Positions 1 to 64,000 of a stretch of DNA of 64,000 nucleotides are shown here, piece after piece. Where the stretch lies: contig JAPDRO010000004.1 in assembly GCA_030247885.1 (NCBI GenBank), forward strand, positions 124,001 to 188,000. The letters run 5' to 3'. Source of the DNA: Taxawa tesnikishii (nom. ined.) (lineage: Eukaryota; Ascomycota; Dothideomycetes; Dothideales). The notes under the pieces are model-generated. The model had not been told where the DNA came from, ran no database searches, and saw only the letters and a program-made list of their open reading frames with translations. Position 1 is the first letter of the stretch, and each line of letters starts with the position of its first letter. Both the position numbers and the translations under genes were made by a program.

Positions 1-1038
1 GGGCCGTCTCTCTTTGCAACCCGTATTGTGTTGATATTCCAAACCGGAGAGGACTGTTCGGCTTCGGTTCCATAGCCAGGATCTATCTCCCTCTTCGCAC
101 ACCTTTTCCTTGCCCAGAATGCCATCCCTCCCAGCCCTGACAACCTACGCCTTCCGTCTAACCTCCTTCCTGTCCGGCATCTTCTCCTTCTCTCCCCGCA
201 AAGATTTCTCTCAACCTTCGCCCTACCCTTTTCAGCACTGCCAGTTGCCAATGGGAACGCGCTTGCGGCCATAGCAATGGGATGTACTGCACGCTTGCGG
301 CATCCCAAGAGAATCGAGCTTTCTTCCGTACGACGGTGCCCATGCGGGTGTTGACTGCTCTGATATTTGGGAGACATGATGGAGAGTAGAAAGTGCCGGC
401 GGTCTGGGAGGCCGGAGGCGCGGTTTTGACTGCGCTAATGCTTTGGATCGGGTGAGATATTGGGAGAGAGAGATAGAAGGCAGTATTGCCCCTCTCCTAT
501 CCATGTATATCCTGCATATGTAAACACGTCGGCACTGCTGTTTCGCACCTTGCTGTAGCAATCATCTAGCCGGTTGAACTGCCTGTCGAGAACGAGAGTT
601 AGGCGCCCACAACAACGCCAAGAATAGCAGTGCATACGCGTAGCTCAGCCGCACGTAACTCTCACCTCGTGCTTACAGATGCACACGACACAGCGTTCTT
701 ACACGGGACTTGGCTAGCGTCTAAAAACCGGGATGCGGTAGATCTTGAAAATGGATCTGATGAACAAAGCGAAATTATCCCGCTATGGGCTACAGGTGCC
801 TGGCAAGAGATGAGAATCTTCCAACATGCTGATGTCACGATCGCATTCTGCGCGACAGACAGATGTAGCACAAACACCGGAGTCTGCGAACCAGTTCCCT
901 GGTATGGATACACAAGGTGTGTTGATTAGCCTGCTTGAAACCCATACAGCTTCAAACATTCATGTATCAAACAAACCAAGTCATCTCAAGATCTCTTCCA
1001 TATCCAACCCTACACTCATGCTTCATCCACGATACGAG
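1..1038. other. No supported gene
   Basis: Only short open frames on both strands, none with a recognisable domain, signal peptide or splice-consistent extension. The right part probably holds the promoter and 5' leader of the secreted-protein gene that follows. Confidence 0.5.
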
Positions 1039-1722
1039 ATGCTTTCCACAGCCCTCCTCTCTCTCGCCACACTGACATCCCTCTTCACTCTCACAAGCGC
1101 CCTCCCACAGTCCGCACACACCGACATCATCACCTACGACAAGTCTGGCCCAACTCTCTACCTCGTCAGCAGCACCTCCGCCGCCTACCCCTTCAGCGGC
1201 TGCGCCAAAGACATCACAAACGCGGGCGCAATTGGCCTCCTCGATGACTACATCAGCCCCCAAGGCGACGCGCTGGTCTTGCGTACTATCGACAAGGCCA
1301 GCGCCATCAACGGCCTGCCAACCTTCAACCTCACCCACGGCCACCTGAGCACCGAGTCCATGGGCTCTCACGGCATCGGCGGACCATTCCAGTACCAGAC
1401 CACAGGCGTCAACGCTTCCGATCCGAGCCCGTCAGGTTCACCCTGCCGACCGAGAGCTTCGCGCCCGTTGAGGGCCACTTCACCGTCACGGACGGGTATC
1501 TGCTGGGTCTTGATGGACGCACAGAGGGGTTCAGGATCTGCCCCGGCGATTTTGGGGAGAGTGTGGTATGTATTTTGCTGTGGTCATTGGAAGGCCACTG
1601 GAAATGACAAAAGCTTCATGCTGACCGAGATGCAGATTACTTGGCTCGGTCGTGATGCCGCTTGCCAGTCAACCTACCTTCATGTTTACCCCGTGCCGCC
1701 ATATGGGGTTATCGTCAACTAA
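1039..1722 (+). CDS. Small secreted protein, unknown function
   Basis: Predicted protein of about 204 residues. It starts with a hydrophobic signal peptide (MLSTALLSLATLTSLFTLTS, then ALPQ), so it is probably secreted. I do not recognise a family. Two exons are seen. Intron 1566-1635 runs from GTATGT to CAG with a CTGAC branch site just before the acceptor, and exon 2 continues in phase 0 to the stop. The mature part contains an NLT glycosylation site and cysteines in FSGCAKD, RICPGDF and DAACQS. Near 1425 the coding frame moves by one base (one G appears to be missing in the GATCCGAG context). The downstream frame reads sensibly into exon 2, so this is either a recent break or an assembly error. 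An ATG at 1018 is an alternative start, but 1039 puts the signal peptide at the N-terminus. Confidence 0.6.
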   Translation: MLSTALLSLATLTSLFTLTSALPQSAHTDIITYDKSGPTLYLVSSTSAAYPFSGCAKDITNAGAIGLLDDYISPQGDALVLRTIDKASAINGLPTFNLTHGHLSTESMGSHGIGGPFQYQTTGVNASDPSPSGSPCRPRASRPLRATSPSRTGICWVLMDAQRGSGSAPAILGRVWYVFCCGHWKATGNDKSFMLTEMQITWLGRDAACQSTYLHVYPVPPYGVIVN

Positions 1723-3084
1723 GGCCTCTTGTGTGTAAAGGGCGGCGAGGTATTGCTGGAGTTTGGTGAAAGAGGGTTCTATTGCGTTTCAGCGGTGCAT
1801 GTCTTGCATTTGCATGCGCCTTGTTTTTGTCGCTTCGTTTTTGACGCTCTTTCCATATTTCCCGTCGGCTTCATAGCTTGCATTCCATGCGAACCAAGGA
1901 GAAACGACCATTATCCACCACCCAATATTGTTACCACAGAGCTGCCCGCACCGATGAACGTTCCGCAGCTCGCCTGACCACCCGCTTATCTCGATACGGG
2001 GATGGCTCCTGATAGATAGCAATTCGCACTGCTGCGACCTGAGTAGGTACGTTGACCGTCAAAATTGCTGAGCGCTTGTCCCAGCCCGCTGCGTTTTCTT
2101 TACAGGATTCCCAAAAACACTGCTCTGGCGACCAGCACTGGCTAGTACTTTCAACGAAGCCTTCTCCGTCGCACTCGCGTCCTGGGTGCTTCCCTTATCA
2201 TCCGATGTAAGCGCTTCTTCAAGTACAATGGCGATGACGGAAACCCCCAGCGAGGACTCGCCTCTTGAGTCAGAGAACGGAACAAGTTGAGAAGGCCAGA
2301 GAACGCTGATAACGCACCCCAAGCGCACTGGGCCAACGGAGTCGGTGAAGTGGATGGCGTGGAGAAATATTATCGTCGTGACAAGAGTTGCGCAGGAATT
2401 GAGCATTCTGTTCTTTTAGCGATCAGACATTCTTCAGACCACGGGACTGTTCCGGACGTGCGGTCCATCACCGCCTTGATTGGCGCGGTCACTGCAGGCC
2501 CATCCATGCCCTGTCTCTCCACCGACTACCCTCCGACAACAGGTAGGGCCGGTACCTGGAGAGGGGGCATGTGAGGAGCGGCGGGTCATTTCTTTGGTCG
2601 GCAGCGCACTCAGTGGACGGTGGCCCTGTTGATTGCAACCAGCATTGTGCTGATACTCGTAGGAGGATGGACGAAACACTACGAACTGCCAGACCTGTCC
2701 CGATTTACTATGTTGTTCAAATGGATATAGGATCGACGCACGTCATCTTGGTTTCCCACGCTTTCGCTGCTGCCGCGAGAGCAGATGAGCTTTGTCATCT
2801 TGCATCACGCAATTCTGAAGGAGACTTGAGCATGCAGATTGCTATCCTGCTTCAGCATGTAGGAAGAACGCGTACTGGGAGTAAATACAAAAACGTGGAA
2901 AAATTCAGGCGGTGCTGCAAAGACGCTTGCATAGTCCAATACGTGAATGAGATCATTGCTCGTTATGATGGTGTTCGTAGGTCATGACTTTGCATCCTAA
3001 ATGCAACAAAGGAACCTCAGACACTTGTGCTCGTCGCCTCTCTTCCGGCGTTCATACCACCACGCTCTACGAAGCACCTGGCTC
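1723..3084. other. Intergenic, possible decayed coding traces
   Basis: No gene can be defended. On the plus strand an open stretch from an ATG at 2229 ends after about 20 codons. A separate hydrophobic stretch near 2610-2710 reads like a transmembrane helix (WTVALLIATSIVLILVGGW). These could be remnants of a broken membrane-protein gene, but the frames do not connect through plausible introns. Confidence 0.3.
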
Positions 3085-4240
3085 TCACGCCGTCACCGTG
3101 TTACCCGTGACCGTGATGACAGCGGTATACAGACTCCTCACAGCGCCGTTATTCGCATGGAACACCATATGTTGGCCATCTTTAGCAACCTGAGCACCGC
3201 CCGGTGCGCTGAGTCCGTACGATCCCGTCTGGAAAAGCGGCGTGGACCGCCTCGTATACGGGCCCTTGACGTTTGATGCGGTTGCGTATGAAACGCTGTA
3301 ATTGGTCGTGGTGAAACAGCCGGGGCTGAAGAAGAGTATGTACTTGCCGGAGCTGGTACGGATGATGTTGGGTGCTTCGACGATTCCGTCATCGGAGGCG
3401 CCGTTGTTATTCAAGAGTGTGGTCGTCGAGCCCTGCAATGTCACGCCGTCCGAGGCGACTGGCTGCAGGAGAATTGGCGTGCCGACGATCGGTGAGACTG
3501 TGTTTCCGCAGGCGCCACCCTGTGGTTGCTCGTTAGCAATGTTTTCCTTTTAAGCTAACAGGGTGGGATCTGAAGCCTTACATGTCCGATTGAGTTTCCG
3601 TCGACCTTGTATACAATGTACCGCTGTCCGTTGCTGTCCTGGAATCCTGATGCATCAATGGCACCACCCGAAGACAATGGACAAATGAGTGCGCTTGCTT
3701 GGGCCGCATATGGCCCCACGATGTTCTTCGATGTCGCAGCGCCTACGCAGTGCTTGCTGGTGTCGGCTGTCGTAGTGGCGGAGAAGTACATCACGAAAGA
3801 GCCGTCGTCCTGGTAGAGTCCATGTTAACGTAGCTCCATTGTGTAGGCTGCGTTCCGCTTACCAACTGCCGCACATCTGGCGCCCAAGTGTTGTAATTGT
3901 CCGAAGGGACCCATGATGGCAGAGTGGGAAGAGCATCTTTCCACGAGCCGTCGCTGTTCGTAAGGAGCGTCCAGCTGCTGAAATCCGTCGACGTCGCTAC
4001 AGGGATATGTACGCCGTTTCCTCGGGTACGGGTTGCAAATGCATACCACGTACTGCCAACTTTGATGATAGAAGGGTCCGGGAAATTGGTAGATATGACA
4101 GGCCCTGATTCCGAGCGAGCAGTGAGGGCACGGATGGAGAACTTCTCTACTGCCGTCTTCTGCACAGGAAGTGCAGACGAAAGGCAGGAAAAACTGATCG
4201 TCACCAGCGTGACTATAGGAAGCAGCAGCTGGTAGAGCAT
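3085..4240 (-). CDS. Secreted glycoside hydrolase family 43 protein
   Basis: Predicted 346-residue secreted enzyme of the GH43 five-bladed propeller clan (arabinanase/beta-xylosidase type), acting on plant cell-wall arabinan or xylan side chains. A signal peptide starts MLYQLLLPIVTLVTISFSCL. The three GH43 acidic positions are visible: Asp in NFPDPSII, Asp in GAIDASGFQD and Glu in GIVEAPNII. Three exons are supported. Intron 3810-3862 (GTAAGC to CAG, with TTAAC) joins DVRQL to DDGSFVMYFSA, the usual blade sequence. Intron 3520-3581 (GTAAGG to CAG, with GCTAACG) joins GNSIGH to GGACGN. Both are phase 0, and the total coding length is a multiple of three with no break. Exact substrate cannot be read from sequence. 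Confidence 0.92.
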
Positions 4241-6000
4241 GTTTTGGGCAGGCTACAAGCACATACAACGGGGTGCAGAAGACGTTAACAAACGGTAGCC
4301 TCAGGAGTCAATTAGAAACGTTCAAAGGAGCGAGCAGGAGACGATGAAAGAGGAGCGTTTTTCTGAACAGGGGCAGGACGGCCTATTTTGTACGCTCTTG
4401 AACTGGAAAGGGAAACAGAAATGAGGTCACTTATCGCGTTGAGCGGTCCTATGCAGCTGCGTCGATACTTTCGGTGCTATGCGTGGACGTTGTATTTCTC
4501 CACCAAAGGATAAGAGATCGCTGGTATCGCTGCGCTGCGATGGGTGTGCGTGCCCCAATTTCATGCGTCGGAGCGGTCAGTGGTTTGTACCAAATGTTGC
4601 TGAACGTGTTGTGCCAGCTACGCCAGCCCGACCTAAAATGGCGATGGTTTGGGCTGTCGACGAGCTAACCCGAGGGAAACAGAGGATCTGCTTGCAGATT
4701 GCCTGTTCCTGGTGGAGAATTTGACGGTGCAGGTGGTAGCGAGGCTAAGGAGCTCTGTCGAAAGCCGCTTCAAGCGCGCGAGGACCTTTAGTGCAGCCAT
4801 TGGTGCGGAGAAGTCATGTCGAGGTTGTGTGTGTTTGGTAACGACGTGCTTTTGCGTGCTGGTAGACAGCCAGTACGTCAGAGCTATAGCTGCAGGTCAT
4901 GAGGCAGCATACTTTATGGTGGAAGATCAATAAGCTGATCGACGCTCGGAGGGACTACATCGAAGGTTTCGTGAGACTTTTTGCTGTAAGAGGCGACACC
5001 GGAAGGAGATCTCTCGTACTGTCCCGTCCGGACGTTAGGAAACACACACACACGTGCAAGATGGCCTGGAACGTGTGGCCACCGGAAAAGTGGGGAACGA
5101 AGGGCGCCTCTGTGGAGGAGGGGGAGGAGGAGGTCTGGAGTGCATGTGGCTGGCTCGTACAGAAAGGCCCCTGCGTGCTGTACAGAGTGCTTGATCGCGC
5201 TCCTCTCGGTACAACGATCTTTCTCTCCTCCTCCAGACGAATGTTGGCATCAGAGCGCGAGTCGAATCGGCGATACGGAGACTCGACTCCTCGAGCCCGG
5301 TGATGGCATCCTGCGCCACGTCGACTTTCTTGCACCGGGGGGGGGGGCGGTGGAATGTCAATGTCTCCTCCACGTTCTCCGGTGGACCAGAGGGCTGGTG
5401 GCTCGAGTCTCACGGCGCAATACCGAGAGAGCGACGGCTTGGCGGCGAGAGACGCGGGCAAGAACGCCGATGCTTACTCAACAACTGCCGCGGCAATTAC
5501 GAACACGTACTAGTACGGAGGCGCGGTCAAGCGAGGCGCGGAAATTCAGCTCGCGCATCGCCCACAATTGGGATAGCAGCTGCGGTAACCACGGATAACA
5601 AAGTGCCAGAAGCGCCATATGAGCTGATCCTCTCTAACGCGGTTATTGGGCGGGGTGCCTCGCGTTTCGAAGGATTTTCCGCACGCTGCTCTGTGCACAC
5701 CATCTGCTGACGAGTATTTTGGCAAGTCATCATCGACTCCAACCCAACCTCGCCCTCTCCCCTTCGGCGTGTTAGCGAAGAGCAGCTGGAGTATGATACT
5801 GCGGCGTGTCCACCAGCTCCCGCCACTCTTCACTACACCTTGCGCGCAGTGCAGTGAGACAGCGCAGATCTATCGCTATCGTCACAAACCTTCTGGATGA
5901 TGCAACCCCTTCGAGACGCTCCCTGCTGAACATCACGTCCCCCACAGTTTGACGTGCCGCAACATCGGTCGATTAACGGCTCCGACCCAACACCGCAGCA
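4241..6000. other. Intergenic, no supported gene
   Basis: About 1.76 kb between the divergent GH43 and membrane-protein genes. Several open frames overlap on both strands but show no domain or splice logic. A G-run at about 5339-5346 and a purine-rich GGAGG block near 5115-5135 are visible. The ends presumably carry the two promoters. Confidence 0.5.
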
Positions 6001-7165
6001 ATGGATCGAGCAGTAAACACCCGTCGCAGAGCGATGGACGTCCAGAAACCCAGTGATCCGGCTGGTCTAACCCTCGAAGCATGGGCGCAAGGCTTCATGG
6101 TCGGCGCATTGATCATAATGGCCTGCATCACCGTCGCAAACATGAGGAGGCACGTCCTTCTTCACAAACTCATCCTGGTCGAGGCAAGTCTCAGTTGGGA
6201 TCGACGTTCTACACCCGCGACACTGTCGCACTCAATCGCCTTCGCTTTCTGTGAGTGGCGCACATGCTAACATGTCATCTCACAGCTCATCTTCGGCACG
6301 TTTCAAGGCACGTGTATCTTCGCAAATCCTCCATACTACAACTGGTATTTATCCGTCGGCGCAATATTCCTCAACACTTCCTGGAGTCTTCATAATGTCA
6401 TTGCCTGGATGGTACGCCACGCACTGCAAGCATACACGCACCAGCACACTAACGCGCTTGCAGAAAAACAAACCATTCCTCAGCCGCCGAGTAAGCTTGA
6501 TATATATCGTCACGGTCATCTTGGTGCAACCCTACTGGATCTTGGAGATCGTCGCCAACTTCCTCTATTTCAACAACATCAACAACCTCTTCCAGTACAC
6601 TCGACCATACGAGGCTCTTTTCCGTGATCCGTGGTGGATCTACACCTGCTGCTCTTTAATCTGGAATATCAAGCGCCGCTACGAGTTCGGTTTTATCGAG
6701 CTCGTCCGGGTGTCGCCGCGTTTTGGAGTCCTCATCGCCGGTATGATGATGTCCATCGCCTTCGTCATCGTCGACATTCTTTCCGTCACCCACGCCATTA
6801 AAGGCTCTGGATCTCCGGATGGAATCAACCCATTCTGGAAGCTCGCTTTCGTCTTCAAGTGTCTGACTGATACTGTGGTTCTCGACGATTTCAAGACTGC
6901 CCTTGACCGATTGAAGCAATACAGACTCGAGCGGATAGGCAGCGTGTTCACTGCCGACGGCTTCAACACGCTTGATAGCGATCGTTTGGCCAGTGCTCGC
7001 CACAAAAAGCAAGATGCTCCAAGGAACGACTCGGGCAGCGATCCGCGTGTCAAATCCCGAGACTGGGGCAACCCCGATTTCGATATTGAGCGCCTGGACG
7101 TTGAGCTCAGGGAACCGCCCGCCGTGGCAGGCGCTGAAAGGATGCGCTCGGCATCTAGTGGGTGA
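6001..7165 (+). CDS. Conserved fungal multi-pass membrane protein
   Basis: Predicted 336-residue integral membrane protein of a conserved but functionally unassigned fungal type. Exon 1 (6001-6183) holds the first helix (GFMVGALIIMACITVANM). Exon 2 (6286-6411) begins LIFGTFQGT and holds another helix. Exon 3 (6464-7165) holds the remaining helices (ILVQPYWILEIVANFLYF, the WWIYTCC region, VLIAGMMMSIAFVIVDIL) and a hydrophilic, probably cytoplasmic tail of about 90 residues. Intron 6412-6463 is ordinary GT-AG with ACTAACG. Intron 6184-6285 appears to be GC-AG (donor GCAAGT, branch TGCTAAC, acceptor CACAG). This choice keeps the expected LILVE-LIFGTF continuity in phase 0, whereas the nearest GTGAGT at 6251 would make a 35-nt intron. 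Role unknown. Confidence 0.8.
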
Positions 7166-8494
7166 TGGTATTGAGCTCAAGGGAGGCGAACTTTGTTATG
7201 AAATCTACTTACATAGACCCAACCCGCCGCCTAGATATGAAGATTGCCGGTCTCAGAGCTAAGGGGAAGGACGACTCCAAGGTGCATCTTGTGCGGCGAC
7301 AGAACGCCACCGGATGTGGCGCGCGACGAACCAACACCGGGATATGTCACTATCAGCTCGGCGAATTTCCAACGCCACAATTTCCAGGGATACGGCAGTG
7401 TACCAGACTCTTCATGTCTTTCGAGGTTTTGGGTCAGTGCACGGAGTGTGCGACAGCTGCGTCTACACTGACTGCGCAGACTGCGGAGGTGATCAAGACC
7501 TGGAAGAAGCGCGAGATAGTGCGAACATCCATCCAGGAAGAGCTGCGCGAGGAGTGCAATCGGGTTATCCATCTCCGTACAAAGTACGTTCAGGGGCGCT
7601 CCAGTCATGCAATCTGTCCATCGATGCTGCGAAGATATGGATTGGGAGACGTCGAGGAAGGAAAAATTTCCCTGGTTTCGGCGGCTTGTTTCGTTGTCGG
7701 GAAGATGACGAAGAAGTGAAGGACGGAGCGTTTTGAACTAAGAGACAAGAGGCATAGGGAGGGATTTCAGACCGGCGTAGTTCCGACAGCGTCTTTGAGG
7801 AGATCAAGGACCACGACGAGGTGTAATTGGCTTGCCGCGCCTTGCGGTGAAGCGCGGCGGCGCAGCATCAGCACTCTCCAGGAATGGGCAATAGCCAATG
7901 ATGTTTCCGAGAAGGGTTATCTATGTTATTGAATTCCGGCTAGAAAATAGCGAGGCCGGTTAATGCTCATTGGAGAGGAAGATACGAGGGGGAGCATGTG
8001 GGTGTCGAGGCAGACAAATAACCGTTTCCTGAAAAGCTGCTTCATAGACCAAACCGAACACGCTGCTCTTCACCGCTTCTGCCAGCCCGGTGGGCCTGGG
8101 TGCATACATCCAGGTTGCCATGCGCCAGCTCCTGCGGACTGTTGAAGCCTTGCCGTCGTGTGTAAGCAGCACACCACTTCCGTCACGGAGCTTTCACGCG
8201 TGCACTCTCTCGTCAGGATCAGCGCCTTCGTCATCTAAAGCAGTCTTGTCAGACTTCCTTCATACCATGCTCGCGCACTTAACCGACTGCGCGGGTCGTG
8301 ACTTCCTTCTTTCGCCTCACTCGCCAGGCAGTCGTACGCCCTAGCGCATCCCACCGACACCATGATATTTTCGAACCTGGACCGCCTGCTCTCCTTTCCT
8401 TCACATTGCCATCAGTCACTCTGTCGTTTCTGCGTTGCAGTCCCGTCCTGTCAGCTAGCGTTGTTCTGGCGGCGCTGCTCCTTCCGCCGTCGAC
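7166..8494. other. Intergenic, one weak open frame
   Basis: A plus-strand frame from an ATG at 7163 to 7719 would encode about 185 residues with a charged helical stretch near the middle (TWKKREIVRTSIQEELREEC). It overlaps the end of the membrane-protein gene by three bases, has no recognisable domain, and lies where a 3' UTR is expected. I do not call it a gene. The rest shows nothing. Confidence 0.3.
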
Positions 8495-10974
8495 ATGGCC
8501 GGTGAAGAGTACAACTCGTCTGATGACGAGTCCGAGGTGCCTGTGAACCCGTTCGCCAATGCAGGAGCATCAGCCATCTCCAAAATCATGCTCAACCCAG
8601 AGGAAGCTCGGAGACGCTCGAAAAAGATCTGCAAAGGAACTCGAACCATGCCATACCGCCCCCAGCACGCGGAGGATTGAGTCTTATTGGGTCGACACGT
8701 TCCAGGCCTTCTACTCGAGCATGGGAAAGGAGTCAGTATTATGCTGAGTGCTTCCCGCGGTCGGTCCTGTCTGCTAAATTGGCTGAACAGTATCAAGACT
8801 CGGGTACTAATTGGAGAAGACCTCGTGCGCTTCGTTTTTGGATGTCCGACCTTCCTGAAACCTGGAGCCGGTGAACGATTATAAGCTTCTTATATCTTCA
8901 ACCGACTTCGCTTTGTCCGTAACACAATCGGAATGTACTATCCAGATTACTCCCTCACTGCGGGCGAGAGTGCCAGTCTCAAGGATGCGTTCCAAATGTT
9001 GGTGGATAAGGGTGAATACAACATCTTGCCTTTCCGCAAGTATCGTGCTAACGTTAGCCTTCAGCCTTGTCACTACCGAGCCTGTGAACCCGCCGCAATG
9101 GCTGTCTGCCTGCTTGATGTCCTCCATGAATGCGGCATTTCTGGCTCGTGCTCTGAACGTCGGTACCCGTGATTGGAGCGCTACCATCTCCATGGTGCTC
9201 TCGCTGGCCCCTCCTATAGCCACAGCTATCTTATCTGGTGATGTCGCAGTGTCGCAGCATCATCAACCTCATCAGTGTTTGCAGTATCGCGGCCTCCGTC
9301 TGCAGCTCTATCGGAATACCTGTACGGGTGAATTCACTATGGAGCGTACCATGCAGTTACTCTATACACAGGGATCCAAGCGGAATCTAGCAGGAAACCG
9401 AACCTTTCGTATGCATAGCTTTACGGACTCCGTACATCACTCAGCCGATCCCTTGCAGTTGGTCATGATTATGGCTCTGCGCACTGGGAGCTGTGCTAGT
9501 GGAAGGTATTTGAACGAGGTAGTTTCCTCTACCTTGCTCCGCCCTTGTCGGATGGTGCAATCGAAGGACGCTGAACGCCCTAGCGGAAGCGGGCGATTGA
9601 GAGTGCCGACATCGATGAGTTTTCCCAGGACCCTGCCAATGCGCACCTCTCCATCGATGTGTCTCAGCCTCGCAGGAAGACGCAGCGCTTGCTACGTGAG
9701 AGGACGGATCTCTCCCGGCTCAATGCGATCCATGCTGGCCTCGACGACCCCCTCGTCTCCCTTACTGTCAACCGCCCCACTTCCACTCAGCCTCCCACCC
9801 TACAGCCTCCCACTGCTCCTCGACTCGACCTGCCTCGCAACATCAGCGACGAGGCGTTGGACCTTCGTTTGCGCAGTTCCGCGAGCGTCACGACTGATGC
9901 GCGCTCGCTTCCTGATCCTGCTGGCTCGGCGTTCACTGCAGCGCCGTCTGGAAGCTCCAAGTATGCGAAGATGAAGGGCGCCGAACTTGTTGCTCTTCTC
10001 GATGACCGCAAGCTACGGAATTGGGACAAGAAGGCCGACATGATCGAGCGACTCGAGAAGTACGACCGCGACAATGCCGGGTCAGCTCCGGCGCCAAGCT
10101 TGCAGTTGGTGCAGATTGCGGATGCCGATGGCGGCCGCACTGATGAGGAGTACGACAGTGGTGACGATGACTACGAGCCTGATGCCCAAGAGGAGCTCCA
10201 GCTTTCGGTCATCGACGTTATGGCAAGTGGAGCTGTCTACGGTCCGGGCGAAGACCCGGTCAGGCGTGAAGTGCAGCAGGAGGTGCTGGAGGCTGCACGA
10301 AACTACGGCATCAGCCAGCACACAGCGGTCCTCGCGTCCGCTGGTCTAATGGGGACAGCGGAGGAGTTCAACCACAGGGTGAGTCGCATCAACATACACA
10401 CGCCATGCCGCAACCCGCAACTCGTCAGCACGTATCTTACAAATCACTCCGACTCCCGTGACTCCCCACCCTGTTCGAGCGAGCCTGCCACTACGAGATA
10501 ATCGGCTGTCGTTACCGTACTTGTTCGACAGAGTGTCTCATTATACATGAGAAAAGCAGTAACGAAGCCACTGTTCACCGGGCAAATGCGATCCTCGATC
10601 TGCCATTCTCAGAACCCTGCGCCGAGGCGTCCTGTACGTTCGTAGGCAGGGGCCGTGACTTGCAGGAGGCTCGAAGGAGGCTCGCTAACCATAGACGCAA
10701 TCGACACAACTGGAAGGAGATGTCTTGCTCAATCGGTGGTCATGCGGACTGCGACAAGAAACTCGGTTCTAAAGATCAATTAAAGTACCACAAGCAGAAA
10801 CACCACCGTGCAACTCCGTTCATCAAGCAACCATGCCCCGCTCGATGCTAGCCATACAAACGGGGGAATCTGCTCGACGATCATGGTCTGCGCCAACACC
10901 ATATCAAACAGCATAAGAAGAAGGGTAAGGAGCTCAAGCAGCTCATGATAACAGCGCAAGCGAAGCAGGCCGAG
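8495..10974 (+). pseudogene. Decayed SAP-like and C2H2-finger protein, possible element gene
   Basis: A broken gene. The N-terminus (MAGEEYNSSDDESEVPVNPF) is acidic. Coding-like stretches follow in different frames to about 9170 (for example ESYWVDTFQAFYSSMGKE near 8683, and a frame covering 8906-9172). From about 9600 one frame is long and clean. It contains a SAP-like helix pair (MKGAELVALLDDRKL, then KKADMIERLEKYD) and an acidic stretch. A probable intron 10379-10479 (GTGAGT donor) leads to a tail with three or four Cys/His finger-like units. The last unit is cut by TAG at 10849-10851, yet about 40 further codons continue in frame with HHIKQHKKKG to a second stop near 10974. Layout and decay recall fungal tyrosine-recombinase (DUF3435/FluG-like) or other element-borne genes. 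That is a guess, as no catalytic residues were recognised. Confidence 0.5.
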
Positions 10975-11925
10975 TAGGATGCGGAATGGCCTATCATCAG
11001 TGGTTTCGTTGTTGCCGTTGCTCTTCCTTGCCAACGCGGACGGTTCTTGTTTTGTAGCGTCTTTGCTAGTTTTTGTTGAGGGCCATGTGGATGTCAAGGG
11101 AATCGGGAGATTGTTGATACATAAATCAAGGTGAATATCAGAAGTCTTCAGTGCGACTAATTGAGACAACGTAGTCTGGTTTTCAATGCTTGGCTGTACG
11201 GCTCTCAAGTTTGTGACTGGACGGCTTGGCCATGCGAGAACTGGGTACAGGCGTCAAAGCGCGTCTGAAACAAAGAATTGCCGTCTCGACACTCCTCAAA
11301 CAGCGCCGATTTCTCCATCCCGATCCCTGTTCGTCTTCGTGACCTGCCGAGCGCTTGATGACTGAGCAGTCATAGGAGCTTACCATTGGCATAGAACGCA
11401 GTGGACCGCCAAGCGGACCGGAGACGCGTCCTCGCCCAATGACGATTGAGATTATTCACGGGCAGATAGCCGAACGATGAGTTAGCGCTCGATCTGGTGA
11501 TGCCGAGAATCACGAGGAGAAGGGTGCGGGCGTGCTGGCATCCGACTGGCAGGAGAAGAGAATGCGTTACTCCTACAACACCCCGCGTACGCAAGAATGA
11601 CGGCATCTAGAGACGCTCGTGACGCTCGTGACGAGTGGAACAAAGGCACGCAGGTGACGGTAAAGGCAGGTAGAGCTGTCAGGCTTGCATCACAGAGTAA
11701 ACACGACGAGCAATAGGAGCGCGACTTCCGCGTAATGCCCCTCCATCATCCCTGCATTGAATCATCTATTAACCGTCCGTTGAACGCTACAAACAGAGAG
11801 TAGGTCTTAGCTCCACGTTCTTTCTTTGTACCTGTCAGCAGTTGTACCTCAAGTACATCCTCCATCGGACACACGCCTTCACGACCTCAACAGTTCCACA
11901 TCGAGCCGATTCCAACGGGGCAACC
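10975..11925. other. Intergenic, no supported gene
   Basis: No convincing coding frame. A direct short repeat GACGCTCGT occurs twice at about 11611-11630. The right end should hold the promoter of the FAD-Rieske gene. A pyrimidine-rich leader (about 11816-11925) precedes its start. Confidence 0.5.
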
Positions 11926-13597
11926 ATGTCGTCTGCTCTTCTTCACGAGTTCCCGGACAGCCAGCAGTACATGAACACCTCTGGCGCCAGCGACGCCGTC
12001 TGGGTGCATACCGAACCATACAACAAGCGCCCACACTTCGACAAACTCAAGCAGGATCTCGACACCGAAGTATGTGTCATCGGCTCTGGTATCACGGGTG
12101 TCTCGACAGCCTACGAGCTTGTAAAGCGTGGGCTTGATGTTGTCCTGGTTGAGGCCCGTGAGATCCTTTCCGGAGAAACCGGCCGTACCAGCGGCCACTT
12201 GGCGAACGCACTGGACGATGGCTACACCAACATCAAGGGGAAGTTCGGTGATAAGGGAGCCGCCATCGCAGCCGAGAGCCACACCTGGGCCCTCGAGCAC
12301 GTTGGAGACGTGGCCAAGGAGCTGGGCATCGAGTGCGAGTACAGGAAGCTACCTGGCTACGAGATCTCGCAGTACGAGCGCGGCGAAAAGGGCCACGACG
12401 ACGACATCAAGGAGTTGAAGGAGGAGGTTGCGTACACCAAGTCTCTTGGAATGGACACTGAGTGGAGGGACAATCTCACCATCAAGGGCTGGGACGGCAA
12501 GAAGGACCAGCGGGATGGTGCGGTATTCAACGGTCAGGCCACATTCCACCCTACCAAATACGTCAACGGCATCCTGAAGTGGCTCGGACAGCAACCAAAC
12601 TTCAAGGCCTACACCCGCACCCGTGTGATCGACACCGAGGAATCAGGTGTTGGAGCCTTGAGTCTGGGTAAAAAGACGTCAAGGTTATCACCGAAGACGG
12701 CCACACCATTCACTGCAAGGATATCGTGATGGCGACTTGCGTTCCATTGCAGAAGCTCAGCATTATCGCTGAGATGGAGTATGATCGCACTTACTGCATT
12801 GCCATCCGTGTTCCAAAGGGCTCGTACGAGGACTGCCTGCTTTACGACACGGCAGAGAACTACAAGTACATCCGGTTCACCGAGTGCGATGAGAAGGACG
12901 ACTACCTCGTGATTGGCGGTCTGGACCACAAGGTCGGGCAAGCCGGCGACGAGAAGACACGCTACGCAGAGCTGGAGACATGGGTGCGCGAGCGCTACAC
13001 CCAAGCCGGCAGCGTCGACTACAAGTGGAGCGGACAGATCTACGAGCCGTTCGACTACATGGCCTTCATCGGCCTGAACCCACACACAAAGCACACCTAC
13101 ATCATGACCGGCGATTCCGGCAACGGACTCACGCATGGAGTCCTCGGGAGCCGTCTCATCGCTGACCAAATCCAAGGCGTCGAGAACCCCTGGACGCCCG
13201 TCTACGATCCTAACCGCACCGGCAGCATCCTCAAGTCGGCGAAGGAGATTCTCCCTCACGACCTCCAGATCAACGCGCAGTATAAGCGCTTCCTGCAGAG
13301 CGACATCAACGATATCGAGGACCTGGCGCCCGGCAGCGGTGGCGTACTGAACCCTAAGACCAAGCTGCCTATCGCGGTTTACAAGACGCCGGATGGTGAG
13401 GTCAGGCAGATGAGCGCACTCTGCCCGCACCTTCATGGTGTCGTGTGCTGGAACACTGCTGAGCAGAGTTGGGACTGCCCGTGCACGGCAGTAGGTTCAG
13501 CAAGGAGGGTATCTGTGTTATTGGTCCGGCGAAGGGCAACTTGGAACCCAAGGATGAGAGTGCGAAGAAGGCGCAGCGGCTAATCATTGCTGGTTGA
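11926..13597 (+). CDS. FAD-dependent oxidoreductase with C-terminal Rieske domain
   Basis: Predicted protein of about 557 residues, intron-less. The N-terminal half is a DAO-type FAD oxidoreductase: the Rossmann motif VCVIGSGITGVSTAYEL at about residue 47, then VVLVEAREILSGETGRTSGH. The C-terminus is a Rieske [2Fe-2S] domain with CPHLHG and a second motif beginning CPC. This fusion is widespread in fungi and bacteria, but its substrate is not settled. Start 11926 has a good context (CAACCATGTC). Two one-base losses split the frame. One is at about 12670 (five A where six would restore GKKDVKVITEDG). The other is at about 13478, in the second iron-sulfur ligand motif, where one missing C turns the expected CPCHGSRF into CPCTAVGS and hides the proper end at 13597. 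The downstream frame (FSKEGICVIGPAKGNLEPKD) is intact. I read this as a working gene with assembly errors, though a pseudogene is possible. Confidence 0.85.
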
Positions 13598-14297
13598 GAG
13601 GATGAGCGAAGCAGTCAGCGAGAGCGCTTTGCCAGCACCGAGTTATGGATGGTAGAGGAAATAAGACGACGGAAATGGCGAGAGGAATTGCCATGTGCCT
13701 CCCTTCTGCCCGTGTATCTTCCATTACTAGGCCTGACATCTGTGTCGTAATGGAGAAATGGCTCAGTCACTGTACTGTAACTTTCGTCTTGTGCAAACGT
13801 GAGACGGAATCGTGCCAGTGCAGTAATCACTGTAAGGCAATGCAATATCAATGTCAATGCAATATCAATGTCAATGCAATGGTCCAAGGGTCCTCGCCAA
13901 AGCGCCCGCCCGTTTCAGCCAATCAAACGTCGAAATTGCCGACGGAGAGCCTCGAATCCAAGCCAAGCCAGCTGCTTGTCCTGAAGGAGGCTTGCAGATG
14001 AGCCATACCACCACTACACTCATACCTCACGTGCATTTCTACGGCACTAATCAGTAATCCGTTTGGCCTCTCGTGCTCCCGAATCCGTCGGTTTCTGTAC
14101 AGCACCTCCAAAGGAGAACATCTTTCGCAGCTCAACCTCCCCCTCCCCCCGAAGCTCTCGCCGATCACAACCGTACAGCTGTCAGGCTCCCAATCGCTCT
14201 GACATAGCGCGCTCGAGTTCTGCGACCATTTTGGCCAATGCGATAGCTTGGAGGAGAAGGATAGGATATCCTCAAGAGGGGAGGAGAGAAGGTGGCC
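13598..14297. other. Intergenic with a 17-bp tandem repeat
   Basis: About 700 bp without a gene. It contains two perfect head-to-tail copies of a 17-bp unit (TGCAATATCAATGTCAA) at 13841-13874, followed by a third partial copy. The right end is the leader of the striatin gene. Confidence 0.6.
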
Positions 14298-17051
14298 ATG
14301 GCCTACCAACAGCAGGGCATGGGCAATGGAGGCCCGCCGGGACCGAACGAACACCATGGCCCTCAAGGCGCCGAGTATACGTTACAAGGTTCGCAGAACT
14401 TCCCCGTGAGCTAGGCGAGGGATGGCATGCGAGCCAGTCGCACGAGCAGCGTGGCAGAATCAGGCGGACAGACTAACACGGCCTCTACAGGGGTCATGCG
14501 GTTCCTCCAAATCGAATGGCACAATCACGAGCGAGCGCGCAATGCCTGGGACATCGAAAGAGCGGAGATGAAGGCCAAGATCGCAAAGCAAGAAGGAGAA
14601 GTTCGCCATGCGAAGAAGCTGAACGAGCAGCTGGAGAGGCAGATACGGATGCTGGAGATGGCGCTCAAGAACGAACGAGCGAAGAGCCGCGGCAAGGCAA
14701 CCTTGGAAGAACCCAAAGACGCTCAGAAGGAGAGGGACTCTAAGAGAGACTCGAGGATGGGTAGGACAGACCTCAGTCGTGGGCATATCCGCGGCCTACA
14801 AGCTCGCTCCCTTGCTTTGTTCTGGCTGACTGTTATGAACAGGACCGAATATGGAGCCACACAACTCCTTCCTCGACACCGAGTCACCTCTGCTGAACCC
14901 GGAAGACAGGGATAAACTGCGCGACAAGTCCAGGAAGTACTTGGAGAAGTGCATGCAAGAGATACAATACCTGCTCACCCCGCCGCCGCATCTCCCACCC
15001 CCTCAGATGAACCCCCGCAACCTGCTTTCAACGGTCTCCCCGAACCACCACTGTCCCTGGATGAACTTTATCTCCGGCAACGGCAGCAGAGCAGAGGCCA
15101 GACAGGGCTCGGACAAGTACAGCAACAGCCCAGCGCCATGCTCAACCACCAACCGCCTCAAATGTCGCAAATGCCAAACAATATTCAACAATCGGAATCG
15201 CCTATGGAACCGGTTTCAACAGCAAGGGAAACACCATTCTCACAAAACCTGCCCAGGCCGTCTGAGCCACCCACTGAGGCCTTGCCGCAGCCGCCTGCAT
15301 CCCAACCTGCGCCATTCGATGAGCAGGTCGAACATGTCACACATACATACGACTCGTACGGGAGACCTGTAGCAAATGAAGAGCCACAGCCAGCACCCAG
15401 CCAACCGGCTAAAGAGGACCACGGTGGTTGGAACTTTGACGATCAACCTGTTCTTCACGAGACGGCGCCACCTGATGCTCCAGCCCCCAGACGGCCAGAT
15501 ACGGATCTTTTCCCCAGCGCAATAAACTTGCCGGCGAAATCCCCCCTCGTGCGGCTCCTGGCTCACACGGGAGGAGGAGGTCCTCTGGTTCTGCGGGCAT
15601 GGTACGGAGACGCAGCTCCCAAGGCCATGAGTCGCACGACACCGCAGCAGAGCAGGCGGCGAAGAACGATCCATCGACCTTCAAAGTCAAGTTCGCACTG
15701 CACGGTCACCTTGACGTGGTCCGATCGGTCATCTTCACCGGCGGCGGCAGCCCTTCTGAACCCGAGATCTGCACCGCAGGCGATGACGGCACCATCAAGC
15801 GCTGGATCATCCCTACGAGCTACGTCCAACACGCTGCGGGCACAGATCTCGATGTCTCCTGTTATTTCACTCACCGCGGCCACGAGGGTATTGTCACGTC
15901 GCTCGCGGCTTGTCCTTCTACCAGCTTCTCGACCGGCGGCCGCGTCTCGGGCGACGGTTGGATCTTTCCGGCGGTCAAGATGCTACCGTTCGCGTATGGG
16001 AACGCGGCAGGGTGGACCCGAAAGCGACCCTAGACGGTCACACTGATGCCGTGTGGTCCGTCTGCGTGCTTCCCGGAAGCACCGGCTCGGTATTCGGGTC
16101 GCAGAGCTCCAACTTCGGCGGGCCTGATCGCATCCTACTAGCCTCGGGCTCAGCCGACGGAACAGTGAAGGTGTGGGCCGTGAGTGCGCCACCTCAGCTC
16201 GCGTCGCCGGCCGGCCAAACGGGCGGTCGACGCGGCGGCGGAAGGAGACACTCCGTCACGTCCGGCAGCAACCACCCCAACTCTCCGCAGCCGAACCAGG
16301 CCAGCAACACGCCATTCCTGTACACCCTCGTGCACAGCATCGAGCGCCCTGCGCAATCCGCCGCTAGCCCGACCTGCATCTGCCCGCTCGGCCCCACGGG
16401 CGAGACGTTCGTCGTCTCCTACACGGATTCGTCCGTGCTCGTCTTCGACACGAGGACGGGAGAGGAGATTATCGGCATGGCGAGCAACGAGACGTACGAC
16501 GGCACGCTCGCCACGAGCATCAATGCGGTCGTGGCGACCAGCAGCGCGAACCTGGGCGCCGACGGGAACTCGTTCGCCGACATGGCGGATCAAGAAGAGG
16601 TAGGCGCGGGTCCGACGGGGAGCGCGCAGGGGATCGAGGGGTCATCGTGAGCGGACACGAGGACAAGTACATACGGTTTTTCGACGCCAACAGCGGTAAG
16701 TGTGGCTGCCGCCTCTCATCCCATCCCAACCCCTCCCCTTTCCTCTCGGGTTCCGAAACCTGATCGGCTGATTTTCCGTTCGCAATCACAGGTCAATGTA
16801 CATATTCGATGCTGGCACATCCCTCGGCCATCTCGAGCCTGAGCCTGTCCAAGGATGGCAGGGAGGCCGTGAGCGCGGGCCACGACGCCAGTATCAGATT
16901 CTGGAGCCTGGATAAGAGGATCTGTACCCAGGATATCACGTCCCATCGCCCCATGCGCGGCGAGGGCGTCTGCAGCGTTGTGTGGTCCCAGGATGGTAGG
17001 TATGTGGTGAGCGCGGGCGGGGACGGGGTTGTCAAAGTCTTCGCGAGGTAG
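14298..17051 (+). CDS. pro11: Striatin (STRIPAK complex scaffold, PRO11-like)
   Basis: Predicted 825-residue homologue of striatin, the scaffold of the STRIPAK phosphatase-kinase complex needed for hyphal fusion and fruiting-body development in ascomycetes. The N-terminus has the caveolin-binding/coiled-coil block ([20 protein letters not shown], then a long charged helix to about residue 115). A Pro/Gln-rich linker follows, then WD40 repeats ([51 protein letters not shown]). Introns are 14389-14490 (GTTCGC donor, chosen because only it joins YTLQ to GVMRF in frame; ACTAAC branch), 14761-14842 and 16696-16791. Four one-base losses lie near 14975 (C run), 15545 (six C, seven expected), 15976 (T run) and 16640 (G run). 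All restore conserved sequence if one base is added. As striatin is conserved and the breaks are of one kind, assembly error is the likely cause. Confidence 0.9.
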
Positions 17052-18440
17052 ACGGCTGGGCGTACGAGAGTTTTCTGCAATCGACGGGGGTTGGAAGAGG
17101 ATGGAGGAGCTCGCAGGTGGTGTGCTGTGTTTGCTCGTAGGCAGATGGGTTGGGTGCGAAAAGGGACGGGGACAGATGACAGATGCGGGGGGCAAGGGGA
17201 GGGATTGGGGTGGTGAAGGAAGTGAGGGAATGAGTGTTGATTCGATTCTTGTAACTCTGTACATCAAATACTACTACCCCGTACTTCTTCTTCTTCTCAC
17301 TTCATGCACGTAGCTGATACCAGAAAAGGGTTTGGGACTGACTCCCTTTACTTGATCCAGTTTTCCCAATCATTCAGATTGACGGAAGTATCACTGCGAG
17401 GGCAGCGCCGAATCTAGCATGCTGGTCTGGACTGTGTAGATATGGTACGTGGGTCTAGAGGTTGTGATGACTTGCTTCAACGCTTGACAATCAATGGCTA
17501 TCGAGCACTTCGACAGCAGCGCTTGAGCGACTTTGCTATCCCGTGCACTCACACTGTCTTCGGCCTGTACTTGGTCTCTAAATCGAGTGGGCCCAGCAGT
17601 TCCCTCAAGAACACTCTGTTGTCGTGGTTTTCCTTGAAGAAACTTTGTCGCGGCTGTTCGGTGGACCGCTGTGAAGGGGGAACCCGCACGGATTAGTTTG
17701 ACCGCAACGGCCGAGCGATTGGCGGTTACGCCGGGGCCAGCAATGACGGACGCTTCGTGTCAGGTATATACACTTCTGACCTGGGAGGACGTGCTCGTAT
17801 GGTCTGCGCCGCTGCGGTGTAGTCATCTCTCGTTTCCTGACGATCGGATATGGCGAAAGCTCGTATGGCGACACCGCCGGATACGTCTGTCGATCACCGG
17901 CGTGATATGCTCGGGGATTTTTTTGGGGGGTGGTTTGGCGTTGAGCTCGTATCGCGTGCGTGTCAGATGGACTTCTGACCGCTCGAGTGAGACGGGAGGA
18001 GAACTTTCCGAGCTGGTCAGGATCAGGGCAGCCGTCGAAGCTCGTTTTGTTCTTCGATTGCATCTGACCAAGATAGACGAATTGCTGGTCTCCGTGAGGA
18101 CTTCATTACCACGTTTGCTCACTTTGCCCTCACGACCAACGATGCAAACTCCGAGCCACTGCTGCCTTCGGCGGAACCTCGTCAGACCTCTTGGCAGCCT
18201 GGCCCGTGCGCAATCGTGGGAATAAAAGCAGCCTTCGACGGCCAATCTGAACCTGATCAGCTCTCTGTACGTCCACCTTCTTCCCCTACACTTCGCCATT
18301 CGCAGCTTGCTAACAGCATCTCAGTTGCCTTTTGGCTTAGATCAAGTGTAGTATCTGTTCTTTTCAGTTTAATCTCTGAAACGTGACTACGGTCACATTC
18401 AATGATTATACTTATTTTTGGAATCTGGCTGGTGACCTCT
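17052..18440. other. Intergenic, no supported gene
   Basis: Striatin 3' region and beyond. Open frames on the minus strand at 17605-18300 show no domain. A G-run lies near 17930. Nothing else stands out. Confidence 0.4.
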
Positions 18441-18566
18441 GGGCTTGCTCATGTCGCCGGCCACAGTGTCGCTCGTATTGCACTACCTCGGGCTGACGCG
18501 AAAGCTCATCTTTTTTTCATCAGTTCTTCTGTGTCTTGAGCGACCGGAAGCTGGAGAAGAGGACGC
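18441..18566 (+). repeat. Dispersed repeat, copy A
   Basis: A 126-bp block beginning GGGCTTGCTCATG and ending AGAAGAGGACGC that recurs at 34670-34792 in the same orientation. The copies differ mainly at C/T positions, with this copy carrying T at several sites where the other has C. That is suggestive of mild repeat-induced point mutation. No coding content is recognised. Confidence 0.75.
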
Positions 18567-20949
18567 TGCCCGACTAACGCCGTCGAAATGCCCATTATGA
18601 CATTGTCGAGCGGCGGACGGACATTTCTTCCTGCGTGGCCTCTGCAGCAAAGCATGCTTCAGCCAGACCGTCGCCAATGTTGCTCTTACAACAAGGAATG
18701 CACCCGTCAGCCTGGCTATGCCAGCTTCTCAGTCTTGACGCAACTCATGCTCCAGTACGTACTTTCAGCTCATACCCTCCCCCGAGTCAAGCGGGAGCAT
18801 CATTAAAAGGACATGTCTTTTCAAGCCACCGGCTCTAGTCTTCGACCCCAGCTGCCCGCTCCGCCACCCAGGTTAGCGGGGCTTGAGCTTGCCACGGTCG
18901 GTAAAGCATGGTGACGAGCGCTATGGTTGCCAGAACTGTCGTAGCATTGCTGCTGCCTCCTGCCGCTATCGGAGCTAGTCGAGCTCGTCGATCATGTCAG
19001 AGATATCAATGTCTTACATTCCAGAGTCTCATCCCACTCATCGGCCCTCTTCATCTCGTCAACCGTTAATCTTAACGGCCCGTGGGCAGGCATCGAGCTT
19101 GAAGCAAGAAGATGTTACAGCATGGCAGTAGCATCGGCGTCGCCTCCGAGCCTTCCGCAGTCAGCTCTCAGGTCAAGACGACCAACCCTCGTGACAATGC
19201 GCGTAGCTAAGCATGCTTTCAGACCGCTGTCGCCGCCGGAGCTCCTATGAGCTTCGCAGCGTCTCGTGTTAACTCGTGCGGCATAGAAGCAGGCACAGCC
19301 AAGCATGTCGAACTAGATTCACGGCAAGCAGAGTAGACCGAAGGGCTCGGTGCTGCACCTGGGTGGTTGACGTCCTGCAAGGGGACAAGGAAAGGGAAGG
19401 AATAGAGCTGCAGGTACGCGGTCAAAGGACGTGACTTCTCCTTGGATTTTATCTAACTAGTCGTGAACAAAGATCATACCTGCCCTCACCGTCACGTTGC
19501 CACCCTGTCTGCCAGTTGCCTTTCCATCCACGTCGACACGTACGCTTCTTAAACTGCCGTTGCCGGGGTGCCTGTTGAGCCCACGTTGTGCATCGTGCAT
19601 TGTAGCTCCGATTTTTACTATCCGCATTGCATCTGCTGGTCTACTCCATCCGCTGGCCAACAACACCGAGCATGACGGACAGCCGAGCTTGTCGTCAACT
19701 ATGCCACCAGCGCCCGGAACTCCTTAGCCCCGAGCACGAAGCTCACGCGGACCAATGTCTCTGATGTCCTTCAGCGCCCCAGGATGCAGGACACTTTCCC
19801 CTCTCATGGCAAATGACCTTCTGCCGCTCCTCAGATACCGGAAAAGCGGCCCGGTTGTCGTGATATCTCTAAGGTGGGGTAGCAGAACAAGTTCTATTTG
19901 GCCGCTGACTCCGGGACCTGATGCTCCTCGTTCTACCTTCTTATGAAAGTTCGGCTGTCTTCTGATACGGATCGAGATGCGAAGCGGTCCGCGTTCATCT
20001 CCGATCTCCTCCGTCGCGTTCGTCAGGCCCGCTGCGAAAGTCTCAGCAATAGGCTTCCGTGCCCAAATCGACCGACGCCCACTTGAGGTACTTCCTCACC
20101 GCCCTCGCAACGCAGAGTCAAGGAGATTGACCGCGTTGCTCACTACCTCTGTCACCCTCTCTGGTCTTCTCACTTGCTCTACTACGTTGTACACCCGTCC
20201 GTGGGCATAGCCTCGTTGGCCGCCTTTACCGTTTGGTATCCTGCAGCCATGTCCGTCTCGTTTGCCGCCTGTCTCGCAATAGTCGTCGATGTACACCTTT
20301 GGCCTCCGTTCAACCTAGGCAGCTCCCGTTCGTGTTTCAAACTCCATCTCATACCTCCACCACTGCTAACATAGCTGCTGCATCTAACCAACTCTTCCTC
20401 CTCATCGTGCACCTTGCTCTTACTGCATTCGAACTGTTCCTCCCTCATCACCCTCATCGCAAGCAACGACCGACTCCGATTGCAGTATTCCTAGCCACAA
20501 CGCTTCAATGCGCTTAATCTGCAGCCAGAGCAAGCTATACAACCCATCCCTACTCCCCAAAGTAGCGGCTTCTACAACAGACTCTATGGGTGGCATGTTC
20601 CCGACATGCGTCGAACCTCGTGCTGTGCCTGATCTACCATAAAGAGCTGGACAATATCGGGAGGTCGAACAGTGCTATGAGTTGCTCCCTACAGACCCTC
20701 TTATGTCGCGTTAGGGCGAATGACGGAGCGAGCATTCGAGGCAGTCAACAAGGTCGTCGAGCTTTCCGATCTGTTGATCCTGAACACAGTCACGAATGCG
20801 AGCGCCAGTAATAGAACCTGCACCGTCTCTCCACCGGGTTCTTTGGGGCCCTGCTCCACTCTGTCCCTGCCTTTGGCCGCTTGAGCCTCAACGAGGACAA
20901 CCCTCATGCTCCCAGCAGCCAGATGATGGCTACCGTCAGTTCCGCGTAC
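18567..20949. other. Gene-poor DNA, probably old repeat
   Basis: Many short open frames, none longer than about 95 residues, and none with a domain. Together with the gag-like fossil immediately to the right and the dispersed repeat to the left, this is probably the eroded body of one or more old transposable elements. I could not find terminal repeats. Confidence 0.35.
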
Positions 20950-21640
20950 TCTGATTGGCCAACATGCATTCAACACGACTTTCAACGACCGTATCGATGA
21001 GAACCTCGCCCTTAAGAACCAGCTCTGTTAACGGGCTAACGACCTCCGTTACCGCGACTCTCAGTTCGACACCCTCAATGACCCTGAAGCACCAACTTCA
21101 GCAGCTCGCCTGGTGCCATAATGCGGCCATGGACGCTCTCGCTCTCGTTCACCCGCTCCTCCTCGTTCCCTTACTCTTCGGTACGCATGCCTGGATCCCC
21201 CTAGATTGAACAACAAAGACATCACCCTCAGTCAATAGCTTGTGAAGCTGTAAGTCAGACTCATCGGGCTTCACGGTCGCTCAGAGCGCTTCAAGCTACA
21301 CCACGTTCTCTCACGCACAACGGGATGTCCCAGGACCTCCGTCACAAACAACGCCCTCGACTTCTCCCCTCGCTCCCACAAGCTGCCTTCTCCAGCTCGA
21401 GGACTAGTACGGTGGCTGTCGCCTTCAGTCATTAGACGCGACGTCGCTCGCGCTATAGCTCATCAATCCAATGATCGCCTGAAACCGTGTCAACCTCCGT
21501 GCAACCACTCTAGGTGTGCCTGACCAGCCATTCACCCTTGCTAGTAGTCCAGGTCGAGATCTGCTGTCGCCACTCCCCTCCCTGCCGCAGTTCTGCCCCA
21601 AGGCCAACCCTTCTGTGCTCGAAACATGCAATCGGATCTC
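20950..21640 (+). mobile_element. Fossil LTR-retrotransposon gag-like segment (Ty3/gypsy type)
   Basis: The stretch resembles the gag region of fungal Ty3/gypsy elements: a coiled-coil-like lead, an Arg/Ser-rich patch, a short proline-containing motif like the one that opens the fungal gag core, and a downstream segment like its helical part. It is broken many times, so it is old. No pol region, primer-binding site or LTRs were recognised, so limits are approximate and the family call is inference from resemblance only. Confidence 0.4.
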
Positions 21641-22130
21641 ACTTCCATCTCACTGCTGTTGATCTCTACGAGAATGATGGTCTTTTACTGGCAGTGGCAG
21701 TGACAGTCAATGTTGATGCCAATGATCAAAGTCTAGAACGGCCTTCAAGCGGTATTATGAAGGCCATCTTCGAGCACACGGTCTGTAGTACTGCATTCAG
21801 GGCAAGAAGGATGCTTGAGAGATGAACATACTATCAATCAACATCTCAAAGACCAATTCTTAGCGTTCACAGGTTCAGTTGACATCAATGATCACAAGAC
21901 AAAAGACAAAAGGGGGCTGTCATTGGGGTTTTCTGGTTTGCTAGCTCTGGAAATCAAGTACTAATACATCACAAGGCCTATATATCATACAAATGTGTTC
22001 TTTTCAACAGAAAAAAAAACGGCCGTCAACGCTGAACACGACGGTTTGTTCTATGGGGTAAGCACTTTATCCGAGAAACGGCCCCAGATAAAAGCTGTAC
22101 CGAACGGAACCTGACACCCAGAAATAATCC
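21641..22130. other. Intergenic
   Basis: No gene. An A-run at about 22010-22019 lies near the 3' side of the minus-strand hydrolase gene and may be near its poly(A) region. Confidence 0.4.
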
Positions 22131-24140
22131 TCAAAGAGTGTAGAAGTCGAGGTAGTTGTCGAATGCGGGCCCAAAGTGGACGTAATGCTTGCCCTTGTTG
22201 ACGACCTGGAAAGAACCCTGGAGTGCTTGGAAATCCACTAGGCGCATGTCATGACCAGAGACCTTGAGCACGAGTGACTCTCCCTTCTCGAAGATGATGC
22301 CAGTGGGCCAGAGGGACAGGTGGAGCTCGATAACATCGCCGACGGGCACAGTGGTGTTGCCCACGTGGGACAGAGTCTCTCTCCACGGCTTGGAAAGTTC
22401 AGGGGCGACAGCACGTCTGGAAGCGCGAACTATACCTTCGGGACCCAGATACTTCAAGATGCTGACTGAAGGAACTTCACTGGCGCTGCTAACACCAAGA
22501 TCTGACAGCGGCTGGTTAACGCTTTGAAGCAGAGTTCCGTTGGCATCAGCCTTCCGGATCATGACGTAGACATCTAGGTCGTCCTGCAACTCAGCAGAAA
22601 GATTGATAACCACCTCGCTCGAGCCGGCAACGTAGGTTCTCTCTGGGAAGGTGTAGTTGAAGAGCAGCTCGCCATCGGTGCTAGAGTCATTGTTGAAGGT
22701 GGCGACATCAGCCTGGTAGCTCAGAACGCCTGACACGCGGTCGTCAATTGAACCATTTGTCGAGAGGCTTTGATCGGCATTGAGGTAAAGCCTTTGCTTC
22801 TTGGCATTGGGCTGGGTCCAGGGCAAGTTGGGGTAGGAAAGGACCTGGGTAGGATTGTTGAATCCAAGAACAGACAGGCGAACTGGAGGAGTCTGCTCCC
22901 AATTATTTTTGATATCCTTGAGGTAGTAATCGAAAAATTTGTTGAGATCGTTGGTGCGCTCCTCGGTGTACAGATCGTACCACTCTTGGGTGTGGTGGAC
23001 GGTCAGCCTGATGTTGCATTAGTTTTTGGTTCTACCGACCGCACATGCAGAGTCGACGAGGAAGTGGAGACATTACCATTTTTCATTGTGAAGAATCTGT
23101 TCAAAGCCTCGGAAAGCACCAAGTGTGTGAAGGTTGGTCGAGTAACTGCCAAGGATATAGGAGGGAACTTGGATCTTGGTAAAGTCGGCGCGCTTATCGT
23201 CCCAGTACGAATCTCTTTCGGGATAGCGGCTGAGCATTGTCACTAAATCTTCCTCCTGCTGGTGTCCTATTTGAATTTGGTCAGCATATCTAGGGTAACT
23301 CACTGCCAAGGACACAAACCTGGCAAACTCTTTTGGATCAACTCAATGAAGCCGGTGTTTGGAACTGCACCTCGAGCAAGGTCTTCACGCAGAATATCAC
23401 CTGCACCCTCGAGAGGTGCGATGGCCGTCAAGTGAGGCGGCTGCTGAGCAGCGATAAACCACTGAGAGATGGCGAGCCATGAGTTTCCAGCAGTGGCAAC
23501 CTTGCCAGTACACCAGGACTTCACAGCGAGTGCTTCGATAAAGTCGTAACCGTCCTCACCCTCGGGGATCCCCACCAGCGGATATCGCCCTCGGAGTCGC
23601 CGGCACCACGAGAATCAACGTTGACGACGGCGTAGCCTCTGGCAACCCATTCGGCAGGATCAAGTCTACCAACACAGAATTTGTCAGCGTTTGGTCGCAG
23701 CCAGCTGCGTTCTCGAGAACTGACCCTTCAAAAGACTCGTAGCCGGAGAGTTTCGACTCGGCAACGCCGGCTCTAAGGGCAGCTGAGGCCAAGTTCAATG
23801 GACCTGCGCCGCTTTTGCCGTATGGACCCCAAATAACGAGTGCAGGCACAGTTTCGTTCTGCACTGGGCGAAAAATGTCGGCACGAAGAGTGACGTTGTC
23901 TCTCATGAGAAAGGGTTGATTGTATTCGTATACGATGTCGACGGGCAGCGCCCTAGACCCGTTATGCCTGACATGTCCCTTGGGAAGGATGGTGGTACTG
24001 GCTGGATTGACAGTGGTGTTCAGTCTGACGGAGTCGATCTCAGCGACACTGTACGTGGTATCACCTAGAGTCTCGGTTATGTTATCGGCGTGAGCCATGG
24101 TAGCCAAGAGGGCGAGCAGAGCAGAATGAACAAGAAACAT
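22131..24140 (-). CDS. Secreted CocE/NonD-type hydrolase (S15 peptidase family)
   Basis: Predicted 609-residue secreted alpha/beta hydrolase of the X-Pro dipeptidyl-peptidase (S15)/CocE group, whose members act as acyl esterases, acylases or peptidases. A signal peptide starts MFLVHSALLALLATMAHADN. Seen motifs are VDSRGAGDSEGD after strand 4, the nucleophile Ser in AGNSWLA, and the probable catalytic Asp in EWYDLYTEE. The C-terminal half reads as the PepX_C jelly roll. Three introns fit: 23666-23724 (GTCAGT, GCTGACA branch), 23267-23319 and 23008-23076 (GTAATG, ACTAATG branch). One base is missing at about 23570 (four G where five give RWWGIPEGEDGYD). The start at 24140 is placed by the signal peptide. 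Substrate unknown. It lies beside the P450 cluster but lacks the shared promoter palindrome. Confidence 0.85.
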
Positions 24141-24183
24141 CTTGGGGAGTGCGCGTTGATAACCAGTGTGCGTCAAGGGTAGC

Positions 24184-24213
24184 TGAGGGGTACTGAGGGG
24201 TACTGAGGGGTAC
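24184..24213. repeat. Three 10-bp tandem repeats in hydrolase leader
   Basis: Three perfect copies of TGAGGGGTAC, 44-73 bp upstream of the hydrolase start codon, lie in the probable 5' UTR of the minus-strand transcript. Confidence 0.9.
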
Positions 24214-24240
24214 TGATGTATCGACGTTGGGCACTGCATG

Positions 24241-24252
24241 ATTTATATAAGC
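24241..24252 (-). promoter_or_regulatory. TATA box of the S15-type hydrolase gene
   Basis: On the minus strand the sequence reads GCTTATATAAAT about 100 bp upstream of the start codon at 24140, a good position for a TATA box with a leader of roughly 70 nt. Confidence 0.5.
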
Positions 24253-24312
24253 AAGTCGTATGCTAATCGCTTTGCTGAAGATCGTCTCGCGGATCGAGGA
24301 GCCTCCGTGACC

Positions 24313-24522
24313 GTAGGGTCTATTGAGCGCCATGGAATTCTCGAATACTAGCACCACTCGTCGCTTGGTAGCGTTATATAGCATTAGTAAGAGTCTATAT
24401 GACTCAAGACCTGGATTGAGGAAGATTTTAGCGTAGAAAAGTGGCTTACTAATGGTGAAATACGCTATAAACCGAGGATGGTGCTAGTATTGCAGGACTC
24501 CATGGCGCTCAATTGACCCTAC
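24313..24522. mobile_element. Foldback (MITE-like) inverted repeat
   Basis: Two arms of about 79 bp (24313-24391 and 24445-24522) are imperfect reverse complements around a 53-bp spacer. Matching blocks include ATTGAGCGCCATGGA, AATACTAGCACCA and CATTAGTAAG. No transposase is present, so if mobile it would be non-autonomous. It sits directly upstream of the S15-type hydrolase promoter. Confidence 0.7.
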
Positions 24523-24574
24523 GCTCCGTGACCTGTACTAACGGTGCACCGTCAGATAGCATAACGAACTGATG

Positions 24575-24688
24575 GATCCGCATTTTCAAACTTTAAAGGA
24601 AAGGATTGAGGAGCCTCCGGGATCCGGAATGACGGTACGCTATGAGAGGGCACGTCGAGCTGACAGATCCGCATCTCTAAACTTTAAA
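24575..24688. repeat. Pair of 23-bp direct repeats
   Basis: GATCCGCATTTTCAAACTTT (plus AAA) at 24575-24597 recurs at 24666-24688 with three C/T differences. A second pair, GAGGAGCCTCCG, occurs near 24297 and 24609 and brackets the foldback element. Confidence 0.75.
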
Positions 24689-25147
24689 ATTTCGGGGCTT
24701 TTGCCGCGCCGCATAGCCGCGTAGTAACGTCAATTACGCGGAAGCGGGTTTCAAAGGGAACCGAGAATTGCAGAGGGATTTTGAGGGATGCTCAGGTATC
24801 TGCTGAAGCCTCCAGGTTCTGACACCAATTCTCAGTTCCGTATACGTGTCGTTTCCCTATGATCCACGTTAGTTGCCGCGACAACACTTGCGCGTACTTT
24901 GTATCGCCAGCCCCATAATCTCTTTCTCACAGATGACGGACAGGGGAAGACCCTCAACGATCTCCAGCACGTAGTGACAAATTCCGAAAGTTACGTGCAG
25001 ATACTTTCATGTGAGGTCCGAGATATTGTCGCAAAAACAAAAATATTACATGAGGTTTCTATGGCTCTAACAATAACACCGTAATCTACAGTACGTATAA
25101 TTTGAAATCAAAGATACCCAAGTCTTGCCAATCCTCTGACGTGGTCC

Positions 25148-27002
25148 TCACAACAAGTCTATGCCCGTATACGACGCGGTGTTGTTTCTGTGAATTTCGA
25201 CAACACGCTCATCGCCGATGTTGAACTGATAGATACTCCCTCCAAGATCGGCAACATAGATTTGTTGACTCTGCGAATCAACTTTGAGACCAATTGCTTC
25301 ATTGAAATGCCTGGCTAAGATCGACCGCTTCTTGATTTGAGACCCGACGTGGGCCATGTTGAGGAGTTTCCAAACGGATGCTCGCCACGATCGGTCCAGT
25401 ACAAGGTCTGTGTGGCAGACACAAAATCTAGATCGATTGGTTCAGGTAAGTTGTCGAAAAGCATCTCAACATCGGACCTAGTGGAGGCTGTCTCATTGGC
25501 TGGCATTTGCAAGCCTGCTCGAAAGATGCGCCCCATTCCGGCCTTGGAGGCGCCTTTCTGACACCAATAGATGTGACCACGCTGTGAGTCAACAGCGATT
25601 CCTACGCACCAAAGAGTCTGATCGGTTCTGTGTTCAGGTCGTTGCCAGTCACCAGTCTGTAGCAAGATCTCGTGGCCACTACCGTCGAGATTGCAACTGT
25701 GAATACGGAGACCTTCACGATCGCAAAAATATAACCTTTTGACTGCTCGTCGAGCGTAAGTTGCTTCGGTGTGTGGACACTGCCTTCCGGAATGATGACC
25801 TGGAGGTCCGTGCCATCCAGCGCAGCCGACATGACTCTTCCTGTGTTGGTAGAAACGGAAGATCCCATCAAAGTAAAAAACATGCGATTAAGGGAGGCCG
25901 AAGCGACTATGCCGTCCGGAAGCGGGAGACCGGTGACAAGCTCCCGTGTGGTTTTGCCATCGCTAGTGATGGAAAGGACCCGCCCAGATTTGACAGAATC
26001 CTCAGGTTTCAGCACGTTGGTTCCAGTTCCCACATCCAGAACGTAAAGCGAAGGCGTTTCCGTAACCTTGTGGTCGGTGTTTGCCGTCGCATCTCCTGGC
26101 TTGACTTTGGCACCGTCGTTGCTAGGCGGATACAGACCACCATTTCCCGGAGACTTCGCACCGAGCCTGCCCTTGTCGATGTAGTTCTTGCGTAGGAAGT
26201 CTACTGTCGAGGTGGTGTCTAGTCCCCGCTCCTTGACATAGTTGTCCTCGATGAAGGCGACCGTATCGAGACCGACTTGATCCATCAGAGCACAAGGAGC
26301 TACCTTCGCTGCGAACATTTGACACCACAGCTTGTCAATCTGGCCGGGATCGGACACGTCCTCGGCAATTATCGTAAGAATTTCGCGTTTTATCGCAGCC
26401 CAAAGTCGATTCATGATGAAACCAGTGGACTCTTTGCGGGCGGTCGCGGGCGTCAGACCGATGTCCTCGTGTAGCGTAGTCAAGAAGGGGAAGATCTCTG
26501 GATGTGTGAATCCGTCCGTCATAAGCTCGACAGCCAGGATGTCTGGAGGCATTTGGTAGTGCGCGTTGAGGATACGACGTTTGCCATCCATGGGAACCTT
26601 TTCGATCATCAAGCTCGACTTGTAACTCGAGCTGTTGGAAGCCATGATGCAATCTCGAGGAGCAAGCTGAGCTACTTCCGCGAAGACATCGATCTTCATC
26701 GAAAGTACCTCCGGCACTGCTTCGATAACGAACCAAGCATCTTTGACGGCAGGCTCGATGTCCGCAAAAGCTTCATACCTTCCGGGCTTGCGTTCTCCTT
26801 TAGACAGCTTTGTGTAGGTCTCAGTCCAGATGTTCTCATCGATGTACCGCATTGCTGCGTTGCGGGAATTCTCGCTGGGATCTCTGATGTGAACATCATA
26901 GCCAGCGGCTGCCCATACGCATCCAATCCTGCGACCGAGCACGCCGCCCCCGAGGATGGCGACCTGGCGCTGCTTGGGATCGGGGAGATCAAAATGCAAC
27001 AT
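25148..27002 (-). CDS. 3-hydroxyacyl-CoA dehydrogenase fused to YWTD-type propeller
   Basis: Predicted intron-less 618-residue fusion. Residues 1 to about 300 are a 3-hydroxyacyl-CoA dehydrogenase: the NAD motif ILGGGVLGRRIGCVWAAAG, then IEAVPEVLSMK, MASNSSSYKSS and NAHYQMPP around the catalytic His, followed by the all-helical C-terminal domain. After a Gly/Pro-rich linker, residues from about 325 form NHL/LDL-receptor class B-like blades (LYVLDVGTG, RMFFTLMGSS, IYWCQKGASKAGMGRIF, TLYWTDRGEH, IYVADLGGSIYQF). Known relatives oxidise 3-hydroxyacyl-CoA or hydroxy acids with NAD. What the propeller binds is unknown. The frame shifts by one base at about 25738 (A run) and about 25365 (C run). It is divergent from the P450 across 571 bp carrying two TCGGCCGA sites. 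The dehydrogenase call is firm and the substrate is not. Confidence 0.88.
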
Positions 27003-27573
27003 GCTGAGTTTAATGATGGGCTCTCAGATGATGAGATTTGGTAGAAGTGAAAATAGTAGAGACTCTGTGGGAATAAACATCTCGGAGGGTAAGCTGTGCT
27101 AGGAAGATATAGAACTCCCACTGCACCACCAACGCCATACGCTGTCAGAACCCACAAACGCTCCACAGTCACTCTCAGACGATGATTTGTGAACCTCGAT
27201 CGATCCGAAATCGCATCTCGCATCTCGCATCTCGGGTCTTCGTGAATGGGAAAACCCCACCTGGGTGAGCACCCGGATCCGCTCGGGACTGTGCTTCGGA
27301 GCCGCTGGCTCGCCGTATGACAGCTCGGCCGAAAGTCTTGGCTATTGACCGACACAACGTCTCGAAACGTCTCATCGCGCGCTTGTCCTCGGCCGAGACT
27401 AGACTCTGGTCTTGACGGCTTGGGAAGCGGTAATGTAATGTAATGCTTTGTGCTTGGTAACTATAAGATCTCTTGCTACAAGAGAAGATACATGCTTCGT
27501 ACAACTGTTGAAATCAAACACTTCGCCCATCCAATTCTTACCATCACACTTTTCTTAGTGAGCGACATCTAAG
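27003..27573. promoter_or_regulatory. Bidirectional promoter with TCGGCCGA sites
   Basis: This 571-bp gap serves the divergent dehydrogenase-propeller and P450 genes. The palindrome TCGGCCGA occurs at 27325-27332 and 27389-27396. It contains inverted CGG/CCG halves, the type bound by Zn2Cys6 dimers. CGGATCCG (inverted CGG halves with two-base spacing) lies near 27284. Short tandem runs are also present: CATCTCG three times at 27214-27234 and TAATG three times at 27431-27445. Confidence 0.65.
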
Positions 27574-29352
27574 ATGACCACCGAAACCTACAAGTTCTAC
27601 CTTCTTGGTGACGATCCTAGCACCGCTGTCGAAACCACCTTCGATAGCGCGCACGATGATTTGACGGCGCTGAGGCGCCGTGTCGGTCAAGCTTTGCACG
27701 TCGTCCAACCTCAAGGCAATTCACCCATACCATCTACTGCCTTCTCCCTCCGTACTAACGCTCGGCACGGCAGGCATCACTTTCCACGTTGAACACAGAG
27801 CGGCGATCGATAACATTGACCAACTTACTGGTGTTACTTCACCCATCGGCTGTCTTGTTGACGGTCAACATGTGCGGGAAGTGCAAGGCCCCCAAGGCCT
27901 CCCAGTCGTAGGCTCGTTCTACGAGGTCTTTCCAGATCACCTTGGAAACCACGAGAGACTTTTCAGGAAATACGGTTCACTCATCAAGACCGTGAACATG
28001 GGCAAGACGACATATCTGACCAACAGTCCCGAGATCGCTGCCAATGTCTTCGCCGAGTCGCCATACATGACCAAATACATCAATCCGAGTCATCCATTGT
28101 TTGGTCTCAAAGATAACACCGCTCTCTTCGTGGGAGACACTGAGACGGACAACTGGCGTCTGGGGCACAAATTTATCCCGCCGGCCTTGTCACCCAAAGC
28201 AGTCAAACACTACACACCACTCATGCAGGATACCGTTCGTGCTTCATTCAAGGTCTTTGATGAGTTGGACAAACGCAATGAAGCTTTCAATGTGTATCAG
28301 TACATGTTGAAGCTTGCCTCCCAGACGATCGGCAAATTCGCGTTTGGTGTGGACCTGCACCAATTCGACGATGTCGACTCGCCCTTACATGCTCTTGTGA
28401 TGCACACAGCATCCGTTTTGGCGCTCAACAAAAAGATTTCTGCCCGCGGAGAATGGTACAAGAGCCTCCCGTTTGGCGATCCTGCACTGCTCAAAAACAC
28501 CCATCGCAAGTTGTACGCAATGATTCAGGATGCCATCGATGCCGTCAAGATGGACGAGAGCGCAGATCTTCAGCTCGACGACGCGGCTTTGAAGGCCTCT
28601 TGCGTAGTTGACTACCTGTCGCGCGCTGTCGATAGTCAGGGGCAGAAATTACCACTCAACTTGATCTTGGCAAACATGGTCATCATCTTCGGCGCTGGGT
28701 TCACGACTACCTCTGCAGCACTGAGCTGGATGATATTCTCGTTAGTCAACTACGAGGGAGCTCAGGAGCGCTTGCTACAAGAGCTCGTTGACAGTGGTAT
28801 GGACGGCAAGAGAGACTGGGATGCTGATGATATTGCCAAGCTATCGTACCTCGACAGCTTTGTCAAAGAAACACAAAGACTACACAACCCATCATTCCAA
28901 GTGAGTTCGTCTCCAACCGAGACTCTTTCAAATCTGGAAACTGACATCACTTCCAGCCGGGTCGCACAACCAAGATGGCGTGTGTCATGCCTGAGGGGTA
29001 TAGAATGCCTGCGGACGCTGTCATCATTCCGGCAATCTATGCTATCCATTCGAACCCGAAAATCTGGCATGATCCTCACAGATTCGATCCGGACCGCTGG
29101 AACACGCCCGAGGTCAAGCAGCGTCATCGCTGCGCCTACATTCCATTCGCCACAGGACCAAGGGGCTGTATCGGATTCAACTTCGCTCTCCAAGAGATCA
29201 AAGTCCTGCTTTCAGAGTTGGTTTATCGCTACGAATTCGTTCGCGAGGGTGATGAGGCCGTCGAATACGATCCCGAGTTCCAACTCATCAGACCTCTTAA
29301 TTTCTTCGCTTACGCTAAGAAGAGGACTTCGTGGCCTGAAAAGAGTTCTTGA
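27574..29352 (+). CDS. Cytochrome P450 with non-membrane N-terminal domain
   Basis: Predicted 554-residue P450 monooxygenase. The heme loop FATGPRGCIGFNFA (Cys at about residue 494), the ExxR in KETQR and FDPDRW are present. The I-helix reads IFGAGFTTTSAAL, with Thr where the usual acidic residue stands. There is no N-terminal membrane anchor. About 85 residues (YKFYLLGDDPSTAVETTF onward) precede the proline-rich GPQGLPVVGSFYEVFP hinge and could be a small separate domain. Introns are 27716-27773 (apparent GC-AG, donor GCAATT, TACTAAC branch; this joins VVQPQ to GITFHV) and 28901-28956 (GTGAGT, joins HNPSFQ to PGRTT). No frame break. Electrons may come from the cytochrome b5-b5 reductase fusion 2.7 kb away. 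Substrate unknown; a fatty-acid or other lipophilic acid would fit the neighbours. Confidence 0.9.
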
Positions 29353-29444
29353 TATGAGGCATCGCATATGTTTTCAGATAGTAAATCCTTCATTTTTCCT
29401 CAATCTACTATCACCCAAGACTGTGAATCATTCAACAACACATC

Positions 29445-31483
29445 TCAGATTCGATCTCGAATAGCCCGCAGGTGTGGTAGAAGCTGAGCATGTAGACCTG
29501 AACTTCTTCGAACTCCATCCTCGTCATACCATTGAGACGCCAGACCATCTTCTTCAAAAGTTTTGACAAGCTCTTCACTCAGATCTCGGACATTGTTGTG
29601 GGCTTGACCCCTGGTACTAGCAGAATATCCATGCAAGCAACAACGTTACTCGCAAATGCCCATGAGCGACAAACTTTTGGGCTTAAGCGGTGCATGTTAA
29701 GATAGCTGCGAATGACTTGCACGGCACTTGTCAAACATTTTTCCAGGAGCTGAGGCATCTCCGTGCTCCAATCATTGAGGGCCCGTAGCGAGGTATTACT
29801 TATATTGCATATAGCGTAGTGGACATGGATGTTGAGAGCCGCACTTTCGAGATGCTGCTTCAACGACCGGCATATGCCATCGCGGTGTAGGTGAGGCTGT
29901 GCTTGTTCCTGGACCGCCTGCATTTGATCGATGAACTTCATCGCGAGTGAGTGCGAAAGGCCTGCCTCTTGGGCTCTGCTGACACGCATAACTATTTCGC
30001 AAAGCGTCGAGATCGAATCTGTAAGCGTGTGACTTTTTCGAGCTTCGAGCTCGAAAGGAATATCGCAGTTCGCGACAAACGAACTTTGAGGTCGATCGCA
30101 AGAGATGGATAGCAGCGTATCATGACGTACGATCATCCACCTAGCATCATCAATCAGTCATGCGAGGACGGCAGTCAATGGAGGGATGTCACCTTGCCAT
30201 AATTTAGCTTTTCGTATTCTGTCGGCTGAATCCTGTGAGTTCAGAGAATCGTGTAAACCTTGACAACATCTGTGGAGTCCGCAGGCCTGGCCCGATCGTA
30301 CAACAGTACCTGAGAATTTTGAGCATTGACAACGAGGCTTCTGTCGCCATTGGAATATGACATACCCATCAAGTTCCACGCAGTATTAATTTGCATATTG
30401 TCGCGAAGGCATATTGTAATCAAGAGCTGAGTCCGGATGTCGACCAATCTAGGCGCGGCCAAGAAATTCGCAATACGCAAGCATTGCATTGATGAGCAGA
30501 CTAATTCAAGTAAGTTTGCTTGGCGAACAAAGAGAAAAAAGGGGCAAGTACGCTTACTGAAAACTTTCGAGGTCAAATCGCGTTCCTTGGCATTGTTCTC
30601 ACAGTATTGCGCGCCCAAGGCCAACACCGCAAAAATGAGGCCCAAGACAGATGGGTCCCAAGTGGATGGAGTTTCGTCATCTTTCGCGTGGTGATTGCGA
30701 CTTTCCAAAAATGAACACAGCTGTGCCTCAAATTCTTCACAATCCTCTAGAATAGGATAAGATATGTAGGCTGTCTCTTGATAATGCTGCCAAAGCCTGT
30801 ATACATCTGCATCAGATGGTAGACATGAGCAAAGACGTTTCAAGGATACAGGAGGTGACCAGATGTTCAGAAAAGGATATGAAGTGAACATGGCCTCCTC
30901 TATGCGCCCACTCAGGCCTTCCGAAAGCCGGAAGCTATTATTAGTACTCAGACCAAGGAGAGAGGGAAGCACAGAATTGGTCCCAAGGAAGGCAGGCGTT
31001 GAAGTCACCGGATCAACGGCAATGATCGGTGAGAGAGGACTCGTTGCAGGAATGTTAAGATCTGCTAGACCGCTGGTGCGCTGCACTACACGATCGCCCA
31101 CAGACTGCTGACCGGACTCGGACGGTGTGGCGTTGTGAGACCGAGGAGAGACATGCTGAAGTCGAGAGCTAGAGGATGCATCGCGAATGTGCGAGCCCGA
31201 CGGTACACTACGAGAAAAGGGGTTGTGAACGAAGAAACGCAAGCGGTGGTGATGCAGTGGCTGTTTACCTCGGTGAACGGGACTCTGGCAGCCGCTCAGG
31301 GGGATGTGATCTCGTGCCGGTGGTGCGACGAGGTGGGTTCGGGATAACGCATGCATCTGCGAGACCCCTCTTGATACAAGTCGAACAAGGGACGAAGCCG
31401 TCGCACTTGACCTTTTCCTTGGTCAATCTCTGCATCCCAAATCACATGAATTGGTCACATCCTTTACCTTCCGTAGACGACAT
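29445..31483 (-). CDS. Zn2Cys6 transcription factor (fungal_trans type), cluster regulator candidate
   Basis: Predicted regulator of about 600 residues. The zinc cluster reads TKEKVKCDGFVPCSTC then IKRGLADAC. The first two Cys (a CRDC block at about 31434-31423) are in place if one base is missing there, which makes a perfect C-x2-C-x6-C-x5-C-x2-C-x8-C. The middle and C-terminal parts match the fungal-specific TF domain (WNLMG, VVRSGQACGLHRCC, LWWMIVRHDTLLSI). Introns are 31208-31268, 30501-30557, 30310-30365 and 30141-30197. The last fits only as GC-AG (donor GCAAGG), giving the conserved LWW. A further one-base loss near 29615 (C run) hides the true C-terminus, which ends at 29445. The start (ATG at 31483 used here) is uncertain. 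It is convergent with the P450 and divergent from the b5 fusion gene, so it is likely to regulate both. Confidence 0.85.
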
Positions 31484-32070
31484 GACACGCATGTCGTTAT
31501 TGTACGACGGCCCTTGTTTCTGGGCCTGCTATTGTTGTGGTGGTTCCCATCGGCCGCGTCGGCAACCTGCTTTGCAGCTTCACCGGGCGTCATTTCTTAT
31601 TTCTTGACGATGTAAGTCAAGTGCAAAGACCAGGCGTTATTGCGGGTTGTGGAAGAGATCCGGAGGGAATGTTCGGCGTAGAAGTTATGATTGAGACATC
31701 ATTCCGAAATCCCTTGCTTACGGTCGGCCGAGTTTTGGTCACGTGGATGATTTCGCATCTGGTTCTCGGCCGAAAGCCTCACGGAGCTTCGAAAAGCCGC
31801 GCATCCTGCGCGGCAGGAAACGTCTTTATGAAATGATCGGCCGACAATCCACCGCTATCATCTGGTCATCATCTAGAACAATGTCATTGAAAATGCTTAG
31901 GTCCCCTCGGATTGAAACAGTCCCGTCAAACTCAGGGGCAGCGGCTTCTTCTTTATATCTGCTGGGGACCAGCTCTCGAAAAATCATACTTCGATCTCAT
32001 ATTTCAATCCCTCTCCCCGCCTTGCGCTTCCTCTAGATAATTCATCCTTTCCATCATCCTTTTCTAAAAC
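31484..32070. promoter_or_regulatory. Bidirectional promoter with clustered TCGGCCGA sites
   Basis: This gap lies between the divergent regulator and cytochrome b5 fusion genes. TCGGCCGA occurs at 31724-31731, 31766-31773 and 31837-31844, and the near match TCGGCCGC at 31550-31557. The site at 31766 shares the longer context CTCGGCCGAAAG with the one at 27325 in the other cluster promoter. CACGTG lies at about 31740. Confidence 0.7.
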
Positions 32071-33600
32071 ATGTCACAGCAGTTTAGCCTCGCCGACGTG
32101 CAGAAGCACACCGAAGGCGAAGACTTGTGGATCGTTGTGCACAACAAAGGTAGGACCACACAGCTTTCGTCACTTTTGATATCTCTACGCCAACGCTGAA
32201 TTCCGTCACTAGTGTATGAAGTTGGCAAATATCTCCATGATCATCCTGGCGGTGGTGAAATCCTGAAGGAACTCGCTGGGCAGGACGCCACGTCTGGCTT
32301 CGAGGATGCAGGTCATTCTGATGACGCTCGCGAAATCATGGATAAATTTGTTCTGGGATCACTGACAAAGGAGGTGAGCCACTCTATCTCCTGCATACGC
32401 TTGAATATCGGGAGCCAACATACTCTCGCAGGATGAATCGGAGGCCGTTGAAGTGTACCGACCAGTATTCAAAGCTGTGTCTCAAGTGTCGTCACTCGCG
32501 GCAGAAGCCAACGACTCGTACAGGATCACTCCCTTGCCATTCTCGCCGGAATCAGTGCCACAGCTTTGGCAGGTTATGGCATCCTCAACTTTCAGCCAAA
32601 TCTCATTCATAAAGCGACAGAATCATTCTCGAAGATGGGTATCAGGCGCATCGGTGACGTGAAGGGCAGCGCCTTCTGGGCTGGAATGGCTTTGGCTACG
32701 ACCGCTAACGTTTTCATCGCTGCTGGAGCGATATTCTGGATTGCTGGACATCTCGACATTCATCAGGACTTTACAAAATATGCATCACACAAACCAATCA
32801 GATCCGATGTTGTTATTCAGCGCAAGGTCGATCAAGCGAAGGCCCAGCGCAAGTCTTTGGATCCCCAGAAGTGGCGACAGTTCGCGCTCACGTCGAAAGT
32901 CAGAGTATCTCCAAATGTTTACCGCCTCGTTTTTGCGCTCAACAAATCGACCGACGTTCTTGGATTGCCAATAGGTCAGCATATTGCGATCCGTGCCAAC
33001 ATAGACGGCAAAGACGTTCAACGATCATACACCCCTATATCCAACGACAAAGACCTTGGTCGTATCGAACTATGTATCAAGGTCTACTCTGGTGGATTGA
33101 TCACTAACTATCTCGCAAATCTCAACATAGGTGATAAGGTTGAGATTCGCGGGCCTAAAGGAGCGATGACATATTCGAAGACGTTGGTCAAACACATGGG
33201 CATGATTGCTGGCGGTACTGGCATCACGCCAATGTATCAACTGATTCGTGCGATTGTCGAAGATGATTCGGACAAGACCACAGTCAGTCTTCTTTACGCC
33301 AACAACACCGAAGAGGACATCTTGATGCGTGATGAGCTCGAGAGTTTTGCTCAACTTAAGCCTGAGAAGTTCCAGATTCACCACGTCCTCTCTCGCGCGC
33401 CCGAGGATTGGTCTGGGCTCAGGGGCTTCGTCACCGAGCAGCACATCAAGGATTGTCTGCCGCCGCCCTCAAACGACACCAAGATCTTGATGTGTGGTCC
33501 GCCGGGAATGATTGAGGCCGAAAAGAAGAACTTGGTCAACCTTGGCTTTGATAAGCCAAGGGCCATGTCGAAGATGGAGGATCAGGTCTTCATGTTTTAG
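32071..33600 (+). CDS. Cytochrome b5-cytochrome b5 reductase fusion
   Basis: Predicted 469-residue one-chain redox partner. Residues 1-90 are cytochrome b5, with heme ligands in DHPGGGE and the His of AGHSDD. A linker and one or two hydrophobic segments follow (AILAGISATALAGYG; ATTANVFIAAGAIFWIAG), so it is probably ER-anchored. The C-terminal 290 residues are a FAD/NADH reductase with RSYTPIS (FAD), GGTGITPMYQLI (NADH) and CGPPGMIE. Introns are 32150-32212 (GTAGGA) and 32374-32431 (GTGAGC). One base is missing near 32545 (C run), where TPL should run into AILAG. The chain could carry NADH electrons to heme enzymes such as the P450 nearby. That partnership is inferred from neighbourhood and the shared TCGGCCGA promoter motif. 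Confidence 0.9.
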
Positions 33601-34669
33601 ATACGCTGGTTATTATCTCGTTACAATCAACACTTTGCGTCCTGCTCTGGTAATGTCTTCCGTCGATTATAGCTTGGGAACGTATTGCCAGACAGGTAGA
33701 CCTGAGGCATGCATCTTCCACCTATGAGGATTGCAAAACACCTCTACCTGCGTCAGCGAGCATGATGAAGACATGGCACCCTATTACTCCGCCACATACG
33801 GCGAAAACGGCGACCCAGACAGCAATTCCGGCATCCGTATCAATTTGCTCTGTAGGGTGTTATGCTCGGAGCATTCCAGATCGACAGCATTGATCATCAG
33901 CCCTTGAGTCGCCTCAGGAATATTGAAGACAAGCACTGGCGAAGGACAACGATAGTTTACCTGCTCTCTTGGCCGTGTTGTTCCCTGAAGCACTACACTA
34001 CTACCGCTCTTGATCTGACCCTGAACATATGCGTGTACGCCGCCCTAACTGTTACGCGAATGCCTGACTAGTAGATGCTTTCAGCAGCTCCTGCAGCTGT
34101 AATTGCAGCTCGTAAGGTTTTTTAGCGTAGTGTAGTGGCTGACTGAGTGGATTCTTCCCTAGTGTTAATTAGTACTAGAGCGTGGTCACCGGAATCTTCC
34201 GGTATATCTCTTAGCAAAATCAATGAGAGTAGTTTAGTAGTGATTGTCGAGTAAGGCTATCATGTTGTCACCACAAAGTCATCGTGATATTATTATAGTG
34301 ATGTACCCAAGGTGCTTACGGAGACCCTCCGTTGAATCAAGCTTATCATACGGCTACGCTATTAACCACTATGCTCAAAGGGCAGTTTGGCTTTGCTGCA
34401 GTGCAGTTGCGGCTGCTGCAACAGCAAGTGGATCCAGAGCGCCACACACCTTACCGTAAAAGGCAGTTCAACGGTGCTGCAACTGCAGCAGCAGCAGCTG
34501 AAAGCATCCAGTCTCTCTCAGAAAAGCGGTCATAGATGGACTTGGTAGCTCATGAGATGGCCTGGACAGAGCGATCAAGCGTCACTTGAACTAAGACAAC
34601 TGCAGCCCATATCTTAATTCTACCGTACTATACATACCTGGCGCTGCTATGGCAAGCGCCGCCTTCTCC
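33601..34669. other. Intergenic, no supported gene
   Basis: About 1.07 kb without a coding signal. GCTGCAG/CAGCAG-rich patches occur at 34090-34110, 34395-34430 and 34478-34500. Nothing else is recognised. Confidence 0.5.
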
Positions 34670-34792
34670 GGGCTTGCTCATGCCGCCGGCCACAGTGCCG
34701 CTCGCATTGCACTACCTCGCTGACGCGAGAGCTCATGTTTTTTCATCAGTTCTCCCGTGTCTTGCGCGACCGGAAGCTGGAGAAGAGGACGC
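34670..34792 (+). repeat. Dispersed repeat, copy B
   Basis: A 123-bp partner of the block at 18441-18566, same orientation, from GGGCTTGCTCATG to AGAAGAGGACGC. It lies about 260 bp upstream of the unknown conserved gene at 35054. Confidence 0.75.
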
Positions 34793-35053
34793 GTTGGTTG
34801 TTTGTGATGTTGATTTACGCTCATCTGTTGTGTGGTATAGCATTGTTGTCCTGAATTGAGTGCTTGTGTGTGTGATTGCCTGACTGCTGCTGGACGACGC
34901 CTTCAGTGTGCCATCTCGAAGCAAGATGCTTTGTTTGTTTGTTTGTGTCTGTCAACCCCGTGAACACAATTGCACATCCATCGTAACGACCGGCACTTCG
35001 CAATCACTACAGACAAACAAGACGACAAGACAACCAGCTATACCTCACGCAGC

Positions 35054-36041
35054 ATGCCGACAACCCGAGCACCTCCAGATCCTTTCACGGCGCACGCGCC
35101 CCGCCGTCCAACCTCTCGAACCACCCACATAGTAGAAGAGGACTCGATAGCACACACCCTACGCTTAACCACGCACTCTCTCCGCTCCACCGCCTCCTCC
35201 GCACCCTCACGCAACCTCTTCGCGCCTACCCTCTCCCGCCGTCCCACCACTTCTACCAACGCCAGCACGGTACACGAGGACAACTCATCCGGGGATGAGA
35301 ACGAACATCAACTCGTCGGTGTGCGGATTACACGGCGAGGACCGCAGACAAGACGGCGCGCTGTGAGGGAGAGGGGTCGGAGTGTGGTTGAGGAGGAGGA
35401 AGAAGAAGAAGAAGACGATAAGGCGGCCCTGGCGGTGGAGGGAGAAGGATGGAAGGATGTGGACATTGTGATTAGGGACGAGAGGGGAACTACGTGGTTC
35501 AGGTGCCGGGGCTGGAGGAGTGGGAACCTGATGCCGTTGAGAAGGGTAGGTTGTATCTTTACTCGGAACGAGTGGAAGTTGGCCATGGCATATATAGGTA
35601 CCCTTAAGGAGAAGGCAATCGGGGCACATTAGGATGTTGAAGGGGTACACTACATGGGAGGACGGAACAACATTGTGAGATGGGCAGAACCTGACATTTG
35701 GCAGCACAACGCGAGGCGCGAGAAGAAGACGCTCGTCTGACGAGCATCACGCGGGAATTTTGGGCAAAGGGTGCGGCACTGGGCGGGCGTGGCAGTCGAC
35801 AGATTGACGAAGAAGGTCAGTCAGTCATCCTCCCCTTTCTTCTCTGTCGTGCTCACCTTGCCTCCGTTTCCTCTCATCCTTTCATGCTGACGTTCTGATT
35901 TCAGAACTCACCCAGCCCTCAATGGACGCCATGGCCCGCCTACGCGAGACGGTAATCGAGAAACTGGGCGAGGAGGAATGGATGTACGAGCCCACCGACT
36001 ATATGCAAAGCCTGTTGGTCAGGAATCATGGACGCCTGTAG
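35054..36041 (+). CDS. Conserved fungal protein of unknown function
   Basis: Predicted 246-residue hydrophilic protein, probably nuclear or cytosolic. I do not recognise a characterised family. It has a Pro/Thr/Arg-rich N-terminus, an acidic run of about ten Glu/Asp near residue 120, and a C-terminal part of conserved appearance (GWKDVDIVIRDERGTTWF; REFWAKGAALGG; MARLRETVIEKLGEEEWMYE), ending LLVRNHGRL. Exons are joined by introns 35546-35704 (GTAGGT; joins VEK to AQREAREED) and 35816-35904 (GTCAGT, CTGACG, TTTCAG). One base is missing near 35495 (TTC-CAG context), where TTWF should continue QVPGLEEWEPDAVEK. The three exons then sum to an exact multiple of three. Confidence 0.7.
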
Positions 36042-36966
36042 AACGAAGAAGTCGAAGCAAAGGCAAAGTGTAGGGGAGGAGGTGGAGCGTACAGAGAGTT
36101 CAGATTCGCCGTCGAAGCTGGTTTTATTCTATGGATTGCGCTCGAGCCAGAGCCACGGACTGTGCTATGTCCGGGAGAGGAAGGGAATGATACTGGGCGT
36201 TTGGTATGAGCATGAGATACCCCGGCATCACAATTGGCATTGAGGGAGGTCGTCCAGATGGCTTACTGGGATTTGAAGCAGCGGTACTCATTTTGCACGT
36301 CCACTCTGGAGAGAGAGCGTCGAGAAACGGTTCTTAGCATTCTGCTTCGCTTGTTGTCCACCTTCCTTTCTCGAACGCACGCGCATGATTCCCAGCTACA
36401 GTCCGGCTTCTCAAAGTCCGCTCGCTCCTTACCGCCGTGTAAGATACCAACGCCCTCTTCGACTCTGCATAGTTATGGGACCGACGCATTCTTGAGCTCA
36501 CGCTACCGCTGGGTGTCCTCACTAGCGTAGTCGTGGCCTGCGGGATGCATTATGTCGTGCATTCACCTCTGTACCACAACCACGAAACATGACAAAACCG
36601 CTTGACCGTCAACGAGTCTCTTTGGTACTGTAAGCGTACTGCGATACCTGATGGTAGGTCTATACGTAGCAAGACACACACCACTGCAACCTCTTCCCTC
36701 GTGTCCGTTCTACCAAACACGTGCCGGCCATCGGAAGGATACCTTCAAGGAGCAAGTTTGAAGGCGGATATGAGAAAACTAACAAACCATGACGATGCCA
36801 ATGGGTATATGCTCGAAACAAGACCTTTTCCAGACCTAACTCCTAGAGCGCGGACAAGGAAGCAATATATTCCGACACCATTTCTATTCATCCCCAGGGT
36901 AGTTCCCTTCGCGAATACTGCAGGCTCGTCAGTGTTGTGTTGCAAATGCTGCTGCAAGTGAGGGGC
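36042..36966. other. Intergenic between convergent genes
   Basis: The 3' regions of the unknown conserved gene and the CAP10 gene. No coding frame with support. Confidence 0.5.
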
Positions 36967-38313
36967 TTACATGTACTCCTCATAAGTCATCCCTCGTAGC
37001 TTCCTTTCCTGCCAGATGCTCTGCTTGGTAAGCCCCGCGTTCAAAGATTCGCCTATCTGCCTCTCCATCGTCTCGTAAAGCTGCGGCTCGAACGAGACCT
37101 CGGCCCATACTTTGAAGAGCCTGCGCCAGTAACAGACCTCCGCCGCCGGACTAAGATAACGTTCTCGGAACTTGAGCACGGCGTTGTCGGCAATACGTTG
37201 TGCTTGGTGAGGATGCGTGAGGTAGTACTCTATCGTCTCTTCCAGGTTTGACCAGTCTCGACGTACTGGAACAAAGTTTTGATCTACGCCCTGCGATTCA
37301 AGAAGGTGATACCAGTGGGCGGTCCATTCCAGATCATGCACGATGGTTGCGGAGCGGCAGTTGATGAGGTACTTGAGGCGGCCGGACCAGCTTCTGCCTG
37401 TCGAAAGTGTTAGTGTTCGCCCGGAATGCGCAGGCGTGCCTGACGAACCTTCAGTATGAGCGCCGAACATCCATTTGCAGTGCTCGGGCATAGTAAGCTT
37501 CTTCAACGCCTGATCCGTCTTGTTACCCCAATCGAACGCGGACACGTCGCTCCAAGACTTGTCTTTCGTAACGTCAACAAGTGCACCACGGATCTTCTCG
37601 TTCACCCAGAGAGCGCCTCTCCAGACCAGCTTTGGCGTCTTCTCAGTAATCGGGACGTCGTACTCGCTGGCTGCTCTCTGGAAATCCACAAACGATCCGA
37701 CAACGTGCTCCCAGCTCCACAGGTTAAAGTCCGGCATCAACCAGAGCTTGTCATGTGCTGATTTATTTGTGTTCCTGGCGTAACTCCACATGGTATGTTC
37801 GACTCCATTACGGGTTGGTGGATCTGCCACGTCCGTGACCTTGAAAGCAAATTCGATGTTCGGTATCGGTTCTCGCGATGTGCTTATGGCCCGGTTGATC
37901 TGATTTAGGGTAGCCAATGCGCGTCTGCGAAGTTGTGGGTCGTTTGTGGCATTCTTGCTCTCGATGACATAGAGTTGCTTGTTGTATATCAATGCCCTTA
38001 TTGCACCGAGCTTTGACCATGAAAGGTCGATGTTCTCGGCCCGTACACCGCCATTCTCACCCCAGTAGTCCAGCGCACGATCAATCTCGTGGTAGAGCGC
38101 GGGAAATGCGGCATCGCATTGTTGCTCTGTAAAGGTGAAATCATTTGCGTGACGACTAGCGTTGAAGCTCCACTCAGTACCCGCGAAAGGAATCCTCAGA
38201 TGTCGCGAGAAGGATTGATCCTCGGGCCCGGCGGGTATCAGAGAATTCAAAATTAGAACGACAATGAGAAAGGAGACGAAGACGAACAGGCCCCTCCGGA
38301 AGAGTGGCTCCAT
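36967..38313 (-). CDS. CAP10/GT90-type glycosyltransferase, type II membrane protein
   Basis: Predicted 431-residue Golgi-type glycosyltransferase of the CAP10 (GT90) family, whose members add xylosyl or related sugars to fungal polysaccharide or glycoprotein. A single N-terminal signal anchor (LFVFVSFLIVVLILNSLI) follows a short basic tail. Family blocks are LWLMPDFNLWSWEHVVGSF, KLVWRGALWVN, CKWMFGAHTEGRSWSGRLKY (after splicing), TIVHDLEWTAHWYHLL and FVPVRRDWSNLEETIEYYL. One intron, 37398-37448 (GTTCGT, ACTAACA branch, CAG), is exactly 51 nt with no stop, so a 17-residue insertion would result if it were retained. No frame break. The start at 38313 is set by the anchor. Confidence 0.88.
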   Translation of the reverse strand: MEPLFRRGLFVFVSFLIVVLILNSLIPAGPEDQSFSRHLRIPFAGTEWSFNASRHANDFTFTEQQCDAAFPALYHEIDRALDYWGENGGVRAENIDLSWSKLGAIRALIYNKQLYVIESKNATNDPQLRRRALATLNQINRAISTSREPIPNIEFAFKVTDVADPPTRNGVEHTMWSYARNTNKSAHDKLWLMPDFNLWSWEHVVGSFVDFQRAASEYDVPITEKTPKLVWRGALWVNEKIRGALVDVTKDKSWSDVSAFDWGNKTDQALKKLTMPEHCKWMFGAHTEGSSGTPAHSGRTLTLSTGRSWSGRLKYLINCRSATIVHDLEWTAHWYHLLESQGVDQNFVPVRRDWSNLEETIEYYLTHPHQAQRIADNAVLKFRERYLSPAAEVCYWRRLFKVWAEVSFEPQLYETMERQIGESLNAGLTKQSIWQERKLRGMTYEEYM

Positions 38314-39434
38314 ACCGGAAGAGCGTGAGAAACAGAAAGGTCAGAGGCACTGAAGAATGATGTACAAAAGAGTGAGTGCGAGTGAGACATGTATTGAAGA
38401 AGAGGGCTGTAAATGCAAGGGACAACATGCCTATGTAGTACCGACGATGCGGCCCGTATCTGTCAAAGTAAGGCCTCAGCCAGACGGTTAACCACGCCGG
38501 TGCCATGGCTGACTGAAGGTTCCTACATCCGAGCCTACCGTTTCCAAAATTAGGCGAAGAGCGCACAGCTATCGTCCAGCTATCGAAGGTGAGATATGGT
38601 AGTAGGGTTGCACAGACTGCGCAAATGCGGCAGCTTCAGACTGTCTCGGGACGTTTGCTCTGTGCCACGCGGAAATGTGTCACATCACGGCTCTTTGCAG
38701 GGCGACAGATTGGTGTCGCAGGCCAGATGCTTGTTCAGCTGCGGGAAGACTATCAGGTCGTTTGAAACGAGGCAACGTCTGATCGAGGCCCTTGCATGGC
38801 ATGCTTGCTGTGAGATTTCGCTTTATCGGAAGACTCGACTCAGTTGAGGCGAGGAGCTTGGGCATACTGTAAGAGAACCCGTCTCCGGTAGTCGTCGTGT
38901 ACATAGGTTGATCAGCCGAGAAACCTTAGTGTTGACAGTAGTTGAAAGATTCGAAGGTCGAAGGTCGAAGGTTGTTCGGCGCTCGATGAAACGGCTTGTC
39001 GCGTGCTTGGGCAATTGGTCAGAAACGCGAGGACGCTTTGCCCTGTTTGCTCGGCTTGGCTTGCCATAATTGGGTCGCGCTTTTTCCCATGCGGGCAACT
39101 TGAGCATATCAAACTTGAGCATATCAAACTGCCCGCACAAACACATTGCTGAACCTTAGAACAGGCAGAGGCATTTCGTGGAGACAGGCAAGCCTGCTGT
39201 TCCTCCGAGAACAAGACGGATCTAATTTTGCAAATCGGGCTTAGCGACCAGCTCTGAAACGCTGGATACAAGCAAAGCAAGGCCTGCAATGGGAGGATTG
39301 CGTGGTTCCATCTTCACTTCTTTCAACTACATCGGCCGTGAATGAGCATTTTCGAACACGCTAGGACCTGAGTTGGAGATTGTCAAAACCCCTTGTTGAA
39401 GACTTGCTTTTCTGTATTCTCTTTCGCTGACAAG
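38314..39434. other. Divergent promoter region with a 15-bp duplication
   Basis: About 1.1 kb between the divergent CAP10 and importin genes. A minus-strand open frame (38174-38566) overlapping the start of CAP10 in another frame has no support. A 15-bp unit AACTTGAGCATATCA is duplicated in tandem at 39097-39126. Confidence 0.5.
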
Positions 39435-42400
39435 ATGGCTGCTCCTGTGATCCCAGAAGCGCGCTCTATCCCCGAAGCCATCCAGCTCGTCAAATGTCTC
39501 AACGACCCGCGCTTCTCTACTCTGGTTCCCCAGATCTCGAATCAGTTGCAAGCGCTTCAGCTTTCACCTTTTGGTTGGGAGGCTGCGGATGCAATGCTCC
39601 GCGATGATGATGCTAGCGTCAGATTCTATGGCGCGTTGACATTCCAGGTGAAGCTGAACAAAGATGGGTAAGTTGCTTGTGATCCTGGACTGTGGTACGG
39701 TATCAATCTCGTATTGAAGGCCTGTATGCCTACCGACACATGCCCTGTGGCATTTACTGACAGTTGCCAGGAAATCCCTCAGCGAGAGTGATGCGGGTAA
39801 TCTCTTGAAGAAGCTATGGCATTGGTTTGTCCGTACTATTTCCGTATATGCTTTTCCTCAAGAACGTGTCGCTGATTCTACCAGCATTCGAGCGTGCGTC
39901 GATCAGAGGGCAGGCTTGTGCTCGATAAACTGTGTTCTACATTGGCCACATACTTCATTCAGTCGTCTGTGCCATGGAAACAAGCAGTCCTTCACACAGT
40001 CAGCGGCTTTTACAAAGGTCCAGCAAAGCCGAAAGAAGTCGTTACCGTTGAGGACGTCGTTCCTCAACTCGCTCCGAATGAACTCTACGTGTCGCTACGA
40101 TTCTGCAGCATTTTAGCCGAAGACGTGGCGAACTCAGACAGTCTGAGCCCCCAGCATCGCCACTTGGACGGTCTTTTGAAAGAGAACATCGCTGCTGTGA
40201 CACTCTTGATCCGAGCTGGGCTTTCGAACCCCGAAGCTCGAGATGTCCACTCGGAAGCACTGAATGCCTTCTCAAGCTGGATCAACTACGCGCAAGCTCA
40301 TTGGGCCCGCGACTTTGATACCTTGCGATACCTGCAAGAGCTAACCCTTCCTATTATGCAGTTCCTCATCTCCGAGGATCTTTACTTGAGGGATTCGGCA
40401 ATTGAAGTCTTCACACAAATCTTGGAGTATCACTTCAAATTCCTGCGGAGAGATCAAGCAAATACTCTAGCAGAGCTCCTCTGCAACGTCTTAGGTCCGC
40501 AATGTGTGTCTGAACTGCGCGGTGGGGAGCCCGATCCCAGTGTGGCTTCCACCGGCAAGCTCATGGCTGCTTACGGTAAAGCTACTGTGCAGAGGATTGT
40601 GGAATCGTCAGATGACCCGATCTCCGTCAAGCTAACAGACTTCTTCCAAGAGACCATCCGTGGGCCGGGCTACCCTGGGGATGAGGACGAGATCATCATC
40701 CCTGTTACCGATTTCTGGACTGATTACGCACAGTACGTTGTGGATGAATTCGAAATGTCCTCATCAGCCGATGACCTGCCGTGGCTGAACGTCGCCAAGG
40801 AAAGATTGATGCGGGCTGCAGCATCGTACTTGTTGAAGCTTCGCGCTCCGCCAACCTCTGAGATTACCAGTTGGGATGAAAGCACCAAGGAGCGTTGGAA
40901 CTCTTTTCGAGAAGACGTCTCCGACATGTTGCAGAGCATTGTTGCGCTGCCAGACACCGGCTTACTGAAGGAACTGGTTAATTACGCTCTGAATGTCCTA
41001 CCAACCAGGCAATGGCTTGACCTGGAAGCTGTCTTGTTATGTTTGAACGCGGTCGCAGATACCGCACCACTCATGAAAGAGAACGACAATGTACTGGCTG
41101 CGCTAATGGGCTCAACTATGTTCCAAGACTTCTCAAACTCTAGTAACGACATACCAGCACGAGCCAAGCGTCAGCTCATGCGACTGCTCGATTGCTACAG
41201 CGCTTTTGTGAAACGCCGCACAGAGTTTCTTCCCGCGATCCTTACCTTCCTTCTGAGCACCCTTGCGTCAGCGTCAGCAACACAAAACTCGTTAGGAGAC
41301 GCCGCTGCGAGATCACTCAAATCTCTGTGTTCATCCTGCAGACGTCCTTTGACCCAGCATTTGAATGAACTACTCCAGCAAACCCCTCAAGCTCTGACCG
41401 GGTCGTCGACAAATACGTATCAGAAAGAAAAGGTCATGTCTGCCCTTGCGTCCGTCGTTCAAGCTCTACCTACCGAAGAAGGTAAGGCGCAACCACTGAC
41501 GATCCTTTTGGAGATGGTGGAAAATGATCTCAACCAAGCAATGGGATACATCAGTCAGGGCAATAACGAGGTAGGCGAAGGAGTAGGCACCTCCGCTTTG
41601 CAATGCTTGGCCAGCATCGGAGAGGGCATGCAAGATACAACAGGCGATGTCGCCGTCGATCTGGAAAGCGAACAGGCCCCCTCATTGAGCGACCCGCGCA
41701 ACTTCTGGAATAGCTCAGCCGGACAAGCCGTGCAGCAACGCATACTCAACTGTTTCAACATCGTTGATCATCTCCAGAATCAAGGCGATGCTATTGATGC
41801 GGCTTGTTCTGTCCTCCGCGCCGGTCTCAAGGAGACTGCGCCGGGACCATTCGTTTTCCCCCAGCGTTACTGCCGGTTTTGTCAGCAAAGGACGCCTGAA
41901 CACCCCCAGGGTTGAGGCCATGCTAATCACTGGTTGCGCATTCGTTTCGGCGAACTCCAGACACGCTACCAACCGTCTTGTCTCGGAGGTACACCAAATC
42001 TACCAGGCTGCTGTCAGCATCATACAGGAGCTTGGTCAACCGGGCAACGATCCAGGGCTTGCAGAGATCTGTATTGACTTGACCGAGAGACTCCTGGCTC
42101 GTTACGTTGACGTCTTGTTGTCAATATCGGACGAAGAGCTTGGCGCCGTATTTAATTTCACACTGCGCTGCATGGTCGGCGAAGCGCCAATACTCAAGCG
42201 CCTTGCCGCCAATTTCTTCGTAAGTAGCATGAACTCTCGATTCCGCAGACCATGACGGGCACCCCAGCTAACACAACTCCCAGACCACCTTCATTGACCT
42301 CACCGGACCAAATGCGCGTACAGACCTGCCATCAACCCGCATCCCACCCGCCGCCGTCATCAGCGAATTCAGCCCTCTCCTCGCAAGCGCACTGATGAAC

Positions 42401-42661
42401 GAAATCGGTGGCAACGCCCAGCGGAGCGAGCTTGATTCGCTCTGCAAGCCTTTGCGGTCATTTATTTTCACCCAACCAGCAGCTAAGCGACATCTCGAGC
42501 AGGCCCTGGTCTCGTCGCAGTTTCCGAGCCAGAACGTCGGCGATGCGGACAAACGGACGTTCTTGCAGAAGGTTACGATGTTGAGGGGTGGCAGGCAGAC
42601 GAATATTGTGGTCAAGGAGTTTTGGGCTGTTTGCAAGGGAACGGTCAGCTCGTATGAATGA
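39435..42661 (+). CDS. Importin-13/Kap122-type karyopherin
   Basis: Predicted 1000-residue importin-beta family receptor built of helical ARM/HEAT repeats throughout, resembling importin-13/yeast Kap122 (Pdr6), which moves cargo through nuclear pores with Ran-GTP. The N-terminal exon (MAAPVIPEARSIPEAIQLVK) and FYGALTFQVKLNKDG are typical. Introns are 39668-39770, 39829-39884 (GTCCGT donor, chosen because it joins WHWF to HSSVRRSEG in frame) and 42220-42283 (GTAAGT, GCTAACA branch). At about 41862 the frame moves by one base the other way from most breaks here (five C where four would keep FVFPSVTAGF), so an extra base. With this allowed, the four exons give exactly 1001 codons. No sign of functional decay otherwise. 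Confidence 0.82.
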
Positions 42662-43523
42662 GATAGCGGAGAAGGGGCAAGGTTGCGGTGCAGCGTTGCC
42701 GTTACCATTTATCAAGAAACGAGCAGAAGAATTGGATAAGGAAGATACGCAGTAGCCGGGTGAGACAGCCTCACCCTGGTTGTCGCGTTGAGGGGTTACG
42801 GATTGGTACTCGGAGGGCATACTTGCAATCCTAGATTGGATCAATGCTGCTGGCCGATTCGGAAGATATCCTGACGGCATAAACCATTCACACTTTGAAT
42901 GCCTTGCCTACTTCACCCTTGCTGCATCTCACTCAGTTCTTCCTCAGTTCGAGATGTATGTAGCAATGCAGCAACGCCAGGAGTTGAGAAGCGTGACATG
43001 TTGCTTGGAGTCCTTCACTCCCATCTGTGGCTGCATCCATCCTTATACAGGCAATAAAACTGTTCTTGATAACTGATCTCGTCACGTCGAGCCGGAATCT
43101 CCGGATCTGAGATCTGCGCTGCATTGCAGGGCCGACCCTTGCCAATTGCTTGAACATTTGAATGCTTGAACACTGGAGCCAAAACTGACGTTCCACCAAC
43201 CCGAGAGCAGAACCGATGATTTCAAGCACACTGTCCGGGCCACCAAAAGGCATCGAAGGCTTTGAGTGGTTGTACACATTGCGCCCAAACGCGGGATTCT
43301 GTGCTCCATGGGGGTTGAATGACTTCATGTCTCTCATCTTTCGACGTCAGGAACTCGGTTTTTCAACTAGAGCGCACTGTATTGCCAGACGAGACCCGCT
43401 TTTGGTAAAGATGCTTGAGTGTTATGACAGCTTCCCGTTCGGTTCTTTCCCCTCCTCGCCTCTTTGGTAGTGTCGTCCCACGAACAATTCGGATGTTGGT
43501 GCAAAACGGCTTTCTTCCTGCAG
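42662..43523. other. Intergenic, possible first exon of the transporter
   Basis: No gene recognised. The MFS transporter downstream lacks a convincing start codon, so a short 5' exon may lie here. An acceptor-like TTCCTGCAG ends at 43523. Confidence 0.4.
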
Positions 43524-45295
43524 TATCGTGACCTACGTCGTCGTGTAGAGGAACAGATCAGCGAGCTACGCGATGAGGAAAAAGGACTTCCACCACACCG
43601 ACCAACTGCGGATCGGACACAGTGGCAGTGGAGCAGCAGTACCGAAAGTAGCAGATACGCGACGAAGACGACGCAAACCAAGACAGCAACAGCGACGGAC
43701 GATACGCCCACCTGGTCGGCATCACGCCAAAGGAGAGCGACAGAGGAGAGAGGTACTATCTAGTGGAATGGGAATCTGAAGACGACCCTCAAAACCCACA
43801 CAACTGGTCCAAACGCCTACGTCTGCGCTCGACGCTGATCATAAACGCGGTCGCGTTCATCGCAACAGCCGCCAGCTCCATCGATTCGGCCGTCCTGATG
43901 CCCGCCGCCATGGAATTTCACGTCTCCGAAGTCGCAGAATCTCTCGCTACAGCCGTGTTCCTCATCGGCTTCGGCATTGGCGCGCTGCTTGCCAGCCCCT
44001 CTCTGAGCTCATGGGCCGATATCCCGTCTACTTGGGCACGCTCGCAATCTTCGGGATCTGGCTTATGGCTTCTGCTCTCGCGCCCAACTTTGGGGCGCAA
44101 ATCGTGTTCAGATACCTCGCGGGCTGTTTCGCTTCGGCACCCTCGACGACCGCCGGTGGCTCCATGTCGGATATCTGGAACCCGATGGAGAAGACTTGGG
44201 GATTTCCCATCTTCGCCGTTACGGGATTCGGTGGATCTGTTCTTGGTCCTGTCATCGACGCTTGCATTGGATTCAACCCGCACAATGTGATCTCGTGGCG
44301 ATGGTCCGAGTGGATCATGCTGATTACGGATGATTTGGTCATCTTGCTGGTGCTCGCGTTTAAGCAGGAGACTCTCGCGTCGCAGCTACTAAAGTACAAA
44401 GTACGGCATTTCCGACAGGACACGGGAGATGAGATATTCAAGAGTCAGGCCGAGGCAGCGGGAGGGCCGTTGGGAGAAGTGCTAGAGACCAACTTCTTTC
44501 GGCCGTTCATTCTCTCAATCGAACCCATTGTAGCTGCCTTTACGCTTTACCTGATGATCACATATATCGTACTATTTAACTTCCTCGACGGGTACGTCCG
44601 CTCTCTGTCCCATTACGTGCAAACTCCTACTGACACGTTGGGCAGGTACGATTACATCTTCAGAATGGTCTACCGTACCAATGAGGGAATTACCTGTCGG
44701 AATTCTGCTCTCTTTCACCCTGGTCCCGCTCGTCTACAACACCACCAAGAAGCGGCTCTCCCACGACGGCGACAGCGGAAAAGGCGAGAAGCTAAACCAA
44801 GAATCGCGGCTACTGTTCGCCATGGTTGGTGCTCCTGTTCTGCCCATCGGGCTTTTCTGGATGGGCTGGACTGACTACGTAAGTTCCTTCTCTTCTGCCC
44901 GTTGCCGGCCTCTTGCTCCAACCGCTAATCTTTGGCATTTCGCTAACGTTTGTTGACTTGAACAGCCCTCAATATCGATCTGGTCCCCAATCATCGCCTC
45001 TGTCGCCATAGGCTTCAGCATCATCTCCATCTTCCTGTCCGCCTACATGTGTGTTATCGATTCGTACGAGACGTACGCCGCGTCAGCTCTCACCTTCGTT
45101 GCACTGATCAGGTATCCGGCTGCGGGCGGGATGACGGTCGTCGGGATCCCCATGTATCGTAATCTAGGGACACATTACACTCTTACGGTGCTGGCGTGCA
45201 TCTTAGCGGCGGTGGTTCCGATTCCATACGCGCTGTATAAATGGGGTTCGAAGGTCAGGGAGAAGAGTAAGTATGCCGTCAGTCCTGGCTCTTGA
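43524..45295 (+). CDS. MFS transporter (DHA1-like), 5' end uncertain
   Basis: Predicted plasma-membrane major facilitator of the drug:H+ antiporter type, about 543 residues from this boundary. The lead DDPQNPHNWSKRLR is typical of fungal DHA1 proteins and is followed by about twelve hydrophobic segments. These include IINAVAFIATAASSIDSAVL, GRYPVYLGTLAIFGIW (motif A region), GSVLGPVIDAC and SIWSPIIASVAIGFSII. Introns are 44592-44645 (joins FLDG to YDYIFR) and 44879-44965 (GTAAGT, GCTAACG; joins WTDY to PSISIW). Three frame breaks are seen: a missing base near 43653, a missing T near 44003 (PFSELMGRYP), and an extra base near 44692 (NEG-LPVGILL). The true start was not found; the frame opens at an AG acceptor at 43521-43523. 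Cargo unknown. Confidence 0.8.
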
Positions 45296-45840
45296 GAAAC
45301 TGCCGTGAGCGGGCTTTGTTATGTTCATACTGTATGTGATGTTTCCCAAAGTATGCTGATACCCTGAGCTCTACACTGTCTTCCATAACGATATTTGAGA
45401 CCAGATACCTTCTTCCTTGGAGCGACGGAATAGTGATGAATAAGACGTCAAGATAGGGTTGTGCTTCATACTTCGCCTTTCCGAAGACCGGCTGAGCTGA
45501 TGCAGTTGATGGGCCCCAGGAACCCAGTGGCATAAAATTCGAACTGTATCTCGTTTGCAACAAGGCCGTGCCGGTTGGTCCTTGCGAAGACAAAGTGATA
45601 GAGTTCATGAAACCTCGCACGAGGAAATACGCGTTTTGCAATTTGCTCATTCAGGTGGTATTCCTCTAACTATTAGCTCGCAGTATCCAAGGACATTGAC
45701 AACACCCATGGGCAAAATCTTCCTTTAGTATCAATCTTCAGGGAATGCACACCTCACACATACCATCCGACATGATTGCCCCAATCCCTGAACATGTTCG
45801 GGCATTTAGACGCTGGCAGTATTGGATGTAGATGCCATCT
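45296..45840. other. Intergenic
   Basis: 3' flank of the transporter gene. No coding support. Confidence 0.4.
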
Positions 45841-48250
45841 GGCTTACCCATCGGCCTTGAATCCCTTGACGGATCTGTCTCCTGCTGCAGTTGGACGCGT
45901 TTGCGGACCTGTTTCCTTCACGGGCTTATTCCCTTTGCCGGACCTTTCTTTCTGTCGCACGAAGTACATGTCTCAACACCATCGTGGGCTGGTAGGTCAA
46001 TGACTCCGTCGGTCGGGTCACGATCCTCCGTGCATTCTGCATGCAAACCCAGGCTCATCTGGATTCAGGTTTAGTATCGCATTCTCATCTGGGCATGAGC
46101 AGGTGCCGGCCATCTAAGCATACTGCCTTTCTTCCGTCTCCCAAAAGAACATCTCACGGGACTCGCTTGACCAACGGGAAAGGAACGATAATGCCGGAGC
46201 AGGAGCAGGCGCCGACCTATCATGCAATTAAGTCCGGCTTCGCAAGGAATCTGACTCACTCCACGGACTAGACTCCGGAAAATCTATTCACGGATCCGCT
46301 CCCTCACGGACTCTTCTCCTTCGCAGACTTGTCTCCTCGAACAGAATACTTCCTTTGCGGACCTTTCTCCTCTGTTGCACGAACACGTACGTCTCTCGGC
46401 GCCGATGGAAGATGATTGAGTACTCCTCTCTCGGTCGTATCATGATCCGCTGCGCGATTAGACGTAGAATATTTACTCACACGGGTGCAAGCAAGGCGTT
46501 TTAGCATCAGAACAGAAGCAGGCTGCAACCGTCTGCGAGTACTGCTCGGCCTATCATACTGATCAGTGGGACGGTACCCCTTTGGAAGCTTGATCCTTGT
46601 CGAAAACCAGGAGCAGCATCTCGAGAAAGAAGGTTGTGATACCGGAGCAGGCATGTAGACCGTCTGCTTATGCAGGCCTGTCCAGCCACATTTACTTACG
46701 GATTTGAGTTTCCTCCCCGGACCTGCTTCCTGACGGGCTTGACGGGCGTGCCTCCTTGATAAACATTGTCCTTGGACACGGTTATTTGACGGACGCGTCT
46801 CCTTGACGGACGCGTCTCCTGTTTTGCTGATGTACCTTACCTTGAATCTTGGTCACTGCTCATATCGAAGCCCGTGCGCTAGAGGATGTTCCATTTTCAG
46901 CCAGTTGACATCTACCCATGTACAGCAGCGTAGGGGATACCACTCCGAGCAGAGTGTGGAAAGAACGGCCGAGCAAGCCAAGAGCAGGCGTTGCGCGTCA
47001 GTGCGGATCGCGTTTTTATTCGTTCAACGTCATCCTGTCTTCCCTTTCTCACGCCATTTCCAGGTCCGGCTGCGTCTCCCGTGCCGCACGGCTGGGTTCG
47101 CATGTGAGTGGTCAGGGTGCGTCAAGGTGATCCGTTAACATGGCGTTTTTCGCGCACGAGCCCTGCGCCATGCGAATCCCTGCACTTCACCATGAGGGGA
47201 AGGATGCAGTTTCCGCAAATCTGTATGGCCGGTCCCGGCTCCGTGGCCGAAGCAAATACAGGAAAAACAACCGATCTGCCTCGTTTCCGCTCAAACGGTA
47301 CGGTGGTGGCAGGCCACAGTTTGCTTTTTCGCGGACTCACTTCCAGCCGCGGGATCACCTCCGGACCTGGAAGGATTGCACGACGGAACTGGATCCAGAG
47401 TGCAACATTCTCAACGGGATCAGGTCCGGATACGGAAAATGCTTGAGATCTACATAAGAACCTGTTCCCGCGTTCGTAAGGTGCCGCTCCACGCTTTGTC
47501 ACGTGATCAAGACAGAGCATTTTGATTGGGCGGAAGCGCGCTGAGTGTGGCTGCCCGGAGACGTCGCCTGAGGTGAACATGGGCTGTTCTCCTCTGACCT
47601 GGACAACGAACCCACGTCCGGGACAACGATGGAACCACTTCCGGAGCCAGAAGTTCACAACGGAATCGAGTCCAGCAGTTATGGACCTGAATCCGATGGG
47701 ACTGGATCCGGACAGACAGGCGTTGCCGAGAACGAAATGTTCACTCACCTCAAGTGGGATTGAGAGAGCAAGGGTCTCGAAATCCTCGACCGGACTCCTT
47801 TCCATCGCCCACTTGTGCATGGCGGACCAAAGTCCTGATGACCTGGCGGATGCGATTTGTGAGGATGGAACCGCCTCCGGAGCAGAAGAATTGCAACGGG
47901 CTTGGCTCCAACAGCAATGAAAACTAAGGGAGTAAGACTGGGTCTCGTGGAACTGGATACGCTGTAGGTGGGTCTGAATGTGGTGTTCAATACCGGTTGC
48001 CAGTATGTACCTATCTACGAGAAGGTGTCCTTGACGACTATCCTTCGGAAGCTGAGTAATCATATGGCACGCGCTCAGCAACGCTCCTACTGCTTGATAC
48101 CTGCTCCTGTATGATGATCGGACCCGGGTCCTGATGACCGGGACACGATTATTCAAAACGGAACAACCTCCTAAGCGAAAAGATCACAACGGGGTCAGGT
48201 CCGCGCCCAGGATATCACAATGGGGTCAGCTCCGGACATACATGACATTC
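45841..48250. repeat. Degenerate minisatellite-like repeat region
   Basis: About 2.4 kb with no gene and strong internal similarity. A block at about 45865-46034 recurs 420 bp later at about 46285-46455 (shared GGACCTTTC, GCACGAA, TCGGTCG and GATCC in order). A perfect 17-bp tandem pair (TTGACGGACGCGTCTCC) lies at 46786-46819. From about 47340 to 48235, short degenerate units around CAACGGGGTCAGGTCCG and GGAACTGGATCC recur, rich in the palindrome TCCGGA. Long open frames here (for example minus 47122-48156) are by-products of the repeat composition. Confidence 0.65.
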
Positions 48251-48288
48251 CCAAGCCGTTCGAGCCTTGCCAACAAGTACGTACTTAT

Positions 48289-50050
48289 CTATACTAGCTC
48301 CTCGAGCAACTCTTCCAGTTCCTCCTTCGCAAACGGCACGCTCAACCTCTCCGTGCCCATGCTGTCCTTCCGACTCTCAATCATCTGGTGATCGTGAAAC
48401 TCCTTCAGCAACGTCCTGAACCCCATCTCCGAGCTGCACACAAACTCTTCCACAGCCTTGTGGTAGAGCGTCCTGTACTCGATACCTTCCACCACTGAAG
48501 CTGGTTTGAGTTTTGGCTTAGGCTTACGACCTCTGCGTGATTTGGATGGCGTATCCGGCTCTGCGAAGTCTTCGTTCACCCCCAGGAGAGGCTCATCCTC
48601 GTCAATGCCATTCATTCCGTCATGAATGGCCTGCCCATCGGTCTCCAAAGCCAAAGCGAGTTGCTCGGCGACCACTATGCGAAACAGGTTCCGGGCGTTC
48701 TCAGGTAAGCTACGCAGGACATATGTTACTCCGTCTTTGCCGCCGATTCTGCGACCGCTGCGGCCCAGGAGAGCATTGACTTCGTCTACAACATCGACTT
48801 CGACGCTGTAGGGAGCAAATGTTGTTGTGTCGTGGAACAGAAAGTGAAGCTGAGCGCGCAAGGAGATGTCCCACATCAACGGGAAATTCAACGTGTCTGC
48901 GGTCGCCAAGAGTGATATCTTGGGATGCGCTGCTAGACTTGCCAGCGCTGATTGTATCGGTCCTTTGCGCAAGGGAGCCGCGTCCAACGAGTGGATGACA
49001 AGGTAGATGGGAGATGCTCGGGAAGTGGTTGTAAGTGCAGAAAGCAGAGCTTCCAAGAGTGCGGCTGGTTGAGCAGGAAGCTTCGATGACTGTGCCTTCG
49101 GCAGCGCGTTCGTGGATATGGTCGTAAGAATGTCTTTCAGGGTCAAGGTTGGTGTATAACCGTTGACCACGATGATGCTCGGAGCTTTTGGTAACGGATC
49201 ATGATGATACACATGTTGTGCGAACTCCATGACTAGCTCCCTCTTCGAACCGAATCCATACAGGCATATGTTGAACCCTTCTTCTAGCTCGAACATCCAC
49301 TGGTCGAAGCTGCGCTTGTGCAGATTCTGGAGGTAGCGCATGTCTCCGGCATGCGGGTCCTTGTACGCCTTAATCTGTTCAAAATAGTCCTCATGGTTCA
49401 GCAATGCATTTGAAGGCAGCGTGTTGCTCGATGTCTTGTTGGCACCAGCACGATTCTGGAAGAAGTACAGCTCATGCGGTGGAAGATCTGGAGGCGGCGT
49501 AGGCGTTCGCGCGCGCCGCCTGCCCTTTGGTCTTCCTCTTGCTCGCCCAGACTTAGATGGTGTATCCGGTACTTCTGCTTCATCTGGGTCTACCAACTCT
49601 TCCTCTTCCCGATCGTCGTCATCGTCTAGGATCTCTGCGGCCAGCGTCTCCTCGCCTTCATCATCAATGTCGTCTTCAGCATCAAGTCTGTCGGACGTGT
49701 TGCGTTCGAATAGCTTTCGCGCACTCTTCTTTCTGGCAGAACGGTCGGCGTTGCGGGCAGCAGTGAGCGGAGAGTCCTTGCTGATCGGCTCCTCATCGAC
49801 CACATCTAGTGGCCTGCCCGGGGTGGAAAACAGGACCTTGCGTAGAGATCTTGGTGTGCCCTCGCCATTGCCGTTGCTGTGCGAGTGCTTGAGAATGGAG
49901 CGCTGTTTTGAAGGCGTTTCGAGGGCTGAGTTCGGAGTGCCGACTTGGCTGGCGCCTTCTGTGTCTATGCGGGCTTTTTGGGGTCGCATCTGTACGATCT
50001 GTAGCATCTGTACGATCTGTAGCATCTGCAGCATGTCTACGTTTCGGCAT
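48289..50050 (-). CDS. ORC2: Origin recognition complex subunit 2
   Basis: Predicted protein of about 586 residues, the ORC2 subunit of the replication-origin-binding complex. After a Ser/Arg- and acid-rich N-terminus (RARGRPKGRRRARTPTPPP) comes the conserved core: LHKRSFDQWMFELEEGFNIC, the degenerate Walker A-like LYGFGSKRELVMEFA, IIVVNGYTP, IYLVIHSLD (Walker B-like), LLATADTLNFPLMWD and a winged-helix C-terminus (RTLYHKAVEEFVCSSEMGFR) ending in acidic LEELLEELV. The start is not certain. ATG at 50050 opens MPKRRHAADATD in a tandem 18-bp repeat region, but reaching the core frame needs a one-base adjustment in the A run near 49989. An internal ATG just downstream would avoid this. A GTACGT to CACAG intron upstream (about 50064-50110) may belong to the 5' UTR. 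Confidence 0.9.
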
Positions 50051-50494
50051 GTTGCTGCTGTGCTTGTTAGCGAAGGTGGATTGTTCGCATTCGATGTTGT
50101 TAACGTACCTGAACGGTAGGGAGGTGCAGCCGACGCGTCTGTGTGCATTGCACGAACGTCAAAGACGCGCTCTGCCGGAGACATTCCGCCATCAGCAAGC
50201 GAAGAAGACGAGTCGATGAGTCAGTTGAGTCCGCCGTGAACGAGTAAGTGTGCACCACGTATTGATCCCCTCGCTTTTCGACTGTATACAACATCAACGG
50301 TCTGCTTCGTGTGGTTGTATTCGCCATTGAGTTGATTGTTCGTTTGCGCGGCATTCTCTTGACAAAAAGCACGCATGATCCGATACCGCCGATAACATCA
50401 AACCTTCTGCCACATCAGTCCTAAAACATATACCACCGATAACTCTGCTTTCCATTGCCCGCAGGTCTGCTACCCTGTGCTGCGGAGGGCAATC
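50051..50494. promoter_or_regulatory. Divergent promoter of ORC2 and ArgJ
   Basis: About 440 bp between two housekeeping starts. A minus-strand open frame beginning MPRKRTINSMANTTTR at 50354 followed by a probable intron suggests that the ORC2 leader is spliced or has an extra 5' exon. I could not decide which. Confidence 0.45.
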
Positions 50495-52157
50495 ATGTTG
50501 GTCCAGCAGCGGTCGCTGAAGCGCCTGCTGTCTCCCGCCCTTGTAGCCAAGCGATGCTATTCTGCACCCTCGGATGGTTCAATCCCCATAGCAAAACAGA
50601 AATACGTGCCGACCTCAGGCACTTACCCCAAAGGTTTCCTGGCAGGAAGCGCACATGCAGGCGTGAAGCCCTCAAACACCAAGTTCGATGATCTGGCACT
50701 CATCGTATCCGAGCTTCCCGAGAAGACAGCAGCAGCAGCCGTCTTTACGCAGAATGCCTTCAAGGCTGCTCCAGTTCAGGTGTCGAAAAAGATCCTTTTG
50801 GAAACGCGTGGAAGGCGCGTCAGGGCTGTAGTTGTCAACTCTGGCTGCGCCAATGCTGTTACGGGGAAAGGTGGTCTTGAGGACGCTCTAGCAATGGCCC
50901 GGCAAACCGACGAACGCCTTGGAGCAGTCATTTCACAGGCACCTAGAAGGTCCTTTAGACAGGACGATGCCGAAGAATCACCCTCTGAAGTCCTCCGCGA
51001 GAACCTAGAGCATCCTGATCCCGAGCCTGGAGCCAACAGGCCTATCCAGGCCGAGACTTCTTCCGAGAACCTGCCGACATCTAACACTTTGGTCATGAGC
51101 ACAGGTGTGATTGGGCAGCGGTTAGTGTTGCTTACGTCCTAAAGCCTACTTTTGTCTAACTCTGGACTGCAGCCTACCAATTGATCGCATCCTATCAAAG
51201 ATACCAGCACTCTACGAATCCCTCGGCAACACTCACGATCACTGGCTGCGTACTGCTCGCGCTATTTGCACCACCGACACATTCCCTAAATTGGTGTCTC
51301 GCACGTTCACTCTACCATCGCACCCGAACACTACTTACACCATGGCTGGTATGACCAAAGGCGCTGGCATGATCCATCCAAACATGGCGACTCTGCTTGC
51401 GATGGTTTGCACCGATGCGTGGTTGTCTCCACAAGCCTTGCAAACTGCCCTTCACAAAGCCACCAAATTCAGCTTCAACAGTATCAGCATTGACGGTGAC
51501 ACCAGCACCAACGACACCTGTGCCTTACTCAGCAATGGCGCCGCAGCACCAGAAGGCATCGAACCGCTGATGGTGCGTCCGACCAAGGATGCTACTAACG
51601 AGAAGTTGCAATTTATCACCACCGACCCAAACAGGATGGAAGACTGGAGAGCATTCCGAAAGGTTCTTACCGAATTCATGACGGATCTGGCAAAGCTCGT
51701 TGTCCGGGATGGTGAAGGAGCAACCAAGTTTGTCACAATCAGAGTCACTGGCGCGCTCAACAACGCTATAGCATACAATATCGCGAGATCGATTGCGAAA
51801 TCGCCCCTAGTCAAGACAGCACTATACGGAAAGGACGCAAACTGGGGACGCATTCTCTGCGCTATCGGTTATGCACCCGGGCATCGTACGGTTGTCCCTG
51901 CTCGCACCAGCGTTTCATTCATTCCTGCAGATGGCAGCGAAGAATTGAAGTTGCTGGTCAGGGGCGAACCGGAGACAGTAGATGAGGAAAGGGCGAAGAA
52001 GATACTGGAGTTGGAGGACTTGGAAATCCTGGTGCGGTTGAACGATGGCCCGCCGAGTCAAGGGGCGGAAGGAGGAACCGACTACGGAAGGGCCGTGTTC
52101 TGGACTTGCGATTTCAGTCACGAGTACGTTACAATCAACGGAGACTACAGGACATAG
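50495..52157 (+). CDS. ARG7: Arginine biosynthesis bifunctional protein ArgJ (mitochondrial)
   Basis: Predicted 536-residue ornithine/glutamate N-acetyltransferase, which recycles acetyl groups in mitochondrial ornithine and arginine synthesis. The basic, Ser-rich N-terminus ([20 protein letters not shown]) is a mitochondrial presequence. Family blocks are [26 protein letters not shown], the autoprocessing site [16 protein letters not shown] with the nucleophilic Thr, [25 protein letters not shown] and the end [14 protein letters not shown]. One intron, 51121-51172 (GTTAGT, CTAAC, CTGCAG). Odd point: about 50 extra, charged, low-complexity residues ([11 protein letters not shown] to SSENLPTSN) are inserted after the MARQTDE segment, before the VMSTGVIG block, making it longer than the usual 440-470. 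The frame is otherwise intact. The start is chosen at the first ATG giving the presequence. Confidence 0.95.
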
Positions 52158-52434
52158 ACGAGACAGGCCTGTGTACCTATACTCATTGGCTTGTACGATT
52201 GAGTCACTTTTTGACCCCAGAATCTCTGTTAGCGGGTATAGACACCGCAAAGTGTATAGAAGAGAGCTTCGAACCATCCATTCCTCCAACACATCCTTCA
52301 CCGTTCCGTTCTCATTCACGTATCAGATCTTCAACCTCCTGACTAGATCGGGTCATCTGCCACGTTGTATTCTCCACTAAACCCCGGTCGGACAAATCCC
52401 ATAGTCTCAGGGACACAATGCATCGGCTATCACG

Positions 52435-52875
52435 ATGGCCAACGAGGAGAACCTTGGAGACACCGCGCCCATACCGGCCGAGTCGGAAGCCTACCCGCCC
52501 TAACCGTCGAACACCGACGCATCCTCCCCTGTAGTCTTCTGGAGGCCGGATCAAGACAACGGCTTCCTGGGTCAACGGTTTCCTTCCAAATTCATCGATC
52601 CCTCAGTGTATCCATCGCTGCCGAGCAATACAAGACGTACCACAAAGCCTCCCACATCCGGGCCACCTCTCCATCCTCCTCCGACAACTCCAAACGTCAA
52701 CGCCGCTTCCACACCGGCCGACGCGCTCACGAGCAGCGCTACGAGTAGCTGGTCTATAAAAGGGTTTCCGTCGGATGAAGCAGAGCAGACGTATAGAACG
52801 TTGAGCAGGTCACCACTCGGATACGAAGAGCGAAGAAAGTATTGGTTGCACAAGAAGCAAAATATATTCCTTTAA
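52435..52875 (+). pseudogene. Decayed NADAR-domain gene
   Basis: Short broken gene. From ATG 52435 (MANEENLGDTAPIPAESEAY) the frame meets TAA at about 52501, but the same frame continues with VVFWRPDQDNGFLGQRFPSK, the opening motif of NADAR (YbiA/RibX-like) domains, which act on riboflavin-pathway intermediates or ADP-ribose-type N-glycosides. The next NADAR block, SIAAEQYKTYHKA, lies one base out of frame near 52612. No further domain part is seen before the open frames end at 52752 and 52875, so the domain is truncated to roughly its first third. CAA to TAA would explain the stop. The domain call rests on these two motifs only. Confidence 0.5.
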
Positions 52876-53168
52876 TTACCCGCTGACGCCAGATTCAGCC
52901 CACCAAGCCAGAAGGGAAAAGGAAAACGAGACAATGCAGGGAAAGACGGGTTCCCACCAATATGCATCAAGACCCAGCCAACCATCCATGCCACCAAAAA
53001 AAAAAAGAATTTGTCGCTCCGATCCATGCAAAGTAGAAAACGTTTCTCCTGTACAACGCCGCGCCATGCCATGCAAAGATCTAAAGATGAGAGTTCATGC
53101 AGCGTGACCTCCGTAGGAATGGGTGCGAAAAGGACCGAAAGATGAGGAAAGAGGATGCGGAGATTTGC

Positions 53169-55235
53169 TCACAAACCGGAATCGATCTGGTCGGGGACGT
53201 GGTTGCCTGTGAAAGCGGACCAATCGCGGCATGTTTGGGCCATGATGCCCGGGATGTTCATGCTGTTGACGATGTCATCGGGGCGCTCGAGGATGTTGAT
53301 GTAGAGACCGGCGCTCACGTGCCATGCAATGTGGCAGTGGAATGGCCAGACGCCAGGGTTGTCGAGGTCGATTTGGATGACCATGTAGGACGGGGTGCCG
53401 TCAGGCTTTGCCGGCCACAGGAGCTGGACATCGCGGCGTTGTGGGTTGCTTCCTCCCTGGACGCTCCCGCTATAGGTACCATAGCCCTCATCGAGTATGT
53501 ACATGTTGTGACCGTGCATGTGCATTGGGTGGCTGACGGGCACGTGGTTGTAGAGGACCAGACGCACGCTCCTGTTGGATCCGAAGTCGTAAACGTTCCA
53601 CTCCGGGTCGAACTCGCGGTGGCCCAGCTTGGCCTCGAGCAGAACGGGGTCATTGTAGTCGCCGCGGAAGGAGCTCTTGTTCATGAACCACACGTTTTTA
53701 GCCGTGTTGGGGTCGGTTGTGTTCGGACCGAAGGTAATGTCGATGGTCTCGGTAGAAGATGGGTTAGGGGCAGCCATGGAGTAAACCGGAACGGTCTGGG
53801 TCAGCTTGTCATTCTGGCATTCAGCTAGACGGCTGGCGTCGATGGTGGAGTTTGTGACAGGCACGGCGTTTTGGTCGGCGTTCTGGTAGTAGATGACAGC
53901 CACGGCTTCGGGAGAAACACCGTCGTTGGCATTGCAGCCACCGGCCAGGGTCGAGCGCATCCACACAAGGTCGCCGGACTTTCCGGTGGCCTCAACAACA
54001 ACATTGGACCTCTGACCAACACCAAGAGTGACAAGGTCGGTCTCGTATGGCTGGACTTCGACGAAGTCGTTGGCGATGACGGTCATCTTGTGGTTGTCGA
54101 TGCTGAACTTCTGGATACCCTCGGCACCGGCGTTGATGAGGCGGAGGAGGTACTTCTTGCCAGACTCGAAGCTGAATTTAGAAACACCAGCGTTAGGCGT
54201 GCAGGCGTTGGTGGTGTTAGCACATGGGTAGTTCATCTTGCCGTTGATCAGGTTGTTGTTGGAGAGCGGAGGAAGACCGGTCTTGGAGTTCATGACCTGC
54301 CCGACCAGGTCGAGGTACTCGTCGTGGAACCAGTCCGAGAGGATGACAGGTCCCTTGTCCTCATCGTACTGCGCGTTCGAAGGACCATGGATGATCATAG
54401 CTCCGAGGGCACCGCCGGCGTACTGTGCGCTGTAGTGACTGTGGTACCAGGATGTACCGTAAAGGTCGGCCTTGAACCGGTAAGTGAACGTACTGCCTGG
54501 GGCGATGGGGCACTGCTGGACTGAAGGAACGCCATCCATCCAAGGAGTGTCCTTTTGCAGAAGACCGTGCCAGTGCAAGCTAGTACCCTCGGTGTCGAGC
54601 TGGTTGTGGACAGTGACCTGGATCCAGTCTCCCCAGTTTGCTTCGATTGTTGGACCGGGGAAGCCACCGTTGATGAGGATACCCTGCTTTTCGACACCGT
54701 CGGGCTTGATTGTGCCTCTGGAGATTGTGAAGTCGTAAAATCTCGTCATGCCAGTCGTGGGAGCGTCCGTGTAGTAGTTCGTGTTCTGTGACGTCTTGCC
54801 TCCCCATGGTGTACCTTGCGGCATAGGCTGGCCGGGTGTATCCAACCACTGGCTCAAGTTTGGTGCCTTGAAAGTGCCGAGCCACGAGTTGCCGTTTGTG
54901 TCGCTCTGACCGAGAGCTGGTTTCAGGTTGGCACCTTTTGGCAGGTATGCCGGACTGTTGTAAAGGAAAGCGTTGATACCGCCTTTGCAGACGTTAGCAT
55001 TCCGCGTTCGAGAAGATGCTGCGAGAAAGCGCATACCTTTGGGCGAGGTTACGGGCGCTGCGATAGTAGCAGCGGCAACCTGAGTGATCACTGCGGATGG
55101 GTCGACTGAGAAGGTCGATGCCGCTGCAAAGTCTGCTACTGCTGCTGCTCCCGTACCAGAAGGCAGTGGGCTGCCGAAAGTCGTGGTAAGGGCTGAGAGG
55201 ATGCCGGCGGCACCCATTCTCCAACGGCCAACCAT
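53169..55235 (-). CDS. Asco-type laccase (multicopper oxidase)
   Basis: Predicted 670-residue secreted multicopper oxidase. It oxidises phenols with reduction of oxygen to water, for lignin-like substrates, melanin or defence. All four copper signatures are present: HWHGLLQ, WYHSHYSAQYAGG, HPMHMHGHN and HCHIAWHVSAGL. The last carries the T1 ligands and a Leu-type axial position. The protein ends in DSGL, the C-terminal plug of ascomycete laccases, and a long N-terminal pro-region precedes CKGGINAF or, after splicing, SPKGGINAF. One intron is inferred at 54983-55036 (GTATGC, GCTAACG branch, AAAG), 54 nt with no stop, so retention would add 18 residues. The signal region (MVGRWRMGAAGILSALTTTF) is weakly hydrophobic. 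No frame break. Confidence 0.95.
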   Translation of the reverse strand: MVGRWRMGAAGILSALTTTFGSPLPSGTGAAAVADFAAASTFSVDPSAVITQVAAATIAAPVTSPKGMRFLAASSRTRNANVCKGGINAFLYNSPAYLPKGANLKPALGQSDTNGNSWLGTFKAPNLSQWLDTPGQPMPQGTPWGGKTSQNTNYYTDAPTTGMTRFYDFTISRGTIKPDGVEKQGILINGGFPGPTIEANWGDWIQVTVHNQLDTEGTSLHWHGLLQKDTPWMDGVPSVQQCPIAPGSTFTYRFKADLYGTSWYHSHYSAQYAGGALGAMIIHGPSNAQYDEDKGPVILSDWFHDEYLDLVGQVMNSKTGLPPLSNNNLINGKMNYPCANTTNACTPNAGVSKFSFESGKKYLLRLINAGAEGIQKFSIDNHKMTVIANDFVEVQPYETDLVTLGVGQRSNVVVEATGKSGDLVWMRSTLAGGCNANDGVSPEAVAVIYYQNADQNAVPVTNSTIDASRLAECQNDKLTQTVPVYSMAAPNPSSTETIDITFGPNTTDPNTAKNVWFMNKSSFRGDYNDPVLLEAKLGHREFDPEWNVYDFGSNRSVRLVLYNHVPVSHPMHMHGHNMYILDEGYGTYSGSVQGGSNPQRRDVQLLWPAKPDGTPSYMVIQIDLDNPGVWPFHCHIAWHVSAGLYINILERPDDIVNSMNIPGIMAQTCRDWSAFTGNHVPDQIDSGL

Positions 55236-58200
55236 GTTGATTATTGATTACTAAGGAAAGGGAAAGAAAAAGGAAAAGAAAATCCGAACCAAGACGAGGC
55301 AAGGAAAGATGAGGTCGTTTGAGTTGCTTGAGGATGATGATGGAGGACTGGATTGCTGGGCACCAACAGTGAACTTATAGATTCTTGCTCATGCCGTTCC
55401 TACGTGCAGTGCCTACCCTTCCGAGAATAGTTCCAGCAGGCCTAGCAGGCCTCTAGGGGGGATCACCGCCAGAATCAAGGTGTGGATACTGCTATGTTCA
55501 GGCCCGCCGTCGCCATCATGCATGGTGGCTCACACGAGATGCAGCCCTAAAGAACGGACCCAGTGACGATGCTCGGGAGTCACCGTCTGAGTTTCTCGAG
55601 GCAGCAACGCATCGCGAAGCAACGTTAGGGTCTGGAGAGTGTGCTTGCAGGTGGCTGTGAGTGTTGGTGACTCCCATGGGATGCACTCCTGTCAGCCGTG
55701 TAAGGAACGCTAGCCAGGACGCCTAGAGCTTATTTCCATGTGGGAGCTGTGGCTTGACATGCGCGAACCTGGCTGGCGGGCAGAAGCGAAGTGCAAAGGC
55801 CCAGTTTAGCACGATAGATGTGGCGTCTTTCCGAAGACGGTAAACGCAAAATAAGCGACTGACCAACAAGGCTGAGTGAGGCGCCAGTCAGCGAGCGGAT
55901 ATCCTACCGAGCGGGCCCAGGCCTTTCGGCGGGCTGGCTGATGCTCACAGGGACATGAATCGCTTGATCCGCCAAAGAAACCAGGCAGGATGCGCCTGTG
56001 ATGTCAAGATGGAACGTCAGTGGGATGCAGAAAAGACCTGGGGCCGAACTTGTGCAGCCTTGTGGCTCAGCCATCGTGAATAGCATGCGAATTCGGAGCC
56101 TATGCGGATGAGGCGTAGAGCCAACAATCCTCCTCGCCGAGATGCCGCAGCATGTTCGAGCCGCAGCATGTTCGAGCCGCAGCATGTTCGAGCCGCAGCA
56201 TTTCTGCATGCGCATGCATTGTGAAGCACGACGTTCAGGGGCAAGGCATTATGGCTAAGATATTTCCGAAGACAAGGAGCCGCTTGTAGAAGATTCGCAT
56301 TGTGGATCTGAGTGCTGTGAGACATGTAGAAGACACCAAGCTGAGCTAATGAGCGGAGAGGAGGAGCTGAAGTGCGGATAGACAGATAGACAGCCAGGAC
56401 AAGGGCTTTGGTACTATTTTTGGTAGTCGAACTAAGCCTTTTCTAAATACTAGTCGCCAAGTCGCTGCCTCGCTGCCTCGCTGCTCCTCTTCCTCTCCCT
56501 CTTCCTCTTCCTGTCTCCCGATGTACAAAACAACCAAACACACAGATTACGCTTGAAATTGCTGAAGCAGACAACATCTGTTTTGTTGGCGTGGGGAATA
56601 GACACTTTTAGGCAGCCTTCATCGCAGTGGCTTGGAGACATCACCAGCCGGACTGGCGGGCATGAGCCACATGATATCAACACACAATAGTCCACGACAC
56701 GGTCTCGTGATGCCAAATTTCGAAAGTAATCAAAAAGCTGTCTTGCTACCTGTAATTGGGAAAAAACCATCTGTCTCTACCCCGCCTTCACCGCTCTCAC
56801 AGTGCACTTGCCCTCTTCCCGTGATTCCTGCATCCTCATAATCTTTCCACATTCCCAAACGTTACATTCGTTTCTCCTCGACTTACATTATGCGGGACTC
56901 TACTCATTTCAACAGGCAGGCACCCGTGAACATCTGCCATGTGAGCTTCACTCACGCAGGTATTCCTGTCCCCATCTCACCGATTGCATGTCCACCTTCT
57001 TCCCCTATGCTTTGCTGTTTTCGCTTCGGGCGGTAATTGCGTGGAGCTTTGCGTACGGCGGCTCTTTCGGGAGACCACAGAAGCAACGCCTGCGGCGGGT
57101 TCTACCATGGTGTCTAGCGAGTTTGGTGTTGTAGTCGTACACCCATCCTGTGCTTCACCTGTTCGGGAAACCTCTGCCCTTCAAAAACCAGTACACTTGG
57201 ACCTGGCACTTTGGCAATGGATTCTCTCTGCTCACGTCCTCCTATTAGCATATTGATCTCTCACAGGAGCGATCAACGCATTGTCGTTACGATGCTGACG
57301 ATTGACTTGCTTGTCGGGGACATGGCAGGTCCCCATTGGGTAGTCCCTTCGATAAGAGCGGCTGGTTCGGATCCAGCAAGTGCCGTTCCTTTTGCCATCA
57401 TCTCTTCTGCGTCTCTTGTGTCCTTTTACCCCCAGAGTTCGTCTACTCTATCTGACTCCCCAGTCCAACACCACTCCAAAAACGTCAGCGGCCAACTGTA
57501 CGAGACGGGACTGGTCTCGATAACACACAAAAAGTCTTAGTCCAGCTTGGCACGTTTCCACTCTTGAGCAGGCGCAAGTAAGCGGTTGTTGCTCTCTTCG
57601 ATAAGTCAGGTGAGGAGAAACGGGATAGCTCTTTGACAGTAGGTGTCATGAGATCCGGTACACTGCTGGCCAAATTTGAGAAGGAAAGCAAAGAGTGTAG
57701 AGCTGAGGCCTGCAACCTGAGAATAGCGTAGGACGGCGTAAGCTCTTGAGATTAGTACGGATCCAGATACGCTGTTAATCCAACCACCCCCGATGATGCC
57801 ACCTGCAATCGTATACTCACGCCCTTTAGCAATGCGTGATCGCTTTGGGGCATCCGCGATGTTTCAGGACAACTAAAGAATGTCCGTCTAGTCTTCCTTG
57901 TTGCGGTTGGACTAGACTGTTTTCCTCAAGTGATGTGGAAAGTGTCGTGACTGGACTTGCCTGTTGCGGCTGCTGAAAAGGGAATGAGCCTCGAGCGTAC
58001 CTGCCCCAGTCAGAAGCCGGGAAAAGAAGGTAAAGTAGTGGTTCATCCAGAAACACAGAGTAATGTATGCGCGTCGTCAGTGACGCGGTTAGTGTGCGCA
58101 ACTTCTCTCCCATTCATGGTGGTACAAAAACCGGATCGGACTGGTCCGGGGATCATTCAGAAAGTCCTTTACTCCAGACTCCGTTTCCCAAAAATCATTT

Positions 58201-58391
58201 CGCCTGGAAGACTTCCTATGGCAACCCATTCCAGCTCATCCCGTTCCCATTTCCTTCCGCCAAATTGCGCCGAGACAAAGAAAGACCCGGCCCGATCCAA
58301 TGGTTCCACCTGGATGTTTCCTGTTCCATTGGTATGCGTATCCATTACGAAGGGCCATCATCATGTCAAGACGGCGGACGGTTTCATCCCT
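55236..58391. other. Gene-poor spacer
   Basis: About 3.1 kb without a supported gene. The left end is the laccase promoter. A 16-bp tandem repeat lies at 56145-56201. The rest contains only short open frames without domains. A CT-rich run lies at about 56460-56520. Confidence 0.5.
56145..56201. repeat. 16-bp tandem repeat, 3.6 copies
   Basis: Perfect head-to-tail copies of CCGCAGCATGTTCGAG at 56145-56160, 56161-56176 and 56177-56192, then a partial copy. Each unit contains TTCGA and a GCAGC core. Confidence 0.95.
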
Positions 58392-58911
58392 CTACTGCTT
58401 CTCCTCTCCCTCCACCGGACCTAGGTCTTTCTCGCGGGTAGTCGCGGGCTTTGCGAATAGTGAACGTGGCTTGATCGGCCTAGAGACGAGGTTGTAAGTA
58501 CGGACCTACAAGATTGGCGATAGCTGAAGGGGGCAAACGTACCCCTTGTTTATCTGTTTCTGCTTGAAGCTCGACAGCTTCTGGCTAGCGGGGCTCATGA
58601 TGGCGTCGGAGGGAGATACGTATGACTGCGAAGGCTTTCTGGATAGCAGCAACCGTGTCAGTGATCCATCGTTTGCGCTGCGCTTGCGCCATCCTTCGGG
58701 CTGCGAGAGCATGGTTCAATAGCTGAGGGTGTCTTGGAGTAGTAACGCACCCATTCTCCTCGTTCATGCGCTTCTCGAACATCTGGCGGTGGAAATCCAT
58801 GCTCTTAGGCTTGTTCTCGCCGCCATTGCCCTGCTCTTTGGTGTTGAATGGATTGCCGGACTGCTGGCCTGGGGTATCTGTGTCGCGGTCCGCGAGGACG
58901 TTGGAGGACAT
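58392..58911 (-). CDS. spo12: Spo12-family cell-cycle protein
   Basis: Predicted 114-residue Spo12-family protein, small nuclear regulators that help release Cdc14-type phosphatase and promote mitotic exit and meiosis. Three exons rebuild the family signature: exon 1 (58751-58911) carries NKPKSMDFHRQMFEKRM, exon 2 (58543-58638) carries SYVSPSDAIMSPASQKLSSF, and exon 3 (58392-58479) carries IKPRSLFAKPATTREK. Introns are 58639-58750 (GTGCGT, CACTGAC branch, CAG) and 58480-58542 (GTACGT, TAG). Phases match and the total is exactly 115 codons including the stop. The gene is easy to miss because each exon is short and open frames run past the splice sites. It lies next to the NmrA gene, with no functional link apparent. 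Confidence 0.82.
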
Positions 58912-59215
58912 GTCGATAGGACTAAGTTGGAGTTTTGGGGGTTTCCACGTGGAGGATGTGCAGAATGTTGTACTTTGGATTCTCCCGATCAGTTGGTGTG
59001 CTCGTTGATATCTCGCTGTGGTTTTGTCAGTTATGGGGTTGTAGTATGGGTGATGATGTAGTGGGCAGGAGCGAAAGTCAACAAAGCCCGTTTCCCAGAC
59101 ATTTCTTGGCGTTTCACATGTGAAATGTTATGACTCTTCCATTGCAAGCGACCGCATCCATTCAAGATTATTTATCATAAGAATGAGATGTATGACTGCG
59201 AATCTCAACCGTACT

Positions 59216-60130
59216 CTATGCCCTCCTGAAACCACTGCTCTCCCGGAGCCAGGTGGAGAAATCCTGCATTCCGGGATATCTCTTCTTAAGCGCCGCCACG
59301 TCCGCTCCAAATCCTTGCGCCTTGAACCAATCGAACATGATGCCCAACTGCTCTCTCAGAACCAACCTGATGGCTGAACCGACCAGTCCAAATGTAGTGG
59401 GCATATCCTTGCCAGTCTGACTCTGGAAGATCTTGTTCGCCTCGGCCGGCGAAAGCTCGTCCCCAGCAAGCGACAACGATCTGTTGCGGTACTCGGTGCT
59501 CTCTGCATTGAGAAAAGCATCAGCCGCAACCTTCCCAACGTCCTCCGAAGAGATCAGCTGCAGCTTCCGGTCGCGTCCATTCTGATACCACATCGTCGCG
59601 AAAGCCTTGCCGATGAAGTCAGGCGTTAAGTTCTCCATAAACGCAACCGGACGTAGAATCGTCCATGTCATTCCCTGCTTGCTGGCCGCTGCCTTCTGCT
59701 GGAGGTCCCTTTCGATATTAAACTTGGATACGAAATGCGGCACACTAGTCGGGTCTTGCTCGCTTCGCTCATTGCCACCCCGGTCGGCGGATGTGTAGAC
59801 GATGTGCTGGACTCCGGCTTCCACAGCTGCTGCCGTGAGCGCTTTGCCGTACTGCTCTTCCTTCTCTGCGTTCGGCAGAGGCAACTGAACTGAGAAGACG
59901 CCCCATGGGTGCTCGATCTGCTTGAAGATGGCAGTACAGTCGTTCAGATCACCCTCAATCACGGAGATGTTGGGTTTGGAGGTCAGAGCTCGCGCGCCTC
60001 GAGATGTCTTGTCGCGAGTAAGGGCATAGATGTGAAAAGGTTGTGAGGATTCTGATAGCAATGCTCGTATTACGGCACCGCCCTGCTTTCCTGTGGCTCC
60101 TGCGACCAGAAGACGGCGTGGGGCGCTCAT
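59216..60130 (-). CDS. NmrA-like NAD(P)-binding regulator
   Basis: Predicted 304-residue, intron-less atypical short-chain-dehydrogenase protein of the NmrA family, redox sensors or negative regulators that bind NAD(P) and often lack catalytic activity. Rossmann motif LLVAGATGKQGGAVIRALL at residues 7-25, then YALTRD, IEGDLNDCTAIF, HIVYTSADRGGNE, TWTILRPVAFMENL and EDVGKVAADAFL. The start at 60130 is the ATG directly before the Rossmann strand. An in-frame upstream extension to 60196 lacks family sequence. No frame break. Some relatives are isoflavone-reductase-like enzymes, so a reductase role cannot be excluded. Confidence 0.9.
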   Translation of the reverse strand: MSAPRRLLVAGATGKQGGAVIRALLSESSQPFHIYALTRDKTSRGARALTSKPNISVIEGDLNDCTAIFKQIEHPWGVFSVQLPLPNAEKEEQYGKALTAAAVEAGVQHIVYTSADRGGNERSEQDPTSVPHFVSKFNIERDLQQKAAASKQGMTWTILRPVAFMENLTPDFIGKAFATMWYQNGRDRKLQLISSEDVGKVAADAFLNAESTEYRNRSLSLAGDELSPAEANKIFQSQTGKDMPTTFGLVGSAIRLVLREQLGIMFDWFKAQGFGADVAALKKRYPGMQDFSTWLRESSGFRRA

Positions 60131-63100
60131 ACTGATCGAACTTTGGGGCCCCTTGTAAACAAAATCGAAACCGTGTTCCTGGTTTGTGTATAACACGATG
60201 CTTAGGACAGCTTGAATAGAATCAAAGACTCAGAAATAGAGATGCTGCTTGCCTTGTCTTCAACATTGCTGCTACTGTACGCCAGACTCGAAATACTTAT
60301 ACCATTACCCTGTAGTTCGTGTGCTGCGAAGCAGATGGAAGGCGGATAGATTTTCGGGATGCGGGAAACCAGAGGTAGGATCAATTCTGGAGGGCGGATG
60401 AATACAAATCCCGCCGGCTTCGACGTGTGGCTGTGGGATGGACGCGGAGCGATCAAGAGTCTTGGCTGGGTCGGGCTTGGATAGTTTGTCTACACGATCG
60501 GACATCCTCTTCCCCAGACCAGACTTACCATTGGGTTGGCAGCCCTTCCCAAGCCCTTGACCATGGCAAGGTAGTCGAGCTGTGCCGCCTTCAATGCAAG
60601 AAGCGACGATAAGGGCCGTCTATCCGAACGGTGCTACATACATAAACTACCGCATCCTGTGTCGTGCTGGCAGCAAAGTGTTTCACAACACAGACCAATA
60701 AATAGCCTGACAGATACAGGCGGGGTTCGTGTTTGTGTTACTCCGCTGCTGTTACTCCGGTCGCCGCTCACAAACGACCTTCACTAAACTCGGCATCAAG
60801 AATTAGAAATTCAGAGGGGCTTCACGGAAGCAAAAGTAAACGGGATCGGTCAGATTCGAACGCGGCATCTTCACGACGTGCAAGGAGTTTCGTAATATTG
60901 ACCAGTCGAATCACAATCCCCATGAGGCCCGCAGGATCATGCCCCGCAGTGTGAGCCAAGGTGGTGTTGCTGCCTTCAGCGTCACCGCCTGGCGCTCTCG
61001 CTCTCAGGTCCCGATGCACAGTAAGCCGCTTTGTGGAAGTACACATTAATGCGATTGTCTGGGATGGGTGTCCTCAACAGCAAACTTGGCTGACTGACGG
61101 TTGTCCAAAGGCAGCGGCATCATTACTCAGGCACCAACAGACCTAGATGTAGGTTCTTTGGGCTTCAGACCATTACAATGCAGATGAGCAGTTCGGGTTG
61201 CCGCCTCAGCACAGCAGGCAGTCAGCAAGTCGGACTGACAATTGAAACACACTCAACTTCTCTCACTGTTCCTGGCTTGATGAACCTTCCACAATCGTGC
61301 CCGCGCCCAGGTGCCTTCGTCAATGGCCATGAGCCCAACCGCATATTGGATGCTCGTTCGAACGAAACCCGCATCAAGTACGAGAAGGCCGAGGGAAAGC
61401 TCCATCGAGCCATGGCTGTCCCTAACAGAAAGAAAACCATGTAGGCTCAGAGGTTGTGCCTTGTAGGTCAACCACGGGAAGCAGATGGTGGGGCACGTAC
61501 GACAGCCACTTTACTGCGTGCAGAACAGAACAATGGTTGGAAGCGTGGATGTCAATGGTGGTCTCTTTTCAGAAACAGGAGGACCGTCAAGTGGAATGTC
61601 CGCAGCGTAAAGGGTTGGCACTCATATCACCCAAGATCAGGACTCTGCTGAATATCTGGGTGTGACTGTTGCCTTCTGGGCCTGCCGCATCAACAGAACG
61701 AATCGCTGGCACAGCGAACGCCTACCTTTCAAATCAGATTGTACTCAAAGTCCGATATCACTGTTCATCACTGTTCTCTTCGTCATCCAGGCTGTATAGA
61801 GAGGGGAGGTCATACATGTATACGTTGAAGCTCGCAGATGCCTGGCCTTGGAGCACTACTTGTCTAGGAAACCGATCTGCAGTCCGGCGAACCTCTATCG
61901 AAGCAATTGCCGAAAACGATGCGCTGAACGCAGACCTGCCATGATTTAGCACAACGTCCTAAGAATCCTGGCTGATGGGTGTATTGCCTTCTCTGGATGT
62001 TTGCTCATCAGACGTCTCCTGAAGATAACGACCGAGGAGTGGGGTCTGAAGAACTCTGACCATGTATTACACGTTGTCTGATGATCAGGATGACCCGCCG
62101 CATGTGCTGTAGTAGGCAGGAATCATGTACTGCTAAGAATATGCTAGAGATACTACCAACCTATGTGTGTGCGAAGAGTTGATCATGCGTCAAGGATCGA
62201 CAGATCTCACAGGTTGTCTGCGCTGTGTACTGCGGGTGAAGGTTGACCGCATCCCTGAGCAGGTGCTATTAAGTTCACTGACCTTCGTTGTACGATTCCA
62301 TAGCCAGCAAAGGTCCTCTCGAATCGCTTGCGTGGACCAACAACGAACCCTAGTGTACGTGCGTAGTGGTATGGACGAACCTGGACATTTGGGGAAAGGA
62401 TTGGCTTCGAATTGATCGGTAGTTTTGGGGAATTGTCCGAGTTGCTGGAGCGTAGCTAGTGCCATGTCTCAACCGGATTTTGGTTAGGTAAATCGAGTTA
62501 CCGACTCATGAGGCAGCGAGGGCTACATTTATTAGTCGACACTGCAAGCACATGAGGTTTGCTTCAAGTCCTCATGGCCAGTAATCGGCCTCGCACAAGG
62601 CCTGTTTCAGACACGGATTTTCCAAGCGTACCACCTCGTCACGATCGACTTCTGTGGAGCCCTCTGCAGGTTCGTAACTAACGCCAGTGGTGTGGATCAG
62701 AACGTGTGATTTCCCACTCCACGTGTGCTTGTGCCCTGCGCTAATGGCTGTTTCCGCTGTAGTGAATGTCGCTCAGTCCCTTCACACGTTCGTTGGACAC
62801 GGTGCCATCGACTACAACATCAGTATGGCTGGACGTTCTAGCGCGCGGGGCCGACTTGGAATGTTGTGCACACCAACCTCTGGTCAGACGACAGGAGGGT
62901 GCGGTCTGGTTTGGTGTGGGAAAAGAGCCTCATCTGGACACTCAGATCGCGACCCCTGCGACAAGCGAAGCATTATTTTGCCTTGTTTAGGCTTGATGGC
63001 AGGTCGTTGATGCCGCATCCTGTGACGCATGCGGCTGCCCCTTCCCGTCTCCAGGAGATGGCACTTGCAGACCCCGTTGGTCGCGAGAGGAAGAGCCTCG

Positions 63101-64000
63101 ACCATTGAGTCTATATTCCCGGGCCGATAAATGGTCGGCAACACGCAGTTCGTAGTCCGTCGTCTACCAAAGCCTCTGGCTTGAACGGATTTTAACTCCT
63201 AGGACACACGTACTCCTATAGGAGCTGGCGGCGCCGCGAGCTAAAACCTTATCGGGCCACCGTTCACTCAACCACCGCCGTTAACAACCAGAATGCAGGG
63301 AGAGTAGTAGGCTAACAGTGCTGTGCATGCGCTTTGGGATTTGTAAGGCAGCCCTCAATGGCTTATAGATGAGGATGTGATGCCGCCATTATGTACCGAC
63401 TCGGGCAGGCAGAGCACAGCGCGGGGCGTGATAAGATAGTGTGCAAGCCACGCTTCAATAGTCGTGTTGATCGAGAATCCCAGTCACCTGCGAACGCTTC
63501 ACAACTTCCATCCCCAAACGTAGTGCCGAAGGTGGGGGTGAGGAGGCTGATGGTGGGAAAGGAGACGATGATTTGGTACGCTGTTACACGGTAGGGATCG
63601 ACGATTCAAGACTTCCCTAAAACCTGCAGGAATGCACGCCGCTTCGCGCCTACTGGTAGCGCAGAGCCGCAGCGATCCCCGCGACCCACGACCCGCGGTC
63701 GCGCCTCGTCTCGTCCTACCGCGAACGGTGGTTGGTTGGCTGGCCCGCTAGTCCAACTTGCAACATGCTATACTCTTATAGAGCAGCCACAGCGCAGCTT
63801 CAGCGGAAACACCTGCTCTTAATAATAGGCATCTATGAAGCGGCGCGCTCTCAAAGTTTTGCGTTTAACAGAAGCGACTATATGTAGGTACTAGGTACGC
63901 CACGCTGCTGCTGACGTTACCGCTCAACCGGGGAAAGCCGGAATCGTGCGCAGCGCCGAGAAAACTCGCCGTCAAGCAGCGGCAGGCAAATGCAGGCGAG
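60131..64000. other. No supported gene
   Basis: About 3.9 kb with only short open frames (none over about 110 codons) and no recognisable domain on either strand. A tRNA-like stretch at 60842-60920 fails structural pairing. The far right has a GC-rich patch with palindromic CCGCGG/CGCGAC elements near 63680-63700. It could be decayed repeat or genuine spacer. Confidence 0.45.

What the first reader, a model, noticed from the sequence alone, without database searches (positions are those of the whole stretch)
25148..33600. Divergent four-gene oxidative cluster with its own regulator and redox partner
A dehydrogenase-propeller fusion, a P450, a Zn2Cys6 regulator and a cytochrome b5-b5 reductase fusion lie within 8.5 kb in two divergent pairs. 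The redox fusion could feed the P450 and the dehydrogenase could act on the hydroxylated acyl product. No PKS, NRPS or terpene enzyme is near, so this looks more like a dedicated catabolic or tailoring route than a classical secondary-metabolite cluster. I know of no described pathway with this exact set (inference).
Basis: partly seen in the sequence, partly recalled or inferred. Interest (0 to 1): 0.8.

Follow-up and report, generated by a model that had tools for sequence, protein, structure and literature searches.

The report
Fungal P450 cluster with shared motif
Four neighbouring fungal genes (an oxidising enzyme, its likely electron supplier, a two-part dehydrogenase and a regulator) share one DNA motif that occurs nowhere else in this stretch, so they are probably switched on together to process some still unknown compound; the same three kinds of enzyme gene were already noted as a co-expressed trio in a wheat fungus.

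Summary
The four genes are real and lie as described (25148-33600), in two divergent pairs. The dehydrogenase-propeller frame is interrupted twice, more likely assembly error than decay. The palindrome TCGGCCGA occurs five times in 64 kb, all five in the two divergent promoters (two and three copies): strong sequence evidence for one regulon, probably run by the resident Zn2Cys6 protein. The set is not undescribed: Derbyshire et al. 2015 (PMC4557397) reported a co-expressed trio of b5-b5-reductase fusion, P450 and hydroxyacyl-CoA dehydrogenase in Zymoseptoria tritici; deleting either of the first two gave no phenotype. A Fusarium figure legend (PMC5907747) lists the same three classes beside trichothecene clusters. 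Not found in my ten paper searches: the regulator, the shared motif, and the nature of the propeller, a YWTD-type domain without a Pfam family above cut-off, which in bacteria lies within 2.5 kb of a 3-hydroxyacyl-CoA-dehydrogenase-type gene in 63 of the 80 loci kept (of 463) and is sometimes fused to one, in either order. Best reading: a small catabolic module; b5-b5 reductase feeds the P450 and the dehydrogenase-propeller oxidises a 3-hydroxy acid derived from its product. Substrate unknown; P450-to-dehydrogenase coupling inferred.

The parts
25148..27002 (-). 3-hydroxyacyl-CoA-dehydrogenase-type / YWTD-propeller fusion gene; frame interrupted twice (near 25.74 and 25.36 kb)
26148..26966 (-). 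dehydrogenase domain (3HCDH_N + 3HCDH), type-1 subfamily
   Evidence: residues 13-285; one search places it with 37 type-1 rows, branch 100/100, on a long branch
25151..26065 (-). YWTD-type propeller domain (start approximate), in three frame pieces; 58 of 59 near-invariant bacterial columns kept, counted leniently
27325..27332 (.). palindrome TCGGCCGA, putative operator 1, dehydrogenase/P450 promoter
27389..27396 (.). palindrome TCGGCCGA, putative operator 2, dehydrogenase/P450 promoter
27574..29352 (+). cytochrome P450; no N-terminal membrane anchor seen, about 80 N-terminal residues without family match, I-helix AGFTTT
27716..27773 (+). GC-AG intron of the P450 gene (inferred from the reading frame)
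28901..28956 (+). GT-AG intron of the P450 gene (inferred from the reading frame)
29579..31593 (-). Zn2Cys6 regulator with several introns (exon ends partly by eye)
31724..31731 (.). palindrome TCGGCCGA, putative operator 3, Zn2Cys6 / b5-b5-reductase promoter
31766..31773 (.). palindrome TCGGCCGA, putative operator 4, Zn2Cys6 / b5-b5-reductase promoter
31837..31844 (.). palindrome TCGGCCGA, putative operator 5, Zn2Cys6 / b5-b5-reductase promoter
32071..33600 (+). cytochrome b5 - cytochrome b5 reductase fusion with two hydrophobic segments between the domains; 2 or 3 introns (two models keep the frame)

Best explanation
A conserved, substrate-induced catabolic micro-cluster of filamentous ascomycetes. 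The resident Zn2Cys6 protein binds TCGGCCGA palindromes in both divergent promoters and switches on itself and the three enzymes (co-regulation: strong sequence evidence; identity of the binder: inferred). The b5-b5 reductase fusion passes electrons from NADH through its b5 heme to the P450 (inferred; the same proposal is in print for Z. tritici). The P450 oxygenates a small, perhaps plant-derived compound (inferred). The dehydrogenase-propeller then oxidises a 3-hydroxy acid or acyl group that arises from it, the propeller being the substrate-binding or substrate-handling half (that dehydrogenase and propeller belong together is shown by bacterial neighbourhoods and fusions; the chemistry is inferred).
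For: TCGGCCGA 5 of 5 in the two promoters. Domain calls for all four genes. A trio of the same kinds co-expressed in Z. tritici, up in potato dextrose versus Czapek-Dox medium (PMC4557397). The same three classes among genes flanking Fusarium TRI clusters (PMC5907747 legend). In 80 bacterial loci kept of 463, a dehydrogenase gene lies within 300 bp of the propeller gene in 44 and within 2.5 kb in 63; 76 such genes in 396 kb of inner flank against 3 in 820 kb of outer flank. Propeller-dehydrogenase frames in L027 and L034 and a dehydrogenase-propeller frame in L071. In four rhizobial plasmid loci (L004-L007) the pair lies near a CoA-transferase gene, in two of them also near acyl-CoA dehydrogenase and enoyl-CoA hydratase genes.
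Against: Deleting ZtCBR2 or ZtCYP-24 gave no reduction of virulence or sporulation and no evident change in vitro (PMC4557397). The P450 has Thr at the I-helix acid position, so ordinary O2 activation is not certain. Only 1 of 89 bacterial loci has a P450 hit, about 4.5 kb from the propeller, so the P450-dehydrogenase link rests on fungi alone. 16 of 80 bacterial loci show no dehydrogenase in the DNA held and 1 only beyond 2.5 kb; two propeller loci on plasmids (L008, L009) have none, and two dehydrogenase loci (L001, L002) have no propeller. Gene 1 is interrupted in this assembly. Orthology with the Z. tritici and Fusarium genes was not tested by sequence; no fungal collection was at hand.
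Confidence: 0.55

Rival explanations
1. The four genes share a regulator and an inducer but not one linear pathway: a stress or xenobiotic response set in which the P450 with b5-b5 reductase acts on one compound and the dehydrogenase-propeller on another.
For: The bacterial dehydrogenase-propeller pair occurs without a P450 (1 hit, about 4.5 kb off, in 89 loci). Z. tritici deletions had no phenotype.
Against: The shared palindromes lie only between these four genes. Co-location of the three enzyme kinds is reported in Z. tritici and suggested by a Fusarium legend.
Confidence: 0.25
2. A tailoring cassette of a secondary-metabolite pathway whose core enzyme lies elsewhere.
For: A P450 with a pathway-type Zn2Cys6 regulator is usual in such clusters (general knowledge, no call).
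Against: No PKS, NRPS or terpene enzyme among the ORFs of 150 aa or more or the pieces scanned. Rhizobial relatives of the propeller sit in CoA-dependent catabolic surroundings.
Confidence: 0.08
3. The propeller is a lactonase, so the fusion opens a lactone and oxidises the 3-hydroxy acid released, as gluconolactonase-type and L-gulonate-3-dehydrogenase-type enzymes do separately.
For: The type-2 dehydrogenase half of the Leucobacter fusion is structurally closest to CRYL1 / L-gulonate 3-dehydrogenase. The propeller has many invariant charged residues.
Against: No SMP-30 lactonase among the 50 fold rows shown (of 1973 matches); of 40 sequence rows, 36 are LDL-receptor-type or nidogen and the other 4 are not lactonases. 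No metal site could be shown. A weak sub-cut-off Arylesterase match (E=0.049) is the only hint the other way.
Confidence: 0.12
4. Chance neighbours with a decayed dehydrogenase gene.
For: Two frame interruptions in gene 1.
Against: Shared palindromes. 58 of 59 near-invariant propeller columns kept, lenient count. A like break in the neighbouring hydrolase points to the assembly. Published co-location and co-expression of the same gene kinds.
Confidence: 0.05

Closest known systems
ZtCBR2 / ZtCYP-24 / hydroxyacyl-CoA dehydrogenase cluster of Zymoseptoria tritici (Derbyshire et al. 2015, PMC4557397)
   Same: b5-b5 reductase fusion, P450 and hydroxyacyl-CoA dehydrogenase as neighbours; proposed there as one co-regulated electron-transfer chain; similar expression shown there
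   Different: That paper speaks of three genes; a term search of its main text found no transcription factor, propeller or zinc. Sequences were not compared here
Genes in the 3' key of Fig. 4, flanks of the TRI clusters in Fusarium (PMC5907747)
   Same: 3-hydroxyacyl-CoA dehydrogenase, NADH:cytochrome b5 reductase, an unknown gene and a P450 carry the consecutive letters I-L
   Different: Only the text and legend of section 8 were read; that letters follow gene order, and that these are orthologues, is inference
Bacterial YWTD-propeller / 3HCDH-type gene pair
   Same: The propeller keeps 58 of 59 near-invariant columns (lenient count); the dehydrogenase domain groups with the type-1 genes that adjoin the propeller in many actinobacteria
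   Different: Separate genes or other fusions; no b5 or Zn2Cys6 partner (not expected in bacteria) and no close P450
Diketoreductase, L-gulonate 3-dehydrogenase and carnitine dehydrogenase branches of the 3HCDH superfamily
   Same: 3HCDH_N + 3HCDH; best solved relative of the fungal domain is a diketoreductase (4dyd, E=1.1e-27)
   Different: No NCBIfam cut-off reached; substrate cannot be read from sequence

Membership tests
Zymoseptoria ZtCBR2-type micro-cluster | b5-b5 reductase fusion, P450 and hydroxyacyl-CoA dehydrogenase as neighbours | tested here: met
   domains, compared with the text of PMC4557397
Zymoseptoria ZtCBR2-type micro-cluster | orthology of the individual proteins | not testable with these tools
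   no fungal sequence collection
Zymoseptoria ZtCBR2-type micro-cluster | co-expression | not testable with these tools
   no expression data for this genome; the shared palindromes are indirect evidence
Cytochrome P450 superfamily | P450 profile, ExxR and heme-cysteine motif | tested here: met
   PF00067 E=2.9e-68; ETQR and FATGPRGCIG read in the spliced model
Cytochrome P450 superfamily | acid in the I-helix AGx(D/E)TT motif | tested here: not met
   AGFTTT aligned with AGHETT and AGYETT; natural exceptions exist (recalled)
Membrane-anchored fungal P450 | N-terminal membrane anchor | tested here: not met
   best 19-residue hydropathy mean in the first 85 residues is 0.80; rests on my exon model
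3-hydroxyacyl-CoA dehydrogenase superfamily | 3HCDH_N and 3HCDH domains | tested here: met
3-hydroxyacyl-CoA dehydrogenase superfamily | CoA thioester as substrate | not testable with these tools
   no assay; no NCBIfam cut-off reached among 19 families listed
SMP-30 / gluconolactonase propellers | family match or closest fold | tested here: not met
   no Pfam family at 1e-3 for propellers L043 and L029 or for the L064 frame; fungal end piece only sub-cut-off NHL and Arylesterase; no lactonase in the rows shown
YWTD (LDL-receptor class B) propellers | fold and YWTD repeats | tested here: met
   model of the Leucobacter fusion, pLDDT 93.6, against nidogen 1npe TM 0.84 by target; LRP and LDLR hits by profile
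Classical fungal secondary-metabolite cluster | PKS, NRPS or terpene core enzyme nearby | tested here: not met
   67 ORFs of 150 aa or more read by eye; Pfam on 9 cluster pieces and 10 other window pieces; shorter exons not all scanned
Zn2Cys6 pathway regulator | Zn_clus domain | tested here: met
   PF00172 E=5.1e-10
Zn2Cys6 pathway regulator | binds the palindromes in its target promoters | not testable with these tools
   sites found, binding not testable

The most novel reading that the evidence does not exclude
The propeller is an undescribed intracellular YWTD family that binds the acid substrate of its partner dehydrogenase, and evolution has joined the two repeatedly: as neighbours of two different dehydrogenase subfamilies, as propeller-dehydrogenase frames (Geodermatophilus), as dehydrogenase-propeller frames (Leucobacter and this fungus), and as a TetR-propeller frame beside a divergent dehydrogenase gene (Kocuria; a similar frame in Corynebacterium), where it would act as the sensor. 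The fungal cluster would be this module with an added P450 electron chain and a fungal regulator.
Probability: 0.35. Interest if true: 0.65.

Novelty: new member of a known kind. Interest (0 to 1): 0.5.

Why it matters
The trio has been seen before, but in what I read it had no regulator, operator or clue to its chemistry. The five palindromes make the regulon testable with one binding assay and a genome-wide motif search. The bacterial neighbourhoods give the two-part dehydrogenase a second, experimentally easy home (rhizobia, actinobacteria) in which to look for its substrate. A propeller group without a Pfam family above cut-off that keeps company with 3-hydroxyacyl-CoA-dehydrogenase-type genes is a concrete target for enzymology.

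Tried and rejected
No whole genome is held for the window, so synteny in fungi could not be tested. Scans of viral contigs with the P450, dehydrogenase, b5-reductase and propeller found no relatives. The 15 plasmid P450s shown of 420 records are 25-28% identical. The SMP-30 lactonase idea lost ground because the matches shown are to YWTD receptors and nidogen. The FarA/CTF1 motif CCTCGG (passages of PMC5068947) was considered: one of the five sites (27389) carries it, the other four do not (contexts), so a fatty-acid-regulon reading was not adopted. A search for TCGGCCGA returned 167 papers; none of the 15 listed concerns a fungal regulator by its title. PMC10512309 was looked at for a Fusarium lactone link; its tables name dehydrogenase and SMP-30 genes, but nothing ties them to this cluster.

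Neighbours of the bacterial pair were scanned with Pfam in selected loci (30 proteins) and in some loci without a dehydrogenase (10 proteins). Regulators were frequent and one acyl-CoA thioesterase stood beside a propeller (L083), but no common pathway emerged, so no substrate is claimed. The 16 of 80 loci without a dehydrogenase, and the one with it only far off, are counted as misses. The 80 loci are the best of 463 by similarity to a Tsukamurella propeller, and 77 of the 80 are actinobacterial by record title, so the fractions describe that set. Of 19 plasmid records with a propeller only 6 were opened (L004-L009).

The column count is lenient: in a few columns two fungal fragments overlap and a match by either was accepted. 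The dehydrogenase type-1 profile included the window's own domain; the tree is the independent check, with the window row on a long branch. NCBIfam gave weak sub-cut-off matches of three bacterial propellers to ScyD/ScyE.

Papers, what was seen: PMC4557397 passages, sections 17 and 25 and part 1 of section 32; PMC5907747 one passage and section 8; PMC5068947 and PMC10512309 passages; all others only as search listings. Statements that something was not found in print rest on the ten paper searches of an open-licence library.
Full report
WHAT IS THERE. The window is fungal (introns, a Zn2Cys6 gene, a U2 snRNA at 18313-18507). Between 25148 and 33600 lie four genes in two divergent pairs. Gene 1 (minus, 27002 to 25148) has 3HCDH_N and 3HCDH domains followed by a propeller. 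Gene 2 (plus, 27574-29352) is a P450 (PF00067 E=2.9e-68) with two inferred introns. Gene 3 (minus, 31593 to 29579) is a Zn2Cys6 protein with several introns. Gene 4 (plus, 32071-33600) is a cytochrome b5 - b5 reductase fusion with two hydrophobic segments between the domains; two exon models keep its frame.

GENE 1 IS INTERRUPTED. Its frame breaks twice, near 25.74 and 25.36 kb, at short single-base runs. The neighbouring X-Pro-peptidase-type hydrolase breaks in the same manner near 23.57 kb. An assembly problem is therefore more likely than decay (inference). All searches used the pieces of gene 1 apart. Laid on an alignment of 87 bacterial propellers, the pieces agree with 58 of 59 columns that are at least 95% identical there (lenient where two fragments overlap).

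ONE REGULON. TCGGCCGA occurs five times in 64 kb: 27325 and 27389 between genes 1 and 2; 31724, 31766 and 31837 between genes 3 and 4. Whole-window shuffles give a mean of 1.24, and 0 of 100 reach five. All five falling in about 1.05 kb has a binomial probability of 1.2e-9. The motif was found after the fact, so two look-elsewhere checks were made. Of the 19 palindromic 8-mers with at least three copies in the window, this one has 5 of 5 copies in two 600-bp spans; the next best have three. In 2000 dinucleotide shuffles of the two promoters the largest shared palindromic 8-mer count was three, reached once. The core CGGCCG is an inverted CGG pair, the kind of site Zn2Cys6 proteins bind (general knowledge). 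That the resident protein is the binder is inference. The window holds no copy outside the two promoters.

THE TRIO IS IN PRINT. Derbyshire et al. 2015 (PMC4557397; passages, sections 17 and 25 and part 1 of section 32) report that the b5-fused reductase gene ZtCBR2 of Zymoseptoria tritici neighbours ZtCYP-24 and a hydroxyacyl-CoA dehydrogenase gene. The three have similar expression profiles: all up in potato dextrose versus Czapek-Dox medium; at day four of infection the two neighbours are significantly up, ZtCBR2 not significantly. The authors speak of a putative three-gene cluster and a possible co-regulated electron-transfer chain. Deleting ZtCBR2 or ZtCYP-24 changed neither virulence nor sporulation, nor anything evident in vitro. 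A term search of that main text found no transcription factor, propeller or zinc. In PMC5907747 (section 8) the Figure 4 legend lists 3-hydroxyacyl-CoA dehydrogenase, NADH:cytochrome b5 reductase, an unknown gene and a P450 under the consecutive letters I-L of the 3' key for TRI-cluster flanks in Fusarium; that these are adjacent and orthologous is inference. Sequence orthology could not be tested, because no fungal collection was at hand. The regulator, the palindromes and the propeller did not turn up in my ten paper searches.

THE DEHYDROGENASE-PROPELLER PARTNERSHIP. tblastn of the middle propeller piece against plasmids gave 19 records; the 15 shown are 52.0-57.6% identical. Six were opened: in four (L004-L007) a dehydrogenase gene directly follows the propeller gene, in two (L008, L009) none is near. 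Coming from the dehydrogenase side, three loci were opened: L003 (Tsukamurella) has a propeller gene directly upstream, L001 and L002 have none. In L004-L007 a CoA-transferase gene is near, in L006 and L007 also acyl-CoA dehydrogenase and enoyl-CoA hydratase genes. A scan of genome contigs (84,980 species) found 463 stretches that encode relatives; the best 80 were kept, 77 of them actinobacterial by title. In these 80 a dehydrogenase lies within 300 bp in 44 and within 2.5 kb in 63; 16 show none in the DNA held and one only farther off. 22 of 24 genus-level groups have at least one near case. Inner flanks hold 76 such genes in 396 kb, outer flanks 3 in 820 kb. Two dehydrogenase subfamilies are involved; the fungal domain groups with type 1 (branch 100/100, on a long branch, exact place unsure). 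Single frames hold propeller-dehydrogenase in two Geodermatophilus loci (L027, L034) and dehydrogenase-propeller in Leucobacter (L071). A Kocuria frame joins a TetR_N domain to the propeller (L075, PF00440 E=4.6e-8); a Corynebacterium frame looks similar by eye (L084).

WHAT THE PROPELLER IS. Bacterial propellers L043 and L029 and the L064 frame have no Pfam family at 1e-3. The last fungal piece has only sub-cut-off matches to NHL and Arylesterase (E about 0.05). NCBIfam gave only weak sub-cut-off ScyD/ScyE-type matches. The model of the Leucobacter fusion is confident (pLDDT 93.6, pTM 0.78). Its dehydrogenase half is closest to CRYL1 and L-gulonate 3-dehydrogenase (TM by target 0.81), its propeller half to nidogen (0.84) and LRP6 (50 of 1973 matches shown). 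A profile search gave 40 rows, 36 of them LDL-receptor-type or nidogen. Invariant residues of 49 propellers include K-Q, D-R-E-G, C-V-G, Y-W-x-Q-K-G, L-P-E-P-x-D, W-T-D-R-G and G-N. Three basic residues at like places after successive YWTD-type strands could form a pocket for an acid (inference; no coordinates to test it).

THE P450. It has the ExxR and heme-cysteine motifs in the spliced model. Its first 85 residues hold no membrane anchor, and its first 95 match nothing in the PDB below E=0.7. The I-helix reads AGFTTT where two solved relatives have AGHETT and AGYETT. The best solved matches are CYP4B1 and CYP3A enzymes. Of 89 bacterial loci one (L019) has a P450 hit, about 4.5 kb from the propeller.

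HOW IT MOST LIKELY WORKS. Regulator and palindromes switch on all four genes (strong sequence evidence, no binding test). NADH electrons pass through the b5-b5 reductase to the P450 (inferred, as proposed in 2015). The P450 oxygenates a small compound, and the dehydrogenase-propeller oxidises a 3-hydroxy acid or acyl derived from it (inferred from the superfamily and the bacterial surroundings). The substrate is unknown. I give the whole scheme 0.55, the co-regulation alone about 0.85.

NOVELTY. The cluster is a member of a kind already noticed. What I add is the regulator with its putative operators, and the recognition that dehydrogenase and propeller are frequent partners in bacteria, joined in several ways.

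Noticed in passing
window 18313-18507 (+): U2 spliceosomal RNA gene, 145.7 bits, model positions 1-192 of 192.
   Followed up: no
window 22131-24239 (-): X-Pro dipeptidyl-peptidase / CocE-type hydrolase (PepX_C) just beyond the cluster, with a frame interruption near 23.57 kb; no TCGGCCGA near it.
   Followed up: partly
window 39876-42255 (+): Importin-13/transportin-like protein (weak PDB matches) whose reading seems to change frame near 41.86 kb at a C-run (by eye), another hint of assembly errors.
   Followed up: partly
window 24001-34000: G+C of four of these five 2-kb bins is 0.495-0.500, against 0.51-0.59 in the rest of the window; could reflect a different history of the cluster.
   Followed up: no
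window 27205-27235: Tandem TCGCATC repeats in the dehydrogenase/P450 promoter; AGATGCGA has 4 of its 7 window copies in the two promoters.
   Followed up: no
window 48289-50220 (-), 51126-52157 (+), 53169-55247 (-), 36967-38340 (-), 59216-60229 (-): ORC2, ArgJ, a multicopper oxidase, a GT90 glycosyltransferase and an NmrA-like protein.
   Followed up: no
L075:7209-8819 and L084:3640-5439: TetR-type N-terminus in one frame with the propeller (Pfam-confirmed in L075 only), with a divergent type-1 dehydrogenase gene upstream: a possible sensor use of the propeller.
   Followed up: partly
L025, L032, L036, L040, L052, L089: In these Streptomyces and Kitasatospora loci the propeller gene has a type-2 dehydrogenase upstream and a type-1 dehydrogenase downstream.
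   Followed up: no
PMC4557397, section 17: The paper prints the same accession for ZtCBR2 and for the neighbouring dehydrogenase, apparently a slip.
   Followed up: no
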